64,000 nt of DNA from assembly GCA_963920635.1 (NCBI GenBank), contig OY987298.1, forward strand, positions 83,523,454 through 83,587,453. The letters run 5' to 3'. Below, one piece after another: positions 1 to 64,000 of this stretch. The notes beneath the pieces were generated by a model. That model was given only the letters and a program-made list of their open reading frames with translations, was not told where the DNA came from and ran no database searches. The position numbers and the translations under genes are program-made. Each line of letters starts with the position of its first letter. Within the stretch, counting starts at the first letter, position 1. The stretch is from Pseudeuparius sepicola. Taxonomy: Eukaryota > Arthropoda > Insecta > Coleoptera > Anthribidae.

Positions 1-289
1 AGTATTTAAATTACCGAATACAGAATACCTGCTTTAAAAAGTAGCTATAAGAAAACCTGCTTCTCGGGAGTATTTGAATATGAATACGATTACTGGCAAA
101 GTAGCTTGAATAGGATTCCGAATACTGAGGATTCGAATACTACCCAAGTCTGCTCCTGACCAATATAAAAATTCAGCATTTTGACATCGCCCAGAGAAAA
201 AGGCCCTGTACATTTTTGTATTGAATCTTTGCACACCAACACTTTGAGTAGTCCTGTTGATCATTCATCTGTTTTGACGGGATTCCATG
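1..289. other. No gene seen; AT-rich sequence with degenerate short repeats
   Basis: The first 170 bases repeat variants of GAATAC and TATTCGAATAC, like a decayed simple repeat. No open frame here resembles a protein I recognise. Confidence 0.4.
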
Positions 290-500
290 GCACACTTGAC
301 TCTCCAGGTGCCTTTAAAATTCCTATTTTGCTCAATTTTGACACCCTGCATATTTTTTGTTCAAATTTGGTATACGGGGGTTTTAGGTTGTTCTGATTAA
401 CGCTGTGGTGTCAGATTTTAAATAAAAAAATTGCTAAATGGTTTTCGTCATTTTTCACTAGAATAAAAAATTGTAGTAGGCCTTGAAAATTGACATTGAG
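290..500 (+). repeat. Dispersed repeat, copy A (partner at 57505-57740)
   Basis: This stretch aligns over about 200 bases with 57505-57740 in the same orientation. Shared blocks include TTAAAATTCCTATTTTG, a block around TTTGACACC, GGGTTTT with TCCTGATTAA-like sequence, and CAGATTTTAAATAA followed by TGCTAAATGGTT. The copies differ by many substitutions and small indels, so they are old. The block ACACCCTGYATAT also recurs at 2941 and resembles terminal motifs common in insect MITEs. The family is not identified. Confidence 0.6.
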
Positions 501-1705
501 ACCTGAAATTTTGCACCAATGTAGAGTTTTTTGTGGCCTATTTTTAGAAAAAAGCGCGGCTAAAATCGGATTAGTGGAGCGAAATCGAGCTAAAAAGTCG
601 TCAAAAAATTTTTTCGAGGTAGAACTAGATCGGACCCCATAGGTTTTGTTAAGTACATCACTCTGCATACGAAATGGCGATTTACGACATTTTTTTGTGG
701 TCGAGACCTTTTTTATTTCGAAAAAACTGTCGAAATTGGCAATTTACTAAAATTGTGTTTTTTTACGTTTCCACCGTCATATCTTTGAGAGTAGTGGAGC
801 TATCGACTCGATTTTTTTTAAATTGAAGCTAACATATGAGCGCTTACAACGAATGCCATAGTTGTTTATTAACCACTTTAAATAGCAACAAAATTGCAAG
901 GTTATAAAAAGTGTAATGAAATTTTCACTAAGCGAGAAACTTTTTTATTTGTGAAAATTTTTATATACATGCTGCGAGGGAAATGTGCCCAAAACATGAA
1001 AGAAGTTTTTGGTAAAAAAAATTACCTATAGCGCCTATAGTTTTTGAACTGTCTGCCCTAATTTTTGTACAATTTTGTTTATGGAAATGAAACGTTTATT
1101 TATTTTATAGATAGCGTGCATGGTAGTAGAAAGGCGCACAAGTTTCGTGACTTTTTAAAATCATGCAAAAACAAAGAGCTGTAAAAATAAAAATGTGGCC
1201 CTACTGACTGTGCTTTTCATCAACATTTTTTGAGGTATTGCTAGTTTGAAATTATATATTGGATTGTTTAATTATTGGCAGTTGCAGGTGCCCGTAGCAG
1301 TTAAAAATATGGTATTCAAGTAATGTTGCGAAGTCACAACTTGAATAAGATCCTGGATCTTATGGATGGACTTTAGTAAACAACAACTGGCTTCTCATAT
1401 ATTTTCATCTCAAGAATCCATACCACACATTGTACGGCGTTTTTGTTTAGAGGTAGAACTAGATCGTGTAATACGAAAAATTGCACCTGTATCTGTAATC
1501 TGTATGATAAATGAAACAAGCAGGTGGTTGTTTGTTCATCTGCGGCAACTGTAATTACTGCTCAAAAATTGCCAAAAATCAACCATTTGGTTAGGTATTT
1601 TATTTCTTATTTTATTTTATTGGTCTGCTTGAACCCACGTTATTTGGTCTAAAATTATTAATTTATTTTATATATCTGTTATAGAATATTCTACACGGCG
1701 AGATA

Positions 1706-1888
1706 AAACTATCACAAGTCGTATATCTGAGAGTACTTGAAAATAGTTTATGTAAACGCTCCCAGAGACGTATGTACCTACCTACTCTTTTAGAGATCGT
1801 TTACAATGGCAGAGAGTTTTTCCTGAGAGGGTTTACATTGGCAAACTTTTAGGAAGTACTCTAAGATATTTATACTTGTGATAGTTTC
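1706..1888. mobile_element. Small inverted-repeat (MITE-like) element
   Basis: AAACTATCACAAGT at the left is matched by its reverse complement at the right. The pairing continues imperfectly for about 60 bases per arm, including AGAGTACTT in both. The element of about 183 bp lies in the loop of the larger fold-back element. No coding capacity. Confidence 0.5.
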
Positions 1889-2610
1889 ACTTGCGCATGT
1901 AAACTACGCATTAGTTGTGGAGACATGCCTGCCACGCGTGGATATTCTCACGCAAGGGATTAATTTTGCGTTCTACGAGAGTAGCGCGCGCCACAAAAAA
2001 ATTCACAGTTCAAAAACTATAGGCGCTATAGGTAATTTTTTTTTAACAAAAACTTCTTTCATGTTTTTGGCACATTTCCCTCGCAGCATGTATATAAAAA
2101 TTTCCACAAATAAAAAAGTTTTCTTGAAATCGGCATTAAAGTGTCCCAAAATCGTCATTAAAAGCACAGAAATCGTATAATAATGGGCTACATTACTGTA
2201 CGATTTTTTCAATAAGTAGGCCTTGACGAGATGTAAACATCAAACGTCAAACGCGGAGAAATCGCCCGTCAAAAGTGACCAAATATTCAAAACCCGGCCG
2301 ATTAAGGCCCATTTAACTTTTCATACACATTGCGAAATTGTTTCCTATAGAAGAGCAAACCTTCAGTATACATATATTTTAGTAAATTTGAATATAAATA
2401 GATTTGTTGTGTAGGCTGCACAAGAAGCAGCAGTTTGGTTTTTCTGTACGAAGATGCCGTGTCTTGTCTTACTTGACCTAGGTAGAGCGATCGTCAAAGT
2501 CAAGCAACGCCACGCGTAGTCGGTTCATGGACGGGTGATCCCTTATTATTATTTTCTTGTCTAATAAAACATTTTTTTTCCGATTTCAAAAAAAATATAA
2601 TATGTACCTC

Positions 2611-2712
2611 GGCACTGAAGTTCTTTTTATGACTCATGTGGTTTATTTGCCTCGGCCTGAGGCCTCTGCAACTAAATTCCACATGAGTCATAAAAAGTTG
2701 AACTTCAGTGCC
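2611..2712. repeat. Long hairpin, about 31 bp stem
   Basis: The left arm 2611-2641 begins GGCACTGAAGTT and ends ACTCATGTGG. It pairs with the right arm 2679-2712; the only interruption is a few unpaired bases. The 37-base loop holds a smaller palindrome, CCTCGGCCTGAGG. It sits inside the right arm of the surrounding fold-back element and may be a separate MITE insertion. Confidence 0.65.
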
Positions 2713-2912
2713 TTGGCACATAAATAACTATTCTCGCTTAGTGAAAATTTCATTACACTTTTTATAACCTTCCAATTTTGTTGCTATTTAAAGTGGTTAA
2801 TAAACAATATTGGACAACAACTATGGCATTCGTTGTAAGCGCTCATATGTTAGCTTCAATTTTTCGAGAACGGAGTGACTTTTTAGCCCGATTTCGCTCC
2901 ACTAGATGGAGA

Positions 2913-4175
2913 ATACAAATTTTACGGCACTTAAGATGAAACACCCTGTATATCATTTGTTATAATTTTAAATCCAAAATAAAACTGCTTCGCTTGACTA
3001 ATCGCCGAACACGTGCTCTTATTTACGCCAGGCGCCAGAGTTATTTAATTTTAGTATAGTAATTACACAATAAACGAATATTCGCCCACTCGTAAAAATT
3101 TTTAGCAAAAAATGCGCACACCGGGGAGATTACTAGTGACAATTCTTAACCAGAGAATTTAGAATATTGTTTGGAAAAGTCAGAAAAGAAGTTAATTTAA
3201 GACTCGTCACGGTAGAAATTGAAATGGCAGCGTTATTGAAAATATTAATCTGCAGGGCCGCCTAAAATACGTAACGTTTGTATGGTAGCATACACAGAGC
3301 GTTGTCAGATTTTCGGGCTTCCGAGTACTGCAAAACATGCCGGGCTTCCAAATGGTAGACTTGTCTCTACATTGTATATCTGTATATTTTGCAGCGTCCC
3401 CTACATGGGCTTGGTACGAACTAAATCTGTATATAATGGTAATATCCAAGCCCAGCGAAAAATCCAGCTATACTTATCTTAGAATGAATCATATATATCA
3501 ATTATTAAGTAAGTATAAATAGTTTGTTTCCAGAGTATTACCCTACTTGAAATATGACCTCAAAGTTATCGGAGTCAATTAGTTGTAGAAAAAGTGGATA
3601 ATATAATAAAAATATATTCAATAAGAATATTATAAATGCATATGAATGTTACCCACATACCTGTAGTTGCTATTACCATGATGGGTTATCACAGTATCAC
3701 AGTAGATGAATTATTGTTAAATATACCTACCTTTCTTTATAAACATTTGTGTGAATAGGAAAGTAGGTAATAAGAAATTGGTACTTATTGCTGGAATGTT
3801 AGTTTTTTGGAAGTTTCCTGACATTCTTGCAATTTATATTTCTTCTCCAAACTTAAAATAATCGAAAATATTGAAATGAATTTAAATGATTTAAATAAAT
3901 AACTAGGTCATCTATAATGTCTTTGAAGTTAAAGTAATAAGTCAGGTTTTAGGGGGGATTCCAAAGGGATCAAGGTAGAATTAAATAATAATAATAATAA
4001 ATAGTGATTTATTTAGACTGCATATTTATCATACAAAAAATTGTTACACAGTGAGAAGAATAGTTTGTTTGTACTTTGTACCTACTTAACACATATACGA
4101 GTACAATAATGCATAATATCTTAAATATACATCGATGTAAATGAAACAGTGAAACAAACCCTGAATATATCACAC
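2913..4175. other. No gene seen; one (AAT)n microsatellite
   Basis: Open frames here are short and resemble nothing known. A short AAT-repeat tract lies at about 3984-4001. The rest is ordinary AT-rich intergenic sequence. Confidence 0.4.
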
Positions 4176-4220
4176 CCTATAGGCAGTGACTATAATTCTT
4201 TCTATAGTCACTGCTATAGG
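4176..4220. repeat. Short inverted repeat
   Basis: CCTATAGGCAGTGACTATA (4176-4194) is followed after 7 bases by its near-perfect reverse complement (4202-4220). Too short to classify; possibly the remnant of a palindromic MITE. Confidence 0.5.
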
Positions 4221-5126
4221 TAAGCTGATTTAAATATAGGTAATAACAATTCACTCAACGATTCAAAACTTTATGTAATGCCGCTTTTCCACCAGACAGA
4301 CAAAACAACAACACAACAGCAACTCGAGTCGAAAAAGACAAAACTGTATCTTTTTACAAACTTTTTGAAGACTCTGAGTTTTTGCGACAGTTGCTGTTTG
4401 GTTTTCGGTGTCCCATTCAGAAGCAGTAAGATCAAAGAGTTTCGACGTGTTTACGAAGTCTAGTGGAAACAAGTCGCGTTTCTAGTTTCTTTTTAGCTTT
4501 GTACCTATAACTGAGGGTGTTCTGTAGGGTTAAAAAAAATCAATAATGCGTTAGTAAATTTTATATATTTGTACAATATACAATACACTAAAACGCAGTG
4601 ATAATCTAGGCAGACTTCCGATGTCGATTGTCAATTAATATTAATTAATACAAATGGTTTATAATGGTATATAATAACAAAAGGGGTGATAAAAATAGCA
4701 TAGGTATAAAATAAATAATATAATTATACCATTACATTTTGAAAACTATTCGTTTGGTGGAAAAGGGCTGAAAACAAAAACGAAACTAAGACAATATTTA
4801 TTTTTGTCTGCTTGGTGGAAACAGTGTCTCAAATTTGTTTGAGTTCTGTTTTCAGTTTTCTGTGTTCCAAAAAACCCGAACAAGACAGAAACTCGACTAG
4901 TCCGTTTCGTAGAATACCGGCATAAGACAGCATTTTTTTGTTAGTACAAAAAAAATCAATTTCTGTTCCCTATACAAAGTTCATTGCAGGAAAGGAGGCA
5001 AGCCTGCAAAGGGGATAAGGAGGTATTGATGAAAACGCGAAATCAGGCCTTTGCAAACGAGTATCAGGTACTGTTAAATTCGAGGTACCTAGTAAAAATA
5101 ATTATCGTTATTAAACGAATAATTTA
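4221..5126. other. No gene seen; weak inverted similarity
   Basis: The motif TTTCCACCA with a following AGACAAAA near 4285 recurs inverted near 4750-4830. This could mark the ends of a decayed short DNA element of about 500 bp. No coding sequence is recognisable. The left end of the neighbouring P element should fall in this interval, but I could not find its terminal repeat. Confidence 0.3.
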
Positions 5127-5843
5127 CTAAATATACTTTTTAATTTTTTTAGCTATTTTACTTTGAGGTTCACCTTGCTTACGTTTATTTGATGTATCAA
5201 ATTTTGTTTCTTGAAGTTTATAATTGAGAGATTTTATCCTAATAAATACTCGTTGTCGAACAAAGGTTTTTATTAATTTTTGTTCGATTTCCGGCATTTT
5301 TTTAGAAACATAATTAGTGGTTTTACTAATTATTTCATTTTTAAAAAAAATGACTCGCCGTGTAGTGTATTAAAAAACTTGTCCATTTTTTCAACCTGAA
5401 CTGTCCATTCTGCAGATGGACTTATTAACCCGCCAAATGATAAACTTTGGAGCCAGCATGGAATTGCGTATGAATGTAAATTTAATGGCTCCATATTTTT
5501 ATTGTATTGGCCCAAATGCGGAAATTCTTTTAGGTGTTTTTTTTGCTAGAAAGCCAGCTATATAAATTAAGCCGTCTTTTTCCTTAGGGCTTCTAAGGGA
5601 GCCTACAGATGAAGCATAACTACTAGTACTACTAGTACTAGTAACTTCTAATGTTGAGGTATTTATTTTTGCTCGTTTTAAAAAACTAGTTAGCAGGTAT
5701 TCTTCTAGTTCCGAATCATCAGGTTTTTGGACATTCGTATTTGTTTCGATTACACCTGGATTTTTGCCTAACAAAATCATTCGCATCCGGTATACACAAT
5801 TGAGTGGAGACGGGTGGTCATGTAGGTCTCCTCTTGTTCTCAA
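5127..5843 (-). pseudogene. P-element transposase, C-terminal exon
   Basis: This exon starts just after the acceptor TTTCAG (intron 5844-5901). It encodes the C-terminal region typical of THAP9/P-element transposases: RTRGDLHDHPSPLNCVYRMR, then ILLGKNPG, a serine-rich spacer, and DGLIYIAGFLAKK. The frame changes near 5500-5515, where the family signature continues as WLQSLSFGGLISPS. It changes again near 5340 at a run of T, after which a basic tail (MPEIEQKL, KTFVRQRVFIRI) runs to TAG at 5127-5129. The two frameshifts at or near simple runs mean it cannot be translated as one chain. The role in an intact element would be part of the nuclear cut-and-paste transposase. Family membership is clear; function is lost. 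Confidence 0.85.
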
Positions 5844-5901
5844 CTGAAATAATTAAAAATAAACACAATTCAAAATTTACTCACATTTCTACATTCTACA
5901 C
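5844..5901 (-). other. Intron (58 bp) in P-element transposase
   Basis: On the minus strand the exon ends with CAG, followed by GTGTAG, and the intron closes with ATTATTTCAG. Removing it joins the motif ENLFSQ to RTRGD, which are adjacent in P-element transposases. The intron contains stops in the incoming frame. Confidence 0.8.
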
Positions 5902-6795
5902 CTGGGAAAATAAATTTTCAAGGCAGTCCTGATTTAGACGATGAGTTATAATATACGCTATATTATATCTTTGCTTCATATCATCATATAGATTTTGTAG
6001 TGAAGTTGTGAACATAATAATACCTTTTTGGAACACTTGCATGCTGCGTTTCCCTTTACAAAGCATTCCTTTTATAGTCCCTTTCATATCTTCGAGAACA
6101 TTTTTTTGCAGCTCTAACTGAACTCCATATGGCCTTTTCGTTGGAATTTTTGCGGTGGTAGTATACGAATTCATTATGTCGAACCAATTGTTGGTTAACT
6201 GTATAAAATTTGCAGCATTTCTTGCTAATTGCTTATTATTTCCAGGCAAATACTGTTTTAATGCTGTGGCAGTGGTGTGCGAAAATAACTCTGTTGCTAA
6301 ACAAACATTTTGTCGCCGAGTTTTTTCAAAATTTATGTGAAGAGGATGTAGTTTATAACATGAGCTTATTTCAGATTCGTTATTTTCTATTAACATTTTA
6401 ACTGGTTCTTTGTTAACTAAAACGTTTTCATTTAAAATAAACCCTTTGTCAAGAAACCAATTTCTTAATAATTTCAACAGATGTCGTACATCAGCCATAA
6501 AGTAAATATTATTTTTCGTCATGGGATGTTCAAAGGAAGGTCGGTCCATTAAAACACCTAGCTCCTTCCATAACCCCTGATTACCACTACCACAGTCAGA
6601 TACAACAGCAACAACCTCATAAGTTATTTCGTGCAGTCTGATTATAATTTCTTCTAATATTTCTTTTGTCATCTCTTGGTCAAATCCAATATAAACTGGT
6701 TGTTTCCATCCATCAAATAAACCACGAGCCATTACTACCTGCATATATGAATGGGGCCCTACAATTTCATCTTCTTTCTGGTCAAATTCGTTGTA
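5902..6795 (-). pseudogene. P-element transposase, catalytic core (3' part of exon 2)
   Basis: This is an uninterrupted frame of about 298 codons. It opens inside a coding block at YNEFDQKEDEIVGPH and continues with the P-transposase core VVMARGLFDGWKQPVYIGF, then VAVVSDCGSGNQGLWKELGV, the DVRHLLKLLRNW block (RNase H-like fold with inserted GTP-binding region in the family) and the terminal QDCLENLFSQ. The Met at 6744 is internal; homology begins upstream at 6795, where the sequence stops abruptly at the inserted segment. No stop lies inside, so this is the best-preserved part of the gene. It cannot be expressed as a full transposase in its present context. Confidence 0.9.
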
Positions 6796-8130
6796 ACGAA
6801 GTTACTAGGAATTTCCCGCTAGTTCTGAATTTTCGTTTTATTATTTCATTTATTTCTTCGCCGCGCTGTTTGGAACAACCGGCCGACCGCCGTAGTTTTT
6901 ATATATTTATGAATGATTCTTTTTTCTACATAGGAGACCGGCGGTCGATATTTCGAATTGCATTACTAAGTAAACTTTAGTTTTGATTATTTTCCGGCTT
7001 TCCGCCGCTTGTAAAGAATTGTTTATGTCATCATAAGGGATAAGGGATACCGGCTAGGGGTAGAACCGGGATATTAATTCAAATTACAGCTGGAGCCGCC
7101 GTTCTTTTTGGGAAACCGGGTATACCGGACATGCCCGATCCAGAGAGACCACCGTCCGAGCTCTGGGGGGGGGGGTGCAACCACCCCTAATGGCCACTCT
7201 AGCCCCCGGCAGCCGTTTTGGGTACCAGAAGAGTGGGGACGACCACCGGATGTCTCGCCACTGCTCCGACCAATGGACGGCCGGCGCACTCATGAAGGGA
7301 GGGGCGCCACCGAGCCCGATAAATACGCCGCGGCTGCCGAGGAGGCTCTCTGATTTCCGGCATATTTCCTGGTGAGCATTCTTAGGTTAAGATTTAGAAA
7401 CTGTCCCGAACCGTGTTGCTGTTGTGAGTTATTTATCCGCAGCCGACACCGGTTCATTACACCCCCAGATCAAGGTTGACTGTAGCTAAGCTCGGTACCG
7501 TGTTGGTGGTGTGAGTACCATCTACCACCGACACGGGAAGATTATTTAAGTACCGTTTGCACCGAGCTTAGCCGAACCGTACCGCTTGGACTGGGTGTGT
7601 AGACTCGCCCCGCGTCTTGTTGAATTGCCGTATTTTCTATTAGTTGTCCTGAATAGTTTCGAGCTTGCTTACCGCCTGTAGACAAAACCGTGTCAATAAT
7701 AAAACAGAATATCCGCGATAGAGGCTGAACCTGCACTTTCTTTTTCCAGACACTCACGTGGATCTCTCTGGACCGGCCGTGGCAGTAATTTGAAATTGTT
7801 AAACTCATACTTTTCAATAATAGTTATTGTTAATCGAAACGTTAATAAACCGTGTTAAAATTTGCCAAGTCTTCCTTATTTGTGCCCCACTCTCGACGCA
7901 CCACTGAACTCTGGAATTAAATTTTCTCTGACGAATGCTATCCTGGGTATAAAGCGGAGCATACCGCTCTAAAAAACTGGCGCCTGAGCAAACCGTTTCA
8001 TCGAGAGTCCGATTTTTCCTTTCTTAAATAAAAGAGGCTATAAGGTGAGTACACAAAAAGGGAAAAATCGGACGTGAACGAAAACTGCGCTATAAAAAAA
8101 TAGCGCCCCCACAGGGGCGCGCTATATCGT
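6796..8130. mobile_element. 1.3 kb insertion in the P transposase, possibly Helentron-like
   Basis: Coding sequence stops at 6795 and resumes at 8131 with nothing lost, so 1335 bases were inserted. The ends read ACGA and TCGT, a 4 bp terminal inversion, and no target duplication is needed to explain the junctions; an AC dinucleotide duplication is the alternative. Near the right end (8101-8123) a GC-rich hairpin, TAGCGCCCCC / GGGGCGCGCTA, lies about 7 bases from the terminus. On the minus strand the insertion falls between T and T. A 3'-subterminal hairpin, no duplication and a TT target are features of Helentron-type rolling-circle elements, so that is my tentative reading. A second hairpin (arms about 8006-8018 and 8061-8073, GTCCGATTTTTCC) is also present. 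No protein is recognised in it. Confidence 0.6.
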
Positions 8131-8819
8131 ACATAGAGCAAACCTTAATCTCATCAAATCTAAAACTGTGGCTTTTTGAAATGAAGTTTTGGCTTTACCA
8201 GCAATATCCATAATTCTCAAAATTTCTTTAAAAATTCCATTTCTTATACTTACATTAGGTGCCCATCTTTGCAAAGTTGAAATACCTGGGAGAGGATAAT
8301 GCAGAGTTTGTTTCAAATAAATATAGCATCTTTTGCTGAAATACCTAATGGTAAATGCTTTAGATAATTCTTCATCGGTCCATCATGCTTTTGATTTCTT
8401 TTTAAGTAAAATGTCGACTTGGTTTTCAGATAGGAGACTTTTAAAAATTGACTTAACTTTTTCTTCAAACTGCACATTGGAAATTTTTAACTGTTTTTCC
8501 AAATCACATATTTTTGTGTTGAGGGCAACTTCATTATTTTCAAGATTGTTAATTTTGAATTTTAAATCTTGATTTTCTTGTCCGAGAATTCTTAATTTTC
8601 TTCTTAACATATCTACTTCGGATTCCAGATGTATTTCAGACTGTACAACAGATGCAGGTGTGTCCTTAGCTGTAACATTTTCTTCGCATTGACATAATAA
8701 CTCCTGAACTACTTCTTTATTAAGTTTTCGCTCTACGCGCTTGGTTCTATCCAACTTGCTCTTGACCACGCTCTCATTAATTTTGCCCTCCGATGGAAGC
8801 AAATTTAAAGATGTCACAG
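8131..8819 (-). pseudogene. P-element transposase, coiled coil and start of core (5' part of exon 2)
   Basis: From the acceptor at 8820 this exon encodes a basic segment and then a coiled coil with leucine spacing (LESEVDMLRRKLRILGQENQ and on), the usual dimerisation region behind the THAP domain. It then continues to WTDEELSKAFTIR and HYPLPGISTLQRWAP, a strong P-transposase signature. A TGA at 8383-8385 interrupts the frame between the coiled coil and WTDEE. The coding homology ends at MRLRFAL, precisely where the 6796-8130 insertion begins. Downstream homology resumes in the next entry toward lower coordinates. Confidence 0.85.
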
Positions 8820-8869
8820 CTAAAAAGATTTAATGTTGTAATCTAATAACAGTAAAACTATCAACTTAC
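8820..8869 (-). other. Intron (50 bp) in P-element transposase
   Basis: On the minus strand the donor GTAAGT follows GGAAAATG and the acceptor is CTTTTTAG. Splicing keeps the frame of the THAP exon open into the coiled-coil exon. Confidence 0.75.
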
Positions 8870-9112
8870 CATTTTCCTTTAATTTCGATGCTTGTCTACC
8901 CAGCAAACGAGCCTGTAATTCGTCTTCAAATTGTTCAGGTGCAAAATGATCACTTTATCTTTTTTTATCTTTTCGATAGCATTTTTGCACCCATTGTTTA
9001 CATATGATGGCGTCTTGTGGAAATGAAAAGAATATTATTTTCCTACCAAGCTCTTTACATTTTTTAGTACTGTTGTTGCAAGAAGCAACAATACAATAAG
9101 TTCCACCAGGCA
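8870..9112 (-). pseudogene. P-element transposase, THAP-domain exon with stop
   Basis: The frame starts MPGGTYCIVASCNNSTKKC, the N-terminal C-x4-C pair of a C2CH THAP zinc finger, and continues through IIFFSFPQD and KQWVQKC to SDHFAPEQFED. An in-frame TAA at 8955-8957 stands immediately before SDHF. That is exactly where the family has the third zinc ligand, the Cys of Cys-x-x-His. The domain in living elements binds DNA near the element ends. Here the lesion removes both continuity and a metal ligand. The Met at 9112 is chosen because the related element at 42284-43871 also begins MPGGT. Confidence 0.85.
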
Positions 9113-9681
9113 TGGTCACCTAATAAAAAAATAGTTTTAGAAATTATAGAACCAGAATCTAATGTTTATTAAAGTTCCTACATTATACAATAATAATATT
9201 GATAAGAACCAAAATTGGTGAATAATGACACTAATGACTTTATTGTCCCAACTCTCCCAATCTGGGAACCATAATCGGAGATTAAATATAATAAATTTTC
9301 TTTCGTAAATCATTACTGGAAAGCTAAAAGCTTTATGTATTGGGTTGAAAATATATTCAGAAACTAGAATTTGAATTCGTTATCACTTCACAATCTTCAT
9401 ATTTTTTAAAATATGCACTTTCATACCCTTAACCTAACTTGACGATATGTGCACTTACGCCCAATATAGGTGTTCAATAACTCCAAAAACCAAATTAATA
9501 AATTGTCCACTAAACACTACACTAAAAAATGTCCACAAAAACTTATTATTACTATAAAATAACAGGAAATACACGTTAAAGACCAATGGCAAAGATAATA
9601 ATATCAATAGATACAAACGATGTTTATCAAACAGGCCCAAACGATGACGCGCAATATGGCGACGCCCCCCCCCCAACACTT

Positions 9682-9702
9682 TCAAGTTACGAGGCAACCT
9701 TG
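9682..9702 (-). repeat. Terminal/subterminal sequence of the P-type element
   Basis: Read inward on the minus strand it begins CAAGGTTGCCTCGTAAC. The block GGTTGCCTSGTAAC is shared with both termini of the element at 42284-43871. It contains an imperfect palindrome, GTTGCC-N-SGTAAC. No target duplication could be assigned because the partner end was not found. Confidence 0.55.
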
Positions 9703-10546
9703 GCCTCTACTAACCTTGTCCTACATGTACTTACCTTATGATATAAGATTGAGGACAATCTTGTGTCAGGATGGACGAACTGTAGCCTTATTCTTAATTT
9801 TCAAATTCAAATTTGCCGCCATCCCGGAAGTGACTTGTATGACATTGACAATCAAAGGTTAGGTTTCCGGAGTTGCGTATTATTATTCTGAAAAACGTAG
9901 AAGCGAAAGCGCCCACTTGTTCTTGTAACTTATCCTGAACGAAAATCGATGTAAAAGAAGAAAATATAGCGAAGACCAAACAAAACCAAGTACTTTAATT
10001 TTATTCCCCACATTAAATTGAAGTTGATTATACCCGGGTAACACAAGGAGAAAGTTAAGCTTTCATGTGTTTCATAGGAAAAACACAGGACACAGGATAG
10101 GTTTTTGTTGAGAGTAATAATGGGATAAGAGAGTTAAGACAGATTTTTCCTAAAAACAAAAACACAACACAAAACAAGCACAATTGCCATGGCTGGATAT
10201 AATGCCTTTTTTTTCTTGGAAACCTTATACAGATTATACACTAATAGTATGAGAACAGCCGAAATATTCTTGCATCTCTCCCCAGATACGGCCTTGCATG
10301 AATTTTAGCAGTAAAAATCTTTAAGCCACTAATTATATGATGGAAATCTGATTGCGAAGCACTTGTTTGCAGTTCTGTTGAAACTGACCTAATATTGCCA
10401 CAATCTAGAAAGCTAAGGGTTGTCTGAGCCATGTTTGTTTTAAAAATTCCCGAAGACAGGAAGAATTGCGAAAATTTAGTACGTACCTCACCTAGAAACA
10501 ACCTATAAACATATCTCAACAAAATTAACAACAAATAAATACAATT
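9703..10546. other. No gene seen
   Basis: AT-rich sequence with only short, unrecognised open frames on both strands. Confidence 0.4.
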
Positions 10547-11830
10547 AATATAGATTACAATTTACCGAACGCGGTGTGGTCTAACGATGAATTTGGAACA
10601 TTACTTCAGTGTCCGGGAGGTGACTCAGCGGTGGAAATAGCTCAGTCTTTTGCTTACCATAAACTTTTCCAGCACAACACAATACCCAATGATAGAAATG
10701 TTTTCTTAGATTTAGTTTTCGCTAATGCTAGGGATTGTTATGTAACTAGGGCCAGCGACCCTCTATTGGGTGATAGTCTACATCATATTAGCTATGAATT
10801 TACTATAGCAGTTTCTAAAGTACCTAAATCTAGTGATCTTGTATACAACGAACATTACTATGATTTTAAAAATGGGAATTTCAGAGAATTGAATGATTAT
10901 ATGGCATCAATTAATTGGGTTGAATGTTTAAATATTAATGACATCAATGCGGCATTGGATTTGTTCTAGGAACTTTTGTCAACTGTTATTGCCTACTTTA
11001 TTCCACTAAAAAAATACCATACTTCTACTTTCCCCAAGTGGTTTTCTTCTAATTTACGCAAGTTAACTCTAGATAAGAAACGTGCATATTTTGTGTACAA
11101 AAATGAGCGCACCAATGACAGCTATTTAAGGTTCTCTCGGTTACGATCCGAGTGCAAAAGACTTTCAGAAACTTGTTTTAATAACTACATCTGTGGTTTG
11201 GATTCAAAATTGGTAGAGGACCCTAAGTCCTTCTGGAAATTTGTTAACGATAAGCGAGCTAGTCATGGTTTGCCTAGTTCTATGTTTTATGGTGACCAGT
11301 CTACTACAAATGGACCAGATGTTGCCAATTTATTCAGGGAATTCTTTCAATAAGTCTACACTGTCAATCATGGTGCATCCGATATTTCTGATCATGTCCA
11401 TGGAAAGTTGAACTTGGGTAATAATGTTAAATGCACTCAATTATATATAACCGATATATTTAATGAGATTTTGGGTCTTCCAAAAAAGCTCACATATGGT
11501 CCCGATGGTATTCCTAATTTGTTATTGAAGGAGTGTGTTTGCACAATTGTGCTGCCTCTATATCTACTTTTCAATAGGTCATTGTCATCATCAGTTTATC
11601 CTGATATTTGGAAAGAGAGCTATGTTGTTCCAATATTCAAAGCCGGGGAAAAGAATAACATTGAAAACTATCGCAGCATATGTATACAGTCTGCCATTCC
11701 AAAGTTATTTGATTGTTTGGTAAGCAAGCAGATTGCTTGGCTGTGTAAAGGTCTTATTTGTAGTAGAAAGTATAACAACAACTTCGGCCCAGCTATCGAA
11801 GTTGGTTATATGACACGTTATGATACTTGA
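10547..11830 (+). pseudogene. Non-LTR retrotransposon ORF2 fragment (endonuclease end to start of reverse transcriptase)
   Basis: One reading frame runs through the region with two nonsense codons (TAG 10967-10969, TAA 11351-11353). It starts at DYNLPN, matching the GDFNLPN block of AP-type endonucleases, and continues to VFLDLVFAN and the block ending the endonuclease. A linker follows, with FPKWFSSNLRKL, then KDPKSFWKF-like sequence (EDPKSFWKFVNDKR). Last come the reverse-transcriptase fingers: GPDGIPNLLLKEC, WKESYVVPIFKAGEKNNIEN and YRS-IC followed by KLFDCLVSKQI. It breaks off before the palm motifs. The order is that of CR1/Jockey-clade elements, which copy RNA at nicked target DNA. The 5' part and the catalytic FADD segment are absent; the latter type of segment occurs at 44470-45095, on another fragment. 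Confidence 0.85.
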
Positions 11831-13470
11831 AATAAAACACATTTGAAAACAATTACAATGGTTGCTTATTTGGAACAAGTATGTAGTTGAACAATAAAAA
11901 AATGGATATTGAAAATTCGAGTGGAAAACTGATTTCAGTTTTAAATTAGATGATTTACAAAGAAAATTTGAATTTGAAAAGATTAATATAGAATTTACAG
12001 ATATTTAATTACATTAATTACAGACTTCGAATTCAAAAATACTAAATGCTTAAGAAGGAAGTAAAGTTATAATTTTAGTAGACACTGACCCGAGTATTAA
12101 GTTCCAAAAAAACTCTGAGATAATAAAGTTCTGCACATGTAACTTAAAGTTTGGAACGCTTGAAACGAAGAAACACCTTACATGGAGATTTAAGCACTTG
12201 GGAATGACGAGCAGTCTCCGACCAAGCCTCTGTGGTGGCCTCCGACAAAGTCCTAGTTTCGACGGCGACCAAGCCTAACAGTCTGACAACGGTGATGGTG
12301 GCGTAGATCTTACTAGCTCAGGGTCATGCCAAGTTCCACTGTTACTGCGTCAGCTTGTGGTCTGCCAAACGTCGAAGGGCCTAACGACTTGTCAATCGTT
12401 TAGATGTTCCCTGATCCATGTGCAGTTTTCATGAAAAGATTTCACGTGAATTAGACAGTGCTAAAACCTTTATATGTATAGTCTGTATCTGTATAGTCAG
12501 GGTCACTGTGACTACTTATTTACAGAAGCAATATAGACAACAACAATTACTACTTAAAATTTAAAAAATTATACAAGTCCGAAACTATAGGCTAAATTAA
12601 ATCCCATATATACTACAAAGCATATTCATGAATATGCTCCCCCCTTTTTATATTCAACTAATCACAATCACAAGTTGCGAGCCAGAATAAATTGACAGTA
12701 AGTTAAAAGTTTGATATATTTAATTACTGAGGTCACGGTCCTTTAAAAAAACTACTCAAATTTGCATGAAACTACCAGAATAAATTGGCCAAATCAGCTA
12801 TGAAAATATGCTGCTCTAGGTGATCTGATTAAAAAATTTACGTTATTAATCTTGACCAGAATTATTTCAGAACGATAAAGATATTACAAAAACAGAGGTC
12901 CTCCATCTGGTAACGACCTACTATGTGCATCGACTCATGTGAACGGTACCGCCAAAATGCTACAAAACAAACTCAAAACGAAAACCGAAAAAAGGCACTA
13001 ACTTGAACCGCACAGATCAGGACAAAGATAGCTACGTCTATTTCTTGGAGTAAAGGTGCTATGAAAGCGTAAAGATTAACTATCCAAGAAATAGTCGGGC
13101 ACTGGAGCGAGCCACAGGTGAGTTTTTCAATTTTGGAAATAACCAAAAAGAATCTAAAGAAAACCTTCTCAAAAAACTCAACTGCAAGGTGTGCTCCGCT
13201 CCTGTCCTGTGCCTCGTTCCAAGAAAGTAGAAATGCAAAATTCCCACGCCACGCTGCAATCTCGACCTACTCAAGGGTCGGCTGCGATAACCTTAAAACT
13301 CCCAAAGTGCAGGATGGCCGTTCACATGGAAAAAAATACACCGTTAATCGGGTGCAGCAAGTTAAGCTACACAATAAATGCACATAAAATAGTCGAAAGG
13401 TAGTATCAGGCAGGCGATAAAGTTAGATAAAAATCTTAATTATTGGAAAATCACTTGATACCACCTTCGT
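11831..13470. other. No gene seen
   Basis: This is unassigned sequence with a locally GC-richer patch at 12190-12400. Short open frames at 13080-13400 overlap on opposite strands and match nothing I recognise. Confidence 0.4.
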
Positions 13471-13523
13471 TACCTGACGGGAGACAGAAGAAGGAAGTTC
13501 CTTCTTCTGTCTCCCGTCAGGTA
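13471..13523. repeat. Perfect 26 bp palindrome with 1-nt centre
   Basis: Bases 13471-13496 (beginning TACCTGACGGGAGACAG) are the exact reverse complement of 13498-13523, with a single G at 13497 between them. Perfect arms with almost no spacer can form a cruciform or hairpin and are usually unstable. It may be a recent inverted duplication, the end of a fold-back element, or an assembly or library artefact. Confidence 0.8.
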
Positions 13524-14435
13524 GATGGCACTTCGGAGCAGTATCTGTTCTTTTCGGAACAGGTTTTTGCTCGGAACAAGATAGGAACAGGTACAAGTGT
13601 AAATGTGAAACTGCTCCACCGGAACAGTATACGTCTCACAACCGCAGCGCCTCACCTGCTCACGACCATACATGTTCAGCGTTCAGACTGTTCAGTTTCA
13701 GTCAGTTGTTCCTTGGTCTGTTCCTGTTCCGTTCGTATCCTCGGACTCGGCGTGGCGCGGCAGTCGCGCGGTGGGTTTTCGAATTTTAGCCTTGGACCGG
13801 CCAGTCGAGAACACTGCACGGAACAAGGATGGTGCTAGCGAGACTAGCGAAAGAAGTAAGAAAGTAATAATAAAAACAGCAAGAGCGCAAAACAGCGCGC
13901 TTGTACAAGTGCAGTCAAATATGTACCTACGATTAAAAAATGAAGATATAAGTATAAGGTACAGGGTACAGCAAACTGGTTGCCCCGATTAGAGATGCGA
14001 ATAAAAAAGTAAACGAGAAAAAATGAAAACACATTTTAGTTTAAAAAGGCAATTTTGATATGGCGAACTTTCAAGAAATACTTCGAGACTAAAGTGATAA
14101 AAATTGAATTTTTACAAGGTGCATTTTTAAAATAATAAAATCGACACATAATCTTTAGTGAAATGGTTTTATTACAAAAGAAATAAGTCAATATATAAAT
14201 AAAACGAAATATATTATATGAAAAAAAAACAAATAATAAAAACTACTAGAATTAAAAATACTTATTCTTTGGTATAAAAATCAGGCAAACTAAAGAGGAA
14301 AACATTAGTAAAAATGAACGCCAATTCAAAAAATTATGAAAAAAAAATAACAACCGATTTATGAATAAGAATACTAAAATTACAACTAAGATTAAATATT
14401 AACACCTTCATTAATATTTAAGAATAACAAATATT
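13524..14435. other. No gene seen; left flank of the hAT element
   Basis: Repeated GGAACAG and GAACAGGT words at 13540-13640 resemble those at 42185-42260. The sequence TAGAGATGCGAATA at 13990 resembles a hAT terminus, but no partner was found on the right. No coding region recognised. Confidence 0.35.
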
Positions 14436-16371
14436 TTAATTTCTTTGCACTAATCGCGTTCTCCGTTCATTTAGAATAATCCCAGCTTTCGAAAATAGTC
14501 TCTCAAAAGGGACGGAAGTACCAAGTGCACAACATCTTGCTCGTACTAAACGGCTTAAAAATGGGTAATTGTACTCATTCTTCCTCCACCACTCTAACGG
14601 GTTTTTTTCACGGCTGAGCACCTCATCTTCCAAATATCTTTGAATCTCAATAATAGCTCTTGAGTTAGATGTTTGTTTGGGTTTAAATTCTGACAAACTT
14701 TGTTCGAGTGACTCCCACAGAGCACTCTTTGATTTTATTTTCTGCGGATTCTTTGATGTTTCTGTATCTTCAGCGCCATCCGTTATGCCTGAACCTGATG
14801 CCTCCTCTGCTGTCGACGTACTCAGCTTCAGCTTTCTTTTGCGTTCGGCACTTTCAGTTTGCAGAGTTATTATTTCTGCAACAGCAGCAATTACATTTTT
14901 TTAATTTTTTCTGCAGCATCATTGTTTTTAAAAGCAAACATTTTAAATCGGGGGTCTAGAAATGTGGTAGTCGCAAGTGTGTTACTATATTCCACATTTC
15001 CTAACCTTGACCGAAGTCCTGTTTGCAAGCAGTTTATTACCTCAGTTGACAGACTGCTAAAATTTTCTTGAGCAAGCTTGTTACATACATCAAGAAGCCC
15101 CCGAGTTAACACGATAACAAATGCAGCCGACATATACTTCTCTCCAGATGCGCAATGTGTAGCTTCTTCGAATGGCTGTAAAATTTGGCAGAGTTCTTTA
15201 AGTATGGACCATTCTTCTACGGAAATAATCGGTAATGAAACATCTAATAGTCCAATTGTAGAACGCAGGCTTTCTTCCAAATGGACAAATCTTTCTATCA
15301 TAAAATAGGTGGAATTCCACCTGGTTACAACATCTTGAATGAGTTTTAAAGGGACAACTACGGCGTTTTTTTTCTGTTTTTTAATAACATTTTTGTGGCT
15401 TTAGTACTTCTACTTCTTCTACTACTACTTCTTCTACTACTTTAGTACTTTACTACTTACTTTCTAGTACTTACTGAACCGTTAAATTTAAAGTATGTGC
15501 ATAACAACCAAAATGTTTCCACCCACTATTAATTGCACTTTTCACATTTGCGGCATTGTCTGACATAGCCAAAATAATTTTTTTTCAAGATTCCACTCTT
15601 TAACAATATTGGTTAAAGCTTGGGATAAATTTTGTGCTGTATGACTCACTTCAAATTCATCACAATCTAAAAGTATCGAGCACATTTCAAAATTTTCGTT
15701 AATATAGTGACCTGTAACTGCCATAAAACTCTGATTGTTTGCCGATGTCCAACAATCTGTAGTAATACACACATTTAGTATGTTTTTAGCTACTTGCTTA
15801 GCATGATGTAAATTACTTTCATATGCCGCAGGAATCAAAGTTTTAGATATTGTTTTTCTATTTGGAAGAGTATAACCAGGATTAAGGGAGTGAACAAATT
15901 TCTTGAAACCTTTATCTACTACTACACTAAACGGTTGAAAATCTTGTGTAAATAAAAGTAGCAAGTCTGAATTTATTGACTTTTTTGTTTTCTCAGACAT
16001 TTTTCTATTTGCATACATGGTTATTTTCTCCTGTACTTCAACTTTCTTGATTTTTGGCGCGGGGGGAACCAGTTCAACCAGCTTATTTTCATCTGGAAAG
16101 GAATGTTCAGTGTTGGAAGGTCGTCACTGCCACTATCTTCACCACCACTGGCACTAACAGTTTCTTCAGCTAAATTTAATTTATGCTCCGGTATTTTGAC
16201 ATTAGGATGTTTCCGATCAATATGTCTTTTCATGTTTGTTATAGAAGATTTGTATGAAATTTCTTGTTTGCACATTTTGCACTTTGCGTTTGTCCTATCA
16301 ATGGGCGTGAAAAAAGTCCAAACTTCACTACGTTTATGACACATTGACAAACTCTTTATTAGAGAACTCAT
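14436..16371 (-). pseudogene. hAT-family transposase with BED zinc finger, frameshifted
   Basis: On the minus strand the protein begins with a BED finger (SEVWTFF, CKMCKQEISYK, MKRHIDRKH; C-x2-C and H-x4-H ligands). It continues with FSVVVDKGFKKFVHSLNPGY, then ITTDCWTSANNQSFMAVTGH, a segment with SDNAANV and CYAHTLNL, DVVTRWNSTYFM, LDPRFKMFAF, and the C-terminal dimerisation block ERLFSKAGIILNERRTRL. This is the order of a full-length ZBED-like hAT transposase of about 640 residues. Frame changes occur near 16070, 15570 and 14890. An imperfect TAC/TTC microsatellite (about 15402-15470) with stops replaces part of the middle. Intact family members cut and paste DNA, leaving 8 bp duplications; no termini were identified here. 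Confidence 0.88.
15402..15470. repeat. Imperfect (CTT/CTA)n microsatellite inside the hAT gene
   Basis: A run of CTTCTACTA-type triplets interrupts the transposase frame between the CYAHTLNL and DVVTRWNS blocks and adds stop codons in all frames. This is a local expansion after the element decayed, or the scar of repair. Confidence 0.7.
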
Positions 16372-16760
16372 ATTTTATTGGGTAGGTGTATTCTATTTTT
16401 GATTACTGCAGATCTACACCTGGAATAGATAAGAAACACAATCACGTACAGAATCTTTTATAGGTACAACATTTTAGCCTTCTTCGCCTTTTTATTTTGT
16501 AACTTAAAAAATATGGTTTAAATAATGTTAAACCCCTTATATTCCAACAACTGATAAGCCCAGGAAACTCAAAGGAAAATTTCCTATAACTTTTCTATAT
16601 CTCACTACACTATGTTTTTTATAGTTGAGAAAATAAAAAGTTAGAAATGTTGAGTGAAACATCCTGTATACTCTGATGTAAACTAGTTTATCTGTATTTA
16701 GAAAAGTTGAGACAAAAGACAAAAAAAATGAAGGTGGGTTTATGCAGCGTCCATAAACAG
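16372..16760. other. No gene seen
   Basis: The motif GAAACATCCTGTATA near 16661 resembles the ACACCCTGTATA words at 340 and 2941 and may be another MITE end. No coding sequence. Confidence 0.35.
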
Positions 16761-17685
16761 TATATAAGAGTAGTATAGCTATGCCGGTTCTAGCACACTT
16801 TCCCCATGTATTTCTTATGGGAGCAAAATCCTGCACTTTTTTGACCAAACTTACCCCCTCCACTCCCAAACCACGCCCCCCAGCCAATCGCACCGACTCT
16901 GAACCCTGCGAGGGGTGCCGAAGATGTCCGAGTTCGCTGACCTTCGCCCCTGCCGCGACCTTAGACCGCTCGACAGCGAGGGGTGCCGAAGGTGCCCGGC
17001 TTTCACCGACCGTTGACCCAGCCGCGACGCCGTGACATGTCACGACTCGCAATAATTAAAAAACCCTGTTATAGAAAATCATAATTAAGCCATGACGTCC
17101 TCTGTCGACCTTTAGCCGCGGCCATGCATGTCTCGGATTTTTGTTGAGTGCACTAGATTTCCAGGCAGAGGCACAGTCCGGTACGCAGTCGAATAATTTT
17201 ATCAAAAAAAGATGACAGGCAAAGTCCTTTTCTCCGCTTTGTGATTTATCGGTACACCGACCTGAAGTGTTTCTAATTCGCACCAAGTTTCAAAAAAGAC
17301 AAATCTACAGAACAAATGCTATCATTTTATAAAAAGTAAACGTTATTCGCAAAGGTCGAAAACATTTTACTTGTGCAGCTGTCCCGAATTGAGAAAACGA
17401 GTCCCCAGTTTTAACTTTCAGTTGACTAAAATAAAAAATATTGAGATAACCAGTTTTTTACTTTTAAAAATACCCTGACGTCACAAAATTATCAAGTTGA
17501 AAGACCACTAGCTGCAAAATCCGATTTTGTGCAGCACGCGTTTCCTGTTAAAAACTGTTTTTCGCCCAGCAACCCGTCCCCCAAAACGATGCAAATAGAG
17601 GTAGCTTGGTGAACTAAAATAATGACTGCTAATATTTAAAAGTTGGTCAGGCCCTCGCAGAACCTTCCAACAATCACATAATGCA
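16761..17685 (-). repeat. Dispersed repeat X, copy 1, left part
   Basis: This segment, with 26358-26517, is the inverted counterpart of 39930-41003. The errantivirus 17686-26357 separates the two parts. Compared with copy 2 it has about 70 extra bases between two occurrences of GGGGTGCCGAAG (around 16912 and 16980), so copy 2 lost one repeat interval or copy 1 gained it. The 76-residue open frame at 17056-17286 is kept in both copies, but the copies are so similar that this says nothing about coding. Family unknown; the inner third is GC-rich. Confidence 0.85.
17682..17685 (+). other. Left target-site duplication TGCA
   Basis: TGCA occurs here and at 26358-26361. The uninterrupted inverted copy near 40150 has it once (ATAATGCATGATAA read on the opposite strand), proving a 4 bp duplication. 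Confidence 0.95.
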
Positions 17686-18097
17686 TGTTATATCCGACCT
17701 CAAGCATCACCTTGATCATAACCTTGTTTTTACCCTTGATTCTGTTTACTGTTGGATATTATGTTCTCATTCTCTATTGTTCAAAATGCTTACTACAAAG
17801 ATATCATTTTCCATTGGATATTGTTCTAGAATGATTACTAGAACATATCATATTCCTTTTGAGTATTGTTAAAACTTGCTTACTGCAAGAATTGCAGAAT
17901 TTGATCTTCCCTTTGTCTTTATATTCTTTTCCCATGAGAACCACAACACCTCAGCATAACAGATCTGTATAAATAGAACCTAGTAAAGTAAGAGTGTTAA
18001 TTCTAGTCTTGTCTGTAGTCTAAGCCGAAACTCTGTAACTCGCGTTACTCAAATAAAAGTTTTTTAAAAAGTCTTCGTCTTCACGTCGCCCGTAACA
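17686..18097 (+). repeat. 5' LTR of errantivirus copy 1
   Basis: It begins TGTTATATCC and ends GCCCGTAACA, so it has TG...CA ends within a TGTTA...TAACA inversion. TATAAATAG is a likely TATA box about two thirds along. CAAATAAAAG near the end is the probable polyadenylation signal. It is 412 bp. Confidence 0.95.
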
Positions 18098-18100
18098 ATT

Positions 18101-18118
18101 TGGTGTCAGAAGTGGGAT
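18101..18118 (+). other. Primer-binding site for tRNA-Leu
   Basis: TGGTGTCAGAAGTGGGAT begins three bases after the LTR. It is complementary to the 3' end of a tRNA-Leu ending in CCACTTCTGACA plus CCA. Reverse transcription would start here. Confidence 0.85.
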
Positions 18119-18436
18119 CCTCGATAAAAGGGTCTTCAACGAGGGAGATCCGGAGGCACTTAGAAGGACAGTCTCCTCGGGGGTCACCACATCACTACGA
18201 TTGGAGCCAGCTGAAAAGGGTCTTCGACAGGAAGATCCGGAGGCACTAAGAAGGACAGTCTCCTGAGGCCAGCATCCAGCAACAACAGCAGCATCAACGA
18301 CATCCAGCGAGCATGAAGTTACCTATTGTAAGTGAAAAACTTGAAGTGAATTTTATTTGTGATTTTTTTTTTGAACTTTCTACGTTGCTATTATTGAACT
18401 TTCTACGTTATAACGATATTACCTTTTCATTTCAAC
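18119..18436 (+). other. Leader between primer site and gag
   Basis: It contains two degenerate copies of a module with GGGTCTTC, GATCCGGAGGCACT and AAGGACAGTCTCCT, about 100 bases apart. The same duplicated leader is present in copy 2 (46202-46519). It could serve packaging or translation; that is inference. Confidence 0.6.
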
Positions 18437-19633
18437 ATGCCGAATAACGAAGCTATAAACTCTAATGTAAACAATGAAGCAAACGCTTCAAATAACGACG
18501 AAGTACCATTTAAATTAAGCGAAATATTTTCTATCATCCCTGAATACGATGGGGATCAAATCAATTTAAATACTTTTATCATTGCATGTGATAGGGCCAT
18601 GCAAATGACTGTTGGCGACCAAGCCATTTTACTTGTTATAAAAATTAAAAATCAATTAAAGGGACGTGCAGCCCAACTCATTAATTCAAGAGATTTGAGT
18701 ACCTGGCGCGAAATCAAACAATTACTTAACGTTCATTTCGGAGATCCTCGCGATCTAACTTCATTAATTCAAGATTTACAAAGAATGTGTCAATCCCAAA
18801 ATGAAAATGCTTTGACTTTTGTAGGCAGAGTTCAAACTCACTGCTCGAAAATGTATGCCGCAATAGGAAAACAAAGCCTTCTCACTAGGGAACAAAAAGA
18901 ATCGCAAGCTACCTTAATCGATGGCATGTGTTTAAATACAGTTTTGACAGGTTTAGAACCAAGAATAGGGCAACTAATTCGTGCTAGCAATCCACCAAAC
19001 ATGATGGATGCTATAGCTTTAATTAAGAGAGAATTGCAACTTTCTTATTTTGAAAATCAAAAATTTCAGAGGCAAAATCGTGTACCAGTCTTCAATAATA
19101 ATATCAAAAGAACCAGTAATAATTTTCCAAAATTTTGTAATTATTGCAAAAGAAATGGACATACTATCAATGAATGTCGAACTAAAAATCAAAATAATTA
19201 TTACAGAAATGGTCCAAATCCTTCTAGCTACTCTAACAATTTCCAAAATAACTCCCAAAGAAATAATTTCTCCCAAAATAGGTTCCATCAAAGACCATCT
19301 TTTCCTCAGCAAAATAATCTTCAAACTCCTTCTTTCCAACCTAGGAATCACCCTCAAAACTTCCAACCAAGAAATCAACCTCCTAGAAATTTTTCTAATA
19401 ATATTCCTAGAAACAATTTCCCAAGAACTTTTAATAATAATTCAGGTTTCCAGCCTTCTAATCAAAATTTTACTCCTAGATTCCCAAATTCAAATCCAAA
19501 TAACCAAAATAGAACTCCCCAACAACATTATCTGGGCCAAAGCGAAAATTTTCAATTAACAGCCTCGTTCCAGAATCCTATTCCCAACTTCAAGAATCTT
19601 GGTATGACCAATACGGACCAAACGTTTGCATAA
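18437..19633 (+). CDS. gag: Errantivirus gag polyprotein (398 aa, intact)
   Basis: The frame starts at MPNNEAINSNV and is uninterrupted for 398 codons. Residues about 30-200 are helical capsid-like sequence (IIPEYDGDQINLNTFI, then LKGRAAQLINSRDLSTW), typical of gypsy-type Gag. A CCHC zinc knuckle, CNYCKRNGHTINEC (C-x2-C-x4-H-x4-C), lies at residues 234-247. A long Asn/Gln/Pro/Phe-rich low-complexity tail follows. Gag assembles intracellular particles and the knuckle binds RNA. The pol frame overlaps the last 120 bases in the -1 register. This is the only intact major gene of the element; copy 2 has a stop and a scrambled segment in the same gene. Confidence 0.92.
   Translation: MPNNEAINSNVNNEANASNNDEVPFKLSEIFSIIPEYDGDQINLNTFIIACDRAMQMTVGDQAILLVIKIKNQLKGRAAQLINSRDLSTWREIKQLLNVHFGDPRDLTSLIQDLQRMCQSQNENALTFVGRVQTHCSKMYAAIGKQSLLTREQKESQATLIDGMCLNTVLTGLEPRIGQLIRASNPPNMMDAIALIKRELQLSYFENQKFQRQNRVPVFNNNIKRTSNNFPKFCNYCKRNGHTINECRTKNQNNYYRNGPNPSSYSNNFQNNSQRNNFSQNRFHQRPSFPQQNNLQTPSFQPRNHPQNFQPRNQPPRNFSNNIPRNNFPRTFNNNSGFQPSNQNFTPRFPNSNPNNQNRTPQQHYLGQSENFQLTASFQNPIPNFKNLGMTNTDQTFA
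19546..19552 (+). promoter_or_regulatory. Probable -1 ribosomal frameshift site A-AAT-TTT
   Basis: In gag register the bases read A AAT TTT, a canonical X-XXY-YYZ slippery heptamer. The -1 frame first opens after a TAG at 19510-19512 and gag stops at 19631-19633, so the heptamer lies inside the short overlap. The same heptamer is retained in copy 2. A downstream structure was not modelled. Confidence 0.75.
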
Positions 19634-22600
19634 ATACCGTTGACAATAGTAACTTATATTATATTAAAGATAATACCGATAAGTACAAAATTTTAATTGA
19701 CACAGGAGCTGGTATTTCAATTTTCAAACCAGAGACGGTTCAGCAATTTTTAAATCGATGTCCAGAAAATTTTCAAATTAAAGGTATTTCTGGCCAATCA
19801 ATTCCTATTACTGAAGCGGTATTTGTTTCTTTTACGGGTCCTCTTTCTCCCCATAAAGTTTATATTTGCGATCTAGATATAGGATTCGACGGAATTTTAG
19901 GCGCTGACTTTTTAGAAAGGTACGGTGCAGTAGTAGATTTTAGGAATAAACAATTAATTACGTACTATAAGGTACACGAATTACTCAAAGACGGAGATGA
20001 ATTAAACGAGTTAACGAATAATAATGATAATAATAATCGAGTTGTTTATAAAAGACAAGTTAATGTTGACGAAAGATACGATAGCCTTCATATAAACGCT
20101 TATGAACGAAATAATAATAATAATAATGATTACACGGAAAATATAAATAATTTTGAAAGCGAAAATACGAGTTATAATATAAATCAGGTTACGATAGAAC
20201 CGCGTTGCGAAAAAATATGCAAGTTTCATACGAATAGATATACGAATAAAGAAATGATTTTATGCGCACAACGAGTAGAAAAGGTATACGTGCCAAATGC
20301 TATAGTAAAAATAAACGAAGACGGTAATTTTTATACGACAATATTAAACGCTAATGCCATAACAAAGGATATTTGTTTCGAAGAATTTGAATTTGAGCCT
20401 TACATTAAAGAAACGAACGCTAGTGCTAATATTATTTGTAATTTTAATAAAACGAAAAGCAGAGTAGAAGAAATAAAAGAATCATTAAGGCTAGAACATT
20501 TAAACGAAGAAGAAAAAGAATTAATTACTAATTTATGCTTGAATTTTGAAGATATATTTTACTTTGACGGAGATTTCCTAAGTTTCACTAATGAAATAAA
20601 ACATACTATCGATACAGGCGACGCTAAGCCAATTTTTACTAAATCTTATCGATATCCACAAGTTCACAAGGAAGAAGTAAAAACACAAATTAATAAAATG
20701 CTTTCTCAAGGAATAATTAGACCTTCTGTTTCACCATGGTCGTCCCCAGTATGGGTCGTTCCAAAAAAATTAGACGCTTCAGGCAAACAAAAATGGAGAA
20801 TCGTAATTGATTATCGGAAATTAAATGAATTAACAGTTAATGACAGGTATCCACTGCCTAATATTTCAGATATATTAGATCAGTTGGGTAATTGCCATTA
20901 TTTTACTACTTTAGATTTGGCTTCTGGTTTTCAACAAATTGAAATGAATCCAGAAGACATTTCGAAAACTGCTTTTTCCGTTGAAAATGGACATTTCGAA
21001 TATTTACGTATGCCCTTTGGCCTTCGTAATGCGCCCTCAACCTTTCAGAGGGTTATGGATAATATACTAATGGGGATACAAAACGAAAAGTGCTTAGTTT
21101 ACATGGACGACATTATTATTTATTCTTCCACAATTAATGAACATATCTCTCGTATCACTGAAGTTTTTCAAAGATTAAGAAATTCAAATCTAAAAATACA
21201 GCCAGATAAGTGTGAATTCTTACGAAAAGAAGTAATTTATTTAGGACATGTTATTACACCTGAAGGGGTCAAACCAAATCCACAAAAAGTACAAGCTGTT
21301 ATCGATTTTCCTCAACCTGCCAATACTAAACAAATTAAACAATTTTTGGGTCTTACTGGTTACTACAGGAAGTTTATTCCAAACTTCGCAAAAATGACAA
21401 AGCCTTTAACTCGACTTTTAAGAAAAGACGTACCATTTATTTTTGATAAAGATTGTCGTGAATCTTTCGAACAACTTAAAAATGCATTAATAACTTCACC
21501 AATTCTAATATATCCTAATTTTGAAAAATAATTTGTTTTAACTACAGATGCAAGCGCTTTTGCTGTAGGCGCGGTACTTTCGCAAGGACCTGTTGGAAAT
21601 GATCTTCCCATAGCATACTTTTCAAGAACCTTAAGTCCAGCAGAAATGAAATATAGCGTTATAGAGAAAGAACTTTTGGCAATAATTGCTGCCGTAAAAA
21701 ACTATAGACCTTATCTTTTCGGACGAAAATTCTTATTGGTTACAGATCATAGACCTTTAACCTGGCTTTTCTCAATAAAAGATCCCGGTAGTCGTTTAGC
21801 ACGTTGGCGACTTAAATTAGAAGAATATAATTATCAAATAATTTATAAACCTGGAAAAATTAATCGAAATGCCGACGCTTTATCTCGAATCAAAATCAAT
21901 CATATAAAAGAAGCTGTTTCCTTTCATACTTCCCTAGACGAACCATCTACTTCCCATGATAATCCTCAAGACATTGACCCGCCTATTGACAATAATGAGA
22001 CTGACGAAATTGCTATAATCTGTAATGAATTTGACAGATTTTTTGATCTATACAAGACGACTTCAATGATCGACTATTCTAAAATCCAATATACAAATAA
22101 TCAACTTTTAGACAAAACACACAAGGACATTGTACTAATTTTTCAACAAGACAAATTAACAGACCTTCACGAAAAAGTTATTGATGATTTACTTGAGCTA
22201 AATCCTGATTTTAACTATAATAAAGCAAATGTTCTTTCCAGTCAAACCGTAGCTAAAAGAAAATATTATATAATTCCTGTTCCTTTTAATTTTGAAACCG
22301 CAATACAAGTACTCTTCATATCTCTTTATTACAGTAAAGATATATTCGAAGAAAACAAAACTTATTACATTGAAAACCATCCAGATTTTCCAATTTTAGA
22401 AATGTTTAATTTTTTGTTCTCAGATAAAAATTTCCAACTAACAATTTGTCAGAACATTGTGACTATACCAGACGAAGACCAAATACCTATAATAATAGAT
22501 CAATTTCATTCAGGCAAGACAAACTTACATCGAGGAATAAACGAAAAAATTAGACGCATCAAACAAAAATATAATTGGACAGGACTAACTAAAGACGTCG

Positions 22601-23572
22601 AAACATTTATTCGGCAGTGCGAAATCTGCCAAAAGACAAAAATTTGTAGACAAAACTTGGACAGTCCCTTAGTTATTACCGAAACTCCTAAAACTCCTTT
22701 CGAAAGAATAAATATCGACATCCTAGAAATCCCAGTAAAAAATAATATCCTTACCATAAGAGACGAAATAACAAAATTTACCCAAGCTTATGCACTTCCT
22801 AATAAAACAGCGAGATCTGTAGTAGACGCTCTTTTACTCTATTTTCAACATTTTGGAACTCCTTTAAGAATCCATTGCGATGTAGGTAAAGAATTTAATA
22901 ATCAATTAATGAAAGATCTTTGTAAATTATACAATATAAAATTAACTTTCTCTAGTATTAGTCATCCGCAATCAAATGGCTCCTTAGAAAGATTTCATGC
23001 CACCTTAACTGAAATGATACGCGCGTGTAGTACAGAAAATCCTAACGAACACCCATTTCAAATGCTCCCTTACGCTTGTATATCGTATAACAATTCTATA
23101 AATAAAACACACGGCTTTACTCCTTACGAATTGCTATTCGGTCACACCTCGTCTCGACCTCCAGAAGTTTTGTATAATCAGCAAGAATTAATCTCTAAGT
23201 ACGTTCGCGATTTAAACAATAAAATAAAGCATTATTATGAAGTGGCAAGAAAGCGTACGGATATGCGCAAACAAAAGGCGAAACAGCGATTTGATACACA
23301 CATTTCGGAGCAGCGACAATTTCGCGTAGGAGAAAAGGTTTATGTCAAGGAGTCCCAAATAAAAAATAAACTAGCTAACAAATTTAATGGACCTTATAAA
23401 ATTAAAGAAATTTATACGAATTCAGCTTTGCTACATAACCCAATTACTAACCAAACCACAAAAATGAATTTTGATATGCTAAAGAAATGTCACGAATTGG
23501 AGGAAGAAGAACTAACGGTTAAAGAATTCTTTTATACTCTAGATCGAAAAATCCCTATTGAAAATAATAACG

Positions 23573-24009
23573 TTTCCATTGAACTGGGCAACTTATTTGA
23601 TGCCCCTGAAAATATTTCATTAGCTCACTGTGTATCTAAAGATTTAGAAATGAATGCAGGAATTGCAAAAGAATTTAAGAATAAATTTGGACACGTAGAT
23701 GAACTAAAAAATCAAAATAAGTCAATTGGTGAAATAGCAGTACTTCAACTTCCGACAAGAAATATTTATTATTTAATAACTAAAGAATTTTTCTATTATA
23801 AACCAACTTATGCTAATTTATTTAATTGCTGAAAGGAATTACGAACAAATTGTCTCGAGAGCACTGATGAAAAAGATAAAATTATAGCTATACCCAAGTT
23901 AGCTTGTGGATTAGACAAATTAGATTGGGACACAGTTCTCCCTATGATCAAATATATTTTCAAAAATACTGATATTAAAATAATTTGTTATATCGAACCA
24001 AGTTCCTAA
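23573..24009 (+). pseudogene. TARG1/OARD1-like macro domain fused to the end of pol
   Basis: About 145 codons in frame with integrase resemble the macro domain of terminal ADP-ribose protein glycohydrolase. Visible blocks are the beta-strand GNLFDAPENISLAHCVSKD, MNAGIAKEFKNKFG, SIGEIAVLQL, IYYLITKEF with a following KPTY, and IPKLACGLDKLDW. The Lys of LITK and the Asp of CGLD match the two catalytic positions known in TARG1 (Lys84 and Asp125 in the human enzyme). MNAGIA is the ligand-loop motif. The family removes ADP-ribose from Glu/Asp side chains and also deacylates O-acetyl-ADP-ribose. In this copy TGA 23830-23832 falls between the Lys and Asp blocks. Role in the element is unknown; counteracting host ADP-ribosylation is one inference. 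Confidence 0.88.
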
Positions 24010-24027
24010 TTCTGAAACTTCGTTACA

Positions 24028-24028
24028 G
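24028..24028 (+). other. Possible splice acceptor for env mRNA
   Basis: TTCGTTACAG ends here, 22 bases before the first env ATG. Errantivirus env is normally made from a spliced RNA. The donor, expected in the leader or early gag, was not assigned. Confidence 0.4.
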
Positions 24029-24050
24029 ATTTTCTTTGTTCGCTACCGCT

Positions 24051-25897
24051 ATGGCACAATATACACTGCGACCAATTAATAACACCATAGGCGTGTTCTA
24101 TCAAGAGCAATCCGGACTCAAAATTTCTAATGACAAGTGGAGTTTATTGGTGTATAAAGACATTTCATCTCTAAAAACAACATTCGAAAATAATAATAAA
24201 ATTTTAGAAAATATGCAATTTATAATTCAACCAAAAGACGTACGAATGGCCGCCTTTCTAAGCGAAGTTAAGTCACATCTCACTTTACTAAATCAACTTT
24301 CCGAAAACATTGCGCTCAAATTTGAAGAATTAGCTATTGATGTAAGAAGATATAAAAGAGGTTTAATTAATGGTTTAGGGTCAGTTTGGAAATTTATTGC
24401 CGGAAATTTAGACGCTTCAGACGGACAGTATTATAACGATTGTATCGACAAAATTAACAGAGACGAACACGAATTAGAAAAATTAATGAAAAAACAAATT
24501 TTAGTAACTACTTCAGTTATCAAAAACTTTAACGACTCTATCAACAAATTACAAATTGATGAAATTACTTTTAATAATGACATAAAACAAATCGAAAATT
24601 ACATTTATAACATTTCTGATAATTTTAATTATTACACTGCAAAATTACAAGTTTTAGAGATTGCCGAAAGACTCCTAGAATCCTATACCTTTATCGAAAG
24701 CAATTTAAATGACATTCTAAACTCGATTACTTTTGCAAAGTTACATATTATTCACACGTCAGTTATAACTCCTGAAGACCTGGTTCATCATTTGCAAATA
24801 ATCGCTCAAACTTTAAACAAAAATAATTTGCCCTTAACTCCTCAACTTCTAAATGTTGCAACTTATCTTGATTTTATAGAACTAAAGGTTTTTCAAACAG
24901 AAAATAGACTTGTTTTTATATTAGACATTCCTTTAGTAGAACCTCAATGGTATACTCTTTATAGAATTTATCCTATTCCAATTTTCGACAATAAAACTGG
25001 ATTTTATCACATGGTATCCACTGATACTAAATTTGTAGCAAAAAGCGATGACCCAACTCTCTATGTAATTCTCTATGATATAAAAAATTGTAAAGAACAT
25101 TTGATTTAATAATGTGCAAAGATTTATATCCTACTCCTATTGACTCACATTCAAGATGTGAAGCTCAATTATTAGAAGTAAAAACCCATTTACCTAATAC
25201 TTGTGACATAGTCACAATTTCAATTGAAAGTTACAATGTACAATTGATTCAAGAGAATCAATGGTTAATAATTTTAAGTGAAATATTTCCTATAACTATT
25301 AAGTGCAAAAATCAAAATCCTTTGACTATAATGCTAGACAAAACTTCAATTTTAACGTTAAAATCTGAATGCATTGCTTATATTGGAAGTACTAAAATTC
25401 AAACGAAAAATTTAAATAAATCTAATCAAACCTATAAATTTCACCCAATTAATATACCATTTGAATGTTGCAAAGAAACTCCAAATAAACTAAAATATCC
25501 TGACTTAAAACCTTTACAACTAAATAAATTTAATTATGACGATTTAAATGTCGCAAAGCATAAATTAGACGAATATGCAAAGGATCTTGATAATATTATT
25601 AACGAACCAACTGTAAATAAGTATACGCCAATATTGACATATCTATCCATTGCTTTAATCATACTTTTAATTATTGTGTACTTTTATTTTAAATGTAAAA
25701 AGTCTAAGAACATTAAAATAGGCGTTATTACTACTAATAACGGAGACGATCCTCCACAACCTCCTAGAACACGAAATCGCGTTTTTCAAAATTTAAGAAA
25801 ATTTGTTACTGTCAAAAGAAGACCTTCGTATAGATTGGACGAACCTCGCGAAGAAGAAGAAATTGAACTAAATTCTAATACTAAAACATATGCCTAA
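24051..25897 (+). pseudogene. env: Errantivirus env, fusion-protein type, one frameshift
   Basis: The first ATG is at 24051; upstream codons in the same frame (RFSLFATA) look like part of a signal peptide that splicing could supply. A furin-type site RYKR-G lies near residue 103, followed by GLGSVWKF and LDASD, the pattern of F-type fusion proteins shared by errantiviruses and baculoviruses. A long coiled-coil-like region rich in Asn, Lys, Leu and Ile follows. The frame stops at 25107-25109. Comparison with copy 2 shows a small deletion there; coding resumes in another register at 25112. The C-terminal part has a membrane span (LSIALIILLIIVYFYF) and a basic then acidic tail. An intact protein would be a membrane glycoprotein. 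No repaired sequence is given. Confidence 0.88.
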
Positions 25898-25934
25898 TTT
25901 AATGTCAAAATTTGTTAACACAAATTTTTAATAT

Positions 25935-25945
25935 AAGGGGGAAGG
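25935..25945 (+). other. Polypurine tract
   Basis: AAGGGGGAAGG directly abuts the 3' LTR and would prime plus-strand synthesis. Confidence 0.85.
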
Positions 25946-26357
25946 TGTTATATCCGACCTCAAGCATCACCTTGATCATAACCTTGTTTTTACCCTTGAT
26001 TCTGTTTACTGTTGGATATTATGTTCTCATTCTCTATTGTTCAAAATGCTTACTACAAAGATATCATTTTCCATTGTATATTGTTCTAGAATGATTACTA
26101 GAACATATCATATTCCTTTTGAGTATTGTTAAAACTTGCTTACTGCAAGAATTGCAGAATTTGATCTTCCCTTTGTCTTTATATTCTTTTCCCATGAGAA
26201 CCACAACACCTCAGCATAACAGATCTGTATAAATAGAACCTAGTAAAGTAAGAGTGTTAATTCTAGTCTTGTCTGTAGTCTAAGCCGAAACTCTGTAACT
26301 CGCGTTACTCAAATAAAAGTTTTTTAAAAAGTCTTCGTCTTCACGTCGCCCGTAACA
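25946..26357 (+). repeat. 3' LTR of errantivirus copy 1
   Basis: It is 412 bp and matches 17686-18097 with one visible difference. It is followed by the TGCA duplication at 26358-26361. Confidence 0.95.
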
Positions 26358-26517
26358 TGCATGATAAAATTAGATTTCTTTCAATCGTTAAAAAATGCTA
26401 TACGGAAAATGACATACGGACATATTTCCAATCATGAAAAAAGAGGCCCCGTTAATTGGTTTAAGTGCCCACGTCCCAGAAAGTTCAATTTGTACTGGAA
26501 ACATTGTTTTTATCGAA
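26358..26517 (-). repeat. Dispersed repeat X, copy 1, right part
   Basis: It continues the homology to the inverted copy at 39930-40155 after the errantivirus. Relative to copy 2 it lacks about 80 bases next to the word GGGACGT (copy 2 near 39957-40035). Confidence 0.8.
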
Positions 26518-28004
26518 AATATTGCGAAAATATATTATAAATTATGATAATATAAAATACTAGACTAAAAAATCTGTTGCTAGGGGTTCTCCTAAAAACC
26601 AGATTATTGAAGGAAAACCAGGTGCCAAAAAATCGACTAGAAACGACGTCTACGTATATTTAGACATTGATTGTCCGTCCCATAGACTATTTTTTAATTC
26701 CCAATGAATTCCACTAGTGTCAGATGCGTTCTTATATAAATATTGTATAGCAACGGGATCTCATATTAGCTAAACTTCATAGCTGAATAGCTTCAGCTAA
26801 ACTTTACCGTAACAGGATGTGTACCTGTGCGGACTAACGTGTACTGTTGGTAAATAAAGCCGTGTTTATTGTTGTTATATGACGCAAATTTAGTTTTTAC
26901 TCAGAGAACTGATTTTTAATTTTCGGCATACCATCGTTTTTTCTGTATTGGAGATGCTATTGGACTGCCTGGCAACAAAATTATTAATTAGGATCTGTAA
27001 CATTTTTCATTCTTCAAATGGACCAATTAGATAAGAAGTTCTAGCTAATAAAAAAAAATCAAAGGTCATCCAGTGGAAGGCGTGTGAAGCTTCAAAACTA
27101 GATACCCATATAGATTTTACAATATTATTTTACTGTGGTACACACCTAAAATCCCTAATAATTTAATTTCAAAGCTAGCCTGCAATATTACATTTTATAT
27201 GATTCCCGAAACGAGATATTTTTGCTTACGGTTAACTCCGGAAACTTATATTGTATTGCACGAGCACGTCTTAAGAAAAATGCAGAGTGTGTATAACCGC
27301 CTTGGATACTGACTTTTTATGTGTAGCCTTCAGTTTAAGCAGAGCGGTCTCGGAGTGCGAAGTTTTTAAAGTTGAATTATTTTAGTGTGTGATTCCCAAT
27401 TGGAATTATTTTAGTGTGTGAGTTTTTTCTTGGAATATAGTTTTGGAGTTTTATTTGTAAGTAGCTACTTTATAATGTTGAAATAGCTTCTTAAAAATTT
27501 TTTAAATAGACTTTGTTGGGCTAAATAACTTTTTCTCCAAACTTTGGAAACTATTTTTTTGAGAAGCGGCTATACTGAGATCACAGAACGTACTCTGTCA
27601 CAGAAAATATCAACTAACGGTCTTCTATTTTTTTTAAATATTGCTAAAAATGAATTTACCACCACGTGCACGTTCATCGTGTGTGTCATTGTAATGGTTA
27701 CATTTCGAGACATAGTATAAACGTATAAATTGTCGGTAGAGCTACCAAACCAATAATAGCCATCAAATTCAAATTTCAATACAAAACATCATTTCATATT
27801 TTGAATAACGTTTGTAAAACAATGTTCGTCTTTGATAACAACTTCTGACAAATTCAAAACCTATCGGAAAAAAAAAGCCCCATTGAAAATGACCCAAAAG
27901 GTGAAATTTTTGGAAAACTATAATTTTTTAGGAGCCCAAAAAAATATTTCATGACCAAGATTTTGAACCGCTTCCTTATACAAATGGGTGAAAAAAAAAT
28001 TGCA
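26518..28004. other. No gene seen
   Basis: AT-rich sequence. A direct repeat of AATTATTTTAGTGTGTGA occurs at about 27375 and 27403. Short open frames are unrecognised. Confidence 0.4.
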
Positions 28005-31000
28005 GAGCAAAAACTACCCCTTTGCATTTTCTTCGCGTGTTTATCGTCTGTTTTTTAGCAATTATTATGTTATTTTTAGTCAGATTACCATAGTTTTTGC
28101 ATTCACCAACAGGGCAATATTATGGACTCTCCTGCATACCTTTAAAACGAGATATCTTAAAAAGTTAAAGCTTGAATGGGTCCGTTTATTGGAAAAAGTT
28201 ACTTTATTTAAAGTAAGAAACACGTTTTTTTTTCTATTTTGAGTCTTGCTTACGGAGCAACTTTTTTTATTAATTTTTAACAAATATCCTGAACTAATAC
28301 AAAAAAAAGTCAAATTTGCCATGAAACCGTGACACATACTAAAAATACCAAGAGGATATTTTTGTCTGCAATTAAAATCTACATAGAAAACTCAATACGT
28401 TTATTACTTATACCTACAAGATGATTCTTTTTTTTTTGTAAAAACAATTGTACTAATTACCAACTTATCCGTCACTGGTTGTTAAAGATGTTCTATATTA
28501 ACAGGTTTTATGCTAACCCATGCCGTTACAACGTGTACCAAATATAACTTAAATATCTAGTTTGGTAAACATTCAAGTAAACATATTTTCTAACACTGTA
28601 ACTTTTTATAAGACCTTAAAACTTCAACTTTTTTAATCGTGATATCTCAAAACCGGTGATTCTTAGGGAAAAAAGTGTAAGGGCAATTTTTGTAGATAAT
28701 TGTATGTTCTACAATTTTTATTTGACGTATTTTTTTGTGATAAAACTTACCGTTTTGGCTGAAAAATGCAAAAAAAACCATTTTTGCGAACTTTGACCTT
28801 GAATAACTTTTTTCTGCACATGCGGGGTCGATGGGGACTTTTTCGGCATTTATTTTATATTGATGATATAAACAATCAAACCAAGATTCAGCTCTATGCG
28901 AATTAATGTAAGCTTGAGTGTCTATATTTTGATAGGATTATACCCTCAGAGAGAATTGATTTTAGTTGGATTCCAATAGTTTTTGCATCCACCAGCAAGG
29001 CAATATCTACTCTCCTGCATACCTTTAAAACGAATTATAAATTCATTGTTCTTGGTCCGATCCAATTTCGAGCAAGGCGTTCAAAAAGATGAATTCGTGG
29101 TTGAAAAAATTGTTCGGTAAAAACTATCCCTAGAGAGAATTGTTTTTGGCTCGATTCTCACAGTTTTGAAACATTAACTAAAATCGGTGCAATCTGTGAC
29201 AAAATTGACAAGGAAAAACTACCCTCTTTAAGGAAAAAAAATACTTCTCTAGTTATTTCGTCTGATTATCGCCCATTTTTAGCGCAGATGTTCAAAATGT
29301 ACGATTGTGGAAAAATTGCCTGTCAAAACCTACCTGTGTTTCATGCTATTTGTTAATCATCAGTATGATGTGACGTTAACCAAACCAAAAAATTATAACT
29401 TAACATTGTTTTTGGCTCCATACCAGTGTTTTCTAGTAAGGCAACCAAAATAATGTCAGATGCATATATTCGTGGATAAAAAAAATTGTTCGGTAAAAAC
29501 TACCCCTAGAGAGAATTGTTTTTTTATCCGATTTTCATAGTTTTCTGAAACGTTCACTAAAATCAGCGCAATCTGTAAAAAAAATTGACAGGGAAAAACT
29601 ACCCTTTGGTATCCTATAAAGAAAAAATTTACGTATCTTCACCCCGTTTTTAACAAGGATGTTGAATATGTACGAATCTATGTTAATCAAAAATTTGCAG
29701 GTCAAAAACTACCCTTTTGCATTTTCTTCAATCGATTATCGTCTGTTTTTAGCAAGGATGTTCAAAATGTAGGAATTTGTAATAAAAATTTGTAGATAAA
29801 AAAGTACCCCTAGAGAGCATTGTTTTCGATTCTCACAGATTTTGCACCAGCAGGGTAATATCTACTCTCCTGTAAACCTCTAAAACAAATTATAACTCCA
29901 TTGTTCGTGGTTCGGCCCTAACAAGGGAGTTCAAAATATATGAATTCATGGTTGAAAAAAATTTGTCAGCCGAAAAAACTACCCCTAGAGAGAATTGTTT
30001 TTGATCCGATTTTCATAGTTTTCTGAAACGTTCACTAAAATCAGCGCAATCTGTGAAAAAAAATTGACAGGGAAAAAACTACCCTTTGGTATCCTTTAAA
30101 GAAAAAATTTACGTATCTTCACCCCGTTTTTAACAAGGATGTTGAAAATGTACGAATCTATGTTAATCAAAAATTTGCAGGTCAAAAACTACCCTTTGCA
30201 TTTTCTTCAATCGATTATCGTCTGTTTTTAGCAAGGATGTTCAAAATGTACGAATTTGTGTTTGAAAAAAATTTTCATGTCAAAAAGTATCCCTAAAAAC
30301 TAGAGAGCATTCCCACAGATTTTGAAAACGCACTCTTTGACAAATCCGCGGTAAAAACTATATATAATAAAAAAGAACTACCCTTCTGCATTGCTTTAAA
30401 AAATACTTTTACATTGTTGTATCCGTTCTAGCAAAAGCATTTTGAATAACCCCAGATGCACGAAATTGTTCTTGCAGACAAGAGAAAGTGCGCAAGCACT
30501 CAAACTGAACAAAAAAATTTGTAACCGTATATACGTGTTTCATGCTATTTGACAATCATCAGTATAGTGTAACGTTAACCAAATAAAAAAAAACTACAAA
30601 TTAACATTGTTCGGGTCCATCATAGGTCGTTCCTAGCAAGACAAAATAATGTTAGATGCATGAATTTGTGGATAAAAAAAATTGTCGGTTACAAACCACC
30701 AATCCAGACCCACGGAGAATTGATTTTGGTCCGATTCCCACAGATTTTGACACACTAGAAGTCTGATTAGACAAATTCGCGGTTTATATTATATAATAAA
30801 AATCAAAAACTCTTCTGCGTTCCTTAAAAAAAAATACTTTTCCATTGTTGTTGGCCCAGCCCCAGCAAGGGCATTCAAAATAACCACAGATAGTGCTTGC
30901 AAAATTAAAACTAAATTACACGAAAAAGTATAATGGGCAAGCACTCAAAATGAATAAAAAAGTAGCAGCCGTATACATGTGTTTCATGCTATTTGTTAAT

Positions 31001-31200
31001 CATCAGTATGATGTGACGTTAACCAAACCAAAAAAATATATAAATTAACATTGTTTTTGGTTCCATACTAGTAAGGCAACCAAAATATAATACCAAATGC
31101 ATAAATTCGTGGATAAAAAAATTGTTTGGTAAAAACTACCCCTCCAGACCCCAGGGAGAATTGTTTTTGATTAGATTTTCATATTTTCTGAAAGTGCATT
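28005..31200. repeat. Degenerate tandem array with AAAAACTACCC core
   Basis: The word AAAAACTACCC or a close variant recurs at 28008, 29215, 29491, 29593, 29702, 29973, 30075, 30183 and 31130, commonly about 100-109 bases apart. Units carry GATTNTCRTAGTTTT, AAGGATGTTCAAAATGTA and TACGAATTTGTG-like sequence. A block of about 482 bp is duplicated (29491-29972 versus 29973-30450). Another block with TTCATGCTATTTGTTAATC recurs near 29338, 30540 and 30980. Units share core and spacing with the array at 56.2-61.0 kb and appear to be an older branch of that satellite. Confidence 0.75.
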
Positions 31201-31214
31201 AACTAAAGTTATTG

Positions 31215-32350
31215 TTACCCGACTGGGTAACACAGACTTGTGACTAACAAACCCAGGTATACTTAATTTTTTTTTGCTTTTCAGGGAGGTTTAGTATTTT
31301 GAAAAACAACTTAATTTATTTTATTGATTTTGCATTGAAGTTAAAATCTTTGTAGCATATTGTGAGTATTTTTTTTTGTTTTTCGGACATGGGGTAAATT
31401 GTTTAATATTTTGAAAAAATCTTAGTTATTTTTTTTGTAACCTTAGTTTAAAAACTTCCTTGAGAAATTTGGAAACTTTGTTCGATAGTACCAACTTAAT
31501 AGGTGGTAGTCCAGTTTTCAAAAATTATAGTCCAGAAAATGCTAATATTTTGTTCAAAATTGTAAAATATTCTGAAAAAGCATGACAGCCTTTCTGCAAG
31601 TATTAAAAATCTTTCTTGAAACCCAGGTATATTTTAAGATTTTTTTGCTTTTCAGGGAGGTTTAATATTTTGAAAAACATCTTAATTTATTTTAATGATT
31701 TTGCATTGAAGTCAAAATCTGTGTAGAATGTTGTGATACTATTTTTTTTTTGTTTTTTCAGACATGGGCCTAAATTGTTAAATATTTTGAAAAACATCTT
31801 AATTATTTTTTGTAGCTAGGCATCTGATAACCTTCACCTTAGTTAAAAAACTTCCTTGAGAAATTAGGTAAATTTGTTCGATAGATTATGATTGTTTTTG
31901 CTAAACATTTTTACTAAAAACTTAATAGGTGATTAAAAATTATACTCCAGAAAATGCTAATATTTTGTTTAAAAATGTGAAATATTTTTAACAGCGTTCC
32001 TGCGAGAGGTAAAAAACTTTCTTGGGGACATCCAAGTATATTTTAAGAATTTTTGCTTTTCAGGGTTAATATTTTGAAAAACATCTTAATTATTTTTTAT
32101 AGCTAGGTATCTAATAACCTTCACCATAGTTAAAAAACTTCCTTGAGAAATTAGGTAAATTTGATAGTTTATGACTGTTTTTGCTAAACATTTGTAAAAA
32201 AAACTTAATAGGTGATTAAAAATTATAGTCCAGAAAATGCTAATATTTTGTTTAAAAATGTGAAATATTTTATCAGCGTTCCTGCGAGAGGTAAAAAATT
32301 TTCTTGAGGACATCCAAGTATATTTTATGATTTCTTGCGTTTCAGGGAGG
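31215..32350. repeat. Three degenerate tandem repeats, about 370-420 bp
   Basis: Each unit contains the block TTTTGCTTTTCAGGG, then TTTGAAAAACATCTTAAT, then CTTCCTTGAGAAATT and CCAGAAAATGCTAATATTTTG. The units start near 31240, 31620 and 32030. No coding function is apparent. Confidence 0.7.
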
Positions 32351-32689
32351 TAATAAAGATTGTCACTCTCACAGTACCCAAAAACTAAGTTTACTCCCAG
32401 AAGCAATTGGAGGGTGGTAATTACTATTATTACTTCATTAGCATTTGCGGCTAGGGCCGACTCTCTTTATAGAACTAGGATAGCATTTGCTCAAGTACTA
32501 CTAGTAAACTGTAGTGATTGAAAAACATTTGCATTGCAGATAAAAAAACACTATGTAGGATATTTTTAGTGTATTTTTGCTTTTTCGGACATGGGTTTAA
32601 AATTGTATAATAGTTTTGAAACAAAACATATCTTAGCGTACTTTGTTTTATGTTGGTATTGATGATTTATTTGAGAATACATCGTTTCC

Positions 32690-33180
32690 ATCATTGAAGC
32701 GATTTGAAACAAATGATACTTTGACAAATTTTCTGGGAAACGTCTTGGTTAAAAACATTTGCTCGGAAACCTTCAAAATTTTTTCTTTTAATGAGGTGTT
32801 GCCGAAACCTTGATTTTTTAACAGCCAAGTTTTCTGAGAACTGTCTCGAATTGTCTTGGAAACTTTTAATGAGGTGTTTGCAATTTGAAACCATCACTTT
32901 ACCAAGTTCTCTGAGATATCTTTAGAATTTTCTTGGAAACTTTCTGATTTTTTTGTTAAAACCCAACATCACCTTAACCAAGTTTTTCTGAGATATGTTT
33001 AGAATTTTCTTGGAAACTTTCGGGGATTTTTCTTTTAATGAGGTGTTTGCGGATTCTGAGAAATGCCCCGAAATTTCTTGGGAACGTCTTGAATTTTCTT
33101 GTAAAATTTCTAGATTGAAATTCTGATTTTTATCATCAATTTTTTTTCGAGACATGCCTCAAATTTTCTTGGAACTTTAT
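32690..33180. repeat. Short degenerate repeats with TTTTCTTGGAAACTTT
   Basis: TCTTGGAAACTTTC-like words recur at roughly 60-100 bp intervals, with repeated TTTTAATGAGGTGTT. Apparent open frames on the minus strand are products of this repetition. Confidence 0.55.
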
Positions 33181-33224
33181 ACATTTTTTCTAACGTGATC
33201 AAGGTTCCAATATTTGTAAAAGTT

Positions 33225-34330
33225 GAAAATTAGCATTGAGTCTTATGGAAAACACACACAAATTTCGTCTTATTGAGGGGCCTTTTCAGCCCTAAAAAAT
33301 AAGCTTTGTCCTGATTGGTTGAGCATCTCATAGGGAGAGACTAGGGGGTGTTCATCCCCAATCTTTTCAGTCGTGTTGATGCTGTTGAGAGGTGAAGTCG
33401 ACTTTGTGAATTGAACAACCCATTTCCTAAAAGCAAACAGCGGCAGTTCAATTTTTTCTGTCATCAAGTTTCCAATATCTGTAAAAGTTGCAAATTAGCA
33501 TTGAGTCTTACGGAAAACACACACAAATTTCATCTTATTGGGGGGCCTTTTCAACCCTAGTAAATAAGCTTTGTTCTGATTGGTTGAGCATCTCAGGTGA
33601 GACTATAAAAGGAGGTGTTCATCCACAATTTTTTTTCAGTCGTGTTGATGTTGTTGTAAAGTAAAGTCGAATTTGTGAATTGGACATTTTTGACAAATTT
33701 TACGAGAAAACCTTTTTTGTTTGAATTAGTTTAACATTTTTAAGTTTTGTGAGAATTGTAAACATTTTCTTGGAATTTCTTGAACGTATAAAAGTGAAAG
33801 CACATTTCCTCAGTCGTGCTGTTGCTCTTGAAGGGTGAAGTTGTGTTTGTGAATTGGACAACACATTTTGTGACAAGTTTTTCCGAGAAACGTAATCTTT
33901 TTTCTTAGAATTTGATGAAGGCGTTTATAAAAAGGAGTTCCCTCGACCCATTTCCTCAGTCGTGTTGTGCTTGTCTAAGGTAAAGTCAATATTTTGATTT
34001 GGACAACGTTTTACATAAAACGTAAACAAATAGCGCATCAACGTATATATTCATATTTTTCTAGCGAGATATCAAAATTTAACACCCTTATTAATCAAAC
34101 ATAGTCCCCAGGTTGAGGCGTGCACAATTTAAAAAATCATTCCTTTCTAGGTTGAGCTAAGGAGAAAAAGGACTACATCGCTTGGTGAGTAAGTAAAAAA
34201 TCAAAGAGGACGCCTGTTGGTTTGTACAGATTGGAACAACACAAATTTCTCCTTATCGTGAACTTCCTGGTATTTTCGTCTTATATAAGGAGGTGCTTGC
34301 CACTCATTTTACAGACTCTCTGATTGTTGT
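33225..34330 (+). promoter_or_regulatory. Row of duplicated TATA/initiator core promoters upstream of the DNA polymerase gene
   Basis: Modules repeat with decreasing similarity. Two (33240-33420 and 33500-33690) share ACACACAAATTTCRTCTTATT, CTGATTGGTTGAGCATCTCA (an inverted CCAAT box) and TCAGTCGTGTTGATG. Paired TATA and initiator sites are TATAAAA 33604 with TCAGT 33636, TATAAAA 33787 with TCAGT 33810, TATAAAAA 33926 with TCAGT 33956, and TATATAA 34282 with TACAGA about 31 bases on. The oldest module (TCAGT 33367) has lost its TATA. TCAGT is the arthropod initiator consensus. The last promoter sits just before the ATG at 34341. Confidence 0.65.
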
Positions 34331-34340
34331 GCTTGGAACC

Positions 34341-37300
34341 ATGCCTGCCACAGATGTATTAAAGTACTTGTACTTCAAGATAAGTGGTATATTGGGTCTA
34401 CTTCAGTCATCATACAATATTGAGACTGCCCAAGATAACCTCCGTCGGTGCACCAAGGCCGTTCGGCATATAAAGCACCAACTAAAATCTGCCAAGACCT
34501 TAGGTGAGAGGCAAAAACTAATGACAAATCTAGCCAATGTGAAAACACTACGTACCCAAATTAAACATGAAATAAAACGTGGTGCTGGAGTAAAACCTAG
34601 AAAAGAAACCGCAGAAAAACGTGTAAGCTGGAGCGATTCGGAAACCGCATTTTTATGCCGTATTCGAACTGGTGTCATCTCTAATCTTAAGCACAAGGAC
34701 CGAGGCGAATTCCTTAACGACTGTTTTGCTTTGTTCAAGCGACGTGTTTCCATCGCCTTAAAAAAGTAAGAGGCGGTTAAAATCAATGCAGTGTTCTGCG
34801 GACTATTTGTGTTGCAAAAGGCTGACAGGATTATTGAGGAGTTGAAATATTTTACAACATCTAACGCCCCGGTCTACCGAGACACAAACTTAATCCAATG
34901 GTTCGATCTGCACATAGCAACACCGATTTTAACTCAGCTTCAAGAATTCCAAGAAAGAGACTCTGGTTGGGCGCTGAAGGCTATAGTGAACTTGGGGATA
35001 AATATAAATAAATATACTCCCCTGTTAGGATCTTCATACATAGAGCTACCCGAATCAATCAAGGCAAAACACGCCTGTGTCAACGTGAAGAACGAGGATG
35101 GCCTTTGCTTTGCCTGGGCCGTGATTTCCGCTCTGTATCCAGTTGAAAGAAATCCTCACCGTATAACCAAGTACCCCCACCCTTCATCTGTTTTGAATTT
35201 GGACGAACTACGTTTTCCAATGACCATTAAACAGATCCCAAAATTCGAAAATCTTAACAATATGTCCATAAATGTTTATATTCTGCGAAAGCATCGAAAC
35301 AAGTTTCACACCTTACCTACTTATATCACTAAAAATAAGGTAGACAAACATGTCAATCTTCTAATGATACAGAATGTTTATTATGATGAGGATAATGAAG
35401 AAGGAAATAATGACAGTTCACTTGTACAATATCATTTTTGTTGGATCAAAGACCTTTCTCGCGTCGTTTCAGCTCATCTAAGTAAACACGAACATAAAAA
35501 ATTCTTTTGTGATCGATGTCTTCATTACTTTTACTCCGAGGAAAAGCTAACAACGCACTATGAAGATTGCAAAAATATGAACGATTGTAAAGTTAGGATG
35601 CCAAGTGAAGATCGAAAATTTCCCAAATTTAAGAATTACAAATGTAAGGAAATGGTTCCCTTTACAATTTATGCCGATATAGAAAGTCTGCTTAAAGCGA
35701 CAGACGACAATAATAAGTATCAAGAACACGTACCTTGCAGCATTGGTTATTATATTAAATGCAGTTATGACGACAGCTTATCCTTCTACAGATCATACAC
35801 TGGGCTCGATTGCATGGAATGGTTTTCTAAAGAACTGAGAGGAGTGGCAGAGGATATAGAGACAGTTTTTCTGTGTCCTCTACCGATGGATAGACTAACA
35901 GCAGATGAGAAGATGAACTTTAAGTTAACTACCGTATGCCACGTTTGTGAGAAGCCGTTTACAGCTCAGCAAAGAAAAGTTCGGGATCATTGTCATCTGA
36001 CTGGAAAATTTAGAGGAGCCGCACATGAAGACTGCAACATAAATTATCAAGATACCCATGTTGTACCCATAGTCTTCCACAACCTTTCGGGTTACGATGC
36101 ACATTTCGTTATCAAGAGCATAGCTAAGGATATCGAGGGACGTGTGGAGCTCCTCCCTATTAATAAAGAAAAATATATATCTTTCACCAAACTCACACCG
36201 GAAAATTTGGTCAAGTTCAGATTTATCGATAGTTTCCGTTTTATGGTAGGAAGCTTAGATTCTTTAGCCACCAAACTTTCCGAATACCCAATCCTTAGGA
36301 GCCATTTTTCCGACCTCCCCGAGTCTCGTTTTAAACTTCTTACTCGAAAAGGTGTATTCCCATATGATTTTATGGATTGTATGGAGAAATTAGACCACAG
36401 TCACTTACCACCTAAAGACTCTTTTTATAACAAACTCGAAGAAAGATCGATATATGAAAAAGAGTATGCTCACGCGCAAAAAGTGTGGAACGAATTTGGT
36501 TGTAAAAATTTAAAAGAATATACCGACCTGTATTTAAAAACAGATATATTACTTCTAGCAGATATATTTGAAGCATTTAGAGCGAGCTGTATGAGAACCC
36601 ATAAACTAGATCCCGCTCACTACTATACATTACCTGGGTACACTTGGGATTCGATGTTAAAGTATACAAAAATTGAGTTAGAGTTGCTTACGGATATCGA
36701 TCAAGTAATGTTTGTCGAGAGAGGAATCCGCGGAGGACTCAGCCAATGCTCTAAATGACGCGCCACTGCAAATAATAAATACATGCCTGATTATGATCCA
36801 CAGAAATCTGCAGTATATTTAAGTTACTTTGATATTAATAATCAATATGGATGGGCTATGTCCCAGGCTCTCCCTTTCGGTGGGTTTACATGGTTAGATG
36901 ATAAGGAGATTCAAGGGTTGAATATAGGAAAATTGCCGGACAACTCTGATACGGGGTATTTCCTAGAAGTCGATCTAGAGTACCCTGAGAAACTTCACGA
37001 TAAACATAAAGATTTGCCTTTCTGTCCGCAACATATACAAGGGGATAAGACAGGGGAAAAATTAATGGCTACCCTCCACAACAAAGAAAAGTACGTCATT
37101 CACTACAGGGCACTTAAACAAGTATTAGCAAACGGTCTTGTCCTGAAGAAAGTACGACGTGTACTCGAATTTAAGCAAAGTGCTTGGTTGAAAAGTTACA
37201 TAGATCTAAATACCAGACTTCGTGCCCAAGCCACCAGTGCCTTTGAGAAAGATCTTTACAAGCTTTTTAATAACGCAGTCTTCGGAAAAACGATGGAAAA

Positions 37301-38132
37301 TGTCCGCAAATATTCCGTGGTAACGCTGGTTAACAAGTGGGAGGGGCGATATGGGGCGGAGGCACTTATCGCCAAACCTGAGTTCAAGTCTGCACTGATT
37401 TTTGGTGAAAACCTCGTAGTAATCGAATTAAATAAATGTGAAGTATTCATGAATAAACCAATTTACGTTGGGATGAGTGTTTTGGATCTAGCAAAAACAA
37501 CTCTCTATGATTTCCATTATGGGTACATGCAGCCTCAGTTAGGTGACAATTGCACCATTTTATACACGGACACTGACTCCCTTATTTATGAAATTCGAAA
37601 TAATGATATTTACGAAGTTATGCGTCGAGACTGCTATAAATATTTTGATACAAGCGATTATTCACCAGATAACATTTATGGTATACCTCTAGTGAACAAA
37701 AAAGTTTTGGGTATGATAAAGGATGAAAACAATGGACGGATTATGACGGATTTTGTGGGTCTGCGATCAAAAATGTATACATTTAAAATTTTAAAAGATT
37801 GTGAAGATATGGAAATAGGTAAACTGCGGGAAAATGGATATACTGAAGAGGAAATATTCGAAATAATGTTACATGGTGGAGTTAAAAAGAAGGCGAAGGG
37901 GGTTAAGAAATCCGTCATTAAAAACAAAATAACCTTTGACGATTATGTACAGTGCCTGGAGGAAAATATGGAGAAAACAGTTAATCAGAATTTAATCCGA
38001 TCGGAGAAACATACCGTTTACTCTATAAGACAGCCGAAAATCGCGTTAAGTCCCAATGACAATAAAAGAAAAATTTTACCAGGCTATGAAACACTTCCGT
38101 GGGGCCACTATTCGCAGATGCAAATGGAGTAG
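34341..38132 (+). pseudogene. Protein-primed family B DNA polymerase (Polinton/adintovirus type), two nonsense codons
   Basis: A single frame starts at MPATDVLKYL (first ATG after the TATA and initiator) and is open to TAG 38130-38132 except for TAA 34767-34769 and TGA 36756-36758. Order: a lysine/arginine-rich helical N-terminus; a zinc-finger-like FCDRCLHYF...HYEDC; Exo I YADIES (near 35670); an endonuclease VII-like C-x2-C insert CHVCEKPF with VRDHCHLTGKFRG (35938-36025); Exo II NLSGYDAHF; Exo III YTDLYLKTDILLLADIF; then Pol A YFDINNQYGWAM (36829), Pol B LFNNAVFGKTMENV (37264) and Pol C YTDTDSLIYEI (37563). All exonuclease and polymerase carboxylates seem present. The polymerase would replicate a linear element from a protein primer. 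No integrase, ATPase, protease or capsid gene of that class accompanies it here. Confidence 0.93.
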
Positions 38133-38157
38133 TATTAATTATAGAAATAGGTTACTG

Positions 38158-38290
38158 TAATAGGTTTATAATGTATTATTACATATACTTAGTTATATTA
38201 ATGGTTATACGTAATAGTTTTATAATGTATTATTACATATACTTAGTTATAATAATGGTTATACATAATAGGTTTATAATGTATTATAGT
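38158..38290. repeat. Tandem repeat, about 54 bp, 2.5 copies
   Basis: TTTATAATGTATTATTACAT and TATACTTAGTTATA recur three times (last copy partial) just downstream of the polymerase stop codon. Confidence 0.85.
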
Positions 38291-38297
38291 CATCACC

Positions 38298-38303
38298 AAT
38301 AAA
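38298..38303 (+). terminator. Possible polyadenylation signal AATAAA
   Basis: AATAAA lies 166 bases after the polymerase stop codon, followed by TTTGTTGTTTCATTTG. It is the first good signal on this strand. Confidence 0.45.
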
Positions 38304-38753
38304 TTTATTAAATAAGTTTGTTGTTTCATTTGTTATTCTGGCCTGCTGAAGCATCATGTGAAAGTTTGAATGAGTTAGTGTTTTAATTATCTCCGAGCTG
38401 TCCTAAAAAAAGCTCCCCTTGCTATATTTGCTACTACTGGGACAAACAATTTTTATTTATGTTGTTTAATTAAACATGGATTAGGCCTATGGGGGAAACC
38501 ATGTAAAAAAAGCGCACCTTGCATTTTACCTCTAGGGTGGTGGGGAAACGAATGCATATGAACCATGTACGATTGCTTATCACATTTTACCGTAGTGAAT
38601 ACAAGAGGCATAGAAGATAGAAATCTTCAAAAATTAAGAGCAGCTTCTTAGATTTTTTACCCACGATCACTACTGTAACAGATAAACAAACTACCTACCA
38701 TGAATTTGAGTTGATGTAAATGCAATCTTTTTCTTTATCCATAATCATTGATG
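38304..38753. other. No gene seen
   Basis: Unassigned sequence between the polymerase gene and the minisatellite. Confidence 0.4.
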
Positions 38754-39290
38754 GTATTCGATGGTATTCCATGGTATTCGATGGTCTTTGATGACATTCC
38801 ATGGTATGTCGCTTTTCAAGTCGTCTAGTCGTTTTTCAGAGTCGTTTAGTCGTTTTCCAGAGTCGTTTAGTCGTTTTTCAGAGTCGTTTAGTCGTTTTCC
38901 GAGTCGTTTAGTCGTTTCAGGGTCGTTTTTCGAGTCGTCTAGTCGTTTTCAGAGTCGTCTAGTCGTTTTTCCGAGTCGTTTAGTCGTTTTCACAGTCGTT
39001 TAGTCGTCTTCATAGTCGTTTTTCGAGTCGTCTAGTCGTTTTTCAGAGTCGTTTAGTCGTTTTCCGAGTCGTTTAGTCGTTTTCAGAGTCGTTTTTCGAG
39101 TCGTTTAGTCGTTTTTCGAGCCGTATAGTCGTTTTTCCGAGTCGTTTAGTCATTTTCCGAGCCATTTAGTCGTTTTCAGAGCCGTTTTTCGAGCCGTCTA
39201 GTCGTTTTTCAGAGTCGTCTAGTCGTTTTTCCGAGTCGTCTAGTCGTTTTTCGAGTCATCTAGTCGTTTTTTCAAGTCGCTTAGCAGCTT
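38754..39290. repeat. Minisatellite with AGTCGTTTAGTCGTTTTYC units
   Basis: From about 38818 the word GAGTCGTYTAGTCGTTTT recurs every 19-22 bases about two dozen times, with small variants. It is preceded (38754-38808) by ATGGTATTCGATGGTATTCC-type repeats. The 80-residue serine/arginine/phenylalanine open frame across it is a by-product of the period. Confidence 0.9.
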
Positions 39291-39929
39291 TAAGCTTTTT
39301 CATGGTAGGATAAGGGACAGTTCTTGCTTAGTTTGAAGCAGTGGATCATAATGTTGGACCTCGAAGGGGTAAATCATGTAAAATAAGGGTTCAAAGCCAT
39401 TTCCATATACATTTTATTTTAAGTAATGAGAAGAAGGGGTAATCAAAATTATTATACTGGAAAAATAATTTGCCTCTTCTCGTCCAATTAGTTTATTTTA
39501 AGAATGAAAAGTGTTGGATCTTATATAATTTTGTTGCTAACAATTTTGACAAACTACTTGGAGCATTTTCCCCAAATATTGATAATAATTATATAGTCTT
39601 TTTGATTAATACCTAAATTTGTCATATGAATTTTAACTAATATGAGGTCCCGCTGGTTTACAATATTTAAGAACGCATTAGCTGCATTCATTAAAAACTA
39701 GTAATTTAATTGACAACTAATTTATCAAAATATATTAAGGACAATAGATTTTTGTTAAATAGTTTATATTTAATTCGCATTTACTAGCAGATCAGAAGAT
39801 GATTAAGGTCTGTTGTTGGAATACATTTTTTTTAACCGGCGGTGTGACGTCATACTTTGGATTTTGGCCCGTTTTTTAATTTAATAACCTGGTTTTTATT
39901 AAAACCTCTAGTAAACTTCTATAAAAAAA
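39291..39929. other. No gene seen
   Basis: AT-rich sequence without recognised features. Confidence 0.4.
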
Positions 39930-41003
39930 ATGTTTCCAGTGCAAATTGAACTTTCTGGGACGTTTCACGTTTACCTTAAAATTTCAACGCGTAAACAGTA
40001 TTTTTCTCTAGAAATCTAGCAAATTTCCGTGGGCACTTAAACCAATTAACGGGGCCTCTTTTTTCATGATTTTTCAACTGTTTTTTTTTTCCCTGGAAAT
40101 ATGTCCGTATAGCATTTTTTAACGATTGAAAGAAATCTAATTTTATCATGCATTATGTGATTGTTGGAAGGTTCTGCGAGGGCCTGACCAACTTTTAAAT
40201 ATTAGCAGTCATTATTTTAGTTCACCAAGCTACCTCTATTTACATCGTTTTGGGGGACGGGTTGCTGGGCGAAAAACAGTTTTTAACAGGAAACGCGTGC
40301 TGCACAAAATCGGATTTTGCAGCTAGTGGTCTTTCAACTTGATAATTTTGTGACGTCAGGGTATTTTTAAAAGTAAAAAACTGGTTATCTCAATATTTTT
40401 TTATTTTAGTCAACTGAAAGTTAAAACTGGGGACTCGTTTTCTCAATTCGGGACAGCTGCACAAGTAAAATGTTTTCGACCTTTGCGAATAACGTTTGCT
40501 TTTTATAAAATGATAGCATTTGTTCTGTAGATTTGTCTTTTTTGAAACTTGGTGCGAATTAGAAACACTTCAGGTCGGTGTACCGATAAATCACAAAGCG
40601 GAGAAAAGGACTTTGCCTGTCATCTTTTTTTGATAAAATTATTCGACTGCGTACCGGACTGTGCCTCTGCCTGGAAATCTAGTGCACTCAACAAAAATCC
40701 GAGACTTGCATGGCCGCGGCTAAAGGTCGACAGAGGACGTCATGGCTTAATTATGATTTTCTATAACAGGGTTTTTTAATTATTGCGAGTCGTGACATGT
40801 CACGGCGTCGCGGCTGGGTCAACGGTCGGTGAAAGCCGGGCACCTTCGGCACCCCTCGCAGGGTTCAGAGTCGGTGCGATTGGCTGGGGGGCGTGGTTTG
40901 GGAGTGGAGGGGGTAAGTTTGGTCAAAAAAGTGCAGGATTTTGCTCCCATAAGAAATACATGGGGAAAGTGTGTTAGAACCGGCATAGCTATACTACTTA
41001 TAA
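39930..41003 (+). repeat. Dispersed repeat X, copy 2 (uninterrupted)
   Basis: Inverted relative to 16761-17685 plus 26358-26517 and nearly identical over most of its length. Near 40150 it shows the pre-insertion sequence of the errantivirus site, with TGCA once. It lacks the second GGGGTGCCGAAG interval of copy 1 and has about 80 bases more near 39960-40035. Its open frames at 40549-40977 are not convincing genes. Confidence 0.85.
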
Positions 41004-42274
41004 GATAACAGAAATTGTTGTTTTTAATTATTATGTAATAAGAATAAAATAGCAATAAGTTGAACTTTACTTTTCTTCTTACATTTTATTCCCACGCGGC
41101 ACACGGATTACTAAAAGTGCTAACAAAGTCAAATAAAATTAGGCCACATCCGAAGGAACGGACTATATTGGGCTATTGGGGCCGTTGGCGGCCATATGGA
41201 ATGAACGTGACCGGGAATAAGAATACTTTTCTGTTTTCTGTAGATTGTAGATAAACAGTTTCGAATTTCTGAGTTGTACAAAATACAAAACTGAAAGAGT
41301 TTAATTATGAAAATTACAGATAAAAAAACGATGAAAACAAAAAGGTAGAGTAAGAATTAACGAAATTTTGACATTTATTCTTATTATTCTTATTTCTCAT
41401 ACACACTACTTACTACTTACTGCTATTTTTATATTTTCTAATATCCTTGTTTATAAACAGGGAACTTATTGTTATTCTTATTGCTAATTTGAAATCTGCA
41501 TAAGCCCACCATAGCACCTGGAGAAACAAAACAAGGCGAAGGCGTTAATAACTGTAAAACTGAACACTAACCCTCAACGGCCTCAACTCTCCTTTTTCGC
41601 TCAACGGTAAAAACTACTAACTACTAAAACTTGAAAATAAAAACTAAAATCAAATCCACGGGGAAGTCCTTAAAAACAACGCCAACACACAACACAAATA
41701 ACGGTATGCCAGCTAGGAGAACGAAAATTAAACTCTTCTTCGCATCTACGTCACTTCGACAAAAGCGCGGCCAACTAATAAAAATTAGTCTCACTGACAT
41801 ACGTCAGTTATAAATTTCGCGTCAAGTTAAATCCAAAGATAGAATGTAGGCACCTTGAGACACTTTGGTGTATATGTGGTTGCCTAGCTCACTATAATAA
41901 AACGAGTCAAATTTCCGTTTAAAAATAAAAGTAAGCCATGATTTTGTCGAATAAGCCTCACCGTTGACGTCACAGCGACAGCACCTGGGCGCGGGCATAC
42001 CGTTTTCTGTGTATTGTGCGCGGGACCGCGGGCGCGGGACGGCGGGACATATACGTCTTGGAAGGTCGGAGCAAGTACACGTCTTGACTATTCTGTGTTC
42101 TGTGAAGCAAGTATAAGTATACGTTCAGTACCTCGTGTATGATGTACGATTTCTAATTGCGAAAACAAATTCAATTTTCGGGTTCGGAACAGTTTGGAAC
42201 AGGAGCAGTTTTTCCGGAACAGGTCATTTTTGGGACCGGAACAGTTTGTACCTGTTCTCGCAAAAAACTGTCCC
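41004..42274. other. No gene seen
   Basis: The interval includes a GC-rich patch at 41985-42060 (GCGGGACCGCGGGCGCGGG) and repeated GGAACAG words at 42185-42260. No coding region recognised. Confidence 0.4.
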
Positions 42275-42689
42275 GGCCATCCCCAAGGTCCATAGAGGGA
42301 TAGGTTGCCTGGTAACTCAGCGGCGGAAGAGACGGCGGGGGGAATGACGCGTCATCACGCGTGTCCATTGCTGTTTTGGCTAATGAAAAATCGTGTTGGT
42401 TTCGAGCTTTTTCGGCTTTTTTGAGTTTGGAGACAAAGTTTTCGGTATATTTTAAACCTGTAATAGTGTCGTGTTAGTTTATAGTGCATAAAAAGACTCA
42501 TATTTACTTTGTAAAGACGTTTCAAGAAGAATTTTGAGACTTCTTGTTAACCTCGTTCCTGAAAACTGATCCTATTTGTAGTAAGTCTCAGTTTTAAATT
42601 TTAGTAGTAATTAATAAATGTGATTATCTATATATCTTTTGATTTATTAGGTTCAGAATTAGGATGATGCTTTATAATTTTAGGTGAAT

Positions 42690-42749
42690 ATGCCAGGTGG
42701 AACTGTTTGTAGTTTAGGTATAATGCCCATGGATAGAGAGAACAAATGA
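42690..42749 (+). pseudogene. Remnant start of a THAP transposase
   Basis: The reading MPGGTVCSLGIMPMDRENK ends at TGA. MPGGT and the first Cys match the THAP exon at 8870-9112, read on the opposite strand. Nothing recognisable follows, so only the first few codons survive in the deletion derivative. Confidence 0.55.
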
Positions 42750-43636
42750 AGGCAAAATGCGCAAGGAATTTCAAAAATTTCTAAGAAAACACATTCATCA
42801 TACCTAAAATCTACACCTATATTCCATGACAAGTTTCACAAACCAACACTGATTTTGATTTTCCTAAATTTCAATTCGAATTTAGTAAAAATTCTAAATT
42901 TTTTCCAACGCTATGCTGAAATTAAATACTAAAATAAGTATGTTATTTAAAAAAATATATTTATCTTGATTTCATTAGCATGATATCATGCATCCATCAA
43001 ATAAAACTGTAAAATATCTGTAGAGCAAGTAAAATAAACTTATCATATGAAATCATATTTTCGTTTTAATAACAATGGCAATTACATTCATACTGGCTTC
43101 ACGCAGCTGTCCTCTTGGCTTCTTGGTCATTCTTTTATTCGATTCATAAAATCATTTTTCCACTACTAACTTTGAAAGCACACTTTATTGACAGATTATA
43201 AGCATCAAAAGTTAATTTTCTCTCCCCGAGGTAAATAAAATGTCATTATTGACAATGGTCAATAATGAAAAACGTCAAATTATTATAGTACAAATTATTT
43301 TTTTTTCGCTCCCTCTCTGATTTCTGGAGGAATGCATATTATCATTGTGTCCGATAAATCATCACAATTATTATCACACATAGTACAAAAATATAAGTAA
43401 AGTAGATACTAAAATTATTATGACATTCTGACTAATAATTTAAAGCTAACTTGAATGAAGGCAAGAAGCAAGGATACCTATTTTCGTATTATAAGAACTT
43501 ATTATTTATTACAATGATTTATTGGAATGTTAGTAGTGGATTTAATAACACTGAAGCTCGGGTCAATAATAGCTTCTGTTTAAACCATGGTTAATAATAT
43601 ACTATTACTATTAGTGTTTTAATTCCTGACTATTAT

Positions 43637-43670
43637 CAAAGATCATGATATTCGAGTATCATGATCTTTG
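43637..43670. repeat. Perfect 14 bp hairpin
   Basis: CAAAGATCATGATA, a 6-base loop TTCGAG, then TATCATGATCTTTG. It lies inside the deleted P-type element. A related palindrome with arms CAAAGATCAT occurs at 56133-56155. Confidence 0.85.
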
Positions 43671-43880
43671 CTATTATAGACCGATAATATTTTCAAGTTT
43701 ATTGCAAATTTTTCATTCAAATGTGAAATTTAGGCAATTGTGTATTGCTCTCTTCATTACTACAAATACATATAATTTGAACGGGCACACGTGTGACGTA
43801 TTTGCCGCCATTGAATGCAGTGTTTTGATTGGCTCGAAGTTACCAGGCAACCTATCCCTCCATGGACCTTGGGCCATCCC

Positions 43881-44469
43881 TAGAAGGAACCACCGAGAGA
43901 CGAATTCGAGAAGAGCCCAAGAATAAATAGAACGAGAGTGGTGGGAGGTGCTTTTTATAAGGTCAGTTCCCAAAAAACACCCAAGTTAGGTCCGTGATCT
44001 CGGGATGTCAGCACTCAAGAACCCCGAACTGTTTGAGGGTTTTAAAAGAGTAACACAAAGTAGGGACAAAACCGCATGTGCACTGCGAACAGATCACTCG
44101 AGCTCTGACCTCCACAAATCCACGACAGAACCAAAATGATTAGTGGAACAAACCCTGTTAGGGTATCCGAACAGACCACCAGAATCTAAGCGCTAACCTA
44201 GATCCAGGCGAACCAAGCCGAACGACCTACCACATGCGTTACAGTGTACTCTAAGGTTCAACGTACCTCAGATCTTAACAGATGTTTTCGTATTCACTAC
44301 GTCACACTAAAAATTGATATCACAAAACAAGTTTAGTGAACTGATATTCAACTGAATCAAATTTGAACTTGCGATTTCAGAACAGAATACTTATGTGTTG
44401 AATGTTGATCATAATAATTTAAAAACGTGGTAACGGATTTTTAACAAAAAAATCCGTTACTACAAAAGC
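43881..44469. other. No gene seen
   Basis: Unassigned; a CAAACAA/GGTTCAACG-type patch of moderate GC at 43980-44280 matches nothing recognised. Confidence 0.4.
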
Positions 44470-45095
44470 AAACTGACTCTATCTACACGGACTTCTCGAA
44501 AGCATTCGATCGTGTTGACCACAAGATCTTACTTAATAAGTTGCTCTTAATGGGCTTCAATCAGGATTTTGTCTCATGGTGGGAGAGTTCGTTAATGGGT
44601 CGGACTCAGCGTGTGAAGGTGGGCTGCTTCTACTCAGACACAATTTCGGTCACATCTGGTGTTCCCAGGGTGGTCATAGTAGTCATAGCCGATGCGTGAT
44701 GTTTGCAGACGATCTCAACATATGGAGGACAGTGGAATGTATCGTTGACCAGGAGCTTCTACAGGAGAATTTGAATCGGCTGTCAGGTTAGTGCCTAAGG
44801 AACAAATTATGCTTAAACATTGGGAAGTGCTGTTTTTATAAGTTTTTCTCGTAAAGTGGCTAGAATTGAAACAAAGTACTGCATCGATGATCAATAAATT
44901 AATTATCATTCTTCTGTAAAGGACTTGGGTGTTATCTTTGACGAAAAGTTAACGTTTGTTGAGCATATTAACTCGATTTCTGTTAGGGGTGCCAAGATGT
45001 TGGGTTTTGTTATGAGAAACTGTAGTTTTTCTTTAACTGAGGCCACTAGGGTGGTGTATTGTTTTTTTTGTCCAGTAAATTTAAGGTGCAATTCA
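44470..45095 (+). pseudogene. Non-LTR reverse transcriptase fragment (palm to thumb)
   Basis: The first stretch reads YTDFSKAFDRVDHKILLNKL (RT motif A), then WWESSLMGRTQRVKVG and SVTSGVP (motif B), and after a frame change and deletion CVMFADDLNIW (motif C, FADD). The end, DLGVIFDEKLTFVEHINSIS and RGAKMLGFVMR, is the thumb region of CR1/Jockey-type elements. At least two frame changes occur (near 44670 and 44830). It covers the part of the protein missing from the fragment at 10547-11830. Whether both came from one family is not shown. Confidence 0.85.
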
Positions 45096-45784
45096 TTGGG
45101 TAAGAAAAATTTTTTTTATCCATCGATAGTACACCATATAGAAAGCCTAAATCCGAATTTTCGACCATCAGCCTTTTGCAGGTTTTCCGCCATCTTGAAT
45201 TTTGGAGTAAATTAGTTTTTTACGGATAACAGCTGTATTTTTAGTTTTACCAAAAATATAGCCAATAGCATTTTTGCAGGAAAAAAGGTGCTTTGCAAAT
45301 TTGTTCTCTTGACATTTACTTGAATTTTGCATATATAACAAGTTATAAGAAAATAATCGAGAAAAAAGGGTTTGCAAATTTTTTCACATCTAATATCTTT
45401 TTTTCTGCTAACGACAGCGCGAATTTTTCTTAACAAAAGTTGTTCAATACAAAGTTACCTATGATATTTGTCTGAACAACTTTTTTCTATCAGCAATAGT
45501 TTATTTCTGGTAGCGTCTCAAAGTTAACGCAACGTCTCCTTGCACCTCGTAGGGTCCAAGTACCCGCGCTATACCTTGCCGGTACCTTGCAAATTTTCCC
45601 AAGTTTTTTTATACCTGACTGTATTTTGACATATTATTATGTAGAGCATAATAATTATTTGTGTCCGTGTGTATGGTACAAGGACGAAAAATTGAGTTTT
45701 TCGTATACGGATGCGGCAGAGGCGCAGTCGAGACTAGCGAACCGCAGGAGTACGAAAAACAACCTTTTCTCCTTGTATCATACA
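45096..45784. other. No gene seen
   Basis: Left flank of errantivirus copy 2; no recognised features. TACA at 45781-45784 is the left target duplication of that copy. Confidence 0.4.
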
Positions 45785-46180
45785 TGTTATATCCGACCTC
45801 AAGCATCACCTTGATCATAACCTTGTTTTTACCCTTGATTCTGTTTACTGTTGGATATTATGTTCTCATTCTCTATTGTTCAAGATGCTTACTACAAAGA
45901 TATCATTTTCCATTGTATATTGTTCTAGAATGATTACTAGAACATATCATATTCCTTTTGAGTATTGTTAAAACTTGCTTACTGCAGAATTTGATCTTCC
46001 CTTTGTCTTTATATTCTTTTCCCATGAGAACCACAACACCTCAGCATAACAGATCTGTATAAATAGGACCTAGTAAAGTAAATTCTAGTTTTGTCTGTAG
46101 TCTAAGCCGAAACTCTGTAACTCGCGTTACTCAAATAAAAGTTTTTTTAAAAAGTCTTCGTTTTCACGTCGCCCGTAACA
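45785..46180 (+). repeat. 5' LTR of errantivirus copy 2
   Basis: TGTTATATCC to GCCCGTAACA, 396 bp, with two small deletions relative to its 3' partner. Confidence 0.94.
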
Positions 46181-46183
46181 ATT

Positions 46184-46201
46184 TGGTGTCAGAAGTGGGA
46201 T
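46184..46201 (+). other. Primer-binding site for tRNA-Leu
   Basis: TGGTGTCAGAAGTGGGAT, identical to copy 1, three bases after the LTR. Confidence 0.85.
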
Positions 46202-46519
46202 CCTCGGTAAAAGGGTCTTCAACGAGGGAGATCCGGAGGCACTTAGAAGGACAGTCTCCTCGGGGGTCACCACACCACTACGATTGAAGCCAGCTGAAAA
46301 GGGTCTTCGACAGGGAGATCCGGAGGCACTAAGAAGGACAGTCTCCTGAGGCCAGCATCCAGCAACAACAGCAGCATCAACGACATCCAGCGAGCATGAA
46401 GTTACTTCTATTGTAAGTGAAAAACTTGAAGTGAATTTTATTTGTGATTTTTTTTTAACTTTCTTCGTTGCTATTATTGAACTTTCTACGTTATAACGAT
46501 ATTACCTTTTCATTTCAAC

Positions 46520-47714
46520 ATGCCGGATAACGAAGCTATAAACTCTAATGTAAACAATGAAGCAAACGCTTCAAATAACGACGAAGTACCATTTAAATTA
46601 AGCGAAATATTTTCTATCATCCCTGAATACGATGGGGATCAAATCAATTTAAATACTTTTATCATTGCATGTGATAGGGCCATGCAAATGACTGTTGGCG
46701 ACCAAGCCATTTTACTTGTTATAAAAATTAAAAATCAATGAAAGGGACGTGCTGCCCAACTCATTAATTCAAGAGACTTGAGTACCTGGAGGGAAATCAA
46801 ACAATTACTTAACGTCCATTTCGGCGATCCTCGCGATCTAACTTCATTAATTCAAGATTTACAAAGAATGTGTCAATCCCAAAATGAAAATGCTTTGACT
46901 TTTGTAGGCAGAGTTCAAACTCACTGCTCGAAAATGTATGCCGCAATAGGAAAACAAAGCCTTCTCACTAGGGAACAAAAAGAATCGCAAGCTACCTTAA
47001 TCGATAGCATGTGTTTAAATACAGTTTTGACAGGTTTAGAACCAAGAATAGGGCAACTAATTCGTGCTAGCAATCCACCAAACATGATGGATGCTATAGC
47101 TTTAATTAAGAGAGAATTGCAACTTTCTTATTTTGAAAATCAAAAATTTCAGAGGCAAAATCGTGTACCAGTCTTCAATAATAATATCAAAAGAACCAGT
47201 AATAATTTTCCAAAATTTTGTAATTATTGCAAAAGAAATGGACATACTATCAATGAATGTCGAACTAAAAATCAAAATAATTATTACAGAAATGGTCCAA
47301 ATCCTTCTAGCTACTCTAACAATTTCCAAAATAACTCCCAAAGAAATAATTTCTCCCAAAATAGGTTCCATCAAAGACCATCTTTTCCTCAGCAAAATAA
47401 TTTTCAAACTCCTTCTTTCCAACCTAGGAATCACCCTCAAAACTTCCAACCAAGAAATCAACCTCCTAGAAATTTTTCTAATAATATTCCTAGAAACAAT
47501 TTCCCAAGAACTTTTAATAATAATTCAGGTTTATAGATTTATTTTATTTATTTATTATAGATTCCCAAATTCAAATCCAAATAACCAAAATAGAACTCCC
47601 CAACAACATTATCTGGGCCAAAGCGAAAATTTTCAATTAACAGCCTCGTTCCAGAATCCTATTCCGAACTTCAAGAATTTTGGTATGACCAATACGGACC
47701 AAACGTTTGCATAA
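46520..47714 (+). pseudogene. gag: Errantivirus gag, broken
   Basis: Nearly identical to the intact gene of copy 1, but with TGA at 46739-46741 where copy 1 has TTA. In the Asn-rich tail (47531-47560) a stretch is replaced by an AT-rich run of TTTATTTATT type. That adds a TAG at 47534-47536 and shifts the frame. The CCHC knuckle region is preserved. It ends in the same TTTGCATAA in the shifted register. Confidence 0.93.
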
Positions 47715-50700
47715 ATACCGTTGACAATAGTAACTTATATTATATTAAAGATAATACCGATAAGTACAAAATTTTAATTGACACAGGAGCTGGTATTTCA
47801 ATTTTCAAACCAGAAACGGTTCAACAATTTTTAAATCGATGTCCAGAAAATTTTCAAATTAAAGGTATTTCTGGCCAATCAATTCCTATTACTGAAGCGG
47901 TATTTGTTTCTTTTACGGGTCCTCTTTCTCCCCATAAAGTTTATATTTGCGATTTAGATATAGGATTCGACGGAATTTTAGGCGCTGACTTTCTAGAAAG
48001 GTACGGTGCAATAGTAGATTTTAGGAATAAACAATTAATTACGTACTATAAGGTACACGAATTACTTCAAGACGGAGATGAATTAAACGAGTTAACGAAT
48101 AATAATGATAATAATAATTGAGTCGTTTATAAAAGACAAGTTAATGTTGACGAAAGGTACGACAGCCTCCATATAAACGCTTATGAACGAAATAATAATA
48201 ATAATAATGATTATACGGAAAATATAAATAATTTTGAAAGCGAAAATACGAGTTATAATATAAATAAGGTTACGATAGAACCGCGTTGCGAAAAAATATG
48301 CAGGTTTCATACGAATGGATATACGAATAAAGAAATGATTTTATGCGCACAACGAGTAGAAAAGGTATACGTGCCAAATGCTATAGTAAAAATAAACGAA
48401 GACGGTAATTCTTATACGACAATATTAAACGCTAATGCCATAACAAAGGATATTTGTTTCGAAGAATTTGAATTTGAGTCTTACATTAAAGAAACGAACG
48501 CTAGTACTAATATTATTTGTAATTTTAATAAAACGAAAAGCAGAGTAGAAGAAATAAAAGAATCATTAAGGCTAGAACATTTAAACGAAGAAGAAAAAGA
48601 ATTAATTACTAATTTATGCTTGAATTTTGAAGATATATTTTACTTTGACGGAGATTTCTTAAGTTTTACTAATGAAATAAAACATACTATCGATACAGGC
48701 GACGCTAAGCCAATTTTTACTAAATCTTATCCATATCCACAAGTTCACAAGGAAGAAGTAAAAACACAAATTAATAAAATGCTTTCTCAAGGAATAATTA
48801 GACCTTCTGTTTCACCATGGTCGTCCCCAGTATGGGTCGTTCCAAAAAAATTAGACTCTTCAGGCAAACAAAAATGGAGAATCGTAATTGATTATCGGAA
48901 ATTAAATGAATTAACAGTTAATGACAGGTATCCACTGCCTAATATTTCAGATATATTAGATCAGTTGGGTAATTGCCATTATTTTACTACTTTAGATTTG
49001 GCTTCTGGTTTTCAACAAATTGAAATGAATCCAGAAGACATTTCGAAAACTGCTTTTTCCGTTGAAAATGGTCATTTTGAATATTTACGTATGCCCTTTG
49101 GCCTTCGTAATGCGCCCTCAACTTTTCAGAGGGTTATGGATAATATACTAATGGGGATACAAAACGAAAAGTGCTTAGTTTACATGGACGACATTATTAT
49201 TTATTCTTCCACAATTAATGAGCATATCTCTCGTATTACTGAATTTTTTCAAAGGTTAAGAAATTCAAATCTAAAAATACCAGATAAGTGTGAATTCTTA
49301 CGAAAAGAAGTACCTAATTTACTTAGGACATGTTATTACACCTGAAGGGGTTAAACCAAATCCACAAAAGGTACAAGCTGTTATCGATTTTCCTCAACCT
49401 GCCAATACAAAACAAATTAAACAATTTTTGGGTCTTACTGGTTACCACAGGAAGTTTATTCCAAATTTCGCAAAAATGACAAAGCCTTTAACTCGACTTT
49501 TAAGAAAAGACGTAACATTTATTTTTGATAAAGATTGTCGTGAATCTTTCGAACAACTTAAAAATGCATTAATACCTTCACCAATTCTAATATATCCTAA
49601 TTTTGAAAAAGAATTTGTTTTAACTACAGATGCAAGCGCTTTTGCTGTAGGCGCGGTACTTTCGCAAGGACCTGTTGGAAATGATCTTCCCATAGCATAC
49701 TTTTCAAGAACCTTAAGTCCAGCAGAAATGAAATATAGCGTTATAGAGAAAGAACTTTTGGCAATAATTGCTGCCGTAAAAAACTATAGACCTTATCTTT
49801 TCGGACGAAAATTCTTATTGGTTACAGATCATAGACCTTTAACCTGGCTTTTCTCAATAAAAGATCCCGGTAGTCGTTTAGCACGTTGGCGACTTAAATT
49901 AGAAGAATATAATTATCAAATAATTTATAAACCTGGAAAAATTAATCGAAATGCCGACGCTTTATCTCGAATCAAAATCAATCATATAAAAGAAGCTGTT
50001 TCCTTTCATACTTCCCTAGACGAACCATCTACTTCCCATGATAATCCTCAAGACATTGACCCGCCTATTGACAATAATGATACTGACGAAATTGCTATAA
50101 TCTGTAATGAATTTGACAGATTTTTTGATTTATACAAGACGACTTCAATGATCGGCTATTCTAAAATCCAATACACAAATAATCAACTCTTAGACAAAAC
50201 ACACAAAGACATTGTACTAATTTTTCAACAAGACAAATTAACAGACCTTCACGAAAAAGTTATTGATGATTTACTTGAGCTAAATCCTGATTTTAACTAT
50301 AATAAAGCAAATGTTCTTTCCAGTCAAACCGTAGCTAAAAGAAAATATTATATAATTCCTGTTCCTTTTAATTTTGAAACCGCAATACAAGTACTCTTCA
50401 TATCTCTTTATTACAGTAAAGATATATTCGAAGAAAATAAAACTTATTATATTGAAAACAATCCAGAATTTCCAATTTTAGAAATGTTTAATTTTTTGTT
50501 CTCAGACAAAAACTTTCAATTAACAATTTGTCAGAACATTGTGACTATACCAGACGAAGACCAAATACCTATAATAATAGATCAATTTCATTCAGGCAAG
50601 ACAAACTTACATCGAGGAGTAAACGAAACAATTAGACGCATCAAACAAAAATATAATTGGACAGGACTAACTAAAGACGTTGAAACATTTATTCGGCAGT

Positions 50701-52084
50701 GCGAAATCTGCCAAAAGACAAAAATTTGTAGACAAAACTTGGACAGTCCCTTAGTCATTACCGAAACTCCTAAAACTCCTTTCGAAAGAATAAATATTGA
50801 CATTCTAGAAATCCCAGTAAAAAATAATATCCTTATCATAAGAGACGAACTAACAAAATTTACCCAAGCTTACGCACTTCCTAATAAAACAGCGAGATCT
50901 GTAGTAGACGCTCTTTTACTCTATTTTCAACATTTTGGAACTCCTTTAAGAATCCATTGCGATGTAGGTAAAGAATTTATTAATCAATTAATGAAAGATC
51001 TTTGTAAATTATACAATATAAAATTAACTTTCTCTAGTGATAGTCATCCGCAATCAAATGGCTCCTTAGAAAGATTTCATGCCACCTTAACTGAAATGAT
51101 ACGTGCGTGTAGTACAGAAAACCCAAATGAGCACCCATTTCAAATGCTTCCTTACGCTTGTATAGCCTATAACAATTCTATAAATAAAACACACGGCTTT
51201 ACTCCTTACGAATTGCTATTCGGTCACACCTCGTCTCGACCTCCAGAAGTTTTGTATAATCAGCAAGAATTAATCTCTAAGTACGTTCGCGATTTAAACA
51301 ATAAAATAAAGCATTATTATGAAGTGGCAAGAAAGCGTACGGATTTGCGCAAGCAAAAGGCAAAACAGCGATTTGATACACACGTTTCGGAGCAGCGACA
51401 ATTTCGCGTAGGAGAAAAGGTTTATGTCAAGGAGTCCCAAATAAAAAATAAACTAGCTAACAAATTTAATGGACCCTATAAAATTAAAGAAATTTATACG
51501 AATTCAGCTTTGCTACATAACCCAATTACTAACCAAACTACAAAAATGAATTTTGATATGCTAAAGAAATGTCACGAATTGGAGGAAGAAGAACTAACGG
51601 TTAAAGAATTCTTTTATACTCTAGATCGAAAAATCCCTATTGAAAATAATAACGTTTCCATTGAACTGGGCAATTTATTTGATGCCCTTGAAAATATTTC
51701 CTTAGCCCACTGTGTATCTAAAGACCTAGAAATGAATGCAGGAATTGCAAAAGAATTTAAGAATAAATTTGGACTCGTAGATGAACTAAAAAATCAAAAT
51801 AAGTCAATTGGTGAAATAGCAGTACTTCAACTTCCGACAAGAAATATTTATTATTTAATAACTTTTTCTATTATAAACCAACGTATGCTAATGTATTTAA
51901 TTGCTTAAAGGAATTACGAACAATTAGTCTCGAGAGCACTGATGAAAAAGATAAAATTATAGCTATACCCAAGTTAGCTTGTGGATTAGACAAATTAGAT
52001 TGGGACACAGTTCTCCCTATGATCAAATATATTTTCAAAAATACTGATATTAAAATAATTTGTTATATCGAACCAAGTTCCTAA
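47627..52084 (+). pseudogene. pol: Errantivirus pol with macro domain, copy 2, broken
   Basis: Same domain order as copy 1. The start is placed at the A-AAT-TTT heptamer retained in the gag overlap. Lesions: TGA 48119-48121 between protease and RT (CGA in copy 1); an indel cluster near 49280-49315, inside the RT thumb, that shifts the frame; and a deletion near 51862 in the macro domain that removes the LITK lysine and shifts the frame. RNase H, integrase (H/H/C/C and D-D-E) and the first half of the macro domain are open between 49316 and 51861. The codon that is TAA in copy 1 (21529) is GAA here. Confidence 0.93.
51655..52084 (+). pseudogene. TARG1-like macro domain, copy 2, broken
   Basis: GNLFDA, AHCVSKD, MNAGIAKEF and IGEIAVLQL are preserved. 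A small deletion after YYLIT removes the catalytic Lys and changes register. The second half (IPKLACGLDKLDW, with the catalytic Asp) is present in the other frame up to TAA 52082-52084, with no TGA at the position where copy 1 has one. The presence of the domain at the same place in both copies shows that it belongs to the element family. Confidence 0.86.
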
Positions 52085-52125
52085 TTCTGAAACTTCGTTA
52101 CAGATTTTCTTTGTTCGCTACCGCT

Positions 52126-53898
52126 ATGGCACAATATACACTGCGACCAATTAATAACACCATAGGCGTGTTCTATCAAGAGCAATCCGGACTCAAAATT
52201 TCTAATGACAAGTGGAGTTTATTGGTGTATAAAGACATTTCATCTCTAAAAACAACATTCGAAAATAATAATAAAATTTTAGAAAATATGCAATTTATAA
52301 TTCAACCAAAAGACGTACGAATGGCCTCCTTTCTAAGCGAAGTTAAGTTACATCTCACTTTACTAAATCAACTTTCCGAAAACATTGCGCTCAAATTTGA
52401 AGAATTAGCTATTGATGTAAGAAGATATAAAAGAGGTTTAATTAATGGTTTAGGGTCAGTTTGGAAATTTATTACCGGAAATTTAGACGCTTCAGATGGA
52501 CAGTATTATAACGATTGTATCGACAAAATTAACAGAGACGAACAAGAATTAGAAAAATTAATGAAGAAACAAATTTTAGTAACTACTTCAGTTATCAAAA
52601 ATTTTAATGACTCTATCAACAAATTACAAATTGATGAAATTACTTTTAATAATGACATAAAACAAATCGAAAATTACATTTATAACATTTCTGATAATTT
52701 TAACTATTACACTGCAAAATTACAAGTTTTAGAGATGGCCGAAAGACTCATAGAATCCTATACCTTTATCGAAAGCAATTTAAATGACATTCTAAATTCT
52801 ATTACTTTTGCAAAACTACATATCATTCACACATCAGTTATAACTCCCGAAGACTTGGTTCATCATTTGCAAATAATCGCTCAAACTTTAAACAAAAATA
52901 ATTTGCCCTTAACTCCTCAACTTCTAAATGTTGCAACTTATCTTGATTTTATAGAACTAAAGGTTTTTCAAACAGAAAATAGACTTGTTTTTATATTAGA
53001 CATTCCTTTAGTAGAACCTCAATGGTATATTCTTTATAGAATTTATCCTATTCCAATTTTCGACAATAAAACTGGATTTTATCACATGGTATCCACTGAT
53101 ACTAAATTTGTAGCAAAAAGCGATGACCCAACTCTCTATGTAATTCTCTATGATATAAAAAATTGTAAAGAACTAGCATTTTATTTAATAATGTGCAAAG
53201 ATTTATATCCTACTCCTATTGACTCACATTCAAGATGTGAAGCTCAATTATTAGAGGTAAAAATCCATTTACCTAATACTTGTGACATAGTCACAATTTC
53301 AATTGAAAGTTACAATGTATTCAAGAGAATCAATGGTTAATAATTTTAATAATTTTAAGTGAAATATTTCCTATAACTATTAAGTGTAAAAATCAAAATC
53401 CTTTGACTATAATGCAAGACAAAACTTCAATTTTAACGTTAAAATCCGAATGCATTGCTTATATTGGAAGTACTAAAATTCAAACGAAAAATTTAAATAA
53501 ATCTAATCAAACCTATAAATTTCACCCAATTAATATACCATTTGAATGTTGCAAAGAAACTTCAAATAAACTAAAAAAAAAAGTATCTTGATAATATTAT
53601 TAACGAACCAACTGTAAATAAGTATACGCCAATATTGACATATCTATCCATTACTTTAATCATACTTTTAATTATTGTGTACTTTTATTTTAAATGTAAA
53701 AAGTCTAGGAACATTAAAATAGGCATTATTACTACTAATAACGGAGACGATCCTCCACAACCTCCTAGAACACGAAATCGCGTTTTTCAAAATTTAGGAA
53801 AATTTGTTACTGTCAAAAGAAGACCTTCGTATAGATTGGACAAACCTCGCGAAGAAGAAGAAATTGAACTAAATTCTAATACTAAAACATATACCTAA
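52126..53898 (+). pseudogene. env: Errantivirus env, copy 2, broken
   Basis: The frame from ATG 52126 passes the point where copy 1 is frameshifted and stops at 53338-53340, after a 7-base deletion relative to copy 1. A further deletion of about 80 bases near 53573 removes part of the pre-membrane segment. The furin-type RYKR-G, the GLGSVWKF block and the C-terminal membrane span (LSITLIILLIIVYFYF) are recognisable. Confidence 0.88.
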
Positions 53899-53935
53899 TT
53901 TAATGTCAAAATTTGTTAACACAAATTTTTAATAT

Positions 53936-53946
53936 AAGGGGGAAGG
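53936..53946 (+). other. Polypurine tract, copy 2
   Basis: AAGGGGGAAGG abutting the 3' LTR. Confidence 0.85.
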
Positions 53947-54357
53947 TGTTATATCCGACCTCAAGCATCACCTTGATCATAACCTTGTTTTTACCCTTGA
54001 TTCTGTTTACTGTTGGATATTATGTTCTCATTCTCTATTGTTCAAGATGCTTACTACAAAGATATCATTTTCCATTGTATATTGTTCTAGAATGATTACT
54101 AGAACATATCATATTCCTTTTGAGTATTGTTAAAACTTGCTTACTGCAATAATTGCAGAATTTGATCTTCCCTTTGTCTTTATATCTTTTCCCATGAGAA
54201 CCACAACACCTCAGCATAACAGATCTGTATAAATAGGACCTAGTAAAGTAAGAGTGCCAATTCTAGTCTTGTCTGTAGTTTAAGCCGAAACTCTGTAACT
54301 CGCGTTACTCAAATAAAAGGTTTTTAAAAAGTCTTCGTTTTCACGTCGCCCGTAACA
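53947..54357 (+). repeat. 3' LTR of errantivirus copy 2
   Basis: 411 bp, followed by TACA (54358-54361). Confidence 0.94.
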
Positions 54358-54410
54358 TACAATATTTTTTATTCGAATGTGCTTAGATACCTATATGTAG
54401 ATACTATCTA

Positions 54411-55080
54411 CTTATTTCAAAAAGTAGAAAATTAAGATCGGAAATTCTACTGTCTATTTTTCATTACAATATAAATCTTAGTTACCTATGAACGTCTAGT
54501 TGGCCATGGAACAGAGCAATGTGTCTGAACAGAAACTCAGTATAGATATATTTGAACCACGGCCCTCGTAAAATAAACTGGACTGCTTTATTATGTCCCA
54601 CCGAATGGTCGGCCATATTGGGCGCATACGCCATTGTCTGTCAAATGTCAAATGCAAGAGGGCCGTAGTCAAGGATGATACCACATCCCTATATAATACA
54701 AGGTATGTGGATGATACACCATCCTTGGGCCGTGGTTGGCCATTGTCAAATGTCATTTTGTGTTGCCAACATAAATTTCGCTTTTCTCCTAGAATGCACT
54801 CTAAATCCCCTCTAATGCACACAATATGGTGGCTATCCAGGTGGGCGCCAGCGCCCTCTGCCGGATGGCTAATAATTGGTGCCCAATGGCGGTCTAGTTT
54901 ATTTTACGAGGGCCAACGAACGTCCCAGTATACAATAAATTTCTGTTCAGGTACATTGACAGTTCAATAGTTTGCTCTATTCCATGGCCGACTAGAAGTT
55001 CATATAGGTAACTAGGATTTATTGCAATGAAAACTAAACAGTATCATCTCTGATCTTAATTTTCTACGTTTTTAAATAAG
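54411..55080. mobile_element. Fold-back MITE with TA target duplication (670 bp)
   Basis: The arms of about 170 bases are inverted: CTTATTT...AGTAGAAAATTAAGATC at the left, with the reverse complement ending AAATAAG at 55080. Both arms contain CTAGTTGGCCATGGAA-type sequence and GTTACCTAT. An inner pair (54665-54740) continues the fold, with CCATCCTTG opposite CAAGGATG. TA flanks both ends (54409-54410, 55081-55082), as in Tc1/mariner-type MITEs. The open frame across it (54593-54970) is a by-product of the inversion. Confidence 0.8.
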
Positions 55081-55088
55081 TATATATA

Positions 55089-55710
55089 TGTTACGGGCGA
55101 TGTGAAGACGAAGACTTAAAAAAAAACTTTTATTTGAGTAACGCGAGTTACAGAGTTTCGGCTTAGACTACAGACAAGACTAGAATTGACACTCTTACTT
55201 TACTAGGTCCTATTTATACAGATCTGTTATGCTGAGGTGTTGTGGTTCTCATGGGAAAAGAATATAATAAACAAAGGGAAGATCAAATTCTGCAATTCTT
55301 GCAGTAAGCAAGTTTTAACAATACTCAAAAGGAAGATGATATGTTCTAGTAATCATTCTAGAACAATATACAATGGAAAATGATATCTTTGTAGTAAGCA
55401 TCTTCAACAATAGAGAATGAGAACATAATATCCAACAGTAAACAGAATCAAGGGTAAAAACAAGGTTATGATCAAGGTGATGCTTGAGGTCGGATATAAC
55501 ACCTTCCCCCTTATATTAAAAATTTGTGTTAACAAATTTTGACATTAAATTAGGCATATGTTTTAGTATTAGAATTTAGTTCAATTTCGCGAGGTTCGTC
55601 CAATCTATACGAAGGTCTTCTTTTGACAGTAACAAATTTTCTTAAATTTTGGAAAACGCGAGTTCGAGTTCTAGGAGGTTGTGGAGGATCGTCTCCGTTA
55701 TTAGTAGTAA
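55089..55710 (-). mobile_element. Errantivirus fragment, copy 3: LTR plus end of env
   Basis: Minus strand. 55089-55501 is a full LTR (TGTTACGGGC at the + strand start, GGATATAACA at the end). 55502-55710 matches the polypurine tract and the cytoplasmic tail of env up to the GGAGACGATCC region. The tail lacks the GAAGAAGAA triplets of the other copies. It stops abruptly at 55710, so this is a truncated 3' end. It begins seven bases after the MITE. Confidence 0.92.
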
Positions 55711-56249
55711 CCTTGTTTATGAGACTAGTTAGCTTTTGCTTATGGCGGAATTTCTATATATTAATAGATTTAGTTGCTTGTGTCGGCCTCTAAGGACCAA
55801 ATCTAAAACTAACGGAGATTTGATTCACAAGGCGCCACCTATTATCAAAATCTAAAACCACAGACTTATATAGCTTCGCTACAGACTGTGCCTCGCCGTA
55901 TATTTTTAGGCGAACCCAAAAGGATGCCAAGTCCCTCGAGTTGGCATCCTTTGTGGGAATTCGTGCAAATATTTCCACTACCGTGCCATAGAGGTCGCTG
56001 AGTTCTACATCTTTCCGCTCGTCGTTGCCAAATGTCGTTAATCCGGCCCATTTTAGGGATAAAAATACATCGGCCACTATCCATACAAGCAGATGTATTA
56101 TGTATATAAATAATATAGGCACAGACTTGTATCAAAGATCATATCATGATCTTTGCTTGTAAAAACTTAGCGAAGCAGGTCTGTGTTTATAGTAAAAAGA
56201 GGCAAGGAAGATGGAATTGGTACATAGGTAAGGATTGTTGAGAATCATG
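55711..56249. other. No gene; repeat borders and small hairpins
   Basis: 55801-55856 resembles the 56 bp repeat at 61236-61347. 55859-55886 is inverted relative to 61208-61235. A 12 bp hairpin (AAAGGATGCCAA / TTGGCATCCTTT) lies at about 55918-55952, and CAAAGATCAT-ATC-ATGATCTTTG lies at 56133-56155. Open frames in this stretch overlap and look non-coding. Confidence 0.55.
55859..55886 (+). repeat. 28 bp inverted repeat, left member
   Basis: CACAGACTTATATAGCTTCG and on; the near-exact reverse complement stands at 61208-61235, on the far side of the satellite arrays. One base differs. Confidence 0.75.
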
Positions 56250-57310
56250 TATACTTAAAATTGCCTCGAAAACTACACCCTGAAAAACAATAACTTCACT
56301 GTTTCTGGTCTCAGAAGTAAAAAAACTACCAGACAAAAAACTACCCCTTCCCACCCCCGAAGTTGTTTTTGGTCGAATCCTCGCCATTTTCATTAAGGAC
56401 GTTCAAAATTAACCCATACTTACCAATCCGCGGTTGAAAAAATTTACCTGACAAAACTACCCCCTGCATCCCTTTAGGGAAAACATTGATAACTCCATTG
56501 TTTCTAGTCCGATTTTCGCCGTTTTCACAAGTACGTTCAAAAGAGTCTCAGAAGTATATAAAACTACCGGACAAAAAACTACCCCTTCCAACCCCCGAAG
56601 TTGTTTTTGGTCGAATCCTCGCCATTTTCAGCAAGGATGTTCAAAATTAACCCATACGCACCAATCCGCGGTTGAAAAAAATTACCTGACAAAACTACCC
56701 CCTGCACCACTTTAAGGAAAAAAATTGATAACTCCATTGTTTCTAGTCCGATTTTCGCCGTTTTCAAAAGTACGTTCAAAAGAGTCTCAGAAGTATAAAA
56801 AAACTGCCGGACAAAAAACTACCCCTTCCAACCCCAGAAGTTGTTTTTGGTCGAATCCTCGCCATTTCCAGCAAGGACGTTCAAAATTAACCCATACGCA
56901 CCAATCCGCGGTTGACAAAATTTACCTGACAAAACTACCCCCTGCACCCCTTTAGGAAAAAAAATTGATAACTCCATTGTTTCTAGTCCGATTTTCGCCG
57001 TTTTCACAAGTACGTTCAAGAGTCTCAGAAGTATAGAAAACTGCTGGACAAAAAACTACCCCTTCCCACCCCGGAAGTTGTTTTTGGTCGAATCCTTGCC
57101 ATTTTCAGCAAGAACGTTCCAAATAATCCCAAACGCACCAATTCGCGGTTGAAAAAATTTGCCGGAGAAAACTACCCCCTGCACCCCTTAAGGAAAAATA
57201 TTATAACTGCATTTTTTCTGGTCCGATTGTCGCCTTTTCACAAGGACATTCTAAAGTCTCAGAATTAAAAAACGAATTTTCAGACAAAAAACTAACCCTC
57301 CCCACCCCAA
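56250..57310 (+). repeat. Dimeric 238 bp satellite, left array (about 4.5 units)
   Basis: AAAACTACCCCTTCC marks unit starts at about 56341, 56579, 56819, 57056 and 57290. Each unit has two related halves: one with GTTTTTGGTCGAATCCTCGC and CAATCCGCGGTTG, the other with CCATTGTTTCTAGTCCG and TCGCCGTTTTCACAAG. Both begin with AAAACTACCCC and both carry a RCGTTCAAAA word, showing an ancestral monomer of about 119 bp. Confidence 0.9.
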
Positions 57311-57504
57311 GGAGTCTTAACGAAGTTTCGTTTTACAAAAATCATAAAAGTTGAAATAACTTCTAAACCGTCAAACTTCGAATATCCCTACATAGAGTCC
57401 CCTATCCACAGTATTCGTTTGAATTACTGGCTCTCCGACTCCCTGTATGTTATGCATTTTCCGATTTTTCTCTAGAGTCCGCCATAATGAGAATTTAAGT
57501 TCTT
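57311..57504. other. No gene seen; spacer between satellite arrays
   Basis: Unassigned sequence at the symmetry centre of the two inverted arrays. Confidence 0.4.
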
Positions 57505-57740
57505 TGGCCCACTTGATTCACCAGTTGCGCTTAAAATTCCTATTTTGTTTAACTTTGACACCTTGTAGAATGGAACTCCCTGTATATTTTTGTACAAATT
57601 TGGCATACGAGGGTTTTGATTTGTCCTGATTAAAGCAATAGTTGTGGCAGATTTTAAATAAGAAAAATGCTAAATGGTTGTTGTAAAAATCGAGGGTATA
57701 AAGAATCGTAGTTGGCCCTGAATTTGTATTTTGACAATGG
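57505..57740 (+). repeat. Dispersed repeat, copy B (partner at 290-500)
   Basis: It aligns with 290-500 over the whole length with scattered differences. It lies between the two inverted satellite arrays. Confidence 0.6.
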
Positions 57741-57744
57741 CAGC

Positions 57745-60700
57745 AAGGTGGGAAGGGGTAGTTTTTTCCGGCAGTTTTTTTACTTCTGAGACTTCTTTTA
57801 ACACCTTGCGAAAAGGGCAAAAATCGGACCAGAAACAATGGAGTTATCATTTTTTTTTCCTAAAGGGATGCAGGGGGTAGTTTTGTCCGGCAAATTTTTT
57901 TCATCCGCGGATTGGTGCTTCTGGAATCATTCTGAACGTCCCTGCTAAAAATGGCGAGGATTCGACCAAAAACAACTTCGGGTTGGGAAGGGGTAGTTTT
58001 TTCCGGAAGTTTCTTTATTTCTCAGACTGACTTTTTTTAACATCCCTGTGAAACGGCGAAAATCGGACCATAAACAATGGAGTTATCATTTTTTTCCTAA
58101 AGGGATGCAGGGGGTAGTTTTGTCCGGCAAATTTTTTTCATCCGCGGATTGGTGCTTCTGGAATCGTTCTGAACGTCCCTGCTAAAAATTTCGAGGATTC
58201 GACCAAAAGCAACTTCGGGGTGGAAAGGGGTAGTTTTTTTCCGGAAGTTTTTTATTTCTCAGACTGACTTTTTTAACATCCCTGTGAAACGGCGAAAACC
58301 GGACCATAAACAATGGAGTTATCATGTTTTTCCCTAAAGGGATGCAGGGGGGTAGTTTTGTCCGGCAATTTTTTTCATCCGCGGATTGGTGCTTCTGGAA
58401 TCATTCTGAACGTCCCTGCTAAAAATGGCGAGGATTCGACCAAAAACAACTTCGGGGTGGGAAGGGGTAGTTTTTTCCGGAAGTTTCTTTATATCTCAGA
58501 CTGACTTTTTTTAACATCCCTGTGAAACGGCGAACATCGGACCATAAACAATGGAGTTATCATTTTTTTTCCTAAAGGGATGCAGGGGGTAGTTTTGTCC
58601 GGCAAATTTTTTTCATCCGCGGATTGGTGCTTCTGGAATCATTCTGAACGTCCTTGCTAAAAATGGCGATGATCCGACCAAAAACAACTTCGGGGGTGGG
58701 AAGGGGTAGTTTTTTCCGAAAGTTTTTTTTATTTCTCATACTGACTTTTTTTAAAATCCTTCTGAAACGGCGAAAATCGGACGATAAACAATGGAGTTAT
58801 CATTTTTTTCCTAAAGGGGTGCAGGGGGTAGTTTTGTCCGGCAATTTTTTTCATCCGCGGATTGGTGCTTCTGGAATCATTCTGAACGTCCCTGTTAAAA
58901 ATGGCGAGGATTCGACCAAAAACAACTTCGGGGTGGGAAGGGGTAGTTTTTTTCCGGAATTTTTTTATTTCTCAGACTGACTTTTTTTAACATCCCTGTG
59001 AAACGGCGAAAACCGGACCATAAACAATGGAGTTATCATTTTTTTTCCTAAAGGGATGCAGGGGGGTAGTTTTGTCCGGCAAATTTTTTTCATCCGCGGA
59101 TTGGTGCTTCTGGAATCATTCTGAACGTCCCTGCTAAAAATGGCGAGGATTCGACCAAAAACAACTTCGGGTTGGGAAGGGGTAGTTTTTTTCCGGAAGT
59201 TTCTTTATTTCTCAGACTGACTTTTTTTAACATCCCTGTGAAACGGCGAAAATCGGACCATAAACAATGGAGTTATCATTTTTTTCCTAAAGGGATGCAG
59301 GGGGTAGTTTTGTCCGGCAAATTTTTTTCATCCGCGGATTGGTGCTTCTGGAATCGTTCTGAACGTCCGCTAAAAATTTCGAGGATTCGACCAAAAGCAA
59401 CTTCGGGGTGGAAAGGGGTAGTTTTTTTCCGGAAGTTTTTTATTTCTCAGACTGACTTTTTTAACATCCCTGTGAAACGGCGAAAACCGGACCATAAACA
59501 ATGGAGTTATCATGTTTTTCCCTAAAGGGATGCAGGGGGGTAGTTTTGTCCGGCAATTTTTTTCATCCGCGGATTGGTGCTTCTGGAATCATTCTGAACG
59601 TCCCTGCTAAAAATGGCGAGGATTCGACCAAAAACAACTTCGGGGTGGGAAGGGGTAGTTTTTTCCGGAAGTTTCTTTATATCTCAGACTGACTTTTTTA
59701 ACATCCCTGTGAAACGGAGAACATCGGACCATAAACAATGGAGTTATCATTTTTTTTTCCCAAAGGGATGCAGGGGGTAGTTTTGTCCGGCAAATTTTTT
59801 TCATCCGCGGATTGGTGCTTCTGGAATCGTTCTGAACGTCCCTGCTAAAAATTGCGAGGATTCGACCAAAAACAACTTCGGGGTGGAAAGGGGTAGTTTT
59901 TTTCCGGAAGTTTTTTTATTTCTCAGACTGACTTTTTTTAACATCCTTGTGAAACGGCGAAAATCGGACCAGAAACAATGGAGTTATCTTTTTTTTCCTA
60001 AGGGGATGCAGGGGGTAGTTTTGCCCGGCATTTTTTTTCATCCGCGGATTGGTGCTTCTGGAATCATTCTGAACGTCCTTGCTAAAAATGGCGATGATCC
60101 GACCAAAAACAACTTCGGGGGTGGGAAGGGGTAGTTTTTTCCGAAAGTTTTTTTTATTTCTCATACTGACTTTTTTTAAAATCCTTGTGAAACGGCGAAA
60201 ATCGGACGATAAACAATGGAGTTATCATTTTTTTCCTAAAGGGGTGCAGGGGGTAGTTTTGTCCGGCAATTTTTTTCATCCGCGGATTGGTGCTTCTGGA
60301 ATCATTCTGAACGTCCCTGTTAAAAATGGCGAGGATTCGACCAAAAACAACTTCGGGGTGGGAAGGGGTAGTTTTTTCCGGAATTTTTTTATTTCTCAGA
60401 CTGACTTTTTTTAACATCCCTGTGAAACGGCGAAAACCGGACCATAAACAATGGAGTTGTCATTTTTTTTCCTAAAGGGTTGCAGGGGGGTAGTTTTGTC
60501 AGGCAATTTTTTTCATCCGCGGGTTGGTGCTTCTGGAATAATTTTGAACGTCCTTGCTAAAAATGGCGAGGATCCGACCAAAAACAACTTCGGGGTGGGA
60601 AGGGGTAGTTTTTTCCAGCAGTTTTTTTTATTTCTCAGACTAACTTTTTTTAACATCCTTGTGAAAACGGCGAAAATCGGACCAGAAACAATGGAGTTAT

Positions 60701-60960
60701 CATTTTTTTCCTAAAGGGATGCAGGGGGTAGTTTTGTCCGGCAAATTTTTTCAACCGCGGATTGGTGCTTCTGGAATAATTTTGAACGTCCTTGCTAAAA
60801 ATGGCGAGGATCTGACCAAAAACAACTTCGGGGATGGGAAGGGGTAGTTTTTTTATTTCTGAGACTTTTTGAACGCCCTAGTGGAGGTATGAAGTTATTT
60901 CGCTAAAGGGATGCAGGGAATAGTTTTTGGCAGGCAATTTTCTCCAATCGCGGATTGGTG
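57745..60960 (-). repeat. Dimeric 238 bp satellite, right array (about 13.5 units, inverted)
   Basis: AAGGGGTAGTTTTTTYC recurs at about 57753, 57990, 58227, 58464, 58702, 58940, 59179, 59416, 59654, 59890, 60127, 60366, 60602 and 60840, that is every 236-239 bases. Units are much more alike than in the left array. Private variants recur with offsets of about 1189 bp (57990 to 59179) and 1425 bp (58665 to 60090), so blocks of five or six units were duplicated. Orientation is opposite to the left array. Open frames here follow the period and are not genes. Confidence 0.93.
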
Positions 60961-61207
60961 CATCTGGAATAATTCTAATAATTTGGAATTGTGGCTGCCG
61001 TATTATTACTACTCGTATACCGGCTATTCCTTCTATCCACATGTTCTTTCACTGACAACGTTGCATCGTTTTTTATGGGAGAGGGGCTTTCAAGGCCACT
61101 GAATTTTTGTCGCCAGGCCGGCCGATTATATTTTTATTCGAATTTCCCGCATACGGCGCCCTCTATTGGTGCCACCTCAAACAATTGGGTCCCTAGGCCC
61201 AGGCACT
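60961..61207. other. No gene seen
   Basis: This is the end of the satellite-related sequence, then unassigned bases with GCGCCCTCTATTGGTGCCAC near 61150. Confidence 0.4.
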
Positions 61208-61235
61208 GTCTGTAGCGAAGCTATATAGGTCTGTG
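61208..61235 (+). repeat. 28 bp inverted repeat, right member
   Basis: GTCTGTAGCGAAGCTATATA and on, the reverse complement of 55859-55886 with one difference. Confidence 0.75.
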
Positions 61236-61347
61236 CTAAAACTAACGGAGATCTATGATCGGATTCACAAGGCGCCACCTATTATCAAAATCTAAAACTA
61301 ACGGAGATCTATGATCGGATTCACAAGGGCGCCACCTATTATCAAAC
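61236..61347 (+). repeat. Two tandem copies of a 56 bp unit
   Basis: CTAAAACTAACGGAGATCTA followed by GATTCACAAGGCGCCACC and TATTATCAAA occurs at 61236 and 61292. A diverged copy stands at about 55801-55856, in the same orientation, just outside the other 28 bp inverted repeat. Confidence 0.85.
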
Positions 61348-61350
61348 TCA

Positions 61351-61688
61351 AAAACCTTAGCGCTTCTTACTCGATCTCGTTTAGAAATCTGTCACGCTAC
61401 GCAGATGCCATACGGTGTATATTCGCAGACTTAGAGTGGTACAAATATAGGAAAGGGACAATGGCCACCCCGCCTTCGGGTTGCGCAGTAAATTTATTTA
61501 CGGGCGTCGCCTAGCAACCGCTTAGCCAGGCAGTCGATGAGCATAGGCAGTGGCGCATCAAGAGAACAATAGTATTAGTATTTATTGCGTCTTGGTGTTC
61601 GGTTGGTGTTTCGTGATTATCCATTTAATTTTGCAGTGCTGATAGAAGCTTTTTTACTCTGTAATAATTATTGTTTTTGCGATTGTGA
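61351..61688. other. Upstream region of the DDE transposase gene
   Basis: There is no coding region. GTCGCCTAGCAAC at 61506-61518 fits the RFX X-box pattern. No TATA box was identified with confidence. Confidence 0.35.
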
Positions 61689-63857
61689 ATGACTCCGAAA
61701 AAAATTTGAATAAAGGGAAAAGTGCTTCAAAGTCAAGCAAGGGAAATTATTCACCTGGTTGCAAAATTTATGGAAAAGGAAGCAGAAGAAGGTATACAAA
61801 TTCCTTTACAGAACTACAGGTAAGCGTTTTTCTATTGCATTATTCACATGGGTTATTGTAAATGTATTTGTGAAATAATGGGGAAATAAAGCAATAGTTG
61901 GAAAAATTGATGAGACAAAAAAAACTATAGAATTTTATAGTTTCTATATGGGTATATAATATTTTCCTATTATTACAGGGAAAGAATTTTAGCAGCGACT
62001 GGAATTACTAAAAACACGTTAATGATAATTAAAAAGGAAGGAAGGGAAGTAGATACTAATGTGGCCACTACTTCCTTCCCAACTCCCAACAAAAAACGCC
62101 AACGAGAAAATAAATTCAACTGGACACCTGAGCAATGTTGTGAAATCAAAAATATTATATATGATTTTTACAATACTGAAAAAAGGTCCCCTACAGTTAA
62201 GGGTGAGTATATGAATTTCAAAGTAATACTCTACATAAAAATTAATTATTCACATTAATGGAACATATTTTTTTAGGTATTCTTCAAAAAATGCAAGACA
62301 AACAACTTGATTTTACTGGATCGGCCGAAACACTAAGGAAACTGATCATATCAATAGGATTTAGGTATGCGATTTTTCTCAATATAATAATTTATTAGAG
62401 CACAGAAAAAATATATCTTATAATACGCCCTATTTTTTAATAAATGCAACTTAAAATGTGCAAATTATTGTGGTATTACAATGGAAATTTTGAAATACAT
62501 TTTCTGGGGATTTTTCTGCCCCGCAAAGATGCGTATGGAATCATTTTTCAGTGTTAACTATTGCACTAAAGCTATCTTGAAAGGTTGAAAGTTTTATCAA
62601 AGAGATGCCCCTATGGAAATGTATATAAAATTAAACCACAATTTAACTATAACTATCTATAGAGTAAACCACAGAAAATATTTTTATTTGGAATAGGCAG
62701 GTACCTACTAAAACGGGTTGGTCAGGTACTAGTTAGGTAAATCATGATAACTTTGCAAATATTTATTTTCAAGAATAAAATCGTAGTTACAATATTAATA
62801 AGTAGGTATATAATTGATTAAAAGGGATTTAAATTCTCAGGAAAGATATTTAGGTAGGTAGCTATAGGTAGGTATAGTTTCTGTGCAATACCTGAACGAA
62901 ATATGTAAATAAATACTAGAAACTAATAAAATACTTAGAAATTATCCGGAAAATGCAAATAGAAGTGTTTTTAATTATTAACTAATTATTTTTCTCTGCT
63001 ATATCCTTCTAATATTTATATTACAAATATTATGAATTTTATATAGGTGGCGAAAAACGCAAGACAACAGAGTTGTTTTAATGGAAAAGCCTGATATTCG
63101 TTTGAAACGAATTGAATTTTTAAAACAGATGATGAAGTACCGGGCCGAAGGGAAAAATATTATCTATACGGATGAAACCTATATTCATAGTGGCCATACA
63201 CAACCATATAGTTGGTCAGATCAAAGTGGAAAGCTGCCGAAGAAACCAATTTCCAAAGGAAAAAGGCTTATTATCGTACATGCCGGAGGAGAAAATGGTT
63301 TTATTCCAAATGGGTTGCTGATATTTAAATCCGGTAAGTCGTACTTCTAGAGAATCTGCCCGTATCGGATACATAGAGGTATTATACGACGTATGATGTA
63401 TCCTAATACCTATATGTATGGAAAACACTAGGAATTAGGTTTTCGTGCTTGTTGTGTATAATAACAGGAATATTTTAATTACAGGGACCAAGAGTGGAGA
63501 CTATCTATAAAGTTCTGCGACTACCACCCTATCACCCGGAACTAAACCCAATTGAGAAAATTTGGGCCCTCGTCAAAAACTGCGTGGCATCCCACAATAC
63601 CAAGTTTACTCTGAGCGAGGTTGAAAATCTAACCCGCAGGAGATTTTCTGAGTTACCAGCCGAAGAGTGGTCTAAAATATGCAGGCATGTCCAAGCCTAT
63701 GAAAATTGAAAAAGAGCATTTGCTTGATTCAACAATGGATGATTTATTATTCACTGTTAACACAGGATCGTCTGAAGACAGCTGCTGGTCAGATATGGAA
63801 GACACCGACGATAGTCTAGGCGTACAGCCTATCCAGTCGTCGGAAGATTCAGATTAA
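61689..63857 (+). pseudogene. DDE_3-type transposase gene, five exons, internally deleted
   Basis: Exons: 61689-61819, 61979-62202, 62277-62364, 63047-63333, 63485-63857, joined by GT-AG introns that keep one frame. The ATG at 61689 is followed by TGA 61707-61709. Exon 1 then encodes SQAREIIHLVAKFM (helix-turn-helix start), exon 2 RERILAATGITKNTLMIIKK, exon 3 LRKLIISIGF, exon 4 WRKTQDNRVVLMEK, the first catalytic Asp in YTDETYIHSG, and GKRLIIVHAGGENGFIP. Exon 5 starts TKSGDY and jumps to RLPPYHPELNPIEKIWALVK, which holds the catalytic Glu. About 100 codons with the middle Asp are missing, and the register changes at the junction (63504/63505). A second frame change near 63700 leads to an acidic tail ending at TAA 63855-63857. 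Transposon remnant or co-opted gene. Confidence 0.85.
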
Positions 63858-63897
63858 TTTGTTTTATATTATTTTATATTATTAGAGTATTTATAAA

Positions 63898-63910
63898 TTA
63901 AATAAATATA
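63898..63910 (+). terminator. Possible polyadenylation signal
   Basis: AATTAAATAAATA follows the DDE gene by about 40 bases. No terminal inverted repeat was found before the end of the window. Confidence 0.4.
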
Positions 63911-64000
63911 ATGCCTTTACATAGCAACTAGTGAGTGAAATTATTTCCCATACATATATTTCCTACAGGCATAATCCTATTAGCTAATATATAGTTTTTA

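What the first reader, a model, noticed from the sequence alone, without database searches (positions are those of the whole stretch)
23573..24009. A TARG1-like ADP-ribosyl-hydrolase macro domain is fused to the integrase end of an errantivirus pol
Seen: the pol frame runs from integrase straight into blocks GNLFDA, AHCVSKD, MNAGIA, YYLITK and CGLDKLDW, in the order of the TARG1/OARD1 macro domain. The Lys and Asp equivalent to the known catalytic pair are both present in copy 1. Known: TARG1 removes ADP-ribose from acidic residues; macro domains in several RNA viruses reverse host ADP-ribosylation. Inference: an insect endogenous retrovirus captured a host macro domain, perhaps to oppose PARP-based defence or to process an integration by-product. 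I do not know of a description of this in errantiviruses.
Basis: partly seen in the sequence, partly recalled or inferred. Interest (0 to 1): 0.93.

Follow-up and report, generated by a model that had tools for sequence, protein, structure and literature searches.

The report
Retrovirus polymerase carrying an ADP-ribose eraser
A gypsy-type endogenous retrovirus has, at the end of its polymerase gene, a now broken copy of a cellular enzyme (TARG1) that removes ADP-ribose tags; related elements carry it at two different places in the same gene, which hints that erasing these tags may help retroelements copy or insert themselves.

Summary
In two proviruses (17686-26357 and 45785-54357) the pol frame continues from integrase into a TARG1/OARD1-like macrodomain (23572-24006 in copy 1, then TAA 24007-24009). 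Each half matches human OARD1 on its own (E 1.3e-22; 1.8e-7). It is not a chance join with a host gene: both copies hold it between LTRs with 4-bp target duplications, and its longer piece shows purifying selection like RNase H-integrase. Nine retroelement proteins, some only fragments, carry the same domain with Lys and Asp: four Ty3/gypsy pols between RNase H and integrase, one Ty3/gypsy integrase end, and four of a retroviral-type family at the pol C-terminus. The tree suggests at least two captures. Fish retroviruses with macrodomain ORFs are in print (PMC4977317); my searches found no report for Ty3/gypsy. Likely role, inferred only: erasing ADP-ribose from cDNA or the integration complex.

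The parts
17686..18097 (+). 5' LTR of copy 1 (TG...CA), preceded by TSD TGCA
   Evidence: 412 nt, 1 mismatch to the 3' LTR; TSD TGCA both sides (one search printed the LTR contexts before it stopped on an error)
18437..19633 (+). gag open frame of copy 1
   Evidence: Retrotrans_gag E 0.0043 (below the curated cut-off)
19684..19960 (+). aspartic protease part of pol (approximate limits; DTGAG and LGADF motifs, motif meaning recalled)
   Evidence: translation
20254..21528 (+). RT piece of pol, copy 1; in-frame TAA at 21529-21531
   Evidence: RVT_1 E 3.1e-41; stop
21646..23571 (+). RNase H, spacer, integrase (H2C2, rve, C-terminal part) and linker, copy 1
   Evidence: RT_RNaseH 2.6e-19, Integrase_H2C2 1.6e-14, rve 6.5e-11
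23494..23571 (+). linker before the macrodomain, with a predicted helix at 23518-23544; resembles the linker of P0058
23572..23829 (+). macrodomain, N-terminal two thirds, with H32, S35, G43 and catalytic K84 equivalents (human TARG1 numbers)
   Evidence: OARD1 E 1.3e-22; model piece vs 4j5s 59% id, rmsd 0.8 over 78 columns
23830..23832 (+). in-frame TGA in copy 1 (copy 2 has a sense codon here)
23833..24006 (+). macrodomain, C-terminal third, with the D125 equivalent (CGLDKLDW), and pol C-terminus
   Evidence: OARD1 E 1.8e-7
24007..24009 (+). TAA, pol stop shared by both copies
23985..25109 (+). env open frame, first part (Baculo_F type), overlapping the end of pol
   Evidence: PF12259 E 9e-30, PF07253 Gypsy E 5e-8
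25112..25897 (+). env, rest, in another frame (env of copy 1 is frame-broken)
   Evidence: PF12259 E 1.5e-6
25946..26357 (+). 3' LTR of copy 1, followed by TSD TGCA
45785..46180 (+). 5' LTR of copy 2, preceded by TSD TACA
51654..52084 (+). macrodomain region of copy 2 incl. stop; 7-bp deletion after YYLIT removes the Lys codon
53947..54357 (+). 3' LTR of copy 2, followed by TSD TACA

Best explanation
A Ty3/gypsy endogenous retrovirus with a Baculo_F-type envelope has, as the last domain of pol, a TARG1/OARD1-type macrodomain captured from a cellular gene or from another element (shown: sequence, frame, position, two proviruses, relatives). In its working ancestors it was most likely an active ADP-ribosyl hydrolase: the Lys that is linked to ADP-ribose in TARG1 and the Asp that works with it are kept in all nine retroelement relatives found (inferred from conservation; the Asp's role is recalled). 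Made as part of pol next to integrase, it would be packaged and travel with the cDNA. My best guess at its task is removal of ADP-ribose that host PARP-type enzymes put on single-stranded or gapped cDNA ends, on integrase, or on chromatin at the insertion site, so that reverse transcription, integration or gap repair can finish (inferred; which substrate is not known).
Against: Both copies in the window have a lesion in the domain, in copy 1 although its LTRs differ at only 1 of 412 sites, so it may be dispensable, at least in trans. gag, pol (RT) and env are broken too, so the lesions are not specific. No activity, substrate or expression was tested. The selection test rests on two copies and few changes; the C piece alone shows 0 synonymous and 2 replacement changes, and stops and gapped codons were left out. 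The two positions in pol argue for a loose tether, so closeness to integrase may mean little.
Confidence: 0.45

Rival explanations
1. Immune-evasion reading: the domain is carried in the particle or made in the infected cell to reverse protein mono-ADP-ribosylation by antiviral PARPs, as macrodomains of alphaviruses and coronaviruses are thought to do (recalled); the link to integrase is only a way of being expressed and packaged.
For: Position differs among elements (C-terminal in the window, P0058 and the P0005 family; between RNase H and integrase in P0001-P0004), which fits a free-acting domain. TARG1 also removes ADP-ribose from acidic residues (PMC4695847, passages). The element has an Env gene.
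Confidence: 0.25
2. Nucleotide or by-product housekeeping, like retroviral dUTPase: the domain clears small ADP-ribose esters such as O-acetyl-ADP-ribose or ADP-ribose 1''-phosphate; the latter arises in tRNA splicing and retroelements use tRNA primers (both recalled).
For: [quoted passage not shown] dUTPase is likewise found at variable places in retroviral genomes (PMC5408684, passage). Fish retroviruses carry CNPase or macrodomain ORFs (PMC4977317, passage).
Against: Pfam scans of the element's gag, RT, RNase H-IN and env pieces showed no other enzyme of that pathway; the host enzyme would already do it.
Confidence: 0.12
3. Tether or reader: the macrodomain binds ADP-ribosylated chromatin at DNA breaks and steers integration, like a chromodomain at the end of chromovirus integrases.
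For: Location after integrase in the window and after an integrase C-terminal part in P0058.
Against: Reading alone needs no catalytic Lys and Asp, which are kept in 9 of 9 element proteins; four pols have it before integrase.
Confidence: 0.1
4. Passenger: a host segment picked up by chance and decaying, or a rearrangement of a host OARD1 gene beside a pol fragment.
For: Lesions in both copies of the window.
Against: Inside two LTR-to-LTR proviruses with TSDs, in frame, with its longer piece selected like RNase H-IN, and present in long open frames of other elements.
Confidence: 0.06

Closest known systems
TARG1 / OARD1 / C6orf130 (cellular macrodomain hydrolase)
   Same: Same fold and pocket; K84 and D125 equivalents; N piece 59% identical to human TARG1 over 78 structure-aligned columns; best structure match of both models
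   Different: Free-standing small host enzyme; here the last domain of a retroelement pol, and broken in both window copies
Fish epsilon-like endogenous retroviruses with macrodomain or CNPase ORFs (Basta et al. 2009, as cited in PMC4977317)
   Different: Vertebrate retroviruses, described there as having additional ORFs; the window element is Ty3/gypsy with Baculo_F-type Env, and in the tree its domain does not group with the P0005 family. I did not read Basta et al. (not held)
dUTPase domain of retroviruses and rotifer LTR retrotransposons (PMC5408684, passages)
   Same: Cellular enzyme domain captured into retroelement genomes at variable places (in retroviruses also between RT and IN, or after IN)
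   Different: Other enzyme and substrate
DarG macrodomain (DarTG antitoxin)
   Different: Bacterial antitoxin partner of DarT; no DarT-like domain was named in the Pfam scans of the element's pieces
Chromodomain at the integrase C-terminus of chromoviruses (PMC3605345, abstract in the listing)
   Same: Extra domain fused after the integrase C-terminus of a Ty3/gypsy element
   Different: Chromatin reader, not an ADP-ribose enzyme; unrelated fold (recalled)
Orchid Ty3/gypsy elements with an m6A demethylase-type ORF (PMC9289625, abstract and passages)
   Same: Ty3/gypsy element with a captured modification eraser
   Different: Acts on methyl groups, plant elements, separate ORF

Membership tests
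TARG1/OARD1-like macrodomain | Sequence homology to OARD1 over the whole domain | tested here: met
   N piece E 1.3e-22; C piece E 1.8e-7
TARG1/OARD1-like macrodomain | Macro fold nearest to TARG1 | tested here: met
TARG1/OARD1-like macrodomain | Catalytic Lys (K84) and Asp (D125) | tested here: met
   both encoded in copy 1, on the two sides of a TGA; Lys codon deleted in copy 2; 9 of 9 element relatives have both
TARG1/OARD1-like macrodomain | Hydrolase activity on ADP-ribosyl groups | not testable with these tools
   needs protein and assay
Errantivirus (insect Ty3/gypsy with env) | pol order protease-RT-RNase H-integrase between LTRs | tested here: met
   (protease by motif only)
Errantivirus (insect Ty3/gypsy with env) | Env related to baculovirus F / gypsy Env | tested here: met
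   PF12259 E 9e-30, PF07253 E 5e-8
Errantivirus (insect Ty3/gypsy with env) | 4-bp target duplication at alternating pyrimidine-purine sites | tested here: met
   TGCA and TACA; site preference recalled, two insertions only
Errantivirus (insect Ty3/gypsy with env) | Groups with named errantiviruses in a pol tree | not tested
   no named errantivirus pol was among the proteins fetched
Errantivirus (insect Ty3/gypsy with env) | Insect host | not testable with these tools
   the window's genome could not be searched
Retrovirus-borne macrodomain known from fish ERVs | Domain of common origin with the retroviral-type (P0005 family) copies | tested here: inconclusive
   the 9 element rows of the tree as one clade: AU p 0.046; the three P0005-family rows sit within the vertebrate OARD1 branch, 100/95, but a clade of the 22 other rows of that group without them is not rejected, p 0.36. 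I had seen the tree before these tests

The most novel reading that the evidence does not exclude
A pol-fused TARG1 is a recurrent adaptation of animal retroelements: independent lineages (Ty3/gypsy and a retroviral-type family) took the same eraser, and within Ty3/gypsy a module of linker helix plus macrodomain moved between the integrase C-terminus and the RNase H-integrase junction. This would mean that ADP-ribosylation of retroelement cDNA or integration complexes is a standing restriction of reverse transcription in animals, for which the element carries the antidote.
Probability: 0.25. Interest if true: 0.9.

Novelty: new variant of a known kind. Interest (0 to 1): 0.72.

Why it matters
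It points to ADP-ribosylation as something that retroelements may have to undo, and gives natural domains in open frames (P0001, P0003, P0005, P0058) with which to ask where: on cDNA, on integrase or on host proteins. Repeated presence of the same enzyme in the same gene, at two sites, is a stronger hint of function than one fusion. If confirmed, it opens a question that I believe is little asked in invertebrates: whether PARP-type enzymes restrict transposons.

Tried and rejected
Rearrangement with a host gene: rejected, since both proviruses carry the domain at the same place between LTRs. Programmed readthrough at TGA 23830: rejected as a family feature, since copy 2 has a sense codon there.

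One capture for all retroelements: only weakly rejected (AU p 0.046, and the groups were chosen after the tree was seen). One clade of the six Ty3/gypsy rows is not rejected (p 0.45), nor of the four mid-pol rows (p 0.36). P0001 and P0003 as a pair in the macrodomain tree, as their pol suggests (RT 75% identical), is not rejected (p 0.23), although the best tree pairs P0001 with the window (92/74). So transfer of the domain between elements is possible, not shown.

Linker homology: window-P0058 0 of 5000 shuffles and P0058-P0003 0 of 5000, but 21 pairs were tried and none of the other 19 came below 196 of 5000; window-P0003 gave 490. With a longer cut window-P0058 gave 3 of 5000; without the six residues next to the domain 93 of 5000; the linker piece 23461-23571 alone finds P0058 only at E 21. 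So this is suggestive only.

Pfam Macro is weak in most element domains: above the curated cut-off in P0001, P0012, P0020 and P0058, below it in P0002, P0003, P0005 and P0035, and not listed for P0004; in those the domain rests on phmmer or profile hits and BLASTP.

Dating the capture failed: one search scored 7993 candidates, kept 4560 and listed 120, none with an insect name. Literature: errantivirus + macro domain 0 papers; macro domain + Ty3 + integrase 0; macro domain + LTR retrotransposon 2 (PMC4977317 on fish, and one on LINE-1 judged from the listing); errantivirus + ADP-ribos 2, judged from the listing; macrodomain + retrotransposon + integrase + ADP-ribose 1, a prokaryotic defence review, judged from the listing; endogenous retrovirus + macro domain + CNPase 1, PMC4977317. 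Broader searches were seen only as their listed top rows: 20 of 871, 20 of 75, 15 of 2103, 10 of 65. The tree used 52 rows: 9 element rows and 43 of 44 chosen others; P0007 was dropped because my motif cut missed it, and the remaining listed hits (among them P0006 and the element piece P0035) were not put in.

Full report
What is there. The window holds two proviruses of one family in the same orientation. Copy 1 spans 17686-26357, with LTRs of 412 nt that differ at 1 site and target duplication TGCA. Copy 2 spans 45785-54357, with LTRs that differ by 3 mismatches and 19 gap columns and target duplication TACA. The two are 97.5% identical over 7511 aligned columns and 97.9% over a further 780. 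Pfam finds RT, RNase H, integrase zinc-binding and core domains, and an Env of the Baculo_F/Gypsy type; the protease is seen by its DTG and LGADF motifs (motif meaning recalled).

The domain. After the integrase C-terminal part (NGPYKI...) and a short linker with a predicted helix, the frame runs on without a break into VSIELGNLFDA...YYLITKEF. Residues 23572-23829 match human OARD1/TARG1 at E 1.3e-22. The stretch 23833-23991 in the same frame matches the rest of OARD1 at E 1.8e-7. A TGA at 23830-23832 lies between them, and TAA 24007-24009 ends pol. Copy 2 has a sense codon at the TGA place but a 7-bp deletion just after YYLIT that takes the Lys codon. Pol also has a stop at 21529 in copy 1 and a frame break in copy 2; two codons of copy 1's gag frame read as stops in copy 2; env of copy 1 is frame-broken. 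Neither copy is intact.

Relatives. A search with the copy 2 domain, limited to proteins of pol length, gave 3 hits: P0001, P0002, P0003. With the P0001 domain it gave P0001 itself, P0004 and P0005. In P0001-P0004 the domain lies between RNase H (NADALSRI or NVDALSRI) and the integrase zinc-binding domain. P0005 (97 member sequences, source ncbi) has RT, an RNase_H of the PF00075 kind, integrase and then the macrodomain at its C-terminal end; I call it retroviral-type from that and from reading it. A third search with the domain alignment scored 7993 candidates, kept 4560 and listed 120. Among these, P0012, P0020 and P0035 are short proteins that share P0005's tail and domain (by reading), and P0058 joins an Integrase_p58_C/SH3_Tf2-1 end to a macrodomain. 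The entries in that list with an OARD1 or C6orf130 name bear vertebrate or mollusc names as far as shown. The organisms behind P0001-P0005, P0012, P0020, P0035 and P0058 are not given. Pfam Macro is above its cut-off only in P0001, P0012, P0020 and P0058, below it in P0002, P0003, P0005 and P0035, and not listed for P0004.

Active site. In alignment A3, His32, Ser35, Gly43 and Lys84 equivalents are present in 36 of 36 rows, Asp125 in 35 of 35 rows that reach it; 5 of these rows are element rows (P0058, P0012, P0020, P0035, window). All nine element proteins have both Lys and Asp. Numbers are those of human TARG1, by the residue ranges; K84 as catalytic residue is from PMC8501950 (passages), D125 is recalled.

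Selection. Between the two copies the N piece of the macrodomain has 6 synonymous and 3 replacement changes (pN/pS 0.13, P=0.0035); the C piece 0 and 2; together 0.21, P=0.012. RNase H-IN has 0.14, the RT piece 0.18, gag 0.38, env first part 0.14, env second part 0.49. Stop codons and codons touched by gaps are left out of these counts, so the lesions themselves do not enter. The domain as a whole was therefore held by selection in the lineage that led to these copies, at a level within the range of the other parts; the C piece alone is too short to tell.

Origin. In a tree of 52 domains (143 columns) the three P0005-family rows fall within the vertebrate OARD1 group (branch 100/95). The Ty3/gypsy rows lie together with three unnamed small proteins (P0034, P0047, P0119) with weak support (89/76). 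The nine element rows as one clade is just rejected (AU p 0.046); the six Ty3/gypsy rows as one clade is not (p 0.45). A clade of the 22 other rows of the vertebrate group (17 named, 5 unnamed) that leaves out the retroviral rows is not rejected either (p 0.36). These groups were tested after the tree had been seen. I read this as at least two captures, one near vertebrates and at least one elsewhere, with moderate confidence. Within Ty3/gypsy the domain is in two places. The linker before it is alike in the window and P0058 (both C-terminal) and in P0058 and P0003 (mid-pol) by shuffling (0 of 5000 each, 21 pairs tried; weaker with other cuts; window and P0003 are not alike directly). That fits a module that moved, but does not prove it. 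P0001 and P0003 are close in RT (75%) and integrase (52%) but only 44% in the macrodomain, while the window's N piece is 60% identical to P0001's; fast change or exchange of the domain would both explain this.

How it may work. Shown: a TARG1-type domain fused to pol, with signs of selection, and with catalytic residues in relatives. Reported for TARG1: hydrolysis of thymidine-linked ADP-ribose on single-stranded DNA, with a K84A mutant unable to rescue cells from DarT (PMC8501950, abstract and passages); removal of ADP-ribose that PARP1 puts on single-stranded telomeric DNA at unligated Okazaki fragments and overhangs (PMC11102865, abstract and passages); removal from acidic residues (PMC4695847, passages). 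Inferred: reverse transcription and integration expose single-stranded and gapped DNA, so a pol-borne eraser would protect cDNA or the integration complex. Rivals are a protein-directed counter to antiviral PARPs, metabolite clearing in the manner of dUTPase, and a reader that steers integration. The evidence does not choose firmly between the cDNA reading and the protein-directed one.

Known or new. PMC4977317 (passages) says that some fish epsilon-like retroviral sequences have extra ORFs for CNPase or macrodomain proteins, citing Basta et al. 2009, which is not held. The searches, and the listed rows of the broader ones, showed no report of a macrodomain in Ty3/gypsy or errantivirus pol; the insect ERV paper PMC12992720 has no word beginning with 'macro' in its main text. 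So the kind (retroelement with a captured macrodomain) is known, while the Ty3/gypsy form, its two positions in pol and its recurrence appear new within this library, which lacks most subscription journals.

Noticed in passing
window 55088-55710 (- strand): A third, partial copy of the same element (end of env and LTR), inverted, about 730 bases beyond the 3' LTR of copy 2.
   Followed up: no
window 34293-38132 (+): Large open frames with an Endonuclease_7 match (E 1e-5) and motifs such as YADIES and YTDTDSL that recall a type B DNA polymerase of Polinton/Maverick kind (motifs recalled; no Pfam or PDB hit for the second large frame).
   Followed up: partly
window 5499-6744 (-): Remnants of a P-element-type transposase (TNP-like_GBD E 2.9e-16, TNP-like_RNaseH_N E 2.7e-9; Tnp_P_element_C just below cut-off).
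   Followed up: no
window 17686-26357: Copy 1 has LTRs that differ at 1 of 412 sites yet carries two in-frame stops in pol and a broken env; it may have been moved by proteins of another copy, or the lesions are very recent.
   Followed up: no
   Followed up: partly
P0006: An OARD1 entry of Mytilus coruscus appears to hold a duplicated part of the domain (two Macro stretches).
   Followed up: no
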